Positions 1 through 64,000 of a DNA stretch of 64,000 nucleotides are shown here, in pieces. The DNA is from Porodaedalea pini (lineage: Eukaryota; Basidiomycota; Agaricomycetes; Hymenochaetales; Hymenochaetaceae), in NCBI GenBank assembly GCA_002794775.1, contig NBAY01000066.1:124001-188000 (forward strand), read 5' to 3'. Made by a program: the position numbers and the translations under genes. Under the pieces are notes generated by a model. That model made no database searches and was not told where the DNA came from. It was given only the letters and a program-made list of their open reading frames with translations. How positions within the stretch are numbered: the first letter of the stretch is position 1; the number at the start of each line of letters is the position of its first letter.

Positions 1-1165
1 CCTACTACACCAAATGTATCAAGAGCTATCGTGATCTACCCCTCAAGCCCAACCAGTGGATCAGTGTTGCGCGCTGGGAGTCCAAGAGCCCCGAGCCGTT
101 CCTCCGTACGCGCGAGTTCCTATGACAGGAAGGCCACACTGCGCATTTCACGAAGGAGGCCGACACTGAAGTACGGGAAATTCTCAATTTACATCATCGC
201 TTGTACGAGGTGCTGCTTACCGTACTCGTCATCACAGGCATCAAGTCGGACAAGGAGAAGTTTGCCGGTGGTCTTTACACGATGACCGGCCGTGGCATCC
301 AAGCTGCGACGCTGCATTGCCTTGGCCAAGACTTCTCACGGCCAGAGATGTTCAACGTCGTGGTCTCAGACCTGGATGATCCGCAGGGTACGGGTCCGAA
401 CGGTGGCAAATTATTCTGTGGCAGAACACGTGGAGCCTTAGCACACGCATGGTCGGAATCATGGTTATGATTCGCGGCGACAACCAGGGTCTTGTTCTCC
501 CATCACGTGTCACTCATTGTCCCCTGCGGTATTACCATGCGCACTAATAAGCAAGAGTTATAGGACCGCTGTGAGGAGCTCGCGAAGACGCTCAGGAAAG
601 CGCGAAGGTGGATGTACGGGACGGCTACACTCCTGGCTACAAGTTCAACGACTGGAAACAGAAGGCGCGAAAATTCAATTATTCCTTATTTCTCGGTTTT
701 CCTGTGGTCTTACAAATGGCTTTTTGTCCAGGTGTTCCACTTTGCCTTGAACTCGGTCCGGTTGATATCCAGAAGAAGCAAACACTTTCTGTGCGACGTG
801 ATACGGGCTTGAAGGAGACTGCCATACCTGCATTTCTCAAGACTATCCAACAGGAGATGTTCGAGCACGCGAAGGCAAGGTACATGTCTTGCCTGCGCGT
901 CGTGACAATGGGACGATGTCGTGCTGACATCGCTTCATACTTGCGTGCTCTCAAAACCGGCGAGACCAAGCTTCACAAGGTAGATTTTGTGGAACTCAAG
1001 ACCGATGCTGCGGCACGCCTTACATCGTCGCATGTACAAAAGGAGCTGCTTGCCGTACCCGTCATCCTGGGCATCAAGTCTGAGAAGAAGTTCGCCGGTG
1101 GTCTGTACATGATGACTGTGAAAGGCTTCATTCCGACGACCGGCCGTGACATCCTTTTAGTTTAG
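1..1165 (+). pseudogene. Prolyl-tRNA synthetase fragments, scrambled (copy 1)
   Basis: Several frames match cytosolic-type ProRS: the catalytic-core stretch around FAGGLYT and GRGIQAAT (about 230-470), the anticodon-binding-side stretch DRCEELAKTLRKA then GYKFNDW (about 560-660), and GVPLCLELGPVDIQKKQTLS followed by RRDTG (about 730-815). After the near-C-terminal KARY motif (about 885) the sequence jumps back to a piece from the N-terminal editing-like region (TGETKLHKVDF, about 958-990), and then to the FAGGLY core again (about 1095-1150). A real gene does not have this order. Stops and frame changes break every part. The fragment is about 230 bp from the TIR element end and is nearly identical in layout to the minus-strand copy at 26784-28041. 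ProRS would charge tRNA-Pro; this copy cannot. Confidence 0.8.
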
Positions 1166-1411
1166 AATTTGTTTAAATACACTCAATTGCCACAAGAATC
1201 TGTAAGAAAATGATTGAAAAGTTTGGAATGCAGTAAGAATGTGAATAAAAATGTGTAGAAAGGTATCGGAAACTAGTCAAATTACTCAAATCTGGAACGA
1301 TGCTTGGGAATCGTGCGGAATTGGAATACCTCCAAATTGGCTGGAATTGCTCAAATATTCCAGCTGATTCCAGGGATTCCAGGGATTCCGGCCAGGAGGT
1401 TTTTCCTGATG
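1..1411. mobile_element. Right end of a Pack-type TIR element (copy 1, truncated by window edge)
   Basis: The outer end at 1395-1411 (GGAGGTTTTTCCTGATG) is the same terminal sequence found inverted at 26528 and 58147 and in this orientation at 32426. Inside it, at about 1176-1390, is an AT-rich subterminal stretch full of short attcca/attctg-like words that aligns with the subterminal stretch at 26545-26780. A ProRS fragment lies further in. Just outside the end, a kinase coding sequence stops abruptly. The other end of the element lies beyond the window. No transposase is visible, so this is a non-autonomous member. Confidence 0.6.
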
Positions 1412-2267
1412 AAATTAACGCACGAAGATAGTCATACCGAAGGCCCACACATCGGATTCTTTGGTATGACTCATGTACTAGTCAAACGATGCGATTAGCT
1501 CGTAAGCAATATAGCGCTGCGTGCCTCGTAGCTCGCTGCTAGGTTTTGCTGTGCTCATGCTCGCAGCAACGATACGTGCCCCTCCAAAATCACAGATACG
1601 AGCATCTCCAGATTCAGAGACGACGATATTCTCCTATAAGGAGTACATTGTGGGTGTTGAACGAATAAGCGAATCGGACGTACAAATTTGATGTCCGAAT
1701 GGATCACCTGCTTCTCATGCAGATAAACAAGTCCCTCGGCGACTCCAGTAACCTACAAGATATGTTAGTGATTCACAAAAACGATAATGAATGATAAAGC
1801 ACGGACCAGTCGCATTAAATTGCAATCTGGGTGCAATGAGACATATGACGACGCAGACCCATTGTCCATCCATTCCGACACGAGCACTGGGTATCCAGTC
1901 CCATACTCCCAAAAAAAAGCCTAGCAAAGGAAGGACGTTGGCATGGTCCAGCTTTGACCACACATAGATTTCCTTCTCAAATACCTACAAAAAAATTATT
2001 CACAGGGTTAAGGCAGCGTGATCAGCAATGCGCAGAACATACCTTCTTGATATCGTCCTTCAAATAAAAGCGCAACAGCTTTATAGCTACCTTGACGGTC
2101 CCGCGAACTGGAGGAGAACAGGCTCCTTTAAAGATATCCCCAAAACCCCCATTGCCTGAGACTTTGGTCTCTCTGTCTATGGTATGTGCAGAAAGGTCGA
2201 GATGGTGGAGTGCTGCGAGTATTTCAGGTCTAACGTACGGAGTCGAGATCTCCATAGACAGAGACAA
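1412..2267 (-). pseudogene. TKL-type protein kinase, truncated relic
   Basis: Reading from ATG 2267 leftward, the glycine-rich loop (SGNGGFGDIFKG) and the VAIK lysine are in exon 1. An intron at about 2041-1981 precedes EIYVWSKLDHANVLPLLGF. Further on are EWMDNGS, GLVYLHEKQVIHSDIK (catalytic loop start) and, after another intron, ARICDFGGAR (DFG region) and SDVWAFGMTI. These are the kinase subdomains in order, of the Agaricomycete TKL expansion. One extra G after the T8 run near 1915 shifts the frame, and a stop lies between the activation segment and SDVWAFG. Homology ends at the TIR element terminus at 1411, so the last part of the C-lobe is missing. Introns are retained, so this is a decayed gene and not a retrocopy. 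Confidence 0.7.
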
Positions 2268-2476
2268 AAATCATTCGCGTAGAGACGGTACTAGGTGGAC
2301 AGGACTCACCAACTTTTCCTTCACGTGACCACTGCTTTATAATGCCTGCTATCTACTACAAACAGACCGCCAACCGCAAGAGGACAAAAGAAAACAGAAA
2401 AGATACTACGTAGAGCGTGAATGTGTGGTGTTCAGTAAATGGGGTGGGAAAGGTCATAAAGGTTTAAAGATCGTTG
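2268..2476. other. Spacer between kinase relic and LINE 3' end
   Basis: No gene is visible. The 3' end of the minus-strand LINE must fall somewhere here or just inside 2477, but there is no clear A-rich tail or target duplication, so the boundary is not assigned. Confidence 0.4.
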
Positions 2477-5228
2477 CTAAAGGTAAAAGGAGGGTGGTAG
2501 GTCAGATAGTAAGGGCATACTGTCCGGAGGGCGACGGAATGAGAAGTAAGCAAATTTTAAAAGAAGGAGAAAGTTATTTGGGCGAGACCATTCAACAAAA
2601 GTTAAGGGTAAGGTTCGTTGATGAAAGAGACCGTTTCGAACAGAAGCGAAAAAGGGACAACAATTAAGAATGTGATGGACATCGTGCTTAGAGCACAATG
2701 GGTCTGGACAATGCGGTGCGAGGTTTCGGTTATGCAAATCGAGAGTGTTCAGCATCAGGCTGACAGCTTGTGATTGAACGGTGCGATGTATCCTCTTCCT
2801 TGGGGAAAGCTTCAAAAATGGGTGTAGGGATCGCGTTGGGTGTAGTATGAAGGAGGACGGCTTGAGGATGGAGCGATGTCCGCGCAAATTTATGATATTG
2901 GCTTTCCAGTCCCGAACGAGGTCGAGCTGTACTTGCGCCTTCAAGTTGGGGAGCGATTCCGGTATATTCTCGTGGTGTGGGTTGGTAGTGGCATCTTTAG
3001 CCAGCTTATCAGCTTTGGAGTTGCCCAGTACTCCCCGATGGGACGGGAGCCACTGGAGTGTGATGTGCGAGGCCTCGTGATGTAGGGCGAGGAAGATTCC
3101 GCATAGTCGGCGGAACAGGATGATGAAATCCGCATGCTGCGCATCGTTAGAGAAAATAAGCTGAACACAATTAAGCGAATCCGAGACAATATGGATGTGA
3201 ATGGGTGTGAAGCAGTTCGAAAGAAGAGTTGAGATACGTTGCATGGCTGCAATGAGCGCTTCCTGCTCTTCAAACAAGATGTTTGATCGAGAGTGCGCTG
3301 CTGAAGAAAAGACAGCAAGTTCCTGGTGATTGTGCATAATGACGAAACCGTGACCGCCATTGAGGGAGCCGTCGGCCTGAGGGATGATGGAGCCATCTGT
3401 AAAGATAAAGTATTGATATGGAGGGGGGTGTAAAAAGAAAGAGTTGAAATTGCGGATGGCATGTTGCCGTTGCGAAGATGAAGGGATAGGGGTCATAATG
3501 AGCCGTGAATGAATGGGGGTGAAGCTAGGGAAAGAAACAGCTTTAGGAATCGAAATATTGGGAAGGAGTGAAGACACTAGATATTGGCTTGGGGTAGGGT
3601 TATGTGTAGAATGAGCAAAGTAAGAAAGAAGGAAGCATTGGGACAGAGACCGAATAAACAGCGGAAGGGGTGGGCAAGATAAAAAAGATTCCACCACACT
3701 TGGGTTAACGCTACTATTGAAAACAAGACGCAGGAAGCGATGTTGGGTTTTCTGAAGGATCGAAAGAAGAGGAGACTCGGGAAAAAGGACAGCGCCATAA
3801 ATGGCGACAGAACGGATTAAACCAAAATATAAAAGGCGCACGTATTGAAGATATGCGCCATTGGTCCGGTTAAAAAGAAAGGAGCGTTGATGAAGGGTAG
3901 AGAGGGCTTTATTGGCCCGGGATTCAAAGTGAAGCTTGGGAGATAAGTCGTAAGTAAAGATGATGCCTAACCAAGTAAGATGGTGTAAAGGGTGAATAAC
4001 AAGGTTATTTGGCAGGGATAATGCCGCATTAGAAGATGAAGGAGAGTCGGTTAGAAAAGATTGGAAGGTGTGTGTTGCAAGTCTATGATGGGGAAGGATG
4101 TGAAGTAATTCGATAGTGTCCAGGTCAATGGATAAACCAAGGGATTGAAATTGAAGAAGAATAAATTGGAATTGATTGCGGAGACGCACTAGGTTGGTGC
4201 GAAGGCTGAATGAACGAGCATAAAGAAGATGATCGTCCATATAAGCAAGCAACGGGTGATCTGGACCGAAACGAGAATTATAGGCCGTGATAACATCAGC
4301 TGCCGCGAATATTGAAATTAGGGGGGACAATGGGGAACCTTGGGGAACCCCACGGTTAGGTTTAATGAATGGAGGAGAAACGAAGTTATTAAAAGAAAGT
4401 GAAATCGGATGGTCTCTGAGCCAGCCAGAGAGAACGTGAATGATGTTAGGATGAACTTTGGAATGAATAAGTTTTGAAAGAAGGCGGTTGTGAGAAATAT
4501 TGTCAAAAAAACCTTGAATGTCGATGGTCAAGATAGAAGTGATTAAGTAGCGGTGGCGGCGGTACAATTGGCGGAAATTGTCGCCACCGCTCATAACGAA
4601 AGGTTGGGATAAAATGGTCGAAAGTAAGGTGTAGCATGCAGTAAGAGAAGAACGATGTTTCCGGCACCCATGTTGGGCGTCGGGAAGAAGGTTGTTGAGT
4701 TCAAAAAATGGTTGAAGAAAATTAAAGAGAATACGTTCAAAAAGTTTGCCTATGGTGTCAACCAGAGTAATAGGCCGGAACGCTCGTGGGACAGAAAAAT
4801 CTGAGCGTTTGGGTTTGGGAATGAAAGTAATGAGTGATGTTTTAAATGGAAAAGGGAAATGGCCAAGTTTCAAACACAAAGTGAAAAGATCGGCGAAAAA
4901 TTGACCGTGATGCTCGATAAGGAGCTCCAAATGTTTGTATGAGATGTGGCTGTTGCCAGGACTCGTTTCGCGATCAACGCCATGAAGGGCAGCGTGTACA
5001 TCCTTCAACTCGATGGGTTGGAACTCCGAAAGGGCGGGGAGAGGAATGACCTCCGGAGTGTGCGATAGCGGAGGAAAAAACGTGTCACAGAGGAGGGACG
5101 CTTTATCGGATTCTGTCAAGGTGAATGACCCATTTGACATGCGAAGTGCACCGATGGGAGCTCGGCGGCGAGCCATACCAAGGTACTGATTGCGCCAGGT
5201 GGAATGCGAGTCAGATTGTTGGATGCGC
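2477..5228 (-). CDS. LINE ORF2, reverse transcriptase and RNase H part
   Basis: About 900 residues are open here. The RT domain shows the fingers/palm motifs FIPKPKRSDFSVPRAFRPIT, a NRGVPQGSPLSPLI stretch and the catalytic AYMDDHLLY (YxDD). RNase H follows with TDGS, the glutamate in FEEQEALIAAM, SDS, and the WLPSHRGVLGNSKADKLAKDA segment, giving the expected D-E-D-D set. The C-terminal part holds a CPDPLCSKHDVHHILNCC zinc-finger-like stretch usual for this LINE group. The frame does not begin at the first ATG here (5176): it runs on through the target duplication at 5225-5228 and continues into the endonuclease part beyond the LTR insertion. The protein would copy LINE RNA at the nicked target. 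Confidence 0.88.
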
Positions 5229-6216
5229 TGTGGAGATCCCGATGCCGCTGGCCTCGGAATTGGCTCTATTAGGTTCGACTCGACTCAGGACAGTCTTACA
5301 AGTATCCCCGACGCATTTCAGGACAGTTTCAGTGTTTGGCAGTATTAATTCGACGCATACAGCTTGGTTCTGCACCGGTGAGCCACCGAAGTCCGTTTTG
5401 GGTCACATCTGGTATTGTTCCGAGCCTCCCGAAGCTTAATTACTCATGTTCTCGAGTTATGGCTCCGAGTTCCGGCTATTTGGTGTTGTTTGGCTAGAGC
5501 CTCCGGTCTGTCTTTGTGTCCTTTGTACGCCGCTCAGAGGCTCAAACCTCTGTTGGTTATTTAAACACTCATGTAAATGTCTCAAAGATAGAAGTTTAGT
5601 TCCCCCGAGTCAGTCCCAGTCTTTAGTTCTCGTCTCCGTCGCCGTTCAGTGTCGTTCCGTCCGTTCCGTCTCGAGTCCCGTTTTCGGCCAAATCTTGCTT
5701 TCGCTATATCGCCCTCAGTTCTTATCCGTTTCCCGAGCTCTCTTCAGATTCTTAATCTCGTCGAAAATCGCTTTCGAACATTGTCTTTTCTTGCATGATT
5801 CCGAGCCCACGTCGTAGAGCTACGAAAATAGCTTTTGGTTCCGGGAGTTCCGTGCATTCCGCCAGCCGCAACCAGTGCAACTGCTATATCTCCGTCAATT
5901 CTGCATCGCGTCTCGAGGTCTTTTCAGATTCAGAATCGTCTCGACGAATAGTATCGATTCCTGTCTTCACTGGCGAGTTTCCGAGCCCGGGTTGTCAAGA
6001 TCGTAGTTGCTCTTTGTTCTCCGACTGCATTTAGGCACGTTTTGCCGGTCATCCTTTGTACTCGCGTCCTCGAGTCGACACCTAGCCCCGAGTATTCTAT
6101 TACACTTCCCCGCACTTCCTGACACTATCCCCTCCATCAGACACGTTAGAGTGAACCCCCAGTGGCCGAACTCAACCAGGTCCGAGTCTGCCAGTAGACC
6201 GTACCATCATCTTTCA
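5229..6216 (+). mobile_element. LTR-like element, copy 1 (probable solo LTR), nested in the LINE
   Basis: The element is 988 bp, begins TGTGGAGATCC and ends ATCTTTCA, with TG...CA termini and no coding frame. It is flanked by GCGC at 5225-5228 and again at 6217-6220, a 4-bp target duplication. Removing the element and one GCGC joins the two halves of LINE ORF2 in the same frame, which confirms both ends. A TTATTTAAA box near 5557 could be a promoter. Copies are at 59402-60390 (also flanked by a 4-bp duplication) and, truncated, at 63121. The parent LTR retrotransposon is not in the window. Confidence 0.85.
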
Positions 6217-7293
6217 GCGCGAACCGAAAAACGCATTTTTGGCTCAGGTAATTTCCATGTCTAAGAGCGCCTTGGACTCAGGGCAAGGGTTGTGACAGTG
6301 TTCGTGATAAAGTTTGGTACACGTTTCAGACCACCAATTGTTGGGGCCGAAGTAAGATCGAGCTCGACGCTTGTGTAGAAAGAAAGTGGCGAAGTCTGAA
6401 AGGGTTGAATGAAGGGAAAAAAGAAGGTCGTCCAGCGCCTTAGGTGATTCAATTCCCGTTAATGAAAAGGGGAATAAGTTAGAATCGCAGAATTCCCCTA
6501 TAAAAGAAGGTAAATCTCGAAAATGAATGGAACGAAGGGGATGTTGTTGGGGAGCGGTTAGTTCGTTGACATCAAAAGAGAAGCAAATAGGGAGATGATC
6601 AGATGCAATGTCAAGAGAAGGGTCAGAGATGGAAGCGCGTTCTAAGAGGGAAGGAGCGAAGTCATCCGAAGCGATAATAAGGTCAATGATAGTTTTGGAC
6701 CCGGATGAACGGTTGAAATAAGTATGTTGGAAAGGGGGGTTGCAAATGATTAAACGATTGTTGTTGATCCAGTCAATGAAGGCTGTCAAATGCGAAAACA
6801 CTGCGGATTGCTCTGGAAACGACCAGAGATCCGCATGGCGGTTGAAATCCCCAATGAAAATATTAGAAGGAAGGTCAAGTGAAGGGAGGGGGTTCTCAAA
6901 TTCGTGAAGCGAAGGGGAACTATAGACGTTCCAGAGTAAAAGAGGGGATAAGTCACCTCGAGAAATTGAGACGACTGTTATGTTAGCCGAAGACGAGCTC
7001 GGAGTGTAGAGAGAAATGCGGTGGATGATGCAGGGGTGTACCAGGGTACAACACCTAGGTTTTTCAGAAGAAGAGGGTCGAAACGCAATGTAGGGTGCGA
7101 AGTTGCGTAGGTTGAAAACGCGGGTACCTGATGGAGAAAGTTTAGAGGGAAGGATTGAATGAATTGTGGGGATTTCCTGAAAACAGATAATATCAGGAGA
7201 AGAATGAGTGGAGGAAAAGGAGCAAAGCAAATAGTCGAAGGTAGGGACAGAGTTACAAAGGTTAAGAGAAAAAACTGAAATAGAATCTGTCAT
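6217..7293 (-). CDS. LINE ORF2, endonuclease part (separated from RT by LTR insertion)
   Basis: The exonuclease-endonuclease-phosphatase fold is recognised from ICFQEIP (catalytic glutamate), FIGDFNRHADLW, TIIDLIIAS and SDHLPICFSF (catalytic histidine). These motifs come in the order seen in LINE target-nicking endonucleases. The start ATG at 7293 lies just downstream of the ORF1 stop at 7300, suggesting reinitiation or coupled translation. A TGA at 6246-6244 interrupts the frame after DMEIT. If it is ignored, the frame runs through 6217, across the excised insertion, and into the RT part. The TGA may be a single C-to-T or similar change of an arginine or other codon. Confidence 0.85.
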
Positions 7294-7299
7294 AGGCGT

Positions 7300-9534
7300 C
7301 TAAAAGGGGGAGCGATAATTTCGGCGAGCTGGGCACTCTGGTGATCTGGCACTGTGATTGCCCTGGCAATTAATGCACAGAGCGAAATGTTTGCATTGAA
7401 GATTGTTGGTCGCTGTGCATGGAGCGCACTTGGCGACGTGGACAGCGGTACAATGCAGTTCGGAGCAGATTGCGCAATGCGCTACCGAATGGCATTTTGA
7501 AGCGGGGTGGCCCAGTCGATGACAATTGTCGCACTGGTTGATGGTTGGTTGAGCTCGCATTTCTTCAAGGCGATGAATAACTCCAAATATCGGGACGGAC
7601 CGGTTGCTGTGGAGGAAGAAATGATCAAAGCAAAGTTGCGAATTGTCTTTAAGGACGACCAAGACGTTGCAGAAGTCGCGTTGGTTTAGTCGCTCGATTG
7701 AGGACATGTAACGAGGTAGAAACATGAATTCGTAACCTTCAAACTGCGGGAGGGCGGATATTTCGTCGAAGAGGTCCTTCTCTGAATAAATTAGTTTGGT
7801 GTCTTTGTCAAAGATGGGGACACCTGGGATGACCATTTTGAATTGTGGGGAAGGCGTGAAGGCCTTAGCACCACTGATGTTAATGATGCGGTTGAGCTGT
7901 GAAACGAGTGAACTGTGCTGGGAGTCGAAGTCAGAACGAATATTAGTAAACGCGATCAAAAGATTGCTGTTAGTGGTATATTCCACGTTGAGTATAACGA
8001 GATGTTTAAAAAGGGGGTTGCCCTTAAGACCAGCGCGAACACTGTTCTTGACGGACATGGTAGATGGGCGAACAGCGAGATCGCCAGGAAGAGAAAAGAA
8101 TATGCGCCAAACGTTTCGAACGCGGGTGTTTACCGATCCGTTAGACCGGTTGATGGGAACAGTAGAAATTTCCCCGTCAGGGTTCTGTTCAGTGACACGG
8201 ACCACTTTGGTGGGAGTGGGCTTAGGTTTCTTTTGCGCCACTTTGGCGTAGGTGACAGTGGTGAATCCGTCCTTATCCGTTCCAACGGATTCGACAGGTG
8301 GGTAATAGACCTTGGTTGTAGAACCTTGGCGCGCGTTATGTTCAGAGTGGGTGTAACCATCAGGAGCGATGATGGTGCCTTCCGAGGTCATACGATAGCC
8401 AGAACCTGGGATACGGGTGTTGGCGATAGCGGCTGCGTATTCTGTTTTTCCATTTTTAGGGGTCTGGACGCGCTGTTTAACGACGGGGCCTGGGGGAGGG
8501 AACTTGGGATCGTGTACGAAACGGACACCAATTGGATCAGGAAGGATCTTGTTCTGTTTGTTGATGTTAGTATTGTCAGGAACCAAACGCGAGACTGAAG
8601 GAGCCAGAACGTCAGAAAGCTGTTTTTCAATTTTATTAGTTTTTTCAGAGATAGATGAAACAACCACGGAGAGATGTTGAATAGACTGGGACATGGCGTG
8701 CATAGTATCCATGATTTCTTGGTCGCGGATAGTTTGGCTGTTGACGTAAATATTTTCGAAGACGTGTTTGAAGGATGGAGAATGGATACGGAAGGTGGAA
8801 TGGAAAGCCTCCAGACTTTCATTGGCTGAGTTAGCGAGACTGGTTTCGTCGTCCAATGAATTCGACTTGTTGATCCAGGATACCAAATTGGATCCGACGT
8901 TAGCGAGGATGGAACCGGCGCGAACTGGGTCGTCGAACCAGGGTTTGTCGGAAGACCACGTAGGTTGGGCAATTAGCGTGCTGATCATGTTAATCGTTTC
9001 TTTGGTAAGATCTGCAAAAGAAATATTAACTTTCTCGGCGATGGCCGGATCATTCATTTCATCGATATCTTCCATGGTATTGTCGACCTGAGGGGCCTGG
9101 CTAAGGGGTTCGTCAGGGATGTACAGATCATCGTCCATAGCATCATCGTCGAGTCGGGCGGGGGGTGGGATGGACCTATGTTCTTCTTCTGAGTTTGATC
9201 TTTTAAGACTGTTCTGCGATTCGATTTCAGGGGTCGGGGGAAGGTCCCCTTGTTTGCGTAGTTTGGCGGCATGATCGTCCGCCTCGACATCGGGAGACCA
9301 TTTGGCGCGGTTCGCTTGTACTGTAGCGCATACGTTGTCATCGTGGTTGTAGGTCTTGTCGCGACCACAAGTGACACATAACTTGGCGGCCCCGCTAACA
9401 CACGAGCGACTGTGGTAGGGGAGATCCATTTTACACTCCTCACACTTGGTGGGGTCCTTGGGATTGACAAGGGAACGAATAGACTTTGTCTTGTGAAGAG
9501 ACGCTTTTGCTTTAGACAGCATATTACTGTCCAT
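7300..9534 (-). CDS. LINE ORF1, gag-like nucleic-acid-binding protein
   Basis: The start chosen is ATG 9534 (MDSNMLSKAKASLHKT); an upstream in-frame ATG at 9669 is possible but its extension has no recognisable feature. Near the N-terminus is a Cys-pair region (CEECKM, CVTCGRD, DDNVC). The middle is hydrophilic and acidic. Residues about 520-680 resemble the conserved block found before the zinc knuckles of LINE ORF1 proteins. The C-terminus has a CCHC knuckle, CDNCHRLGHPASKC, then CAICSELHC and CINCQGNHSARSPEC. The product would coat the element RNA. The frame is uninterrupted over about 745 codons. Confidence 0.85.
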   Translation of the reverse strand: MDSNMLSKAKASLHKTKSIRSLVNPKDPTKCEECKMDLPYHSRSCVSGAAKLCVTCGRDKTYNHDDNVCATVQANRAKWSPDVEADDHAAKLRKQGDLPPTPEIESQNSLKRSNSEEEHRSIPPPARLDDDAMDDDLYIPDEPLSQAPQVDNTMEDIDEMNDPAIAEKVNISFADLTKETINMISTLIAQPTWSSDKPWFDDPVRAGSILANVGSNLVSWINKSNSLDDETSLANSANESLEAFHSTFRIHSPSFKHVFENIYVNSQTIRDQEIMDTMHAMSQSIQHLSVVVSSISEKTNKIEKQLSDVLAPSVSRLVPDNTNINKQNKILPDPIGVRFVHDPKFPPPGPVVKQRVQTPKNGKTEYAAAIANTRIPGSGYRMTSEGTIIAPDGYTHSEHNARQGSTTKVYYPPVESVGTDKDGFTTVTYAKVAQKKPKPTPTKVVRVTEQNPDGEISTVPINRSNGSVNTRVRNVWRIFFSLPGDLAVRPSTMSVKNSVRAGLKGNPLFKHLVILNVEYTTNSNLLIAFTNIRSDFDSQHSSLVSQLNRIINISGAKAFTPSPQFKMVIPGVPIFDKDTKLIYSEKDLFDEISALPQFEGYEFMFLPRYMSSIERLNQRDFCNVLVVLKDNSQLCFDHFFLHSNRSVPIFGVIHRLEEMRAQPTINQCDNCHRLGHPASKCHSVAHCAICSELHCTAVHVAKCAPCTATNNLQCKHFALCINCQGNHSARSPECPARRNYRSPF

Positions 9535-9667
9535 AGCGAGTAAGAAATGAGAGATAAGGCTGGTTGCACTGGTTTCCCACGGTAGATGATGATGGTAGGA
9601 AGTGACCACTGCACTGGCATGCTTTAGGTGAATGGTACTCTCATAATATGGTCGCAATCTAGAGGGC

Positions 9668-9740
9668 ATTCAATTCTTGAGTCAAGTCAAGTCCCCTAGG
9701 TCTCTTCGACCTTGATTCAGGCTCGTCTCAAGAATTGAAT
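9668..9740. repeat. 14-bp perfect inverted repeat upstream of LINE ORF1
   Basis: ATTCAATTCTTGAG at 9668-9681 is perfectly inverted as CTCAAGAATTGAAT at 9727-9740, with a 45-bp loop. It sits at or just beyond the 5' end of the LINE, so it may be a structured 5' leader or part of the target. No function is claimed. Confidence 0.6.
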
Positions 9741-9984
9741 ACCCTTCAGTGTTCTCTAGGTTGTCTACGCGCTCGACACGGTCATTGTAGCAATACAGAA
9801 CAATTCGTATATCTCGTAGACTTTGGCTGTGATGTACTGTAATATGGCGTCGCCGCATCCCTAGTTGCCCGAGCTGTGCCGTGTTCTGAAGCTATCAAAG
9901 GCGATTAGCTATCCTTTTGAGTTCTATCTCTGTCCGATATCCTAATGTACGTCGGACTCGTTGGCATTTATTTGGAATCAGTAT

Positions 9985-10700
9985 TCCGACGCTCCTCAGG
10001 AAGCAAACGCCGGCGGCTCCTCCTTCTCCTTACAGCTGACACATTATATTTCTACACTTCCGAGTTCTGTAGCGATCCCCAAATGCTTGCCAGGCACACG
10101 TAGCATATTATCACCCTTCGCCGATGCCGAACTCGAGCTCGCAGCCTGTCAAGCTGCACGAATGGCCATGCACACTTTTGGCCGATCCATTACCGTCGAG
10201 ACGTGCACGATAGCCTATTTGCATTCAATCTACTTGCAATGCTCGTCATTCGTACGATGCGCGGAGCACCGACGGGACTGGTACAGCACAATTTACTCCG
10301 ACTTGAGAGCTACAGGGAACCCGTACGCACGGATGGTGCCGTCTACGCATCCGTACTCACGCTCGCCGGATGCTGGGACAGCATCCGATGCATTGTTGGC
10401 GTGACGGCCGTACGACACGAAGAGCGAGTCCTGTCTTCATGTGATTCTGGGGCATACAACATTGCCGGCAACGGACGCGGAGGGCTTCGCTCGTTCTTGG
10501 TTTTTGCGTTCGCCGACTTTGTCATCCAATTGTTTCCAATGCTAGTTTTGCGGAGCGTGCTATCAGTAACGTCCCGTCGCATCTTTATCTGAGCACGCTG
10601 TATACAATCAGCGAGGCTGACACGTAGAATGCGAGGAGCAGTGATGGGACGGGCAGGCTTCAGGAGGTTGTGTTCGTGGTCGAGAGGCTACGTACGTCTG
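9985..10700 (+). pseudogene. Unknown relic, arm of an inverted duplication with 46210-46930
   Basis: The stretch aligns along its whole length with the reverse complement of 46210-46930. The best shared frame (about 10203-10592 here) reads RTDGAVYASVLTLAGCWDSI, then SCDSGAYNIAGNGRGG and LSVTSRRIFI at its end; the other copy has equivalents such as YSRLPGAGIAL, SCDTATKNIATNG and LSITSRRIFI in partly different frames. Shared reading of scattered residues with frame changes fits a decayed protein-coding sequence. I do not recognise the family. Homology appears to continue a little further, around the GATGGGACGGGCAGG motif at about 10644. Confidence 0.4.
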
Positions 10701-11343
10701 CAAGTACGGATATCGCGGCTACGGCAGCTCCTCTGCTTCACCTTGCACCTGAAGGCTGGCCGAGCTCGCTCTTAGAGTCGTCGTTCCACACTGCGAGGCC
10801 TGGGTCTGGGAGGACGACGAGCACGACACGCGTGAGGGCCGTACGCTCAGACAGGACGTACTCGATCTTCCGCACAATTTCAGGACCGTTGTACCCGTTG
10901 ACGTTAACCCTGCGAACGAGTACGAAGTGCTAGAGCATCAGCGCACCACTGAGCACTGCGAGAATCGTGTTTGGTAACATCCCTTTTGCTGAGAAGCACG
11001 CGATAGTGAGGTGAGTGAGGTGCATATTTAAAGTCTAAAATGCACTGCTGAGCTGTTTGCTTGAAGCAGTTGTTAAGACAATCTTGAGAGAAGGAAGAAA
11101 AGTGAAATGTGTTCAACGCTCTTTCTTTATTTACGCGTTTGTTTGCCCGTCGATCATGGACATGAGTGACCTAAGCCGTGTGTCACGTGAAATCAGACAC
11201 TCACGCACTCCTTTTTCATTTCATTTCATTTTTGCCCTCCATCATGATGACGAGGCATGGGAATACAAGCGGAATTAAGGCGAAGATGGGTTTAGGGCTG
11301 CTTGCGGGCGCCAATATCGAATTTCACCCCTCTCCACGATGTC
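10701..11343. other. Upstream region of the first NLR gene
   Basis: No coding frame I can support. The stretch at 11120-11160 (ttatttacgcgtttgtttg) resembles 38445-38465 and 47262-47285, so part of the repeated NLR-flanking sequence also lies here. Confidence 0.4.
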
Positions 11344-14300
11344 ATGTCCACCCACTACTCGCTACGAGGTTCGTCTCTATAGTGCGCAGCTCTGCTTGTT
11401 TTGACGTTCTCTGTAGTTATCCGTGTTCAAGATGTTCAGTGGAGGCCGCGTATTCTTAGAAAAATCCCTGACCTTTATGTTGAAGTAAAGCTCGGCCGTA
11501 TCATCAAGCGAACGCGGACAGTCAAGAAGAACTTATCGCCCACTTGGGATGAAACCCTTACGCTGTAAGTTTACTCTGTATATTGGCTTCAGAGATCCTC
11601 AGTACTTTCCTGTAGCCCACCTTCGGATCAATCTATCAAACTTAGTATCCGAGTTAAACACGCATCAGTCTTGCCTTCAGATCCTTGTGTTGGATTTGCT
11701 GTCATCAAGCTTGCTGATCTGGTGGCGAAGTGTGATAATGGCGAAGGTAATCTTCAGTTCCAATTATCATGCTTCTTGATTCATGTGTTGCCTATACCAT
11801 TAGCGGCCCAGATAAGTCTACATAGACCGTCCAGCAAAGCACTCGCGGGCATGGTTCATCTACGCCTCGAAATCGCGGACAGGATGACCGCCACCGATCT
11901 TGATCTCAAAGGCGCAGCACAGGATGTTCAACGGGCCAGAACTGGAACTTCAGGCTCCAACTCTGTCGCGTTTGCTGAGGGAGCCATGCAGTTGAACAAT
12001 GGCGGCGTTCTGTACGATTCTCTTTCAAACCTTTGCAAAACAATGAGCGTGTTCATTGGACTAATTGATGATGTGTCTAAAGTAAGTCTGTTGCTCTCGG
12101 TGGTGTTATTTGTTGATCTTTCAATGCGACTAGATTCATCCATATCTGAATGCTGCATGGCAAGTGACTTCAGCGCTGTACAAAGTTCGGTTGGAGAGCG
12201 ATCTGCTGTGTAGAATATTCCTTGACATTTATGTGTAGGTCATCTCGAAGCAGTTTGAAAGTGACGAAAAGGTCATCGATCTGGTTCGCACCATGGAAAA
12301 AGCCTTCGATTTCGCTCATGATACACAAACTTCGCTGCGCGATAAAACAAGAATTCTGGAATCATCCATCATCGACCTCTTACAGCAGATCAAGGAATGT
12401 TGTGAATTCATCCGAGAATACATGGCGCATTCGTTTGCTGGTGAGTTTCGTCAGACATAATGGATTCTCTTATAGCGTCAACCTTGTTTTCAGGACGAAT
12501 GCTCGAATTGAGCGCAAGCCAGCAAATAGACGAGTTCTTGAAGTCGCTGGCTGATTGCAAGGACGCCATTGATACGGGTCTTGTGCTTCACAATGCTATT
12601 ATTACAGGCCGAACGTCTGAAAAAGTCGACACTATATGTGCGTGTCTACCTCGTCCTGCCAGTGAGCTTTATAAGAACCCGTGTTTTAGATTTGCACCAG
12701 CGACTCAAGCCTGATGAACCGCTCCCACGCACGCGAGATACGTGCCTCCAAGGTACACGTGTTGGAATTCGTCGACAAGTCATCGATTGGGTAAACTCGG
12801 AATCCGGACCAAACATTCTTTGGCTATATGGCGTAGCAGGTTCCGGGAAAAGTACCATCTCCGTTACCATCTCAGACTACTTCCACGACATTCATCAGCG
12901 TGGTGCTTTTCTCTTCTTCGAACGGGGAAAAAGCGATCCCAGCTCCGTCATTCGGACCATCGCTTTCAAGCTCGCATCTTTTGATCGTTCTATCAGATCG
13001 CATCTCATCGATGAAATTGAGAAGGATGAGGATATTGCTTTTGCTTCGCCCGCGAGACAGTTCGATAAGCTTATTTTGCTGCCACTCGAAAATGCTGCTG
13101 TAAAGGGACCTATTGTCATCATCCTGGATGCGTTGGACGAATGCGGCTCGCCCGAGACTCGACGCGAGTTAATGCAGCTCCTTCAGCATAAATTCTCACA
13201 TCTATCTAAAAAGTTCAGGTTCCTTATTACGAGTCGACCGGAGAGCGATATCTGTACTGCTTTCTTATCGTCACAAGGCTCTGTTCGAGCAATCGAATTG
13301 GATTACACGTCAGTGGCCAGTCAAGATGATGTCCTTTCCTTCATTCGCATGGAAATGCAGCGGGCTGTTAGGGATCAGGTAGAAGTACCAAACGACTGGC
13401 CATGGGATGCAAACATGTTACTTCTCGGTAAAGGCTCAGGGGGGCTCTTCATATGGGCATCGACAGCTGTCAAGTTAGTTTCGAGCAGTTATAATCCGTT
13501 TCGAAAGCTAGAGGAGCTAGTCTCAGACTCCCGATCGCTTAATCGCTATGGCCTCGACAAATTATATGCCACTGTCTTTCAGAGTTCGGGAATTGCATGG
13601 GATGACGACGAATGCAGGGCCCACTTTTCGAAGATCCTTGCTCTAATCCTCTTTAGCAAGATTCCACTCTCAATTTCCACGATTGATGGCATTTTAGGCT
13701 TTCCGCCTCATGATTCATCACGATTTATTCTCTCTAGGTTTCAATGTCTACTCGCGTATACACCCAACACGCCCGTTCGCCTCTTTCACACCTCCCTTGT
13801 GGACTATCTGGTGTCATCCGATCGTTTCAGCGACCCCTGGTTCATTGACATTCCCGCCCAGCAAACGTTTATCACCACACGATCCTTCAATGTCATGAAG
13901 GGCATACTTTGCTTCAACATTTGCAACCTCGAGTCCTCATACGTGGCTAACGATCGCGTTCCGGGACTTCAGGATCGGATCGAAAAGAATATACCCTCGC
14001 ATTTGGCCTACGTGTGTTTGTCGTGGGCCCGACATCTTCGTGAGGCGCCACACTCGTCGATATTGCTGGATGCATTGTCAGACTTTCTGCACAACCACCT
14101 ACTGTACTGGCTCGAAGTATTGAGCCTATTAGGAAAGGCCATTCACGCCAGTCCGGCGCTTTTTGATGCTGTAACATGGGTAGAGGTGAGCATTAACTTA
14201 TGACGTGCAGCATATTGTTAATACTCTCGTCTAGACATCGGATGCAGCGACATCGGCTTTCTTAAAAGATGCTCAAGGCCTAGTCACTCGGTTTGCCCCG

Positions 14301-16511
14301 TGTATCTCACAAAGCTCGCCTCATATCTATCTCTCTGCAATTCCTCTTTCATCGAAGGAATCGAAGATATCGGCACATTATCTGAGGCGTTTGTCCTCGA
14401 TTGTACAGGTTGATCAACGAGGAGCCAAATCCCAGTCACTATTGCAAAAGATTTATTACCAAAAGGGCATGACGGGTGTCGCGTTCTCGCGTGACGGAAG
14501 ACGCATTGCAGTGGGCTTCGAGGATGGGATGATCAAGCTTTTGGATGCAGAAAATGGTGAAACTGTCACCGGGCCCTTCCTAGGCCATACGGATACCGTC
14601 TGGTGCCTCGCCTTTTCATATGACGGAACTCGCATCGTCTCTGGTTCTGAGGATCACATAGTCAAAATTTGGGATGCGGAAAGCGGTAAGCTTGTTTCTG
14701 GGCCTTTCATTGGTCATGCGGAGGCCATCCTGGCCGTCGCCTTCTCACCTGATGGAACGTGTGTCGTCTCCGGCTCCTGGGATGGGACAATTAGCATCTG
14801 GAATGCAAAAAGCGGGGAGGCCGTTTCCGGGCCTTTTGAAGGGCATGTCGACAGTGTCTACTCTGTCACCTTCTCACCGGATGGTACGCGTATTGTCTCC
14901 GGCTCCGACGATGCGACGATCGGAGTATGGGACGCAAAGAGCGGGGAGGTCGCTTCTGGGCCCTTCAAAGGGCATACGAGTGGCGTCAGATGCGTAGCCT
15001 TCTCTCCTGACGGCACTCAAATCGTCTCTGGCTCAAACGACATGTCAATCCGGGTTTGGGATGCAGAGAGTGGCGAAACTGTCTCTGGACCCTTCGCGGG
15101 ACATACGGATGATGTGCGGTCCGTTAGCTTCTCTTCTGACGGTACGCGCATTGTCTCAGGTTCCGACGATAAAACGATCAGGGTTTGGGACGTGGAGAGT
15201 GGGGAGGTCGTATTAGGGCCCTTCGAAGGACATACGAACAATATTTACTCCGCCGTCTTCTTGCCTGACAGTACATACATCCTCTCAGGCTCTGAGGATG
15301 AGACAATCATAGTATGGGATACAAAAAACGGCGAGACTGCTATTCAAGCGCACACATCCGGCGTCGTGTCCGTCGCCCTCTCTCCTGATGGCTCTTGCGT
15401 TGCCTTGAGTTTCCGGGATCGGTCAATCAGGATCTGGGATATGGAGAACGGCGAGGTCCTTTCCGGACCCTTCGTTGGACACACAGGCATCGTCTTGTGC
15501 ATCGCCTTTTCGCATGATGGCAGCCTTATTGTCTCCGGGTCTGAGGATAAAACAATCATGGTTTGGGATGCAAACAGCGGCCAGACTGTCTCTGGGCCTT
15601 TCATCGGCCACACAGGCAGTATCTTGTCTGTTGCTTTCTCGCTTGATGGTGCTCGCATCGTCTCGGGCTCCGGCGATAAGACAATCAGGGTCTGGGATGT
15701 AGAGAGTGGGGAAGTTATTTCGGGACCTTTTGAAAAGCATAGGGCGCGCGTCATGTCTGTTGCCTTTTCGCCTGACGGAACACGGGTCGTCACGGGCTCC
15801 CAGGATAAAACGATCAAGGTCTGGGATGCAAGTAGTGGTGATGTTGTTTCTGGAGCCTTCAAGGGACACGTGGGCGGTGTCTGGTCCGTCGCCTTCTCGT
15901 CTGATGGCACACGGATTGTATCTGGGTCGGAGGATGAAACAGTCAGGGTTTGGGATGCAGAGAGTGGCTGGTTTATCTCAGGGCCCTTCAAAGGGCATAC
16001 AAGTCTCGTTACGTCCGTCGCCTTCTCGCCTGACGGGACGCATATCGTCTCGGGTTCTTGGGACAACAAGATTAGAGCCTGGGATGTGGAGAGTGGCGAG
16101 CTCATTCCCGGATCTTTCGAAGGCCACACAGGAAACATTTTGTCCGTCGCCTTCTTGCCTGACGGGACCAGCATTGTCTCTGGCTCCAGCGATAATACGA
16201 TTAGGATCTGGGATACAACAAGGAGAGAGGTTGTATCTGGGTCGTTCGAAAGGCACACATTTGCGTCGATTAGCGAGTCGTCTGCCCCGTTACATGACGA
16301 TAAGGTGTTTTTGAATTGGCTCTTGCATGAAGACGGATGGATACGCGGTGAACAGGGTGAATTACTGTTATGGGTTCCTCCTGACCTTCGTGGTACACTT
16401 TGGCGTCCTCAGAACACTGCCATTCTCACCCGTGGATTCTCGACGAAGCTGGACTTCACGAACTCCGCTCATGGTGAGCATTGGGTTGATTGCTTTAAAC
16501 CGCCTCAATGA
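11344..16511 (+). CDS. NLR-like protein: C2 - helical region - NACHT - 14 WD40 repeats (intact)
   Basis: Nine exons splice in frame: 11344-11368, 11417-11564, 11616-11746, 11804-12081, 12134-12184, 12239-12440, 12494-12637, 12690-14185 and 14235-16511, giving 1583 aa. Residues about 10-110 look like a C2 domain (DLYVEVKLG, SPTWDETLTL). Next is a helical segment, then a NACHT NTPase with Walker A GVAGSGKST (about 375-383), Walker B IVIILDALDECG (about 466) and RFLITSRPE. About 900-1500 are 14 WD40 repeats of about 43 residues, ending in a conserved tail with LLLWVPPDLR. STAND NTPases of this plan sense ligands with the repeats and signal through the N-terminus, in fungi often in self/non-self recognition; that role is inferred. 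The C2 part suggests membrane binding. All splice sites are GT-AG and no stop interrupts it. A paralog with the same exon plan is at 32930. Confidence 0.9.
14450..16260 (+). repeat. 14 tandem WD40-coding repeats (about 129 bp unit)
   Basis: Units share the core AFSPDGTRIVSGSEDKTI and the linker WDAESGEVVSGPF, with a period of 43 codons. Repeats 1, 7 and 8 are the most divergent; the others are very alike at DNA and protein level. Variation concentrates just after the GH dipeptide (TDT, AEA, VDS, TSG, TDD, TNN and so on). Fourteen repeats would make two seven-bladed propellers. Confidence 0.9.
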
Positions 16512-17224
16512 TATTGCAGTTTTTCTTATCGGGTTATGTATCAATGCGTCTGTCCGCCTTCCGCCCTCTTGGTAGAATTTACACCTTCTACGTATTTTGT
16601 AATACTAGATAACAGACTTGCTGTGACATGTTTTACTTCTGACGGATCTGGGAGCAAAATTCATGGCCACCATGTCTCGATTACGGATCGCAACGAAGTG
16701 ACTCATCTGAACTACAGAGAAGTGCCACTGCATCTCAATCGAACGCAGAGCCTGGACTGCAAACCCGCGTACCTATATTTCCATAGAAACCTACACACGG
16801 ACATCGATATTGACACTCCTAAGGTACATGACTTCGGAGCCTCGGAATACGGATCAAAATATTATGGTCATGGTTGTTACAGGACAAATGCATAACCGAT
16901 ACAGAGAACATCTCAGATTCGAGCAAGAGCGAACATACTCACGGCATAACCTACAGGAAGAAAAAAAGCTTTGGTCAGAGCAGAGTCGTTCAAATGACGG
17001 GAAAATGTAAAACGAAAGGGAGAATCAGGGAACCGGGTCTCGACAGAAGCTTGAAGGTTCAGACGGCACTTCCTAAATTGCATTCGGTTGATGTTCATCG
17101 TGTATGGAAAGGGCAAACAGGAAACAGACGAAGAGATGGAAGATGAAACTCACGAACGACAAAAGCTTTCGCGCAGAGGCTGTTAGCTGGAAAAGCTAGA
17201 TAATGCAAGGGACATGTTATCAGA
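16512..17224. other. Intergenic region after the first NLR gene
   Basis: No supported gene. Short frames exist on both strands (for example 16536-16895) but show no family, no codon pattern and no splice partners. Confidence 0.4.
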
Positions 17225-17624
17225 TCATAAGGTGACGAGAAAATAAAAATGGAGAGAGATGAAGATGAAGATCAGGTGTGTCAAGTTCTGGAGCTCGCCC
17301 ACAATCGCGAGAGATTGGGTATACTCCCTGAAGAAATTCAATCAAAGAAAGAATGGCATCATAGAAGGATGTACACAGTAAAAAGCTAAATCCTCACCTC
17401 CAGTCATCTTTCTCCTGCCCGTCATTGCCGAGCTGACGAGTAAAACAAAATGTTGAAGTATCCGCGAAGCAGACAAGCAAGTAAAAAATTATCAGGACGC
17501 CGACCAAGAGTAAGCCCCATTCTGTTCCGAGCCTCTGTGAGAGTCGAGACCGCATAACTACGTTCATGAGCAACGAAGTGCCGTCCACTTACAGCACGCG
17601 AGTTTGAAAAACGGCGGAGCTCAT
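17225..17624 (-). CDS. Putative small membrane protein, 89 aa, three exons
   Basis: ATG at 17624. Exons 17624-17593, 17532-17398 and 17327-17225 join in frame through two GT-AG introns of 60 and 70 bp. The product has a clear hydrophobic segment GLLLVGVLIIFYLLVCFA (about residues 18-35) and a second hydrophobic stretch near the C-terminus (HLIFIFISLHFYFLVTL), so it may cross a membrane twice. I do not recognise the family. The consistent intron phases and size support a gene, but all exons are short, and the third could be a chance frame. Confidence 0.35.
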
Positions 17625-18150
17625 GTCTTCGCCCCAACCGTCCCCGACGCACCCGGAACGGCGTGCAGAGGGCAGCGGACGGGAGCACCTGGCTGTATCG
17701 TCGATCTCTTCAAGACGAATTGTCGAGAGCAAGGCCGACGCGCTACGCCGCCCCCGAAAGCCGTCGTGCTTGAAGACGGAGGCTTTCCCAAGGTCAGACC
17801 GGGGGCAGCATCCTGGGAGGACCCTCTGCAGAATCTCCGGGGACTTTCCCCGCAGCGAAAGGAGAGGAACTTCTCTGTGCGTGTGCTGCGATAGCGGTCC
17901 TTTGGCCGGCGTGGGTTGTGAAGAACAAGCGTTGGTTGGGAAAACAAAAATTTAACCGTGATGAATATCACGTGATGTAATGTGGTGACTCGCCCTCCTT
18001 CGGCTTGCGGGCACTGCAGTGCAAGTTTCTGACCTCGACTTGTACGTACTCTCCTAATCGTCTTTCGCTTCACTCTTTTTCATCTCTACCAACCTAGACG
18101 TACTCGCCACTTCAGCAATTATCTCACTCTTGCATTAATCTTAATCTCTA

Positions 18151-19345
18151 ATGGTCGGATTCGTGGATCCAAACCCGTCAAAGCAGCCCGAGAGACCGCC
18201 GCCGGAGAGGTGGTGGAAAGGCGCCTTTGCGAATCCAATACAGGTCAAAAAGCCTGCACAAGGTGAGTAATGATCATCTGAGGATGTGAACGACGGATGG
18301 AGGATTGGATGTGATATCGGTAATGCATGTCCCCGAGTCGAGGTGACGGAGCCTACGTTTCTCGATGCCTGACCCTCGTCCGCAATGCTGTTTATGCTAT
18401 TTACCAGCCTCTGTCGATGCATTCTAAGAAGTGCTATCATCCACAACAAGAGAGCTGACATTCCTTATGTCCCAGGTAAATACTCGCCAAAGATAGACGA
18501 GCGCTGCTTCACCTGGTGTTCCCAGTCCGTGCGAGGGCGGTGCGAGGGGCAAGATCCGTGGTGCCGCTCCGTATGCGTCCGCCGCGTGTTCGAGCATGAA
18601 GTCCGCCAGCTCACATCGCACTTCTCGCATGACGCTGCACACCACTCGCGGACATCTGCTGGGAAAGGGCCTGCACAAAAGTACCCACTCCCGCCTGAGG
18701 GCCAGCCCCGTTTGTTAGGAGGAGATGGCGCAGAGGACGAGAACAGAAGGGAGATGGGGAAGGAGGTGAGGTACTGGGAGGAAGGCTGGTATGTGTGGAT
18801 GACGAAGAACCGGTGGGCGGCGCAGGAGAAGATGGATCTGATGATGCTTGACTTGGAAAGACAGACGAACTGGATGCGGATGAAGGAGCAGGAGGATCGC
18901 GCGTGGGCGGAGAGCGAGGCGCAGATGGAGAGGGATCGAGAACGGGAGGGACATGAGCCGCCGGCGGTGGTGCCTGAGGGTCTGGAGCACGACGCCCAAG
19001 ATGGCCCACTGCGACATCCATATCCCAATGCTGCGTGAGTTCACTCATTTCTTTACTCTCTTCCTTTATAATCGCGTTGCTGAAGTATTGCGAGCCAGCG
19101 AAGAATCCTTCCTCATGCGAGTACCAACTCGGTTTCCCGTCGGGCAGTACGCGCAGCAGACGCTCGCACCGACATGGAAGGTACTCGGGATTGTGCGCGA
19201 GAGCATAGAGAGTGGGGACCAGAAGGACCTAGCGATTCGTGCGTGGGAGACGGCGTGGAGCGGCGCGCCGTTCACTCTAGTGAAGAATGTGGTGAAGACG
19301 TGCGTGGAGAGTCTTAAGAAGGGCCCTAAGGATGAGGGCTCGTAG
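18151..19345 (+). CDS. Conserved Cys-rich protein of unknown function, 305 aa
   Basis: Three exons, 18151-18262, 18476-19034 and 19099-19345, join in frame (918 nt). The first intron is long for the window (213 bp). The N-terminus is proline-rich with ERWWKGAFANP. Then comes a cysteine cluster CFTWCSQSVRGRCEGQDPWC followed by RSVCVRRVFEHEV, a W-rich stretch (YWEEGWYVWMTKNRW), and a charged, probably coiled-coil, helix rich in Met, Glu and Arg. The C-terminal exon (APTWKVLGIVRESIESGDQ) is amphipathic. The Cys pattern could bind metal or be oxidised. I believe similar proteins occur across mushrooms, but I know no function. The frame is intact and codon use looks normal. Confidence 0.7.
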
Positions 19346-21150
19346 GGAAACGTTTGTGGTATTGTTGTGTAGCAATAGCTTTGGTTTTTGTTTTTGTTCT
19401 GTACAACATGTTTGGGCTGCTTTTGGCGTCTGTGTTTTAAGCATTGTCTAGTCTTTCAAGTAGGCCATCCCTTTTCTGCCACTCATAATCAGCCTCTGCT
19501 GACGAACAAGGTCATTCCCTCATTTGAATGAAGATCGCATTCGCCTCGGTTTCATACACCAACAACTCTGCGTACACGGATGCCTTTCTTCAAGACATGA
19601 AACCTATGGACTTACCGGACGACGTAAATCAGAAATACCTACCTACCTACCTCCATAGACATAGGCTTCATTGATTGTGAGAAGATCCGCACTGATTCCG
19701 CAGAGAGTATCGACTGCATTCTATTTTGTACTTAGAAAGTCTGAAAAGCATATCCTGTTTGAACTACGCATATATGTATGCATTTTGGAAACTACGGACT
19801 GGCCGGAGGCAGCTCCCATTCAGGCATGAAAGTTCCTTATTCTAATATGCGAGAATTCAGGTTTTGTTGCGTGCAATAGCATGGCATTGGTGGGGCTGAA
19901 TGTGAACCACCTTCCATTTCCAGCCAGTCCGTGACTTGTTCCGTGGCCTCTGAACTTATCTCTGTGTTTGTCAAGCAGCCTTGTAGACAGTTCGACGAAC
20001 TCAGAGATAGGTCCAGAGGCCTTGACAGATGGTCCTCTTTTCAGCAGAGTCATCTTCAAGCTCTACATATTCTTCTTCAGGTGATGAAGCAGAGGAGAAG
20101 AGTGTGTGCTTATCATTGTTAGACCCTTCTGAGTCATGGAACAAGTTGTACAACAATAAGAGCATGGGCCATTCATAGGACTCAACTCCCTTTAGTAGAC
20201 AAAAAAGAAACTTCTCAAGCTGGAGTGTTATGATGGAGCACAAGGGACAGTCAGGAGAGATGAAGGCAGTGGATGTGAGAATAGGGGAAGTGTAGACAGA
20301 GGAAGTATCAGTATAAGAAGGAGGAGGAGGAGGGCAGTGCTAGCACAAACAAAGATAGGTCAGTTACTTTGCTAAGGACTCTGTAGGACTGTTGTATGCT
20401 GGGTGAGCCTAGATCACATGAGCTTCAGTTGAACCAGTTCTATAGGACTGCTGGAGGTACAATGCAGTGTGCAGTCAAAGTAAAAGCTAATGAAAAGGAG
20501 CACCAAATAGTGCGATAGAAAGGCAGGCTTACATAATCTATATGGCACTCCTACAGACTCAGATTCAGTTGGACATTTCGAATGTAGTCACAACAGGATT
20601 GACAAGTTACATTGTTTCCTCTTTCTCTTTCTTGTAAAAAACTTAGCTATACTATGCCATTTAAACTCCAAATCACATCATGAATAGTATATGTAAGGAC
20701 AATGGACTGAGTAGCTCAGATGGCCTATACTATTCAGAGACTGGTGAGCAAACATTGCAGAAAGTACGTAAGTTTATCTGCAACCAGTCCTAAGTACATC
20801 GTTGCTTTGTTTGGTCATGATCCCATAATGTGAAACGTACCATGACTGGAGTAAGGAAAAAAGATGCATGAAGTAATCACGACTGCCACTGGCAGTGCAT
20901 TTCTGTTGTACACAAATCGACTCTTTGAAAAGGAGAGCAGACGCAGTCTTCCTCTGACCGCCCTTAATTATGTTCACGACTTGTTCTTCTCGTCTAGTCT
21001 AGCGTCGTCCGAGCGCTGGCTCACGGTTTGATGAATTCTCCAGGTGACAGAAAGTGGAACGCCACCAAACGGAAAAAGGCACCGCCGCGACGAAATGACG
21101 CGACGCGTCGGTCTCGTGACCTGCGCGTGAGTTGACGCGACCACGACGAC
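19346..21150. other. Gene-poor, CpG-poor stretch
   Basis: No gene was recognised. From about 19800 to 20960 CpG is visibly rare and TG/CA common, as in decayed methylated repeats. One minus-strand frame (20059-19820) and a short acidic one near 20090 look like relics but match nothing I know. Confidence 0.4.
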
Positions 21151-22110
21151 AATGCAGCAACTGGCCGAGCAGCTTACGAGCGTTGACCCTGCAGACGAGT
21201 ACCCCAGCGCATGCATATATTGTAAGTGCAAACTCCTTGTCGCAGAGAGACGTTCCTAATCTACTTCAGCATACAACAAGGAGAACATCCTTCCGCACGT
21301 CGATGCTGATACCTGCCCACCGCCGAGCGCGTACTCCTCTACGCCGCACAGCGGCTTTTTAAACCAACATTCTCATGCGATGATTCACGGACGTTTCTCG
21401 ACCTTCTCGTGAACATCGAGGCCATCTGGTTGCGTACAGTACAGCAGGCCCGCACGGCGCTGAAGCTGCAGCAGAAGTTCGCCGAGGCGCAAGAACTAGG
21501 TGTGAAGGCTCAAAAAGTCGGGAGGAAAAAAAGTGAGGAGTGTTGCAAGTGATGAACTGAACCTGTCGACGAGGCTTATGGAAAGTGAAGATTCATGCTG
21601 CATTTTTGTCGACTGGTGCGTGTGTTACTGGTCTTTCATTTATATGTGATTGAGCACGGCGGCAGCATATTTGTCATTTGTGGACGTTTCTCTCAAGCGC
21701 ATACCATATCAAAAGTCATGCTGAGATACTGTCCGTCCAATTCTGTCAAAGAGAGAGACTTTTTCGCGGATGAATGGTAGCGTGGTCTATTACATCCTGA
21801 CCTGACGCTCGCCAAGCACTAGTGCGTGCACACCGTTGGGGATGAGATGAAGTCATTTCGGGTGCGTTCTATTTCTAATTTTTTTGTGTCATGCGGATTC
21901 ACTCGCTCGTACGACTCAACGCTGCTGCGCATGTTTTCCACTAGCCTCAAAGAAGAGGACATCCTTGGTGAGATCGAGCACCTATCGTACTCGCGGAATT
22001 TCAATACGGAGTTCAAGGGCCGTTCGACGAGTCGTGGATGTTAGCAGAGCTGAAGGAATATTTGAACGAGGTATAGCACATGATAGCTGTCCTGGAGAAG
22101 CTCGTCTCTA
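21151..22110 (+). pseudogene. Unknown protein-coding gene, frameshifted relic
   Basis: ATG 21151 opens MQQLAEQLTSVDPADEYPS, followed by a good intron (21223-21269) and YNKENILPHVDAD. The frame then shifts near 21320 to TAERVLLYAAQRLFKPTFSC and a helical LLVNIEAIWLRTVQQARTAL stretch that ends at a stop near 21550. A further piece at about 21850-22050 reads SFRVRSISNFFVSCGFTRSY and SLKEEDILGEIEHLSYSRNF. The order, helical character and loss of frame suggest one decayed gene. I do not recognise it. Confidence 0.4.
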
Positions 22111-24300
22111 GTGTACAGCAGAAGACTGCGAATGCCACTGTGAGGCTGCTTGCGCAAGAAGTGAAGAGATGCGAGGACGCAGAGCAGAGCGAAAAGGGGG
22201 GATAGAGCGCAAGTCGAAGGGGTGTCGCGGAAGGTTCCGTCTAGCAGAAGGGGGAAAGATCGAAGCTGAAGACGAATTTCGAGAAGATGGAATTGGAGAC
22301 GGGGAGGACGAGGACTTGGTACCGAATGAAGCCACTCCGGCTTTAACCGACAACGGAGAGAAGTGGTGTATCTGTGAATTATCCAAGTGCTTCTGGAAAG
22401 TGGACAAGTTAAGCATCGTATCAACGATTTTCCCAGATCATATCGTCGCCTCATTTCGCTTGTCATTCTACATGTTTAAACGCCTTTTCATGGCGCAATG
22501 AAGGTTGGCGTTGCTGTTTTGGCGTTGCTGTCAATTTGTAGACCTTCGAGATTGAGCGACGAGAAGGACAGAAATCAAGTACAACACAGGAATGTCAGCA
22601 TGAATGGGAAAGCGAAACAACCATGACCCGCTCGACGGCATTCTCGCGGCCTAAGATGTTGTGCATCTTCCGAGGGACCTTCTGGAGATCTCCGGAAGAT
22701 GAGAGGATGGCAAGAGGTAAGATGCATAATATTATGCAATTTCATTAGATTTGTATTTCAGCATATCTTGACTATATACTTTAGGTTCGTCCGGACACTA
22801 TCAATTCCCGTGGGAAGGGGTAGTCATCGGTCCTCCGATTCGGGGGAGCACAATATTAATACTGCGACCGGAGCTGAGAAGTTCATCGTGATCGCGAAGC
22901 TACGACTGAATGCGATTACTCGTAGGTAAATGCGTCCCGAATCGCTACGTACGACGTCTGAGGTCTCGATGTCATCAATTTGCCTGAGCTTACGCCGATG
23001 CTCTTGGCCATAATAGTGGCGGTGACCCCAACGACTCCCACGACTCAGGTGATCTGGTCTGGTTGGGACGAGCCCCATACCCTTCATGTTCTCGGATCTG
23101 GCTAGTCTGTGACTAGATTAGCTATTTTGGGGATTGTGGCAGATTCTCTCTTCGTTCTATCTTTCTCCGTTATATCAAACCTCAGTCTTTTGGTCAACAT
23201 GTATCTGGAGGCACACCCGCCTGCATCAGCTGTCCTGGTTGAGGTCGCCGCTGTGTTTCGTTATGTGCGATTTGCTGACTCTTTTCTTTTTCTTCTCCCT
23301 TAGACATCTTCCTCCATCATTCTTAACGGCGATAGCGGCGACAGCAACAACGGCAGCACTACCTCATCAATCACGCTGCTCCTTCCAAATACATAATATT
23401 TTTAGCTTTCGTGGGCTCTCTTCTATTTCTTTCCTATTTCTTTATTCTTTCTTTCTGTGCTACATAGTTCTGATCTGTGGTTCGACACAACACAAGAATC
23501 AGCGCGGACACTTATGAACGTTCACAGGTAATTGCTTCTCCTTTTACGCTGCATTCGAATTGTCCCCGTAACCATTGCAAGGTCATGCAAAGACTGAAGG
23601 CCTACTCCTTCGTCCCAATTAATAGCAACTCGTATTCCCTTTTCTTTCTTTAGGGTATGCCAAGGCCTTTGATAAGGTGGTTCTCCAGCTGGCGGCCAGC
23701 CCGGGTCTGATCATCCTCGTACACCATCCATATCAGTCACAGCAGTGTATTACGGAATGTATCTCTCACCGTTGGAGATTTCAAGGACCCGGGACTTGAT
23801 TAAATCGGATGTTCCCGGAGCAGCATGTAAGGACATGCTATGCTGCCGTGGGTCGCTATGAGCTTGACTGTGATTAGCGCGGAAGAGATTCGTCGCTTTT
23901 CAATAATCAAATCCACACTACCGTACCAATCTGACAACCAGAGATGAACATAAAGGTGGCGTTCAAGCTTACACTTCAGATACAATTCTTTAGTCTTATC
24001 ACCCTTGTCGTTTCAGCGAGTCGTGATATGCTCCTAACCTGTTTTGCTGCAAGACATTCCTGTGGGGATGCCCTAATATCATCGATGCGCTTGGATTCTA
24101 TGCATTTTCTCTCATTATGTCTTCTTTTTTCCGTCAGCGGCCGTGGTAGCATGCCCTAGGGTCCCCGCGAAAGGAAGCTCGGCTTTTCCAGCAATTTATA
24201 CAGGAGAATTTGTCTCCTCAGACTTATTCTATTCATGATTTGCTCGTCAGCAGATTGATGATACTGGGATCTGAGGCGCAAAAAACGGAAGTTTAATCCC
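22111..24300. other. Intergenic region without supported genes
   Basis: Short frames at 22169-22501, 23109-23517 and 23944-24159 show no recognisable domain. The region may include 3' remains of the relic at 21151 up to about 22500. Confidence 0.35.
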
Positions 24301-24319
24301 TCCGTGAGCCAGTATCCAG

Positions 24320-24327
24320 TATAAAAG
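24320..24327 (+). promoter_or_regulatory. TATA box of the terpene synthase gene
   Basis: TATAAAAG lies 54 bp upstream of the ATG at 24381, at a spacing suitable for a short 5' leader. Confidence 0.5.
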
Positions 24328-24380
24328 ACAGTCAAACTGTTCACGAAAAACCCACCAAGGTCTGTCTTTTCTTTACAACC

Positions 24381-25505
24381 ATGCAGCAGCCTACAGAACT
24401 CGTTCTCCCAGACCTCTTTTCATCAACCCCGTTCATTTGGGGCGGTCGCAACCCGCTCTTCTCTCCCGAAAATAGAGAGTCGACCGAGTGGATGCTCAGC
24501 TATGGCATCTTCACTGACCATAAGCGCGCCCGAATGGGTGCATCAAACGCGGAGTTGTTGGGAGCATACGCTTACCCTTACGCTGACGCCAAGGGGTTGC
24601 GCGTCGCCTGCGACTTCCACATGATCCTCTTCACTCTGGATGAAATTACCGATGTCCAGGATGCGGAAGGTGCCAAAGCGACACGCGATACTTTCGTCAA
24701 AGCATTGACTGGAAAGTCCGATAATGATGATTCTCCCGTGGCCCAGTTCACGAAAGAGTATGTCTGACGTTCAGTATCTGGTCCTGCGCACGTCATATTT
24801 CACTAGCTAATAATTCCATAGCTATCTGAAGCGTCTATCGAGTGCTTCCGAAGGGGTACGAGGGCGATTCATAACCCATTGCATCGCATACATCAACCCT
24901 ACCATGCAAGAGGCCTGCCTCCGTGCAAAGAACGAAGTGCTATCTGTCGAGGAATACACTCACCTCCGTCGCGACAATGGGGGTGTCCGATGCTGCTTCG
25001 ACCTCATCGAGGTCGTGCTCGGGATCACTCTTCCTGAGGCGGTGTTCAAGGATCCAAATTTCCTGCAAGTTTACTTCACCGCCGTTGATATGATATGCTG
25101 GTCAAACGTACGCATACATCTTATTGTTGGCGTGGCTTTGAGCTCATTCTGGTTTTCTGATAGGACATCTATTCGTATGCCATAGAATATGCGGGCGGAA
25201 TTGAGGAATGCAGTGCCGTCACAGTCCTTATGAAGAGCAAGGGACTTTCCCTGCAAGAAGCCATGGACCACATCGCGGAGTTTTACAAGGACTTCGCGCA
25301 CACCATTACGTCTTGCAAAGGAAACATTCGTTCTTTTGGTACAGAGGCTGACGAAGCGATTCTCTCGTATATTTATGGACTGGAGCAGTGGGTGTATGGG
25401 AATCTGGTTTGGAGTTTCGATATAGAAAGGTACTTCGGTGAGGAGCATGAGGAGGTGAAGCGCACGGGAATTGTGAAGTTGAAGCAGCGCAAGTCCATTG
25501 CATAG
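24381..25505 (+). CDS. Sesquiterpene synthase (class I terpene cyclase)
   Basis: Three exons, 24381-24757, 24822-25107 and 25164-25505, join in frame to 334 aa, the usual size for mushroom sesquiterpene synthases. The metal-binding motif is DEITD in FTLDEITDVQD (about residues 88-92). The second metal motif NDIYSYAIE (NDxxSxxxE) is formed exactly across the second intron, which supports the model. A late WVYGNLVWSFDIERYFG gives the conserved RY pair. The enzyme would ionise farnesyl diphosphate with Mg2+ and cyclise it in the cytosol; the product cannot be predicted. After the NSE motif the usual Q/S-R-G segment is replaced by YAGGIEE, a mild oddity. No P450 or other tailoring gene is adjacent, so this is a lone synthase within this window. 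Confidence 0.9.
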
Positions 25506-25789
25506 AGTCGTCCAGAAAGAATGCAGACATGGCACGTACATAGAGTCAGGCAGTCTTATCTGTATTCGAAATTGCTGTTCATCTACTCACAATTCTGTTA
25601 GTAAGGGCTTAGAATGTGATATTTTCAACAGATATCTCGTAAAGTCACATCGGACGTCCTTCATCATACGAAATTTGATTGTAGACATATTTCCATTTTA
25701 AATGTCTTTCGAATGATAGCTAATACTCATATTCATTTGTATGCAAGGATCCAAAGAAGCCGCCTTCGGTATTGTGGGTCCCATCAGAT

Positions 25790-25935
25790 TAGTCATCCTG
25801 ATATTCGTCCACATCTTGGCGTCCTCAAAATACGGCCATGTTTAGTTGTGCATCTTTGATTAAACTGGATTTCAGCAACGCCGTACATGGCGAGCGCCAG
25901 CAGGGGCTTTATTCCATTTCCTTGAGACTATAATC
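25790..25935 (+). pseudogene. C-terminal tail fragment of a C2-NACHT-WD40 gene
   Basis: The stretch with cctcaaaatacggccat (25822) followed by aaactggatttcagcaacgcc aligns with the tail of the NLR gene at 38030-38165, coding PQNTA-x-FSC then KLDFSN and HG. Frame changes and the lack of any WD repeat upstream show a relic. The sequence after it aligns with the downstream flank of the second NLR gene. Confidence 0.65.
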
Positions 25936-26527
25936 TCTATTCATTGCCTTCTACTGATAGCTTTCTGATTGTCCTGAGGATTGACACAATATTAATCTGA
26001 CCTTGTATTTTCATACTTATTCCTTATTCTAGCATATACAATAACTCTGTACACCTCCAAGTTCTGGGTATTAATATATATACATTTACCAATCCATCCA
26101 ACGTTTCGATCCAAAACACACACAACCCAAGCATCATCATCAACTTGTCATCATAAAGGTACATCATGAAAGCACTTCCAGCCATCTTTCTTCCCTCAAT
26201 GTGGCTATCTGCAAGGACGTTGAGACCGCTAAGACAGAAGCCTTCCACTGCTGCCACATGTGTCATGGGCTGAGCCAATGCCTTCGAAGGTGGCGAAACA
26301 AGGAAAGACTCCACAGAGTGAAGGAAGAAAGCGATGTACAGTAAGGCTTGGTGAGTACAGAGGATCTTGGGCTTTATAGTTACGGAGGCAACGAATGTGA
26401 ATGACGACAACACATTGATGCTCAGTACCTCGGACACAGCGGAAGTGGATGAGTGGGAAGAGATGGAGGTGTATCCACACGCTTGGCCGGGAACAAATTG
26501 CGACGGAGGGGGGAGAGATGCAGCATG
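25936..26527. repeat. NLR-downstream block, copy i (left part, cut by the TIR element)
   Basis: Sequence around 26260-26520 (gggctgagccaatgccttcg, then ctcagtacctcggacacag) aligns with 39000-39275 and with 47825-48070. The block resumes at 32427 on the other side of the TIR element. Confidence 0.6.
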
Positions 26528-26783
26528 CATCAGGAAAAACCTCCCGGTCAGAAACCGTAGAATATATAGAATCTGTAGAATATTCAAGCAATTCCAACGG
26601 ATTCTGGCCGATTCCGATTCCAACGGAATCCCAAGCATCGTACGATTTATGAGCAGATTCTATGTATTCCAATAAATTCTAATGGCATTTCACACCATTT
26701 CTTACCGGTTTTAGGTGGCATTCCAAACTTTTCAATTATTTTCTTACAGATTCTTGTGGCAATTGAGTGTATTTAAACAAATT

Positions 26784-28041
26784 CTAAACTAAAAGGATGC
26801 CACGGCCGGTCGTCGGAATGAAGCCTTTCACGGTCATCATGTACAGACCACTGGCGAACTTCTTCTCAGACCTGATGCCCGGGATGACGGGTACGGCAAG
26901 CAGCTCCTTTTGTACATGCAACGATGTAAGGCGCGCCGCAGCATCGGTCTTGAGTTCCACAAAATCTACCTTGTGAAGCTTGGTCTCGCCGGTTCTGAGA
27001 GCACGCAAGTATGAAGCAGTGTCAGCACGACATCGTCCCATTGTCGTGACGCACAGGCAAGACATGTACCTTGCCTTCGCGTGCTCGAACATCTCCTGTT
27101 GGATAGTCTTGAGAAGTGCAGGTACGGCAGTCTCCTTCAAGCCCGTATCACGTCGCACAGAAAGTGTTTGCTTCTTCTGGATATCAACCGGACCGAGTTC
27201 AAGGCGAAGTGGAACACCTGGACAAAAAGCCATTTGTAAGACCACAGGAAAACCGAGAAATAAGGAATAATTGAATTTTCGCGCCTTCTGTTCCCAGTCG
27301 TTGAACTTGTAGCCAGGAGTGTCGCCGTTCCGTACATCCACCTTCGCGCTTTCCTGAGCGTCTTCGCGAGCTCCTCACAGCGGTCGTATAACTCCTGCTT
27401 ATTAGTGTGCATGGTGATACCGCAGGGGACAACGATTGCTTGGACGCGAGCGATGCGTGATGGGAGAACAAGATCCTGGTTGTCGCCGCGAATCATGACC
27501 ATGATTCCGACCATGCGCGTGCTAAGGCCTCACGAGTTCTGCTACAGAATAATTTACCACCGTTCGGACCCGTACCCTGCGGATCGTCCAGGTCTTCGAC
27601 CACGACGTTGAACATCTCTGGCCGTGAGAAGTCTTGGCCAAGGCAATACGACGTCGCAGCTTGGATGCCACGGCCGGTCGTCATGTAAAGACCACCCGCA
27701 AACTTCTCCTTGTCCGACTTGATGCCTGTGATGACGAGTACGGTAAGCAGCACCTCGTACACGCGACGATGTAAATTGAGAATTTCCCGTACTTCAGTGT
27801 CGGCCTCCTTCGTGAGATGCGCAGTGTGGCCTTCCTGTCATAGGAACTCGCGCGTACGGAGGAACGGCTGGGGGCTCTTGGACTCCCAGCGCGTAACACT
27901 GATCCACTGGTTGGGCTTGAGGGATAGATCACGATAGCTCTTGATACATTTGGTGTAGTAGGGATACATAGCCGTTTCTGTAGTCGGACGGATTGCTATG
28001 GGCTCCTCAAGCTCGGAGCTCCCTCTGAAGACGCATGTCAT
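26784..28041 (-). pseudogene. Prolyl-tRNA synthetase fragments, scrambled (copy 2)
   Basis: The mirror image of copy 1 at 1-1165, with the same scrambled order: [20 protein letters not shown] core start, FAGGLYMTTGRGIQAAT, DRCEELAKTLRKA, GYKFNDWEQK, GVPLRLELGPVDIQKK, then the N-terminal piece GETKLHKVDF and a second FASGLYMMTVKG core piece. Stops and frameshifts match copy 1 at several points, so the scrambling happened before the two copies separated. ProRS reads toward the TIR end at 26528. It is a pseudogene, but transcription across it cannot be excluded. Confidence 0.8.
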
Positions 28042-28985
28042 ATCGACCTTAGTCAGCGCCTATAATACTTGTCAGCACAAAGTGAGGGATTATAGAACAA
28101 TCAATGCACGTTCGTATACCAACCCGGAAAGTCGACCTCTTTCTTCATGCCAATAGCAATCTTCACCGTGCCGTCAATTCTCCCTTCCTCTTTCGTTGCC
28201 TTTTCCTGGGCGGCAATTGCAGACGTGCACACAGCAGGCACCACAGCCTCAGCCTTGAGTTCCACGAAATCTACCTCGTGAAGCTTGGTCTCCCCGTTTC
28301 GAGAGCACGCCAGTATGAAGCAATGTTAGTTCCAGGGAGAAGACAATAAAATCAGAGGCGAGGGCATGTACGGCGAAGAGGGAAGTCGATGATGTGAGTG
28401 CTCTACACTCACCCATCTCCTTGATTCTTGCGTTGAATCGTTATGTTGGCAAGTAAGGACCTGAGATGCAGATGCTTGTTTTTTCAAAATACCTTGTACT
28501 GCTTCCCAGATGATGTGCAGCCAGTGATTAAGACTGCAGCATCCACTAACGCTGTAGTAGTCTAACATATCGGCCTTGATCAGCACCTATGATACTTGTC
28601 AGCACTAAGTGAGGGATTACAGAACAATCAACACACGTTCGTATACGATACCGGAAAGTCGACCTCTTTCTTCACGCCAAACGCAGCCTTCACGGCGCCG
28701 TCGTTTCTCCCTTCCTCTTTCGCTGCCTTTTCCTGAATGGCAATTGCAGACGTAGGCGGAGCAGGCGCCGCAGCATCGGTCTTGAGTGTCGCGAAGTCTA
28801 CTTCGTGAAGCTTGATCTCCCCGGTTCCGAGAATGCGCAAGTATGAAGCAATGTTAGTTCCAGAGAGGAAGACAGTATAATTGGAGGCGAGTGCATGTAC
28901 AGCGAAGGGGGAAGTCGATGATGCGAGCGATGCATCAAGGACCGTGACAACCTTCGGGGACGTGTTGGCATCGGTTTCGACGAGG
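28042..28985 (-). pseudogene. ProRS N-terminal region, with a partial tandem duplication and retained intron
   Basis: Minus-strand reading gives VLDASLASSTSPFAVHAL and GTGEIKLHEVDFATLKTDAA (editing-like N-terminal domain side), then VKKEVDFPVSYTN, an intron of about 50 bp, and LIKADMLDYYSVSGC, the start of the catalytic region. A second copy of the GETKLHEVDF-to-YTN segment and its intron lies at about 28080-28340, so a unit of roughly 525 bp is partly duplicated in tandem. The retained intron (GTGTGTTG...ATCATAG) shows that capture was from genomic DNA and not from mRNA. Confidence 0.7.
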
Positions 28986-29004
28986 AAGCGACATTCGCAT
29001 TGAA

Positions 29005-31041
29005 CGGGCTGGTAGCAGCGCTGATACGGTGCACGCTCAAACAGGTCGGCAACGAGTTTGGCATCAGCCTACTTCGCCTCAATAGCAGACATGACAAGCT
29101 TCTCGACGAGAAAATGTTGATGCTCCGAGGGAAGTACGGAGAAATACTCTTCCGCATCGTCGAGATCGCGGATAGCGAAGAACTCCTTGCGTTCCTGGTC
29201 AATCTTCTTTTCCGCTTGCTCCTTCGACATCGACAATTTTCCCAGAGTCCTTCTCGAGAATCTCGTCCTCCTCGCCCTCCTCGCCATCATGAGTCTCAGC
29301 GGGACTATTCTCCGACTTCTCCTGTAAGGGTCGAACGCGGAAGCAGGTTAAGTCTGGGACGCTGAGCAGGCTGGGCAGGTTCCACAGGTGCATTGTGGGT
29401 CAAGTCGACGCTCGTTGTACGGCTTGACAGGCGACTTGGACGAGACGAGGATGTAGTAGGAGCCTCATTAGCGGCCTCAGCGGCCTGCAGCATCTGGAAC
29501 ATGTTCGTGTTCGAATTTGTCCTTGAAAGGCTCGCACTGTTACGCTTGCTGTCTCCCTTCTTCGTGAAGACGCTAGCTGGTCCGAAGTTCATGGTTCCAC
29601 TGCCATTCTGAATTCTGCCAAAGTTCGTCAGATCGCCCGCCTTGGTTGCAGGCCTCGAAGGACCAGAGGCGACAACCCATCCGTCAGGACCCACTTGAGC
29701 ATTTCCGTCACGATCATGACCACAGCGTGAACCACCACGAAACATGGCCGACTGTGCCAAGTTATGTTGCTCCTGTCGTGCCTTCTCTTTCGCGGCCTGT
29801 ATATTGGTAAGCACAAGTGAAATTTGCTAACAAAGCAAGAGCGCGTACAGCCTCATGAATCAGGGCGATTGTCGACGGAGCAGCGACCAAGTTGCGGGTA
29901 GTCCGTTTCCTTTCCCGCAATTCAATCACATCCTGTCCAAGAAAGTCAGCTCAACGAAAGGCTATGAAACAGAAGGTACGCACTTGTAACATGAACTACA
30001 TACGAGACGACACGTTGCTGCTCTTCGCAAGCTCCTTCATCCGACTGAAATAGACATCCATGTGTCCGCGAGCCTTAGAGGTATCGAGCGCCTGACAAAC
30101 ACTTGTCAGTAGTTTACATAAAATTTCGATCCCTTCCTCCTCGGGATTGTCGACGTTGCTGAGCAGCTTCTTGATACACTCATACATGATACGCTCCATG
30201 AGCATCTGAAGATTGAAGAGCTCACCGATGAACTTGACGAGTCCGAGACCTTGACGCTTGGCCTTCTGAGCAGTGTGGTATTCGTCCGAGTACAGCGCAC
30301 TCTCGCCAGCCTCCTTGTTTTCTTCCTTTTCGTTGGCATCCTTAACAGCCTGATCCTCTGTCGTCTTCACGAGAACCGCTGCCGCCATCGACTCCTTCTG
30401 CGTCCAGCCGCGCTCGAAGTCTTCCTGACAGCGATTCAGAAGGTACTTACGGAAAAGTTGATCACCTGTAATCGGCTTGCCCTCAGCATTGCGGATACCA
30501 TCATCCTGCACGTTCGGACTGATCTGCTCCATCATCTTATGGCACAAGCGAGCATACATCTCACTCCAGGCCGCCTCATCCGTTGCCTTCTCGAACACAA
30601 GCAGAATGAGCTGAATGAGCGTACGCCCATCCTTCTCACTCTCACTCTTGTTTGCCCACGCAACGATCTGGTTTGAGATGGACTCCAACTTCTCCATAGT
30701 GGGCTTGTTGAGCAGCAAATGGACTTTCTTGTCCACAATCTCAGGTGAGTCTGTGTCAATTGAGGCCCCACACCTGGACGTGCTGCCCGCGGCCCAGCGG
30801 TTCGCAAACTGCTCGAGCGGCGCGACGTGTTCGAAGGAGGAAGTAGCGTTCACTTTGAACTGATTGGCAGAAGCGCTGATACGGTCCGACGTGTTGCGTG
30901 TTGAGCCGCCACATTTCCTACGCGTACGCTTGTTGCCCACAGCGCCCGCGCCACCTGACTCGAAGAGCGAACCATAGGCGATGGACACCCGCCTGCAAAT
31001 GGAGGGCCACCGTGCCCACCACTCATTGACGTCGAGCGCAT
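29005..31041 (-). pseudogene. Translation initiation factor eIF4G fragment (MIF4G domain), captured pseudogene
   Basis: The MIF4G core is long and clear: LLNKPTMEKLESISNQIVAW near 30710-30650, LFEKA-like VFEKATDEAAWSEMYARLC, NRCQEDFERGW, KRQGLGLVKFIGELFNLQML and GHMDVYFSRMKELAKSSNV. A retained intron (about 29985-29940) precedes DVIELRERK. Downstream are the Ser/Arg-rich linker and EYFSVLPSEHQHFLVEKLV. Functional eIF4G bridges eIF4E, eIF4A and eIF3. Here an in-frame TAG at 29998-29996 replaces the glutamine expected before FMLQ. A second TAG at 29071-29069 and a frameshift near 30960 also break it. At about 29005 the eIF4G sequence gives way to ProRS sequence in the same orientation. Confidence 0.85.
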
Positions 31042-31339
31042 GAAGCGCTCTTCACTTGACAGTTTGTTCAGTGCAGAGAAGTTCAGACTTTACGGTCTTC
31101 GGCTTGAAGATGAGCAAGTTGAAAGTCGGAAGTCGGACGGCATGTTGCCTGCAGCAGTGACCAGGCGGCCGGCGAAGCTACCACTTCGTGTGTGATGGTT
31201 GTGGTGGATGTGATCGAGGGTTTTTTTTAGACGTTCTGTAAGGACGTCGGCACCAGACAAGGCGATATGTGGCATGTCGCGTCAAAACCAACATACACGT
31301 GATCAAGTTCCCACACCTCTTCTGTGGACGACGCATCCA

Positions 31340-32065
31340 CTGATCCAGGTGTGGGAAATTGGACTTAGCAGTTTTTGTCACCTGAAGTACCTCCAAATAC
31401 AAAATACATCATATCTCACTCAATTCTTCACAAAAACTCTTCAAAAAAGTTGCTAAATTCATGTTTCAATGGTTTCTAAAATTTATGTGAGCTTAGAGGA
31501 CAGAAGGTGGAATATTGAGGCTGCAGTAGTGAGAATGGGTGTTTTTCTAGAAAAACTCCTTCCCTGATTTTTCCTGAGCTCAATTTTGAAGCTAGTGACA
31601 TGAAACTTGTTGGAAAATGGTATCTATATTGTATATTAAATTATAGATGGCTTATAACAATGCAGACATTTTTTGACAACTGCCTGAGTCAAACAAATTT
31701 GGGTGAGTTTGAGAGTTTCAGCACAACAGTCAAACAGGACAAGAGGAGACATTCACTCTAGTTCATCCCTCATAACATCAGCAGTATAATATATAGACCA
31801 TTCTCCAATGAGTTTCATGTCATTAGCTTCAAAATTGAGCTCAAGAAAAATCAGGGAAGGAGTTTTTCTAGAAAAACACCCATTCTCACTACTGCAGCCT
31901 CAATATTCCAGCTTCTGTCTACTAAGCTCACAAACATTTAGAAGCTGTTGAGAAATGAATTTGGAAACATTTTTGAAATGATTCTGTGAAGAATTGACAG
32001 AGATATGGATTTTACAAGTTTTTGAGGTGCTGAAATGCTCAAATTTTGTGATCTTCACATATGCA
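31340..32065. repeat. Large imperfect foldback (inverted repeat), nested in the TIR element
   Basis: The left arm (about 31340-31620) and right arm (about 31800-32065) are inverted. The best part is 31540-31605 against 31815-31880, which shares gtttttctagaaaaac and caattttgaagcta. Matching continues, less well, to about 31340 and 32065. The roughly 200-bp centre is AT-rich. CpG is rare. It looks like an old MITE or foldback insertion. Confidence 0.7.
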
Positions 32066-32426
32066 TGTCTCAAGACTTATGAAAAACACTGTAACCTGCA
32101 GATAGTTCATGGGTCCCAGTATAGGTCCAAGAAGCCAATCTAGTGCCTGCACCTGTGTCAAGCCATGGCAGAATCTAATGAATTCCACAATCAGTTTTTT
32201 ATTCTAAAAAATTCCATAGAATCTATGAGGTGTGTCATTTTTCTATCCATATTCTAAATTTCAAGCTGCTGATTCTGTTCAATTCCAAAACTTGGACAAT
32301 TTTCCATGAAATTCTACAAGTTTTCTAAATTTCGGACTGCATTCTCATGACATTCCAAAGATTCTACAATTTTCTACAATTCTAATAACTTTCTAAGGGT
32401 TTCTGAGCGGGAGGTTTTTCCTGATG

Positions 32427-32929
32427 ATCTTCCTGAGACTTAGAAGAGAACGTGCAATGCATTACAAGGCAAGGAAGGTCATGTGAGTTTTAAGCAGAAG
32501 AGAAGCTGGGAACGCTCGAAGCAGTACTCCTGAAGAAGGATTCTGAGGGGGCACCTTATACTAGTTATAGTCGCCGTTGACAAGTTTTTAGATGCTCAAC
32601 AGCTTCGACATGCACACACGGTGGGACTACAACACACATGTCGTGTAAAGTGATGGGGACGGAACACGATAGATTTAAATGTGGCAGAATTGATTTTCAG
32701 TCACAGTACTCGAGAGTCAGAAGGAGAGTAGTTACACTTACAGACAGCAGAAAACCAAGCTAAGTGGGTCACGTGACTATGAAGCCAAACGGTCCTCGTG
32801 TATCAATGCTCTGTTTTTAACTCGAGTTGCCATCATGCTTCCAGTCCATAAGACCTTGAGCGGCGATAAGGCGATGATGGGCTTAGGGCATGCTGCAGAT
32901 GCTGAGGTCGACCTTGTCTTCTCTCCACC
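32427..32929. repeat. NLR-downstream block, copy i (right part) and upstream region of second NLR gene
   Basis: The sequence atcttcctgagacttagaag at 32427 continues the block cut at 26527. It aligns with 39275-39360 and 48072-48180 (gtcgagcagaag-like motif), then with 48260-48330 (agcttcgacatgca). The last 100 bp hold the leader of the second NLR gene. Confidence 0.55.
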
Positions 32930-35900
32930 ATGTCCACTGAGTTCTCCCTACAAGGTTCGTCTTTATATCATGCGGCTCTATCTGTTTTGACAATGACATC
33001 CTCTGTAGTAATCCGTGTTGAAGGCGTGCAGTGGGAACACCATTTTCATAGCATAGTGCCCAACCTTTATGCTCAAGTGAAGTTCGGCGATGCTATCCAG
33101 AAGACGCAAACAATCAAGGACAAATCACCCACCTGGGACGAGACTTTCACGCTGTAAGTGGTCCTATAACAAATCAATCTCGGAGATTTCATTACGTGCG
33201 CGTAGCCCATCGTCAGATGCATCTGCGGTTCTCACAATTGAAGTCAAGCATAGATCTTCACTTAAGGGTCGAAAAAGTATGTGTGTTGGCTCCATCAACA
33301 TCCAGCTCGACGAGCTTTTCAGCAAGTGCGCTAATGGCGAGGGTAAGCTACATTTCCAATTTTATTAGTACGTGGCTTGTGCTCAGCATGAACTACCTTT
33401 AGCCCAGCTAAGCCTCCATCCGCCGCCTGGAAAAGCATACAGAGGGCCCACAATTTTTGTTTATCTACTCGACACCGTCAAAACGATAATGGACATCAAG
33501 TGTGATGTTTTGGCTGCCGACCAGGCTGTTCAGCTGAGCGGAACCGTGAGCTCAGCCTCGGGTGCAAAGTTTGACGCGGTCGAAGAGCTGGCTACTGAGC
33601 TGGACAACCAGAGCGAGCTATACAAATGTCTTGTAAGCCTTTGCGGAAAGTTTGGCTTATTCGCCGATATTATTGATGCACTATCTGAAGTGAGTCTTAC
33701 GTTCTTGATAATAGAGACTATTGATTGTTCAGTACTATTAGGTTCATCCATATCTACATGCCGCGTGGCAAGTGACCTCATCTCTATTGAAGGTACGTTA
33801 TAGATCAATTCACTGTGTGAAAGACTTACATGGTCAGCTTTGCATAGGTCGTTTCAAGACAGTTCGAAAACGACAAGTCGGTCGTCGATCTGGTGTGCAT
33901 TATGAAAGAAACGTTCGACTTTGTCTGTGAATTCGACGATCTTCCCAACAAGATTCGGAGTCTTAAACAGTCTATCATCAAACTCCTCAAACAAACCACC
34001 GAATTCTGTCTGTTTGTTCGAGAATTCACCTCACCTGGGTTCTTCGGTAAGCCTATCTGCTTAAAGTCGTATTTTTATTTCCGAGGAAATGACATTTATG
34101 CTAGGCCGGGTTCTCGATATGGTCAGTAGCACTCGGAAGATAGATGAGTTCAAGAAGAGCTTCGACTCGCTCAAGGAAGAACTCAGCTCGAGAGTAGCCC
34201 TGCATACTGCTTTTATCTCAGCACGAGTATCTCAAAACGTCAACACGTTAGGTGTGTGTCAAACTAATATTGTTATTGGACTTCGCTGAAATCCCTTCAT
34301 CAGTCTTGAAGCAGCGTCTGCGACCGATGGAGAAGAATGCATCCGACCGTCCTCGATGCCTTCTTGGGACGCGCGGCGAATATTTGAATCAGGCCATGGA
34401 CTGGCTGTTTTCGGATACAAGCAAGAACGTTATGTGGCTTCATGGAGTCCCCGGTTCCGGGAAAAGTACGATTGCTGCGACGATTGCGGATTATTGTAGT
34501 GATATGTCCCGACTCGGGGCGTTCCTGTTCTTTGAACAAGGAAAGGCCGAGTACAGCTCTATTATTCAGACGATTGCCTTCAAGTTGGCATCTTTCGACT
34601 CGTCGTTCGCCCCACACGTCATCGCTGCTCTTGACCAGAACAAGAATATCGAAGACTCTTCACCTACGAGGCAGTTCCAGAAGCTCATTTTGGAACCACT
34701 CGATGCTGCCAAAGACGATGTACAAGGCCCTGTCCTTATCATCCTCGATGCTTTGGACGAATGCGGCACGATCGGCAAAGGGAGTAACCTAATCCAGTTG
34801 CTCAAGGTCGAGTTTTCGAAGCTTTCTTCGAAGTTCCGCTTCCTCGTCACGAGCCGGCCAGAAGGTGATATCGTGAAAGCCTTGTCGTCCCAATCACACG
34901 TCCTCGAAATCGAGCTCGATCACAGTTCGAAGGAGAGTCGACATGATGTACGCGTCTACATTGATCGTGCGATGCGGGATGCGGTGATAGAGCCAATACC
35001 GGAGGGTTGGACATGGGATGATAAACTGAATGTCCTTGGTGATTCTGCGGATGGGCTTTTCATCTGGGCATCGACCGCGGTCAAACTAGTCCAGCTAGCA
35101 ACATTTCAATTCGCTTATATCGAGAAATTGGTCTCAAATGCGAAGTCGCTTTCTCTTCAAGAGCTATATGTCACCGCACTGCGCGATGCGCTTTCTTGGG
35201 ATGACACGACAAAATCTATATTTCAAAATGTCGTTTCTTTTATTCTTTTTGGCAAGACACAGCTCTCCGACAAAGCCATCGATGGGATGTTACACCTAGC
35301 TCCTCCCATGGGATCAGCTGCCATTTTTTCGAAACTACAAGCTCTGATCGCATATAAGCCCGGAGAGCCTGTTCGTATCCACCACGCGTCTTTTGGCGAC
35401 TACCTCACGTCACCCGCCTGTCCCAATCCTTGCGTAATACACCCCGGCAGTGCGAGACTGTCGCAGTGTATCGGTGGCCCTTGGCTCATTGATGCTCCCA
35501 TCCAGAAGCATTTCGTCGTCATTCGGTGCTTTTCTGTCATGGAGGACATGCTTCACTTCAATATGTGCGATCTCGAGACGTCTTTTGTCCAAAACGATGA
35601 TGTCGTAGGACTAGAAGATCGTGTCAAGGACAAAATTCCGCCACATTTGGCATATGCATGCCTTTTCTGGGCTCAACATCTTCGCGATGTTCCATATTCT
35701 TCTGACTTGCTCGAGAAATTGTCATTGTTTGTCATGCATCGCTTATTATACTGGTTTGAAATACTCAGTCTACTGAAGAAGCTCGGTCGCGTTGCTAGCC
35801 CAGCTCTCCTCGACGCCGTCAAATGGACTGAAGTGAGTACACGTATATTTGAAGCGCATATGTGACTGACTCCAGACAAGATGTATGACACGGATATCAC

Positions 35901-38165
35901 CTCGTTCTTAAGGGATGCTAGCACCCTCGCCACTGTGTTTGCCGTACCGATCACACAAAGCACGCCTCATATATATGTCTCTATGCTCCCTCTTACTAAG
36001 CAGGAGTCAATGATCTCGGCTCATTATTCGAAGCAAGCGTTCTCTTCGCTACAGGTGGATCGAATAGGAACGAAAATGGCACCACTATGGCTAAAAGTGA
36101 TAGAAGGACATACGAGCTATGTCTTGTCTGTCGCCTTCTCGCCGATGGTAAGCGGATCGTCTCGGGCTTTAGCGATAGGACGATTATTGTCAGGGATGCG
36201 GAGAGTGGGGAGGCCGTTGCTGGACCTTTTGAAGAGCACACGGACAGCGTCAAGTCTATGGCCTTCTCTCCTGATGGAAGGCTCGTTGTCTCAGGCTCCT
36301 TTGATAAGACAATCATTGTCTGGAACGCAGAGACTGGAGAAATGGTTTCCAGGCCTTCTGAGGAACACATTGACAGTGTCAGCTGCGTTGCCTTTTCGCC
36401 TGAGGGGACACGCATAGTCTCAGGCTCCAATGATAACACAATCATGGTTTGGGATGCAGAGAGTGGAGAGGTCATTCTTGGACCTTTGAAAGGACATACG
36501 GACTATGTCAACTCTGTTGCCTTCTCGCCTGACGGGAGGCACATAGTCTCGGGGTCTGGTGATAAGACGATCAGAGTCTGGGACGCGGAGACTGGGCAGA
36601 TCGTTCTCGAGCCTTTCACAGGACATACGGGCTATGTCAAGTCTGTCGCCTTCTCGTCCGATGGGAAGCATATTGTCTCGGGCTCCCAGGATAAGACGAT
36701 CAGGGTTTGGGATGCGGAAAGTGGGGAGGTCGTTGTCGGTCCCTTTGAAGGGCACATACACTCAGTCTACTCCGTTGCCTTCTCGCCAGATGGGAAACGC
36801 GTCGTCTCTGGTTCCCGTGATAGCACGGTCAGGGTCTGGGATGTGGAGAGTGGCGAGCTCGTCTGCGGCCCTTTTGAAGTTCATACAAATACCATTGTGT
36901 CCATTGCCTTCTCGCCTGATGGCAGGCGCATCATCTCCGGCTCCTGTGACAAGACGATCAGAGTCTGGGACGCGGAAACCAGCAAGGTCGTTTCCGTGTC
37001 TTCCGAAGGGCACAAGACTGGCATATATTCCGTTGCCTTCTCGCCTGACGGACGTCTAATTGTCTCAGGCTCTGGGGACAACACAATTAGGATTTGGAAT
37101 GTAAAGAGTGGCAAAGCCCTTGCCAGACCTTTCGAGGGGCATACGGACCGTGTCCGGTCCGTCGCATTTTCTTCTGACGGAATGCGCATTGTCTCGGGCT
37201 CCAACGATAAGACGATCAGAGTTTGGGACGCAGAGAATGGCGAACTCGTTTCCGGACCTTTCAAAGGGCACACGAACGCCGTTTGGTCTGTCGCCTCCTC
37301 ACCTGACGGCACGCGTGTCGTCTCGGGCTCTTGTGATACCCAAATCATTATCTGGAATGCAGAGAGTGGGGCAATTGTTGCTGGGCCTCTCAAAGAGCAT
37401 AGGTCCGCTGTTCAGTGCGTTGCCTTCTCCCCCGATGGTGCGCGTGTCGTCTCAGGTTCCGATGATAAGACGATCAGAGTCTGGGACGCAGAGAGCGGGG
37501 AAGTCATTGCTGGGCCTCTCATAGGACATTTGATGAGTGTCTGCTCCGTCGCCTTCTCCCCTAATGGCATGCATGTTGTCTCAGGCTCCGAGGATACGTC
37601 GATCAGAATATGGGACGCAGTGAGTGGGGTTGTCATTTCTGGGCCTTTCAATGGACACACATGGCTCGTCTCGTCTGTTGCCTTTTCGCCTAATGGAACT
37701 TGCATTGTCTCCGGCTCGTGGGATGGGACGATGAGGGTTTGGGATGCGGCGAGCGGAGAAGTCACTTCCGGGCCTGTCAGCGGGCACCCGGACGGCATTA
37801 CCTCTGTCACCTATTCTCCAGATGGGACGCACATTGCCTCTGGATCCTGGGACAAGACAATCAGGGTTTGGGACGTGGCGAGCGGGAATATCATTCCCAA
37901 GCTTTTTGAAGCGTACACAGACGCCGCCTCGTCTGTCGCTTTGTCGCCTAACAATGAAGACTTTTCGAATTGGGCCTTGGCTGAAAACGGATGGATATTA
38001 GGTCCCCACCGCGAATTGCTCTTATGGGTTCCTCCTGATATTCGCCCCACTCTTTGGCTTCCTCAAAATACGGCCATTTTTAGCTGTGCATTTTCGACTA
38101 AACTGGATTTCAGCAACACCGCACACGGCAGGCGCTGGCAGGAATGCATTACGCCACCTGAATAA
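32930..38165 (+). CDS. NLR-like protein: C2 - helical region - NACHT - 14 WD40 repeats, frameshift in first WD repeat
   Basis: Nine exons parallel the paralog at 11344: 32930-32954, 33009-33153, 33206-33342, 33403-33689, 33742-33792, 33848-34046, 34105-34251, 34304-35832 and 35881-38165. C2 is seen in NLYAQVKFG and SPTWDETFTL. NACHT has Walker A GVPGSGKST (about residue 377), Walker B VLIILDALDECG and RFLVTSRPE. The 14 WD repeats and the tail LLLWVPPDIR follow. In the first repeat, GCCGATGG at 36141-36148 lacks one base compared with the other repeats (GCCTGATGG or similar). The propeller therefore falls out of frame after about residue 928, and translation would stop at 36417. A potential 56-bp intron (36148-36203, GTAAGC...GGAG) would restore the frame. 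So it is either a recent pseudogene, a truncated C2-NACHT protein, or rescued by splicing. All upstream exons are intact. Confidence 0.85.
36090..37920 (+). repeat. 14 tandem WD40-coding repeats of the second NLR gene
   Basis: Period 43 codons with core AFSPDGTRIVSGSDDKTIRV. Repeat number equals that of the first gene. As there, the residues just after GH vary (TDS, IDS, TDY, TGY, IHS, TNT, KTG, TDR, TNA, RSA, LMS, TWL, PDG). Confidence 0.9.
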
Positions 38166-38199
38166 GACTGAAATCTCGATTTCGGTGAACTGCACTGAT

Positions 38200-39420
38200 C
38201 GCTTTCTTGCTATCCCGTGGACTAGACGTTCTGCTTTGTATGTTTCGTAGGCTCATTAGTGTATATTCAATGGAAGCCTCCCGAGTTCTAGATGGGTCAA
38301 CTAAAACGGTACAGGTTACGGCAACGAGAATCAAGTCTTTGATTTTGTCCCTACCGAGGGTTTACTGATTAAATAGAGTACGTTGAACAAAGTTCGCAAA
38401 GCTCGGCTTTCATTGCCATGACGCGACGAGATTGTGAATATGTTTGTTTACGCGTTGTTTATGTGCCTTTGTGCAGCGATGGTCTGACAGATCCATCTTC
38501 GTCTAGGAGCGCAGTTATCCTACTAGTTATGTGTAATTAGTCGTGCACGTATGCCTTTGCAGATATATTATTGCAGAGGCGATGGGACCTTGCTATTGAG
38601 TATCTACACCAATCCGGATCGCGACTCCAATCCTAAGCCATCCCGGACGAGGACGCGAGACGAAATGGTGCTGTACAGACACTAGTATAAGCTCAAAAGC
38701 GCGCAGAAATCATCCAATATTCAAGCTACACAGTATTCGCGAGAAGAGGCCGTACTCATGAAAAGGTCAAGATACCTGTTCTCCGCTACATTCGAAATGT
38801 TCATACGTTTACAGTCGTCACCTGTCCACCACACTTATCCAAGTCGTACATCATCCAGGCATAGTTGTGAACTCGTCATCGTAAAGCACGCCATGGACTC
38901 GTTTCGTTCTACAGTTCTTTTTGGATGTGGCTTCATGCTCGCGCTGACTTTCGCGAGGATGACAGGAACGCCAAGGCCAGAAAGCTCGCCTCGCGCGTTC
39001 TGGGCTGAGTCAATGCCTTCAAAGACAATGGGGTATGAGAACACTGAAAGGAACCGAAGAAAGACAGTGGCGTGAAGCTTGGTGAGAGCGGAAGGGCCTT
39101 CGACTCTGCGGAGGCGAATGAGAGAAGTGAATGACGATGACGCATAGACGCTCGATGCCTCGGACACGAAGACGGACAAACGCAGAGACACACAGAAGGC
39201 GTGTCCGCATGCATGACTGTGGTGCTTGCGCGGTCTGGAGGCGCTGAGGGTAAGGGAGGCGGGGAGAAGGTACAGCATCTTCCTGAAACGTAGAATAGGA
39301 CACGGAACCGCGTTACAGGGCAAAGAAGGTCAGATGAGTCGAGCAGAAGCAGGGGTTGGAGCACTGGAAGCAGTATCCGTAGATCGGTAGTTAATATTGG
39401 GGAAACAAGGACTCCGTAGA
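38200..39420. repeat. NLR-downstream block, copy ii
   Basis: This block follows the second NLR gene. It aligns with 47230-48260 over most of its length (cctttgtgcagcgatggtc at 38465; cagaaatcatccaatattcaa at 38704; ctcgatgcctcggacacg at 39150; cttcctgaaacgtagaat at 39279) and with the interrupted copy i. It contains the empty site for the 5.9-kb TIR element at about 39270. No conserved frame links the copies. Confidence 0.65.
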
Positions 39421-39986
39421 AGCTAGATGGGGTGTCTTATACCTTGTCCCCTCGAGTCATTAGATAGCTTCGACCTTCGACGCGTGCACGAGGGGTACGA
39501 CGCGCGTGCATCCATGCAACTGGCCGGTGACTATTGTGCTGTACATTTATGTTTTCTTCGAGACCGTAAGGCTGACATGAGGAGGTAGCGTGGTTTTGAT
39601 CGATAAACCTTCGCAGGCTAGCGACTTGGAGAGCGTCCAGAGCAAAGCAAAGCATAGCGTTTATGTTGTGCATTTTCATTCATTCTGCGCCCAATAATGG
39701 CGAAGTGGTCTTCAGCTTAACACGAAGTCCGGCCGTTGGATTATTCATACGTTGATTATTGTCCTAGAGAGGACATCACGTACATGCTTTAACTAGGAGA
39801 GGAATGAGATGGAATGAGGTGCTTTGCTCTTGATAAAGCCGACAAATTAACGCAACGTACGCACCAGCATTCAATCGACTGTGCGTCTTCGATTCCTTGG
39901 AGGAACTTAGGGCAGAAGTTATTGAAGCCTTTTTTCCTCTTGAAGCTCGAGACGCTGGTTGTGCCAATGCCCGCTCGGTGACTTGG
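39421..39986. other. Repeat-derived region, no gene supported
   Basis: Parts align with 48240-48780 (gacatgaggaggtagcgtgg at 39575; acatgctttaactaggagag at 39782), extending the duplicated block. No frame is conserved between the two. Confidence 0.5.
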
Positions 39987-40478
39987 TCAAACAAGTTTGC
40001 GTTTGAAGACGAACCACTGGCATACCTCATCTAAGCTGAACTGCAACACGTGCAAACGTGTCTGCGCGTGCGAGCCGAGCCACGACACACTACGACACGA
40101 CATGCACAGAAACTTCTCCCACATTCCATCCGAGTTTATGAGTCCTTCGCCCCTCAAAGATGACATGACATCCGTAACATTGATTCCGTCCTTCAATGGA
40201 GGAAGGAACGTGTCAACGAAGAAGTCCATGTCCAACTCCAGAATAATGTAGCCAAAGTCATCTTTCATTGCAAGATGCCTCTCTTTAGAAGTGCCATTTC
40301 GAAAACTATGGGAATTAGTCGAATGAGGTTTTGCAGGCGTGTCTCCAACCGAGTGATGAGGCGGTCCCGAGTTTTCCGGAGTCTTAGGCCGATCCAATTC
40401 AATGGTTTCGTCTGTCGTAGTCGATAAGTCAGCCGTGGTTCGAGCACCTTTGTTTTCGATAGGTGCAATGGTCGACAT
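39987..40478 (-). pseudogene. N-terminal fragment of a FunK1-like fungal kinase
   Basis: The frame from ATG 40478 starts MSTIAPIENKGARTT. It contains HHSVGDTPAKPHSTNSHSF, MKDDFGYIILELDMDFFVDTF and DGINVTDVMSSLRGEGL followed by a Trp, which resemble the N-terminal lead-in of FunK1-type kinases of mushrooms, though I recall this from the general pattern only. No kinase core motif follows. A shortened duplicate of its 3' part lies at about 48740-48870. Confidence 0.35.
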
Positions 40479-41156
40479 CGCGGAGGAGAGTTGGGTCTTT
40501 GAGCGTGGCTTCAGCGCGATGTCACATTTGCGCGTATGGCTGTCACATCACTAAGCCCTTGAAGGCTTTTCTTGCTTTTCATTTCTTGTTTTCTCAACAA
40601 ATGCCTCAAATTTTCAGCTTATTTCACGGCTTTGTTGTGTGTTTACAAATTAATAAGCCATCTCAGGTATCTCGAACCTGAACGGCCTGTCCACTTGTCA
40701 ACTGAGTAGGACTCGGAGAAGAGTTCCCAAGACGAACTTGAACGCGGTTGAAACAACGTAACTCAGAGGATTTGAAGTGCATTTATCTCTCTCTGGCACT
40801 TCTATGTGGACATAATGTTAGTCATACCTTGCCTCTGTTAGTTCAGCAGTGGACTAGCCTGACTCCACGCTTGAGACCTCAGGTTTAAGTTGAGGTTCAG
40901 ACTAGGTCGGGACTCCGACTTGAAGGCATCGCCTTTTATCCATATAAACCAAGCACTTCCGAAACAATGCCCCTCCTCACTTAACTTCCTACCGCCATTT
41001 CCCCACCTGCGCGATTTACGCTATCTCTCCCTTTGTCCATCGAATTGACTTCGAAATGTGTTCTGCCTGTACTTCTTCACGCGTGTCCATCCTCGGCCTC
41101 TGGGTAAGCACATCTCCCCCGGACCTCCTTTCTCCACGCCCATACTGACTCACATC

Positions 41157-43010
41157 ATGTCTCAGCCATATATGTCACTTGTCGATGGCCACGCTGGCGT
41201 GCCCTCCACGATTCCAAACATCACAAACGAGACCGACGAGCTCGTTCGCTCAACCAAGACTTCCGCTGGCGGAAATTCCCTTTCCTCGCTCTCCCAGGAA
41301 CCCCATGACGCCGTTGACGGCGAACCGGGTTTATCCATTCAGATTTTGACGCATAATATGTCCACCGAGGACATCGCAAGGGCAGACAAGACCATGCATT
41401 CGAATGAAATCTTCGCAGGCGAAGAATCCTCAACGCTACCTACTTTGGCAATGAACAACGCCGAGGTCATCATTACTGAGGTCAATTCTTCCTCGGCTCG
41501 TCTCGCGACCGCCGACAACATCGCGAGTGAAGTCAAGATCCACATTGAAATGTTGACTGAGCCCTCCGCAGGCGAGGACTCTCCGACGCTGTTGTCGTGG
41601 AAGTTTGACGGCCCCGACGAGGAGGCCGGTTTGGGGATGCATCCTTCTTACTCGTCACTTTCCGTGCATAAGAACGTTTTTCGCGCGCCCAATACTGGTG
41701 CATCCATCAAGCCTCAGCTGTCGCGGATCATCGAGGTCGACGAGGACGAGTCGGCTCTCGCACCAATGGGCGCGGCTGCAGACACGTTCGTATACAAGGA
41801 GGCCAACGACGCCGAGCCGGTGCTCGTGGATCGGCGTGCTGAACCCATTGCGCACGGGTTGCTGGGGCTAGGTCTCATCAACGTCCCCGAAGTCCAACGT
41901 ATACTGTCGGCCGCCACGCTTTCGGTGCCGCCGTCGACCTCCGCTCCGATCGAGTCGAGCTCGTCGACGATCGCTCATGACTTCTTCCAGAAGTTCATCG
42001 GTGCCCAAGGGATCGGACTGGGCTTAACGACACATCCTTCGTTACGGCCTGGTGCTATGTCCACCCAGTACTCTTCGGTAGCAGATAATACGTTACGAGA
42101 TATAGATGTCCTTGCTGGCGAAGACTCCCCGACGCTACGTCCTTGGGCGTCGGACAGTTCCGAGATCACTATCACTGAAGTCCACTCTTTTGACTCACCT
42201 CGCCGCGTGGACTACGAGGACTTCGTATGCGAAATCAAGATCGAGGTCGAACCTTCAGTTGAGTCCTACACAAGAAGGGACCCTCCGACGCTGCTTCCTT
42301 GGACGTCGGACAGCACCAGGATTACTATCACTGAAGCTCACTCATCGTACTCGCCTCGCCTCATAACCGAAGAGGACTTCGTGTGCAAGATCAAGATCGA
42401 GGCTGAACCTTCCGCCGAGCTATATGCAGGACGTAGCTCTCCGACACTACTGGTGAGGAGATCTGATGGCCCCGCCGAAGGTGCATCCGACCTTGGCACG
42501 CAGTTCTCTCGTTCATCATTCTATGGATTTGGACACCCTTCCATGTCTGGGGCTGCCATCAGTTCTCAGCTGTCACTGATCATCGAGGTTGACGAGGACG
42601 AGGATGTCCCGCACGAGTCGACACCGGCACTAGCGGAGGTGAAGCGCACCATCCCGGACCTGATGGGCGACATCCCCGACACGTTCACACAAGAGGAGGT
42701 CATCGAAGCGGAGAAGATCATCGAACAATTACGCGCTGAGTCGACTGCGCGCGGCGTGCCAGGACTCGGGCTGATCAACGTTCCTGAACTGACGCTGATG
42801 TTGTCTGTCGACACGCTCACGGTGCCGCCATCGACGTTAGTTCCGTCGGAGTCCAGCTTCCGGACGATGCCGGTTGACTGGATGGGACCCGCACCTGCGC
42901 CTGAGCCGGTGATGCGCCTCCCGAGGGGAATGCAAGTACGGATGTTCTTCGCTGACGTTGTCGACTGGGTGAAGGGCACGATGGTGTGCTCGGGCACGGA
43001 GGAGACGTAG
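41157..43010 (+). CDS. Ser/Thr-rich hypothetical protein with internal repeats
   Basis: The chosen start is ATG 41157 (MSQPYMSLVDG); an in-frame start at 41058 would add 33 residues that look like untranslated sequence containing a possible splice donor. The product is about 617 aa, rich in Ser, Thr, Pro, Glu and Asp. Two halves repeat the same succession: a SPTLL motif, a stretch ending in LSRIIEVDEDE or LSLIIEVDEDE, then LGLINVPE and TLSVPPST or TLTVPPST. A shorter unit ITITEVHS/ITITEAHS with (V/E)DFVC(E/K)IKIE is repeated three times in the middle. No signal peptide, membrane segment or known domain was seen, and I do not recognise it. Codon use looks coding, with no stops. It may be a lineage-specific protein. 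Confidence 0.65.
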   Translation: MSQPYMSLVDGHAGVPSTIPNITNETDELVRSTKTSAGGNSLSSLSQEPHDAVDGEPGLSIQILTHNMSTEDIARADKTMHSNEIFAGEESSTLPTLAMNNAEVIITEVNSSSARLATADNIASEVKIHIEMLTEPSAGEDSPTLLSWKFDGPDEEAGLGMHPSYSSLSVHKNVFRAPNTGASIKPQLSRIIEVDEDESALAPMGAAADTFVYKEANDAEPVLVDRRAEPIAHGLLGLGLINVPEVQRILSAATLSVPPSTSAPIESSSSTIAHDFFQKFIGAQGIGLGLTTHPSLRPGAMSTQYSSVADNTLRDIDVLAGEDSPTLRPWASDSSEITITEVHSFDSPRRVDYEDFVCEIKIEVEPSVESYTRRDPPTLLPWTSDSTRITITEAHSSYSPRLITEEDFVCKIKIEAEPSAELYAGRSSPTLLVRRSDGPAEGASDLGTQFSRSSFYGFGHPSMSGAAISSQLSLIIEVDEDEDVPHESTPALAEVKRTIPDLMGDIPDTFTQEEVIEAEKIIEQLRAESTARGVPGLGLINVPELTLMLSVDTLTVPPSTLVPSESSFRTMPVDWMGPAPAPEPVMRLPRGMQVRMFFADVVDWVKGTMVCSGTEET

Positions 43011-43013
43011 AAG

Positions 43014-43040
43014 GGGGGGGGGGGGAGGGGGGAGGGGGAA
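43014..43040. repeat. G-rich tract after the stop codon
   Basis: A run of G broken by single A residues lies a few bases after the stop of the preceding gene. It has four or more G-runs on the sense strand and could fold as a quadruplex in the 3' UTR. Confidence 0.7.
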
Positions 43041-43091
43041 ACGGGAAGCGGAGGAGAGTACTGCCGGAGAGTGGAGGAAGAAACCGCGCGT

Positions 43092-43577
43092 CTATTGCTG
43101 ATCTGGAGTATGGCATGAGGGCGCTATAAAAGATGAGTTAATTTTGTTGTTCTTTAACCCCTTTCTATTGGCGAGGAGCCGGTACTTGTGATCTACAGAG
43201 AGGGTGTTGGTCACTCCCTCTCCGTCGACCACGAGTGGCGGCTCCCCGCTGCCCTCACGCTCCCGAGGCTGAGTGCCCTGCTCGGAAGTTCCGGCCACTC
43301 CTCCGAGCAGATCAGCTAACTTCGGGATCATGAGGGTTTCCTTCCCTTTCCCCATCCCTTCCTTTTTGATTTGCTCTATGCGCGGCTTCGGTTGGTTGGC
43401 TGGCGTGGGCAAGAGTGAATGCCTTGCCCTCGTCGGTTGTTCTGGCTGGGGTTGTCGCAGCGCTTTGCAAGTTGCTGACCGTTCTAATCTATTCCCAGGT
43501 TTCACCTCGTCGGTGCTGTTGTCGTCGTTCGTTGCTGGTGATAGCGTCGATGACAGCGCCGACAGCACCTCGCCCAT
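43092..43577 (-). CDS. Hypothetical protein, uncertain
   Basis: A frame of 161 codons from ATG 43577 (MGEVLSALSSTLSP) is polar, proline- and lysine-containing, with no domain recognised. It is convergent with the gene at 41157. The upstream extension to 43706 is Phe-rich and derives from A-runs, so it is unlikely to be coding. Support is limited to frame length. Confidence 0.2.
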   Translation of the reverse strand: MGEVLSALSSTLSPATNDDNSTDEVKPGNRLERSATCKALRQPQPEQPTRARHSLLPTPANQPKPRIEQIKKEGMGKGKETLMIPKLADLLGGVAGTSEQGTQPREREGSGEPPLVVDGEGVTNTLSVDHKYRLLANRKGLKNNKINSSFIAPSCHTPDQQ

Positions 43578-43869
43578 CGACCGTGCTCCTTCGAAAAAAA
43601 AAACCCCCCGAAATCGAAAAAAAAAGTCGAAAAGGTCAAAATCAGAATGAAACGAAATCACTTCGAGCTTTCGCTGGTCGTTTCTAAAGAAGTCAAAGCA
43701 AAGCAAAACAAAACAAAGATCTTACAAGCTCTCGAGGACTGGCGCCTCTTTTCTGCCTCTGGACATCTCGGATGCCTAACTACCACTACTTCTAATATCT
43801 TCGGTCGCTCTTCCTAACAATCGCTATTGCTATCTACCTGTTATCAACTCTTACGGCTTTCGTGGACCT

Positions 43870-44150
43870 TCCTTTCTTCTCTCTTTCTCCTCTCTTTCTC
43901 TTTCTCTTTCTCCTCTCCTTCTGCTTCTCTTTTTCTCTTTCTTTTCCTTTTCCTTTTCCTTTTCCTTTTCCTTTTCCTTTTCCTTTTCCTTTTCCTTTTC
44001 CTTTTCTCTTTTCTCTTTCTCTCTCTTTCTCTTTCTTTCTCTTTCTTTCTCTTTCTCTCTTTCTCTTTCTTTTTCTTTCTCTCTTTCTCTTTCTTTTTCT
44101 TTCTCTCTTTCTCTTTTTCTCTTTCTCCTCTCTCTTTCCCTTCTCTCTCT
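43870..44150. repeat. Polypyrimidine microsatellite: (TTTTCC)n then CTTT/CTCT runs
   Basis: About a dozen copies of a TTTTCC hexamer at roughly 43938-44005 lie within a 280-bp pyrimidine-only stretch. Long apparent frames of Phe, Leu and Ser here are produced by the repeat and are not genes. Confidence 0.9.
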
Positions 44151-44839
44151 GCTAATAGATTGTGTTCTTATCCTACGGCTCGCAATCATGTATTGACTCG
44201 GTACGGACACTTTTGGGCTTTCATATTTATTTTCATTTTCCTGTCTTGATGACTATCATGTTTATGTTGCGCTTTCTTATCATGTATTCCATTCTTCTCG
44301 TTTATGTGCGCTTGGAAATTGTATTTGCATTTTATCATACTGCATACTATCGAGTGACTTGGAATTGTGATGCTACGAGGAACGGGTGAAGATCTAGAAG
44401 CATGCATGTTTGAGATTGAGATTGAGTGACGAAAGTGCATCTTACACCAGACTATACTTATACGATCAGTTTGCCTTCATTCATATTCATTTTGATTATA
44501 CCGAATGTTCATTTAGCGATTCCTTCCGTACTCCGACTTCTACCATTTGCTCAAGCATCTTCCAGCACGCCATGAATCACATGTGTCCCGTCTCAAGGAC
44601 TGTGCTGTATATAATCCTTTCTCTACTGCTATTTGATACAAAGATCCTTGTTCAAACCATTGGATTACAAATTCTAAGCTATGCCGGTCAAGTGCCACTT
44701 GTTATGCAAATATTCATAGTTATTTTAATTTATAGTCTCATTAAAAAGGTTTGGTGTGTTTCGCCAGCCGACGCAGCGAACAATACCGCTGAAATACAGT
44801 TTGGTCGACAATATTAATGCACAACTAAAACCGCCTGCG
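44151..44839. other. AT-rich region without supported genes
   Basis: Nothing recognisable on either strand. Confidence 0.35.
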
Positions 44840-45660
44840 GTTTGAGGACACCAAGGTGAGCGAGGACCGGGAAGAACCCATAAGAGTAGTTCATGCTGTC
44901 CACCAAGAATTTATCGGTGTTCACCTAAGACCCAGTTCATAAAGGCGTTGTCGTCAGGGGAGAGAGGGAAATGGATACAATGCGATCCGTACGTGCTTCA
45001 AAGTACCCATAGACAACCTCCCGGCTTTGTATATCCGAGATCCTAATCCTACTGTCGTCAGAAACTAAGATGATTAGCGCGCCACCAGACGAGAAAGCAA
45101 CGGATGAAACATTGGCCGTGTGGTCTTTTAAATGTCCAGAAACGTCTTCCACACTCTTCACCAAACTCTGATATGTTTTGTCGTAGGAATCCGAGACGAT
45201 CTGCATGTCATCAAGAGAATGTCATGGACTGGATACCATAAGCAAGGCCTTCGAAAAGCCCGGAAACGAGTCGTCCGTTCTCTGAGTTCCAGATCCTATC
45301 GCCTGAGCCCGAAACAATTCGCCTGCCATCAGGCAAGAAGTCGACAGATCATATGCCTGCCGTGTGCTCCTGAAAGGACCCAGAAAGGACCTTCCCACCC
45401 ATTGCATCCCAAACTCTAACTGTCTTGTCATCAAAACTCGAGACAAGATGCGTGTCGTCGGGCGAGAAGGCGACACACAAGACACCATGGGTGTGCCCTT
45501 TGTCCAGGAACGACCTCACCATTCTCAGTGTCTCAAATTCTGACCGTATGGTCGTTGGAGTAAAGCGAACAAGAGAAACCGGTCGAACGTCCAATTCTGC
45601 ACGTCTGTCTCAGGACGCAACTTCGTTCCAAAAGAACGTTGAAACTGGTTGACCGTGATC
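44840..45660 (-). pseudogene. Third NLR locus: decayed WD40 repeats and C-terminal tail
   Basis: Minus-strand reading gives HTHGVLCVAFSPDDTHLVSS, DDKTVRVWDAMGGKVLSGSF, then after frame changes HLKDHTANVSSVAFSSGG, RIRISDIQSREVVYGYF and finally the tail with LLLWVLPG. These correspond to three or four WD repeats and the tail of the two intact-length genes, in the opposite orientation. Several stops and shifts interrupt it. The NACHT and C2 parts are absent. Confidence 0.75.
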
Positions 45661-46209
45661 TAAACCAGCCATCAGCGACGACCTCGTCATCCAGAAGACT
45701 AGAAGATACACACTAACTTGAAGTCCGTTGTCGCAAATCATCCCTCAAATTGCTCCGACCACGCCATGTCACGTCGCCGAGTACTGCATGCCAACAATAG
45801 ATAGCTTAGACGACGTTGCCTTCCCCGTGCGAGCTCACTGTGTGGTCAAGTTTGTGCGATTTCTGCCAGAAAAGGGAAAGAGAAGTGAAATGAACGCACG
45901 GCCAGCAGATCCAAGCCCACGCCAGACCACCCTTCACAAGGCCTAAGATCGCGCTAACGTAGTTGGTTTGACGAGTGTTCGACGAGTAAGAACCATCCGC
46001 AGTTGACTGGACATAGAACGAGAGAACAGCTCTTTGCCCTGGGCCTTCTTATCTTCGCCATCCAGGCCAGCGAGCGCCTCCCCGGAGACGAATACGTCTA
46101 GTTGATCGCCAGTAGATTTGGAGCAATATACTATAAGGGAGTCTGCTATCAGACGAGAAACGCTTCAAGGGAGGGAAAAAGACTTGCATTATGGTTCCTG
46201 CCCAATAAG
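45661..46209. other. Region between NLR relic and inverted duplicate
   Basis: No supported gene. Confidence 0.35.
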
Positions 46210-46930
46210 ACTAGCAGCGCGGGTACGCTCCACAGCATGAAGAGTAGCCTCCCAACCGCGAACACCTCCTCCTAAACCCTGCCCGTCCCATCGTCACGCC
46301 TCAAGTTATGTACGTATGTTTCGCTATTCCCGTACAGCGTGCTCAGATAAATATACGACGAGACGTTATGGATAGCCCACTCCGCAAAACTAGTGTTGAA
46401 TGCGGCGAGTGAATGATAAAATCGGCGAAGGCAAAGAACAACGGTCGAAGCTCTTCGGGTCCGTTAGTGGCAATGTTTTTTGTCGCAGTATCGCATGAAA
46501 GCACGACTCCTCGTGTCGTACGGCCCTCACACCAATAATGCATCAATGCTATCCCAGCTCCCGGCAAGCGCGAGTACGGATGCGTGGATATCACCGTCCG
46601 TGAGTGTGGCTTCCCCATGGCTCCCATGCCAGGGTAAACTGTGCTGAACCTGCTCCGTCCTCACTCCGCCAGCGTACGAGCGACGAGCAGTACAAGTAGG
46701 TTGGATGCGAGTGGGCTATCGTGTACCTCTCGACGATAATGGGTTAGTCAATCCATCTGCATGGTCATTCGCGCAGCTCGACAGGTCGTATGCTCGAGTT
46801 CGACGTTGGCAAACGGTGCTAGTATGCTATATTTATGTACCTGGCGCATTCGAGGATCGCTTACAAGACGCGGAAGCGTAGAAGTAGAACGTGTCGCTGT
46901 GAAAAAGGCGAAGAGGCCGATGTTTATTTC
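46210..46930 (-). pseudogene. Unknown relic, second arm of the inverted duplication with 9985-10700
   Basis: The reverse complement aligns with 9985-10700 throughout. Shared markers are GATGGGACGGGCAGG (here around 46280), the LSITSRRIFI end of the frame at 46343, and the ctcgagc/gtcgaact stretch near 46795. Frames differ between the copies, so both are decayed. No family was recognised. Confidence 0.4.
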
Positions 46931-47229
46931 TTAAAGAGCATCGGAATCCGTTACAAGCAAATGGATGGCGAGCAATGAGACGAGACAAAACTTCAAGAAT
47001 TACTGTTACTCACCCTCGTTAAGCTTAATAGCACGACCGACGCAGCTTCGAAAACCGAAGGTGGAGCAAAGCCGTATTGTATATCACAGCCAAAGCATAC
47101 GAGCTGACCTCTCTGTCGATTGTCGCAATGACTGTATTGAGCACGTATATAGCCTGGAGGCTACGGGGGGACCATTCAAGTTTGCAACTGCGGGTGACCC
47201 AAAACATAGTCACGTGAAGGAACTGACCG
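46931..47229. other. Intergenic, no feature recognised
   Basis: No supported gene or repeat boundary. Confidence 0.3.
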
Positions 47230-48960
47230 GGCTTTGGTGCGAACAATCAATGCACGACTCTCTTTGTTTACGCGTTATTTACGGGCCTTTGTGCAGCGAT
47301 GGTCCGACGGACACCTCGTGCTTCCATTTTCGTCCAGTCATGCACATTTGATCGTGCACGTATACCTCTGCAGATCTTATACTTATTGCAAAGTCGACGG
47401 AACCTTGCTACTAATACTAGTATTGAGCACTCAGTCCTGATCGCGACTCCAATACCTTCCCGGATTAGGACGAGAGATGTCGAAAGACGATATATAGTGC
47501 TGTACAGACAGTAATGCAAATCTGAATGTGCAGAAATCATCCAATATTGAAGCCATACAGCGTTCGCGAGAAGAGTCCACATTCATGAAAAGCTCAAGTC
47601 ACCTGTTCTCCGCCATACTCCAAATATTCATACCGTACATATAAAGTCGCGACTCGTCTATCACTCCAATACAAACAGCACATCACCCCTCAACTTGCTG
47701 TCGCAAAGTGCATCATGGAGTCATGGACTCGTTTCCGTTTATGTTTCTTCCTTGATGTCGCTCATCCGTGTCCGCTTTCGCGAGGATGTCAAGAGTGCCA
47801 AGGCCAGAAGCTCATCCTCTTCGTTGTAGACTGAGTGAATGTCTTCGAAAACGATGGGTAAGAGAAGACTCGAAGGAACTGAGGGAAGACAGTGACGTGA
47901 GGCTTGGCAAGCGCTGAAGGGTCTTTGGCTTTACGGAGGCGGCAGAAGTGAATAGTGACAGCACACTGCCGCTCGATGCCTCGGACACGGAGGTGAGTCC
48001 ACGCGCATGTCCGCGGTGCTTGCGCGGTCGGGAGACGCTGAGGGTGAGATAAACGGGACGAGGGGTGTGCAACGGCTTCCTGAAACGTAGAGTCTCACAC
48101 GAGGCTGCACTACAATGCGCGGAACCGGAAGGTCAGATGGGTCGAGCAGAAGAGAAGCTTGGAGCGCTGAAAGGAGTCTTCGTAGGTCGGCAGCAGTTAA
48201 TATTGGGGGAAACAAGGACTTCGAGAGAACTAGATCGGGCTTTATAGGTCGTTTCCTCGAGTCATTAGATGGTTGATCAGCTTCGACATGCATGCACAAC
48301 GAGGGGGATAATGCGCATGTGTCCGTGCGACTATTGCGCTGCGCATTTTCTTTTTCTTCAGACTTTCCTAAGAAACCGCAAGGTTGACATGAGGAGGCAG
48401 CGTGGCCTTGATTTATAAACTTTCGCGGACATGAGCGTCCAGAGCAAAGCAAAGCATAGCTTTTACGTTGTGCATTTCCATTCATTTTGCACCCAATAAT
48501 GGCGAAGTGATCTTCAGCATAACACGAGGTCCTGGCCGTTGGACTATTCGTACGTTGTTTATAGTCCCATCACCGTGCATATACGTCAAGGAGGAAATCA
48601 CGTACATGTCTTAACTAGGATAGGAATGAGAGTCTTGATAATGATAGCCTCGACAAATTAACGCAATGTACGCATCAGCAGTCAATCGATTGCGCGTCTT
48701 CGATTCCTTGATGGGATTCAGAGCAGAAGTTATTGTAGCTTCTTTCCCCCTGAAGCTCGGGACGCTGGTTGTGCCAGTGACCGCTCGGTGACTTGGTTAA
48801 ACAAGTTTGCGCTTGAAGTTGAAGACGAGTCACTGGCATTCCTCACCTGAACTGCAACACGTGCAAACGTGCGCCTCCGTCTCTGCTCTTCTAGTTCTAC
48901 TGCGCATGCGAGCTGAGCCACGACACACTACGCCGCGACACGCACACATGCACGGAGGCA
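47230..48960. repeat. NLR-downstream block, copy iii
   Basis: Aligns with 38440-40060 in the same orientation. Shared words include cctttgtgcagcgatggtc (47287), cagaaatcatccaatattga (47530), cttcctgaaacgtagag (48075) and gctgaactg/ctgaactgcaacacgtgca (48847). It has no TIR element at the position corresponding to 26528/32426, giving a second uninterrupted version of that site (aacggcttcctgaaacg). Confidence 0.65.
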
Positions 48961-49146
48961 CAATGCACGCACGGGCCTCGTGGGGTGACTGGGGCAGAGG
49001 GTCCGAGTCATACTAATAAGCTCGCTTCGTGGCTCCAACCAAGCCCCTCATCTCTCTCTTCACCCTCCAAGTCACCTCTATCCGTCGAACGACGAGTCAA
49101 ACAGCAGTAGGAGAAAAGGATAGAAAGCAAAGTCAAAGGCATCGAG

Positions 49147-50039
49147 ATGGCAACGCTTGTGCAACGTACTACGTCAGTGGAACTTTATAGTCCAAAGGTG
49201 CGACTCGTCTCGTCTGTTTGCTTCACATTCCATCTCGTTTCTACGGCGTGCATTACGAGCGGCTCGGGCTCGCAATGTGCAATATGTTCCATTTCCTTGA
49301 GATGCAGTGAATCAGACTGACTTCTCTTACAGCAAGATAATTCTACGATGGATGCAGATGCAGAGATGTGCCGCTTGTTCGGGTCTTTGAACCTCACAGC
49401 GTGGGCTCCCATCGAGTCGCAAGCACTTAGCGAGGGCAAGCAGGTACGCTATATATATCTTTCTTTGGTTAAGGGAGAACTACTTATCGTTGTCTTGTCT
49501 TTGCTTAGCCTATCGCCAAGGATGTGCCTCAACTTGTACAGCCTGAGGAGGACGCACCGATGGCAATGGAGGCCGAGATGACGGAAATGACGGACGGGGA
49601 GGGCAATGTGCAGGTGAGCCCTCTCCGTTCCTCCTCGCGCTCCACATACCCATTCTTTGAGATTTACGAGCCGACCTCCGCAACGCAGTTTATTGAAACC
49701 TCCTCAATGCCCGCCTCCAAGTCGGAAGCGGATGCACCAATAGAGGGCTGCGCCCTCCTCCAAATGCTTTGTGCACACTACGCGCCCACGCTTTCGCGGC
49801 TCCACTGTAGCACACGGGACCCAGACTTCAACCTGCTCGAGACGATCCTCGCGCACCGCGAGGCGTTCGTCGCGTTTCCGTACGGACATCGTGCGTGCAG
49901 CAGTGCCCTCACCAAAGTGGCTTTGCAGATCGAGCGCCGACACAACGCGGAGCTTCCCTACGGAGCGGAGGGCGATATCGACACGGCGATCGCGTTGCAT
50001 AACGAGGCGTGGTTGATGAGTGGGTGGTACAGCACCTAA
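49147..50039 (+). CDS. Hypothetical protein, 230 aa, three exons
   Basis: Exons 49147-49197, 49333-49443 and 49509-50039 join in frame (693 nt) with GT-AG introns. The middle of the protein is acidic and Met/Glu-rich (EEDAPMAMEAEMTEMTDG). The C-terminal part (LLETILAHREAFVAFPYGHR and the end WLMSGWYST) looks folded and helical. There is no signal peptide or membrane segment, and I do not recognise the family. The three compatible exons and an undisturbed long last exon support a real gene. It lies 340 bp upstream of the BRCT gene in the same orientation. Confidence 0.6.
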
Positions 50040-50381
50040 CTCCCCCTAGTTTTTTCGACTCCGTCTTCAGTATCAGTATCGGATTGTATACCAATAGCTA
50101 TTGTACTGTATAGTGTACGCCAGTCTTCGGTAGACTTTTGTCTTATACCATAAATATATGCCACGATTTTCTCAGGAATTTCGGAGAGCGATCACGTGCA
50201 CTCTGAACGACGCGCACACTTTCGACTGCTTGTGTGTTGTCTCCCACAAGAAAGAGCAGCCACAGCCCTTCTCTGCCCTCCACCATCTGTTTGTGCATGT
50301 GGCAAGAAAGGAATTCCGACAAGCAAATACGAACCAGATCCAAACAATCGAGCTTCAATAGTGACTTCCAGACCAGCAGCG

Positions 50382-53300
50382 ATGCGGGGAATCCCTGGCA
50401 CAGAGATACAGACTCAGATGCAGAATCAGAACCAAAACCACAAACGGACGCGCTCGCAGCTCGCGCTCCCGGCGTTCAACGTCGTGTATGACCGCTCGCC
50501 ACTCAAGCACGCACGCGACGCCGTGCGCCGTGCTAATGCGCGCTTCTCGCAGTCGCCTGGGCCGGCCGACACGGATGCGGACGACGCGAACAACGGGCGT
50601 CCTGAATCTGGGCTTGAAGGGGAAGTCAACGCGGAGATGGACGACGCTTCGCCGCGCGTAGGGATTGATTCTGGTAGCGATACGTTTAAACAGTCTGAGC
50701 GTAACGTTGGCGGGCAAAGAGATGCGATGGTGGGCGAGGTGGAGTTTGACATGCAGCCGAGCACTGGGATGGAGGACGAAGGCTTGTCCTCGGCGCGAGG
50801 ATCGCACCTAAATGCTTTCGATTTCACGGGCGGTGCAAGTGATGCTCACCCGAAATATCCTAAACGCGCTCGTTCGGCGTCCTTTGACGAGGCCTCTTCG
50901 CCATCGCCTTCTGGCTCGGACGCAAATGCAAGTGGCAACGCGTCCTCTGGACCTTCCATTGATTCTCCCCCTCACCGGTCCATCGAAAGCAATTCAAACA
51001 ATGGCAACGCTGCTCAATCCAGTGCATCGATGTCATCTTCGGATTCAACTCCAATCATGAATGGCTCATCTAACCCCAAACGCGCTAAACTAGCAGCACA
51101 AGGCACACTCGACGCGTTCTTCGCGCGTCCTTCCCCTTCCCCCTCTTCCTCCTCCTCCCAACCCTATCCGACGGGAAAACAAACCAAGGCATTGCCAAGC
51201 AAAGCCACGACAGCGCGCCGCATCTTCAGCGACGCCTCCTCTAGATCCTCCTCTCATCCCGACTCCTCCACGCCGACACAGGGCAGCACGCCGAGGCTAG
51301 GGGAAGGTGCGGCTGAGATTCTTGTGACCCCAACGATCAAACAGCTCCGTGCGATCCCGTCGCTGGATCTGCGTACGGTGACGCCGAGTCCGCGCAAGCG
51401 TATGTTGCAGCTGGGCCACGGAACGCCTGGCACAAAGTCGCCGCTGAAAGCAAGGGCGGTAAGTGCAGGTGCGGCGCTGACGCTCGGTCGCTCCGAGGCC
51501 GTTGATGAAGGCCATGACGAGAATACCAGTGAGCACAAGGAAGAAAGCAAACGGGCTGCAAGTGTGCGTTTTGTTGTAGTTGAACTTTTTTTTTTTGACT
51601 AAATACATCTCGATTTCTAGGAACCGCATGAGGATACAGAACTGGCACAACAATCGCGGAGCCAGACTCCCCCTCGCACAAGTATGCAGCCCCTCCCTCC
51701 GACTTCGTCGGTCATCGAAGGAGAGGAAACGGAGACACACACGATGGACATCGATAGCGACAGCCGTTCTGCGAACTCATCCGTCAACCGAGTGTCCGCA
51801 ACAGCACCTACGACCGAACAAGTTCCACCGTCAATTACTGTCTCTACATCCACCTCCACCATCACCCTCTCTTCTTCCAACCCCGACGGCACGGCGCAAC
51901 GACGCGCCTCCCCCGCCCCGCCTGCCCGTGCCGGAGTTTCCAGCGTAGCGCCAATGCCTTCGACTCCACGACACAAGATTTTCCCCTCTCGACCCCTCCC
52001 ATCTGGAAAGAGCCACCTGTCAAGGTTACTCAGCATGTCACCCCTCACGCCGATTTCTGGTGTTCGTCCTGCACGACAGGATAGTGATGAGTACGATTAT
52101 GAGGAGGAGGAGCGGGCTATGCGAGAGGAAGTTAGACGGGCGGATGTTAAGGAGGCGGCGAAGCTGGCCATGCAGGAGGAGGGGGAGACGGAAACCGCCT
52201 TGGAGTTGCCCATAGCATCCGTAGGGTCTTCATCGGTAGTTCCTGCATCTGCACCGGTACCTCCCGTTGAACTTGCTCCCGCTTCTGCCACCATCGCCAG
52301 TAAACCCAACTCCAAGGGAAAACATAAGGGCAAGGCATTGTCTTCCGCTTCTCGCGTCGCCGCTGACGCTGCGGGCATCAAGAAACGCAAGAGCTTAGTC
52401 TCGATCTCGAGTACAACGCCGCGCATGCGACTCACACGCGCAACCGTACTCCGGCAGAAGGCAGTACAAGCGCAGATGCGTACGCCAAAGGAGGGCAAGA
52501 GTAGGCCTTCCCTCTTCGGTACAAAGGATGCAAGCGTGACGGGAGGGTTAGTTGAGGACGGCGGTGAGAAAGGCAAGGAGACTGCGAAGGAGGGTAATGG
52601 TAATGTCAATGGAGACAAGCATTCTGAGCCCCAGCCACAGCGATCTCCGCGCAAGACTTTCGTCCTTACTGTGCCCTCCTCACTTTCTCCTCGCAAACCA
52701 GGCTCTGTATCTAGCTCTGCCAATTCCTCTATCACATTGAGGTCAGCGCCGGTCGAATCGGGGCCGACGAAGCCGTTCACCTTTTCTCTTTACCCGCCTT
52801 CAGTTAATGATGCCGCCGCGACGGCGCGTGCACAGCGGGCCCTTAGCAACCTCAGCTCCGCACTGGATAAACTTGCGATGCCACCGCCCTCTAAACCGAA
52901 CACTTCTTCCGCTTCGAGGACCGCGTTCGGCAATGAGCAGTTAAGGCGTCCTGCGAGCGAGCAGAGGGAGCGCATACGTCCGGCGACGAGTCTCGGATTT
53001 ACGCGAGAAATGAGTGTGCCTGTGTCCGGTACGAGGAACAAGGAAAGCGGACGGCCGAGAGCTTTGAGTCGAGCAGGCTCCGTGGACCCAGCACATGTGA
53101 AGAAATCATTCCTCCCGCCACCGCCGCCTCCCGCGTTCGGCTCTTCATTAGTCAAGGAGAAGGGGAAGGCAAAGACTTTCGCCAATGCATCGAGAACAGC
53201 GCCTGTTGCGTTTGGATCGGGCGGCTGTAAGCCTGATGGTGGTGGAAATGGTCAACCACACCCTCCGTCGAGCTTCCGCTTTGGATTTGGTTCTAGTGGG

Positions 53301-54892
53301 GGTGCGCCCGGCGTGTTTGGCCGGCCAATTCCACGTATTCGGGCGAGCCAGAAAACGAGTCTCGAGACCGTGCAGGGGAGTCCTGTCAAGGGAGGGCCTC
53401 TGCCTCCGGCGTTCACAGAGGGTTATGAGGACGAGATCGTAGCTGTAGACAGAGTTGAGAAACATAGAGAGAGAGGCGCCGACGGAAACACCTCATCCGC
53501 TTCTCATCGGTCTTTAGATCTCCAGTCCCCTGAAGGAAATGCGAACGGGGACACTAGTTTGAGCTCCGCAGAAGGCAACGATGCACACGCTGTGGCGGAC
53601 AACGCAAATGCGACGACAAGCGGAAGCGGGAAGGAGCTGAAGCGAATTAGCAAGTTGAATGCGTCGCGTCGCGCGTCGATGGCTTTTTCTGCATTGTCAC
53701 AATCACTTGGGACGTCGCCCGATATATTCCCCTTCCGTGCCACTCAAGATTCAAGTGCGAATACTGACACCACAGACAAGCAATCTCCGGCAGAGCCTTC
53801 GAACGCTGCTAAGCAGCGCACCGTGAGTGCGACCTTCTCTTCATCGACCTCCTCTCGTCCTGTACGTGCCGCCGCTCCACGCTCCTTCGCCTTCGGATAC
53901 CCGGGACTCGGGCGCACGCAAAGCGAGACTGCTGTCAGCGCCAATGCACGATCGTCATCCGTTACGCCTGTCGGCGTCAGCGAGTCCGACAGTGAAGGAA
54001 CGGCGAAGAGCGGCAGTAAGAAGAGTGGTGGCGGATCGATGGGTCGGACGAAAATGCCAGGATCTCTCGATATACTCAATCAGTGCACGATCTTCGTGGA
54101 CGTGCGAACTGAAGAAGGCGAAGACGCAGGAGCGTTGTTCGTTGATATGTTGCGTGGACTTGGAGCGAAGGTATGTTTACTCAATCCATGTCACAGATAC
54201 GACGTTAATTTCTTTTCCTACCTTTCCTCAAATGCAGGTGCTCACACGCGTCGGCCAGACGTGCACTCACATTGTGTATAAGAACGGGCTAGCAAGCACG
54301 TTGACACGATACCGGTACGAACTCTTCTGCCTATTCTCTTTTCCTTGCTTTTGCTTATTCACCCTTTCGGTATTCAAATCCAGGCTGCTTGACGAACCTC
54401 GTCCTAGTGTTGTCGGGATAGGCTGGGTCGTCGAATGCGTGGAAAAGCGCGCACGCGTGGAAGAGGCACGCTTCTTTGTCAATCTGGAGGAAATCAACGT
54501 CGCTGGGACGCTCAAGGTATATATCTCAAAGTTTCAGTGTTTTCTTTCACTGACACGTTTCATTCTGCAGCGTCGTCGCTCGTTTCTTCCGAAACAGATA
54601 TCTTCATCATACGCCACGGGCCCGATGGACGCTTTTTTCAACGGCTCCGGCACCGGCGCATACGTAGCAACAACTACACACCAAGTGCCGAAAGCCGACT
54701 CGGATCGTAAGTCTTACTCCACTCCCAATCTCAATTAGCCGTGCAATGTATCACACACTAATGGCATGCACAGCCACAAGCGAAGACGGCGAAACAAGCC
54801 AAGAGCGTGTGACCTTCGGTGGGAGCGGCCTTAGTTCCAACATTCATCCGCTCGAGCGGGCTAGAAGGCGCAGCATCATGGTTTCCCGATGA
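50382..54892 (+). CDS. BRCT-domain protein, 1398 aa (microcephalin-like C-terminus)
   Basis: Six exons, 50382-51563, 51621-54170, 54238-54314, 54384-54516, 54571-54706 and 54774-54892, sum to 4197 nt in frame. The start MRGIPGTEIQTQ is the first plausible ATG. About 1230 residues are disordered and rich in Ser, Pro, Ala and basic patches, with TP/SP sites (for example DLRTVTPSPRKRML, SPRKTFVLTVPSS) that could be kinase targets. The folded part starts near LDILNQCTIFVDVRTEEGED, continues GLGAKVLTRVGQTCTHIVYK and ends with VVGIGWVVECVEKRARVEE, the hallmark GxxW... helix of a BRCT domain. BRCT domains bind phosphopeptides in DNA-damage and chromosome pathways; a nuclear role is inferred. A single C-terminal BRCT of this form resembles microcephalin-type proteins, but orthology is not proven. 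A broken partial copy lies at 57400-58146. Confidence 0.85.
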
Positions 54893-55446
54893 ATTCTCGT
54901 CTGAATTGTTTTTTATTGCGTTTGCATTACGACCTGGCGACGATAATAGACGAAGATCATCTAACGCAACCTTTTCTTGTTCTGCGCATCGTTTCCAACA
55001 TTCGTTTTGTTTTTTTTCGCAACCGGAGGATCAATTATGAAGTATAATACTCGGCCTCGGAGGCCTGGAGGAGTGTCCGGGCGTAGAAACGTACTTTTAG
55101 CAATGTAGTCTTAAACCCTCTTGGATACAATGCTTATTCCTTTGTACTCCATATCCTTGCCGAAATCAAATTTGTCTCAATACATTGTAGTACATGCTCA
55201 TAGAGTTTTACGAGAAAAGACAACGTTATCCCTCCGTTCTTATTCGCATGATTGGATTTACTTTATTGGCTAGGCCGAAGCAGCAATAGCTTTAATCGGC
55301 ACAGCTTATTACCTCGACCTGTCTCTGGAGGCACAAACACGTCTACAAACAAAGATTATTCTTGCTTATGCGGTTGAGATTTTGCTGAACTCAGATGACC
55401 AATGAATTTACCAAGGGACGGCTATGTAATATCAACTTTAATTACA
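54893..55446. other. Convergent 3' intergenic region
   Basis: Holds the 3' ends of the BRCT gene and, from the other side, of the NmrA-like gene. No other feature seen. Confidence 0.4.
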
Positions 55447-56571
55447 CTACTGCTCACGATAGAACTCCCTAGCGTACTCCTCCAGAGAGCGCAGCTTCAA
55501 GTCTGGGTAAAGCTCCTTCGCATCCAGCGCCCCTCCAAACTCCGCTTTCTTCGCATTTTCTATCGTATTGTCGCCACGGATATACATACTCAGCGAATAT
55601 TCCCAGACCGCATGCTCCACGCCTTGGGCTCTCTCCATGTTCGCCAACACTTCCTCCTCGCTCACATGGATCGGAGTGATCTCCTTGCCGGAAACACGTC
55701 TCGCAATATCAATCATCTCGTTTTGCGTCAGTTCTTCGGACCATAGGAAGATGTAGCGATTGAAGGTGCGGGGGTCCCGAAGGATGTGGGGGACGAAGCG
55801 GCCCATGTCCTGTAAATCGATGAAGGCGTTCTTCACGTTGCCGGTGACGGTTATATGCTTAGGGAGCTCCTCCAAGATAGGATCCAGTCCTGACTTGTAT
55901 AATCCTGGCTTGTCGGAGCCGACTATGGGAAGCAAAAACCTTGCAGAAGTTCAGCATTGTCACCACCAAATAGAGACTGGCCGACCCAGTTCAGAGGACT
56001 TACCACATGGCACAGTCGATGAACGTGTACCCAATCCCCACTTTGTATATATAATCGTGAATATCAAGTTTCTGATATAAGAAATATTGTAAGAATAGTA
56101 GTCCTCTGGCAGAAAGTGAGAAAACGACAACGATCCTACCTCATCATGAAGCTTTCGAACTCCACGCTTGCACGCGGGAGCCCAATCGCACGGAACGAAC
56201 CGCTTGACACCTGCCTTCTTCGCAGCATCAATGAGCGGATACTGCAAATGCAAATCGAAGTGCATGATAGCCGATAGGACAATGTCGATGTCCTTGAGCA
56301 GTGCTACGAGCTGTTCTTCTGTGGCAGTTCCAATGTCGATTTCTCGAATCTCCACGCCCCGAGACTTTAGATCCGCAACCGCTGGCTTCTGTAGAGACGA
56401 GCTGCGGATGGCGGCGACGACGCGCTGATGAGTTGGGGTCGATTAGCTGCTTGTACAAAAGGCGAGTGCATAGTAGAAACCCACGAAATCTGGTTCCGGC
56501 AGCAACCCGTCAACGAGGCTTCCTCCAGCTTTCCCGGTCGCGCCAATGACCAATACTGAAATTCTGCTCAT
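55447..56571 (-). CDS. NmrA-like / isoflavone-reductase-like NAD(P)-binding protein, 310 aa
   Basis: Four exons on the minus strand, 56571-56485, 56424-56140, 56071-56004 and 55939-55447, join in frame (933 nt). The N-terminus has the Rossmann motif VIGATGKAGG (GxxGxxG). Next come the SLQKPAVADLKSRGVEI region, DIVLSAIMHFD and KKAGVKRFVPCDWAPAC, which are typical of NmrA-like atypical short-chain reductases. Then follow YTFIDCAMW and the substrate-side C-terminal half with FIDLQDMGRFVPHILRD and YIFLWSEELTQNEM. Such proteins reduce phenylpropanoid-like or quinone substrates or act as NADPH sensors; the substrate is unknown. The length is normal (about 300-320). A TATA-like box lies 40 bp upstream. 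Confidence 0.85.
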
Positions 56572-56610
56572 ACTGAAGATGGACACTTTTCTTCGCGATA
56601 ATCCTGCCCG

Positions 56611-56618
56611 TATTTATA
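56611..56618 (-). promoter_or_regulatory. TATA-like box of the NmrA-like gene
   Basis: TATAAATA on the minus strand, 40 bp upstream of the ATG at 56571. Confidence 0.45.
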
Positions 56619-56792
56619 GTAAATTACACGGTAGCCGTTGACAGTATTAGCATCACAAACCTCTCTCTGAAGTTCAGCGTGATTGCGTGTCAGTAGTCAG
56701 CCTCGCCCGCATCGGAAGAAGCACAACAGATATCCATGAGAAAGGAGGGATTAAGGAAGGATTCGCTGTGTTGATGTTGTTCCTAGAATCCT

Positions 56793-57069
56793 ACCGGAAA
56801 AGTCATATTTGAATAGGGACTGCAGTGGTATCCGTGGGAGTGGGAATTTCAACCGCGGATTGAATAGAAAAACCGCGGTACCACTCAATCCGCGGTCGAA
56901 ATTCCCACACCCACGGATCGCTTAAACCTCTTGCGGATACCACTGCAGTCCCTATATTCGGACAATGAAACTTTGAGAGCAAAGAGGATTAACATTTGGA
57001 GTCCCAATGCACGTGATATATTATAGTCATATTTATCACCTTTCATTGTCTGAATACGACTTTTCTGGC
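56793..57069. repeat. Palindromic MITE-like element
   Basis: Nested inverted repeats: 22 bp at 56813-56834 (atagggactgcagtggtatc...) against 56934-56955; 23 bp at 56841-56863 (gggaatttcaaccgcgg...) against 56885-56907; and outer arms gaaaagtcatatttgaata (56797) against tgaatacgacttttc near 57052. The stretch can fold into one long hairpin and has no coding frame. Confidence 0.7.
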
Positions 57070-57399
57070 TGAAACAACACAAACACAACCCTCCCGATAT
57101 CCTTTTTTCACACAGCTAAATTCAATTATATTTATTGTCATCGAAGTGTCAATCAACTCCTTCCCTCCTAACTTGATCTCGCATCTTGGGCGAGGTAAGT
57201 ACAGTAGCAAAGCTCACAAACAAAAGACCAGTGGTTGAGTATGCGCGGGTCTCCAAGGACAATCGTACCTTGACTCTATCCAGGCACTCACTTCAATACA
57301 TAGGCTCCCAAGTTTCGTCTGCGCTTCCTTGGAGCTTCTCTTTGCGCATCAACAACCCGGCCCGTACCACGTAGTCGGGCGAGCTAGAAGACGAGTTTT

Positions 57400-58146
57400 G
57401 AGATCGTGGAAAGGAACCTCGTCAGGGGTAACCTCTGCTGCGGGCATTGACAGAGGGGATGAGAAATCGTGGTTGTAAAGGAACAAGGAGACAAAGACGT
57501 AGATGGTAACACCTCGGCGACAATTTGCCGCTCTACAAACCTTTAGCCTATACCAGGAAATGCGAACGGGGACATGGACACGAACTCAGCAGAAAGTACC
57601 AGTGCTGCGGGCGATGACCGGAGGAAGCAAGAAGGAGCTGAAGCGAACTGGCAAGTTGAATGCCAGTGCGCATCGGCCAACATGCATTCGCACCGTGCAT
57701 AAGAACAGGCTCGTAAGCATATTAGCATGATACCGGTTCGGTCTCCTCTCCTTCTCTTCTCTTCCCCCTTGTTTTTGCTTACTTACTCTTTCGCTCGATT
57801 TTTTCTCTATTCCAATTCTGATTCAGGCTACTGGATGTATGTAAGAGTGCTATATAGATTACGTCTGCCTTTCTATCGCGCCGTTCTGTGCTCTTTAGCT
57901 TTAGCTTTCACTTCGGACGCACACCGCTTTGTGCCTCCGGCAGACCTATAGGACTGGTTCTACCGAAGCCTGTGCAATCCAAGCTTACACGACCCACGAC
58001 AGTTCTACGATGAATCTCGTCCTAGTGTTGATGGGATAGGCTGAGCCGTCGAATGTGTAGAGAAGTGCATACGCACAGAAGAGGCACGCTTCCAAGCCAG
58101 CCTTGAGGGAGTCAATGTTGCTGGGATGTTTAAAGTATACCTCTTC
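57400..58146 (+). pseudogene. Partial copy of the BRCT gene, internally deleted and interrupted
   Basis: 57380-57680 aligns with about 53350-53680 of the BRCT gene (ggaaatgcgaacggggaca in both). The copy then jumps to the equivalent of 54262 (ttgtgtataagaac-like) and continues with intron sequence and the VVGIGWVVECVE segment near 58020-58100. About 180 bp of unrelated DNA is inserted between 57840 and 58010. An in-frame stop replaces the Trp region (ggctgagccg). The copy ends at 58146 where a TIR element begins. Confidence 0.7.
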
Positions 58147-58479
58147 CATCAGGAAGAACCTCCCAGATGGAAAACAGTGGAATTGCTAGAATCAGTTGGA
58201 ATTTCTGATTGATTCCGGCTGATTCCATTCCATCTAATTTTATAAGGACGTTCCGTATTCGACGTATTCCATTGTATTTCACCTATATTCTGGATCTTTC
58301 TCTGATATTCTCTTAGCATTCAAATCATTTCTTTGTGCATTCCGAAAGTTGTTCAATATAAACTATGCCATTCCTTATTCATTCCATACATGTCCATAGC
58401 TACTCGACACCTACTTGATAAACAGGTCATGGAGCACACCAGGAAAATCACTGTGAATCATGGCCATGATGCTGATCGT

Positions 58480-59401
58480 AGGTACGGCAGCCTCCAGCTC
58501 TGCGAGTGCTATTGGCGCCTTCACGCCCGTATCACGTCGCACAAAAAGTGTCTGCTTCATTTGGATGTCGACCGAGTTTGAAGTGAAGTGGATAAAAAGC
58601 CATTTGTAAGATCACATGCAAACCGAGGAATAAGGAACAACTGTATTTTCACGCCTTCTGTTCCAGGAGTGCAGTCGTCCTGTACATCTGCCTTTGCGTG
58701 GGTACCAGCTTTCCTGAGCACAGTGGTCGTATAACCCCTGCTTATTAGTACGCACGGTGATACTGCAGGGGACAATGATTGCTTAGATGCTCACGATGCG
58801 TGGTGGGAGAACAAGACCCTTGTTGCCGCCGTGAATCATGACCGTGATTCTGATCGTGCACGTGCCTCGGCCCCACGAGTTCTGCCATGCAAATAATTTG
58901 CCACCATTCGGACCTGTACCTTACGGATCATCCGGGTCTTTGACCGCAATGTTAAACATCTCTGGCTGCAAGAAGTTTTGGCCAAGGCAGTGCGACGTTG
59001 CAGCTTGGATGCCATGGCCAGTCGGAGAAATGAAGCCTTCCACGGTCGTTGTGTACAGACCACCCGTGAACTTCTTCTCGGACTTGACGCCGGGGATAAC
59101 GGGTACGGCAAGCAGTTCCTTGTACACGCAACGATATAAGTCAAGAATTTCCCGTAGTTCAAAGTGTCAGCCTCCTTCGTGAGATGCACAGTGTGGCCTT
59201 TTTGCAATAGGAATTTGAGCGTATGGAGGAACGGCTGGGAGCTCTTGAAGTCCCAGCACACAACACTGATCCACTGGTTGAGCTTGAGTAGTAAATCATG
59301 ATAGCTCTTGATTCATTCGGCATGGTAGTGATACAGGGTCGTTTCTGTGGTCGGACAGATTGCTATGGGCTCCTCAACCTCAGAGCTTCCTCTGAAGACG
59401 C
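58480..59401 (-). pseudogene. Prolyl-tRNA synthetase fragment (copy 3), split by an LTR element
   Basis: Minus-strand reading gives [51 protein letters not shown] and [19 protein letters not shown], in the normal ProRS order, then SVRRDTG-side sequence near 58560-58500. Unlike copies 1 and 2 it keeps VEGFI...[11 protein letters not shown] contiguous, so it may be closer to the first capture. Similarity resumes for about 25 bp after the LTR (60391-60420, acgcatatgttatgtcgag against 28032). It is broken by stops and frameshifts. Confidence 0.75.
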
Positions 59402-60390
59402 TGTGGAGATCCTGATGCCGCTGGCCTCAGAATCGGCTCTATTAGGTTTGACTTGACTCAGGACAGTCTTACAAGTATCCCTGACGCATTTCAGGACAGT
59501 TTCAGTGTTTGGCAGTATTAACTCAATGCATACAGCTTGGTTCTGCACCGGTGAGCCACTGAAGTCCGTTTTGGGTCACATCTGGTATTGTTCTGAGCCT
59601 CCCGAAGCCTAATTACTCATGTTCTTGAGTTACGGCTCCGAGTTCCGGCTATTTGGTGTTGTTTGGCTAGAGCCTCCGGTCTGTCTTTGTGTCCTTTGTA
59701 CGCCGCTCAGAGGCTCAACCCTCTGTTGGTTATTTAAACACTCATGTAAATGTCTCAAAAATACAAGTTTAGTTCCCCTGAGTCAGTCCCAGTCTTTAGT
59801 TCTCGTCTCCGTCGCCGTTCAGTGTCGTTCCGTCCGTTCCGTCTTGAGTCCCATTTTCGGCCAAATCTTGCTTTCGCTATATCGCCCTCAGTTCTTATCC
59901 GTTTCCCGAGCTCTCTTCAGATTCTTGATCTCGTCGAAAATCGCTTTCGAACACTGTCTTTTCTTGCACGATTCCGAGCCCACGTCGTAGAGCTACGAAA
60001 ATAGCTTTTGGTTCCGGGAGTTCCGTGTGTTCTGCCAGCCGCAACCAGTGCAACTGCTATATCTCCGTCAATTCTGCATCGCGTCTCGAGGTCTTTTCAG
60101 ATTCAGAATCGTCTCGACGAATAGTATCGATTCCTGTCTTCACTGGCGAGTTTCCGAGCCCGGGTTGTCAAGATCGTAGTTGCTCTTTGTTCTCCAACCG
60201 CATTTAGGCACGTTTTGCCGGTCGTCCTTTGTACTCGTGTCCTCGAGTCGACACCTAGCCCCGAGCATTCTATTACACTTCCCCACACTTCCTGACACTA
60301 TCCCCTCCATCAGACACATTAGAGTGAACCCCCAGTGGCCGAACTCAACCAGGTCCGAGTCTGCCTGTAGACCCGTACAGTCACCTTTCA
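59402..60390 (+). mobile_element. LTR-like element, copy 2
   Basis: A 989-bp copy with the same TGTGGAGATCC start and TTTCA end as at 5229-6216 and very high similarity. It is flanked by ACGC at 59398-59401 and 60391-60394, a second independent 4-bp target duplication. It is inserted into ProRS copy 3. Confidence 0.85.
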
Positions 60391-60437
60391 ACGCATATGT
60401 TATGTCGAGTTGGAAATCGAAAAAAAAACCAAACATG

Positions 60438-60540
60438 TATGCCCTGGTGACTTCAGGCTACCCCTAAAAGTAGGCTAATTCTTACACACAGATAATTAGC
60501 CTATTAGGGGTCAGGTTTGGGCGTACCCAATTTTCTGGGT
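60438..60540. repeat. Hairpin-forming inverted repeat
   Basis: acccctaaaagtaggctaat (from 60462) is inverted as attagcctattaggggt (from 60495), with a short AT-rich loop. Weaker pairing extends outward to gtatgccc and gggcgtac. This may be a small MITE. Confidence 0.5.
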
Positions 60541-61646
60541 GCGAAGTATGAGAAGCTCAAAAAGAATAGTTGATTGTATTTAAATATGCTCCAAGAAACA
60601 TATCCAGTCCTTAGTTTTGTGGGTGAGGGAAAAGTTCGGAATGGAGAGTGAAATGAGAGGTGATACAGTTCATGTTTCATGAAACTCAAAACAAATCCAA
60701 GAAACACAGAGCAGTTTTGCATGTATTTCCTCTCCCCCTTCAGAACTTTCCTCTAACTCTGAGATCTAGCACCTGATTACATTTATTGTAGTCATTAAAA
60801 GTATTAATATTTATTTTATAGAGCTTCCTGAGATTTGGAATAAAGCAACAACATGAATATATGCTTTCTCTGAACTTCTAAAAACCATGATTTTTGATGT
60901 TTTGCAATTCACCCAGCCCAACCACTGAGGCTGGAAACTTGTAAATTTACAGAAACATATACATATCCATTCTGGATATGCCCAATATTTTATGTGCCAT
61001 CAAAGTAAAAAATGGGAACAGGATATACAAAACACTCAGATTCAGGAGATCTCATGAAGTCACCTCCTTCTCTATTATGAAGTCAGTTCATGTCTGATTG
61101 GCTTGAAACCTTGCATACATACATAATGTAACACTTACTTCATGACAGAATAGGTGTCAGGCCTTTCAGAATATATTTTACTTTTATGTATGCTTCTGGA
61201 GGCCTGGTACTGCATGTCAAGATTACTGTTGTATTTATGACTCCATAAAAAAATGTGTTGAATGTGTGATTCTTGGATATGCTAGAGATACATACATAAT
61301 AAAACAATTCCATATTTTTTTGTATTTTTAAACGCGTCTGTAGAATTGTTTTGAGGCCAACAGCTGAGACTTTCGAGATGTCCAAAAGACTTAGAATGCT
61401 TTGATTGCTTGTTTAAGATGTGTTGATTGGCCAAATCAGGCAACACAACTAACATGTTGTCATTGTTCGTGTCATTTCATCTTCACCATCAACAACAAGC
61501 TCAGGTGTCCAACTAGCCACACACTCAAGGTAAGCACAAAAAAAAATCATAAAACTTATCTAAATATACTAATAATTACTTTTCAGCATTTTTTTTGCTT
61601 GCCTGAAGGGACAGAACACAATGAGCTCACCAAGACACCACCAGCC
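60541..61646. other. AT-rich, CpG-poor region
   Basis: No gene recognised. A possible splice-like CTCAAGGTAAGCAC at about 61526 and TTTTCAG at about 61587 lie just upstream of the S6 relic and could be remains of its leader. Confidence 0.35.
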
Positions 61647-62030
61647 ATGAAGTGTCAACATCACTGACCTGGTGATGGGCCAGCAAAAGATAATCAACAT
61701 CGACAATGAGCATTGTTACTGCATTTTCCATGGCAAGAAGATGTCCCAGGTGTCCCCAGCGACTTGCTCAGTGATGAGTTCAGAGGCTATGTCTTCTGCA
61801 TCTCTGGTGGAAACAATGAGCAGGACTTCCCAATAAAGCAGGGTGTACTCATTCCTAATTGCTTGCCTTCTCCTTTCTGCTGGTCACTCTTGCTACCATC
61901 TCTGCTGCACTGGTGAGAAAGTGCAAGCCAGTCCATGGCTGCATCATCGGTCACAATGTTGCTGTCCTCTCTCTCATCATTGTCAGGCAGGGAGGGACTA
62001 GTGACATCTACTGAAACCATCGAGCAGTTC
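61647..62030 (+). pseudogene. Ribosomal protein S6 (eS6) relic
   Basis: From ATG 61647, in shifting frames: [13 protein letters not shown], then [26 protein letters not shown], and KVQASPWLH-side sequence whose other frame reads VHGCIIGHNVAVLSLIIVRQ. This is the eS6 order for about 120 residues. Several frameshifts make it non-functional. No intron interrupts the matched part, so it could be a retrocopy. CpG is almost absent by eye and C-to-T type changes (CGx arginine codons lost) are common. Confidence 0.75.
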
Positions 62031-62639
62031 AACTTTCCTCACCCTGTTCACCTGGGATGCATTCCTCACCCCTTCCTTCTGCCCTCGCCAATGTTCCACA
62101 TGCCTCAACATTGATATCAGCCATTTTCCCATCTGCATTTCTCACTGTGCACTTTGGTGAATGTGATGCAACCATTGTGTCTGAGAAGGATCTTGTTCTA
62201 ATCAAAACATTCACAGTGACCTCTTCTCACACATCAACTCCACCTGTCCTTTGACACTCACAGATGCTCATCAATGCCCAGAGCCAGAGAGCCCACCACA
62301 GCAAATATGGCCACTGTTCATGCCCTGTGCCATCCCCACCCCCATCCGCATCAGCATTTGATATCATCATTGAGTGCCAGCTCGAACCACTCACCCTTCT
62401 GGCACGTGCACCACGCAACGTATGCCCTACCTCCACCTGCAAAATTGTCTTCTGCATCTGCTGCTGCCACAGCATCTACCTTGAGTTCTGTAAGCATCCC
62501 CCTTCTTTCCCCCTGATCTCTGATACTTGAGTGATGAGCAGCTGTTGATCAGTGTCTTTTTCTCTATCGTATTTTTTTCCTCTGACCGCACCAAAAACAT
62601 TTGACAAAAAAACAGACATTGGCAGTCCCACATGCACAC
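62031..62639. other. Region between S6 and cyclin relics
   Basis: CpG-poor, Pro/His/Ser-rich chance frames; nothing recognised. Confidence 0.3.
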
Positions 62640-62940
62640 CACTCGCACCACCCCATGCCAGCAGCACCCCCACCAGCAGTTGACACTTACTATGGGCATG
62701 AAGACACCAGCAAGCTCTGTGCATGCTTCATCAGCCATACCTTCAACTGTCCTGAGATCCTTCCTCCATCATCCTCCACCTCTTCCACATCATCCTTGAC
62801 CACAGTCATCTTGCCTGCCCCCCACTACTGCAATGGCAGGATCAAGAGGGGCACCAGTGATACCGAATATGCTTGTGCACTTTGTTGCATACATGCTGCA
62901 TCGCACTCACCTTGCTGTTCACACATGAGATGTAGTGTCC
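62640..62940 (+). pseudogene. Cyclin (Pho85/PCL-type, N-terminal region) relic
   Basis: One frame reads PAVDTYYGHEDTSKLCACFI followed by SHTFNCPEILPPSSS, resembling the start of the cyclin fold in PCL-like cyclins. Another frame reads FVAYMLHRTHLAVHT, the next helix region, before a stop. The sequence between is out of frame. CpG-poor like its surroundings. The family call rests on memory of the motif order and is moderate. Confidence 0.45.
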
Positions 62941-63120
62941 TGCAGTTGGTGCTCTGCTACATCAGGGTGGTGCAGGGGAAGGTGACGGGGTGAGCCAGAG
63001 TTGGATAAGAGGGAAGGTGAGGTGTCTCTCTCGTCAAAGGCAAATACCTCTTCAGACACATCCAACTCCTGCAGTCTTCCAACAGAACTGACATCAATGG
63101 ACCCCTCCGACAGATTGTGC

Positions 63121-63591
63121 TGTGGAGATCCCAATGCTGCTGGCCTTGGAATTGGCTCTATTAGGTTCAACTCGACTCAGGACAGCCTTACAAGTATCCC
63201 CGATGTGTCTCAGGATACTTTCAGTGTTTGGCTGGATTAACTTGACACATACAGCTGTTTTTGGTCAGGTCTGGTATTGTCCCGAGCCTCCCAAAGCTTA
63301 ATTGCTCATGTGCCTGAGTTCCGGCTCTGAGTTCCAGCTGTTTGGTATTGTTTGGCTAGAGCCTCCGGTCTGTCTTTGTGTCCTTTGTACGCTGCTCAGA
63401 GGCTCAACCCTCTGTCAGTTATTTAAACACTCATGTAAATGTCTCAAAAATACAAGTTCAGTTCCCCTGAGTCAGTCCCAGTCGTTAGTTCTCATTTCCA
63501 TCACCATTCAGTGTTGTTCCATCTGTTCTGTCTGTTCCATCTCAAGTCCAGTTTTCAGTCAAATCTTGCTTTTGCTATATCACCCTCAGTT
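63121..63591 (+). mobile_element. LTR-like element, copy 3 (truncated, CpG-decayed)
   Basis: Starts TGTGGAGATCC like the other copies and aligns with their first half (to the equivalent of about 5722), with small deletions. Nearly every CpG of copies 1 and 2 is TpG or CpA here (for example ccgtcgccgttcag became ccatcaccattcag). It stops exactly at the start of a MITE. Confidence 0.8.
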
Positions 63592-63775
63592 CTACTTGAG
63601 GTAGTGGGCCATTGGGATGGCAAGCTATGATTACTGTTTACTGAATAGTAAATAATTCACTAATGAGAATAATGTTTTAGTATAACTTTCAAGCTTTAGT
63701 CTTCTCATATAAAATGAAAGACACAGAAAACAGTAATCATAGCTTGCCATCCCAATGGCCCACTACCTCAAGTAG
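63592..63775. mobile_element. MITE with 48-bp terminal inverted repeats
   Basis: CTACTTGAGGTAGTGGGCC... at 63592-63639 is inverted as ...GGCCCACTACCTCAAGTAG at 63728-63775. The match is nearly perfect over 48 bp. The 184-bp element has an AT-rich centre and no coding frame. Confidence 0.8.
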
Positions 63776-63873
63776 TATAATTTGCAAGCTTTAGTCCTCT
63801 CATATAAAATGAAAGACACAGAAAACAGTAGTTGTAGCTTGCCATCCTAATGGCCCACTACCTCAAGTGCTAA
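63776..63873. repeat. Tandem copy of the MITE right half
   Basis: 63776-63873 repeats about 63676-63775 (caagctttagtc, then catataaaatgaaagacaca and cactacctcaagt) with a few substitutions. The element's right half is thus present twice in direct tandem. Confidence 0.8.
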
Positions 63874-64000
63874 TGTACTCCAAAATGATTTCTAACTTAT
63901 TGCATGAGGCACAAGAATGCCGTTTGTACAGAAACTCAATGCAAATATACTTACTAAAACACCGACAGCATTCAAAAACTGATTAAAATTTCTCCAAAAG
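63874..64000. other. AT-rich end of window
   Basis: Nothing recognised. Confidence 0.3.

Follow-up and report, generated by a model that had tools for sequence, protein, structure and literature searches.

In plants, Pack-type elements are known to give rise to new gene mosaics, and the mechanism by which DNA transposons take up host sequences is still debated. Plant Pack-CACTA and Pack-TYPE elements belong to CACTA and hold many different captures (PMC8903248, PMC13317346), and animal Pack-TIRs, mostly hAT and Tc/Mariner, are multicopy elements spread by transposition for which template switching with short microhomology was proposed (FoSTeST model, PMC8277862). Host-gene capture by fungal DNA transposons is also known: in the ascomycetes Pyrenophora tritici-repentis and Mycosphaerellaceae, the housekeeping gene for histone H3 was transduplicated and amplified by hAT elements through transcript capture, the copies being RIP-inactivated or potentially active (PMC3538342, PMC6710886). 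Gene-carrying transposons were also described in the basidiomycete Pleurotus ostreatus, but these are rolling-circle Helitrons (PMC4289320). Finally, PlavakaB elements of Agaricomycotina have termini CATCA..TGATG and a 2- or 3-bp target site duplication (TSD); their families are presented as classified by transposase, some of them with a TET/JBP gene (PMC12730594). Among the literature matches listed, which leave most subscription papers outside, none presents a Plavaka element that has taken up pieces of housekeeping genes.

In this study, we report an element of Porodaedalea pini that is very probably a non-autonomous PlavakaB element (CMCT clade), the interior of which would have been replaced by genomic DNA from ProRS and eIF4G genes and which would have been moved in trans. 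It shares its termini and 2-bp TSD with PlavakaB, and relatives bearing these ends code for PF18759, whereas the element itself lacks a transposase and holds pieces of two housekeeping genes. It differs from the plant elements by its fungal host, by its Plavaka ends and by its uniform cargo, the same ProRS/eIF4G sequence being found in 34 of 35 exact non-Plavaka terminus pairs (the last one unread). Animal Pack-TIRs differ from it by their superfamilies; here the ends are those of Plavaka, and serial back-jumps between two genes are seen. Unlike the hAT/histone H3 case, intron sequence is kept, two genes are involved and the ends are those of Plavaka. The element lies in a window of 64,000 nt, the whole stretch that was analysed (contig NBAY01000066.1, positions 124,001-188,000, forward strand), with the following main features:

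26528..32426, no strand: probable non-autonomous Pack-type PlavakaB element, 5899 bp (TIR pair and at least nine further full-length copies)
26528..26556, plus strand: left terminal inverted repeat, starting CATCAGGAAAAACCTCCC (TIR pairing and genome terminus search)
32398..32426, minus strand: right terminal inverted repeat (TIR pairing and genome terminus search)
31410..32007, no strand: foldback region with arms of 155 nt (92%) and 71 nt (80%) (DNA comparison)

The inverted termini that the initial annotation had placed around 5.9 kb are indeed there: they are 29 nt each, 97% complementary, and read CATCAGG..CCTGATG. Its claim of ProRS and eIF4G content with no transposase also stands, on the evidence of a MIF4G domain, DNA matches to host genes, a Plavaka search and Pfam scans of ORFs. 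Indeed, the genome-wide Plavaka search gave no match inside 26528-32426, and no transposase Pfam domain was found in the five element ORFs scanned, where MIF4G was the sole Pfam match.

A genome-wide search with the terminus, which the initial annotation had called for, revealed a dispersed family. The 18-bp terminus occurs at 267 sites (133 + 134) with at most two mismatches, the reversed control giving 0; with at most three mismatches, it is found 4 times in the window for 0.06 expected. At least nine further full-length copies, 95-99% alike, were identified when 28 of 302 candidates were scored. Among the 39 exact terminus pairs less than 30 kb apart, profiles detect MIF4G or ProRS in 30, DNA comparison detects ProRS in 4 others, Plavaka lies in a further 4 and 1 is unread. 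Two of the long pairs devoid of profile matches were read (C41 and C14:442172), and they show ProRS-element sequence on both sides of uncharacterised stretches. Some long pairs, chiefly C90:25547-52555, may join ends that belong to two elements. In the window, two relatives had been missed by the initial annotation:

1..1411, minus strand: terminal part of a second family member, truncated at the window edge (91% to element 1-1435)
about 58147..59401, plus strand: third relative, more diverged, which bears ProRS sequence and whose terminus has one mismatch (terminus and DNA comparison)

Elements with these ends (CATCAGGAAAAACCTCCC, hereafter TIR-A) coexist with others, TIR-B, whose ends read CATCAGGAAAATGGCAAA and share only the first 11 bp with them. 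The TIR-B elements on C24 and C71 lie within a 12.5-kb duplicated block that is 98.8% alike, as would be expected if segmental duplication, and not transposition, had copied ends and gene pieces together. This explanation is nonetheless very improbable for the family, as the flanks differ among the ten 5.9-kb copies, contrary to an occurrence of the termini only within larger duplications, which the initial annotation had named as fatal to its reading. Moreover, 28 of the 31 terminus pairs read are bordered by their own exact 2-bp TSD, expected by chance for 1 in 16 each, an adjacent TSD being absent from the other three, window copy included. Paralogous sites without the element were also compared for 8 of the 13 insertions tested; an uninterrupted match was lacking for the other 5. 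These sites, all from one genome, provide the copies lacking the element that had been looked for, and include that of the window copy, in the light of which its TSD may be read as follows:

26525..26526, no strand: putative left 2-bp target duplication AT, an interpretation from the paralogous empty site L122 (C38:266785-267023)
32427..32428, no strand: putative right target duplication AT (comparison with the same empty site)

The base at 26527 (G) would then read as an extra base ahead of the terminus, a reading based on an empty site that is only 84% alike. From the dispersed copies and the empty sites, we infer that the element is, or has been, mobile.

Transposase-bearing relatives with these ends, for which a search had been suggested, were also found. 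Plavaka (PF18759) transposases lie inside four elements with the same termini (on C36, C7, C3 and C6), all with exact 2-bp TSDs; the frames of the C36 element match Plavaka with E-values of 1.1e-23 and 2.4e-77. The closest relative is the C6 element, in whose Plavaka the profile search shows a single in-frame stop and which has about 190 bp in common with the pack element at each end:

26528..26711, no strand: left end common to the Plavaka-holding C6 element (85%, element 1-184 versus L013)
32238..32426, no strand: right end common to the Plavaka-holding C6 element (94%, element 5711-5899 versus L014)

Beyond the ends, no interior sequence of the pack element recurs in the Plavaka stretches compared.

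We assign the element to the Plavaka superfamily (CMCT clade), not to Mutator. Its ends are of the CATCA..TGATG type and 2-bp TSDs flank 28 of 31 pairs, AT standing, to judge by the empty site, after one extra G in the window copy; since it encloses no transposase, it is filed in PlavakaB only as a non-autonomous member. Helitrons are not known to have TIRs or a TSD, and Mutator elements have a TSD of 9-11 bp. For hAT, the TSD is usually 8 bp (PMC12730594). None of these signatures is found here. It is true that gene pieces are reported to be carried in fungi by hAT elements and Helitrons (PMC3538342, PMC6710886, PMC4289320), and also by Mutator (PMC8903248, PMC8277862), and that the transposase search of the genome covered Plavaka. 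Yet TIRs with a 2-bp TSD do not fit a capture by any of the three; both agree with PlavakaB, and Plavaka is enclosed by the same ends, so that we regard such an origin as highly unlikely. The element also agrees with the definition of Pack-TYPE elements: TIRs and TSD of a known superfamily, no transposase, and parent genes outside such elements. These are an eIF4G gene on C33 and a ProRS gene on C57, around which no CATCAGGAAAA end was found within the 4.0-5.0 kb stretches examined.

The cargo reads as a mosaic of genomic DNA in which an eIF4G piece sits within partly repeated ProRS sequence:

31084..31259, minus strand: 5′ ProRS piece (75% to host ProRS locus)
29031..31083, minus strand: captured eIF4G piece, genomic DNA, holding MIF4G (92% to host gene on C33, L052 1811-3868)
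28968..29030, minus strand: second eIF4G piece, 63 bp, which separates the main one from ProRS (81% to L052 2010-2073)
28410..28972, minus strand: ProRS piece (88% to host ProRS locus)
28039..28398, minus strand: ProRS piece (90%), whose host coordinates overlap those of 28410..28972 (internal repeat D2)
27018..28040, minus strand: ProRS catalytic-domain piece (85% to host ProRS locus)
26933..27022, minus strand: short repeated ProRS piece (91% to host ProRS locus)
26795..26930, minus strand: short repeated ProRS piece (86% to host ProRS locus)

The MIF4G domain was detected in the ORF 29996-30988 (E 2e-38). As the four other ORFs gave no Pfam match, ProRS was identified by DNA comparison, at 75-91% identity to the host locus. 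The closest named eIF4G protein matches are from Phellopilus nigrolimitatus (79% and 77%). The main eIF4G piece matches the host gene at 92% identity across 2059 bp, unbroken through an inferred 51-bp GT..AG intron after L052 2911, and the ProRS matches are likewise to genomic sequence. While a processed transcript (retrocopy) has a published fungal precedent in the histone H3 of Dothideomycetes hAT elements (PMC6710886), the retained intron sequence and the genomic ProRS matches leave it hardly any credibility here.

Has the cargo been kept by selection, as a truncated eIF4G protein or as a source of foldback small RNAs acting on host ProRS or eIF4G? The MIF4G fragment is stop-free in 17 of 34 TIR-A and 1 of 8 TIR-B copies compared (indels dropped), and the long foldback recurs in the TIR-A elements of 3.9 kb and 3.87 kb that were read. 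However, open frames are expected in young copies anyway, and the captured MIF4G drifts neutrally: the 34 TIR-A copies show 48 synonymous, 125 nonsynonymous and 5 stop changes, against 54.6, 118.6 and 5.9 under neutrality, and neutral proportions are also observed among the 8 TIR-B copies and between the A and B consensus. A functional cargo is therefore unlikely. An apparent 753 aa open frame of C30 proved to be no real ORF, L057 having none of at least 200 aa; ORFs of 205-278 aa are found once in L055 and twice in L056.

The A and B consensus have 27 differences in common from the host gene C33a, 25 synonymous and 2 nonsynonymous, and C33b has 10 of these 27 bases. These data speak against a direct derivation of the eIF4G piece from present-day C33a and suggest that its source had diverged beforehand. 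This source looks like a functional gene distinct from either of today's C33 genes; it may be a paralog since lost or come from another species. A fast-evolving host branch is a possible alternative. For ProRS, host and element were compared six times: three comparisons show a synonymous excess (p 0.007, 0.022, 0.048), whereas the other three do not (p 0.37-0.62).

The same three-part junction, from eIF4G 3868 to eIF4G 2010-2073 to ProRS 1431, is found in TIR-A and TIR-B elements. Because it stands under two end types, although the MIF4G consensus sequences differ at only 38 positions, with changes in neutral proportion, the cargo seems to have had its ends exchanged. That the chimera passed between Plavaka families with different termini, its eIF4G source being also unlike the present C33 genes, has in our view about even chances. 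In addition, the ProRS-only element L103 has ProRS sequence at the place where others hold eIF4G. Such intermediates suggest that the cargo was assembled in at least two steps, ProRS first, the eIF4G piece being then set inside it, although the ProRS-only state could alternatively reflect a secondary loss of eIF4G. All pieces share one orientation, with back-jumps; judged by eye, their junctions overlap by about 0-5 bp, and two of them show gaps of 2 and 11 bp. This junction pattern fits template switching, which may have built the mosaic while a broken element was being repaired or replicated.

Altogether, we favour a non-autonomous PlavakaB element whose relatives with the same termini would provide Plavaka transposases acting in trans, leaving 2-bp target duplications, while the cargo would drift as a neutral passenger, as shown for MIF4G. 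Since the Plavaka stretches compared have ends, and not interior, in common with the pack element, we infer this mobilisation from shared ends, copies and empty sites. The proposal of a non-autonomous family that captures and moves gene fragments is supported, but "captures" holds only for a single lineage of cargo, whose assembly took at least two steps; in the family examined there is no evidence of an ongoing capture of many different genes.

For genome annotation, caution is advised, as most matches to ProRS and MIF4G in this assembly are located close to element ends and do not correspond to host genes. A single genome brings together likely intermediates, namely Plavaka elements, pack elements with ProRS only, others with ProRS and eIF4G, and this chimera flanked by different ends; the host genes for ProRS and eIF4G stand beside them, as do empty sites. 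With these, capture order, the exchange of ends and template switching become amenable to testing in a fungus.

We found the inverted termini noted by the initial annotation at the borders of the pack element, with CATCAGGAAAAACCTCCCGGTCAGAAACC at 26528-26556 and GGTTTCTGAGCGGGAGGTTTTTCCTGATG at 32398-32426. The window covers C66:124001-188000 of a 53.3-Mb assembly (201 contigs), through which this terminus type (TIR-A) is also dispersed: its 18-bp terminus occurs exactly at 133 places (50 + 83), and allowing up to 2 mismatches gives 133 forward and 134 reverse occurrences, against 0 for the reversed control. At least nine further full-length copies, 95-99% identical, lie on contigs C78, C44, C15, C18, C62, C14, C43, C19 and C90, a lower bound from a scoring that covered 28 of 302 candidates; there are also partial copies and shorter variants of ~5.4 and 5.05 kb. 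The window itself holds related features.

Family features in the window (window positions)
1-1411: end of a second family member, cut by the window border, ProRS pieces, 91% to element positions 1-1435
31410-32007: long foldback, arms of 155 nt (92%) and 71 nt (80%)
58147-59401: third, diverged relative bearing ProRS, terminus CATCAGGAAGAACCTCCC

The second member has an exact terminus at C66:120922, on the contig carrying the window, and its opposite end, at window 1411, has one mismatch. The foldback is matched in other TIR-A elements examined.

The proposed ProRS and eIF4G content was resolved into eight pieces, placed against the host genes on C57 and C33.

Cargo pieces in gene-strand order (positions in host stretches L051, reverse strand, for ProRS and L052 for eIF4G)
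1: ProRS 1034-1219
2: eIF4G 1811-3868
3: eIF4G 2010-2073
4: ProRS 1431-1994
5: ProRS 1476-1838
6: ProRS 2134-3223
7: ProRS 1549-1638
8: ProRS 2404-2540

The exons of the C33 host eIF4G are long and open, and the frames of the C57 host ProRS run from MSGANVV to GRSY, followed by a stop. The eIF4G match is unbroken across an inferred 51-bp GT..AG intron, and the captured material is thus genomic DNA. Judged by eye, the pieces appear to overlap by ~0-5 bp where they join, and two junctions have gaps, of 2 and 11 bp. The genome has three such loci (stretches L052, L053, L068): two long eIF4G genes ~31 kb apart on C33, and an eIF4G-like stretch at C24:314502, whose differences from one of the two, C33a, are mostly synonymous (59 synonymous, 30 nonsynonymous, 1 stop).

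Among 31 terminus pairs with both flanks read, 28 show an exact 2-bp target site duplication (TSD; chance 1 in 16 per pair), the exceptions being C14:586425, C25:387033 and the window copy. When the two flanks of 13 sites were joined and searched for, 8 sites had an uninterrupted counterpart and 5 (C78, C18, C19, C90 and C10:416946) had none. These 8 were compared. At C44, C43, C10:87951, C15 and C62 the empty site is clean and the occupied copy shows the 2-bp duplication; C4 agrees with this but is ambiguous by 1-2 bases, and C14 shows TT on its left side and an unexplained AC on its right. The window copy has a paralogous site without the element, the lack of which was to count against transposition: it lies on C38, is 84% alike across 139 bp and reads CAGC-AT-CTTCC. 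The occupied site, CAGC AT G (element) AT CTTCC, can be read from this alignment as an AT duplication with one extra G on the left.

The search for relatives combining the same ends with a transposase, as suggested initially, led to Plavaka. A genome-wide Plavaka (PF18759) profile search returned 64 rows, and four exact terminus pairs enclose a match.

Plavaka inside exact terminus pairs (each with a profile match and an exact 2-bp TSD)
C36:371139-382885
C7:494687-508176
C6:982462-1003021
C3:1262020-1287239

The C36 frames match Plavaka with E values of 1.1e-23 and 2.4e-77. The C6 element, whose Plavaka match has one in-frame TGA, has 184 bp at its left end (85%) and 189 bp at its right end (94%) in common with the pack element. 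Once merged, the matches form 21 places; with a limit of 12 kb, 10 have an exact TIR-A end nearby, 4 a TIR-B/C-like end and 7 neither. PlavakaB families are described, in a passage of a 2025 paper, with CATCA..TGATG termini and TSDs of 2 or 3 bp (PMC12730594).

The 39 exact terminus pairs shorter than 30 kb hold MIF4G in 26 (including the window element), ProRS only in 4 and Plavaka in 4 by profile; 5 have no profile match, and of these the 4 compared as DNA contain ProRS, the fifth being C24:47691. Long pairs may in some cases join ends of two elements, C90:25547-52555 for example. In the ProRS-only element L103 (C71:1869-5734), ProRS 1032-1247 and 1316-1631 stand at the place of eIF4G, which in the 5.9-kb element sits between ProRS 1219 and 1431; both share the ProRS jump from 1838 to 2134. 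On these sequences, the simplest reading would be that ProRS was captured first and eIF4G later, but L103 may also reflect a secondary loss of eIF4G.

The same cargo is found under other ends. Indeed, the element at C24:30798-36547, with terminus CATCAGGAAAATGGCAAA (TIR-B) and TSD AA, carries the pack element's junction (eIF4G 3868 - eIF4G 2010-2073 - ProRS 1431). At up to 2 mismatches, this terminus has 57 occurrences (29+28, against 3+1 for the reversed control), of which 29 are exact and 23 read CATCAGGAAAACAGCAAA (TIR-C). By the same 12-kb limit, 18 of 59 listed ProRS loci are near an exact TIR-A end, a further 28 near a TIR-B/C-like end and 13 near neither; the corresponding figures for 70 listed MIF4G loci are 44, 9 and 17. 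The last group includes host genes and element copies with mismatched ends. Around the TIR-B pack element, C24:26500-41000 and C71:14000-27000 share a 12.5-kb block at 98.8% identity (L058, L055, L059-L061), inside which LTR-like 686-bp direct repeats lie ~10 kb apart.

We compared 46 MIF4G sequences chosen from 89 rows (34 TIR-A, 8 TIR-B, 2 host genes, 2 others) with simulations preserving the mutation spectrum.

Distinct MIF4G changes, observed (simulated): synonymous; nonsynonymous; stop
TIR-A copies: 48 (54.6); 125 (118.6); 5 (5.9)
TIR-B copies: 49 (49.5); 91 (91.2); 3 (2.7)
A versus B consensus: 10 (10.3); 26 (26.7); 0 (0.8)
Host C33a versus A consensus: 31 (14.2); 16 (32.2); 1 (1.6)

Within and between TIR-A and TIR-B, observed and simulated counts are close, and captured MIF4G copies therefore drift neutrally; the C33a comparison departs from simulation, so the line to the host gene was under purifying selection. 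Of 27 differences from C33a common to A and B, 25 are synonymous and 2 nonsynonymous, which suggests that the eIF4G source was a functional gene other than the present C33a. For ProRS, the selection comparison gave a mixed picture.

In the neighbourhood, two NACHT/NPHP3_N reading frames (12569-16511 and 34252-38165) each precede a long WD40 array with 129-nt repeats, a layout typical of fungal NLR-like genes. A direct repeat pair (25809-25904 and 38047-38142; 83% alike, 12.2 kb apart) flanks the pack element and the second NACHT-WD40 cluster, one repeat per side. On the minus strand, 2477-7293 holds LINE-like reverse transcriptase, RNase H and endonuclease frames.

In plants (PMC8903248, PMC13317346) and animals (PMC8277862), DNA transposons are known to capture host genes; in fungi this is known for histone H3 in hAT elements, reported as transcript capture (PMC3538342, PMC6710886). 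No Plavaka element with such cargo is among the literature matches listed.
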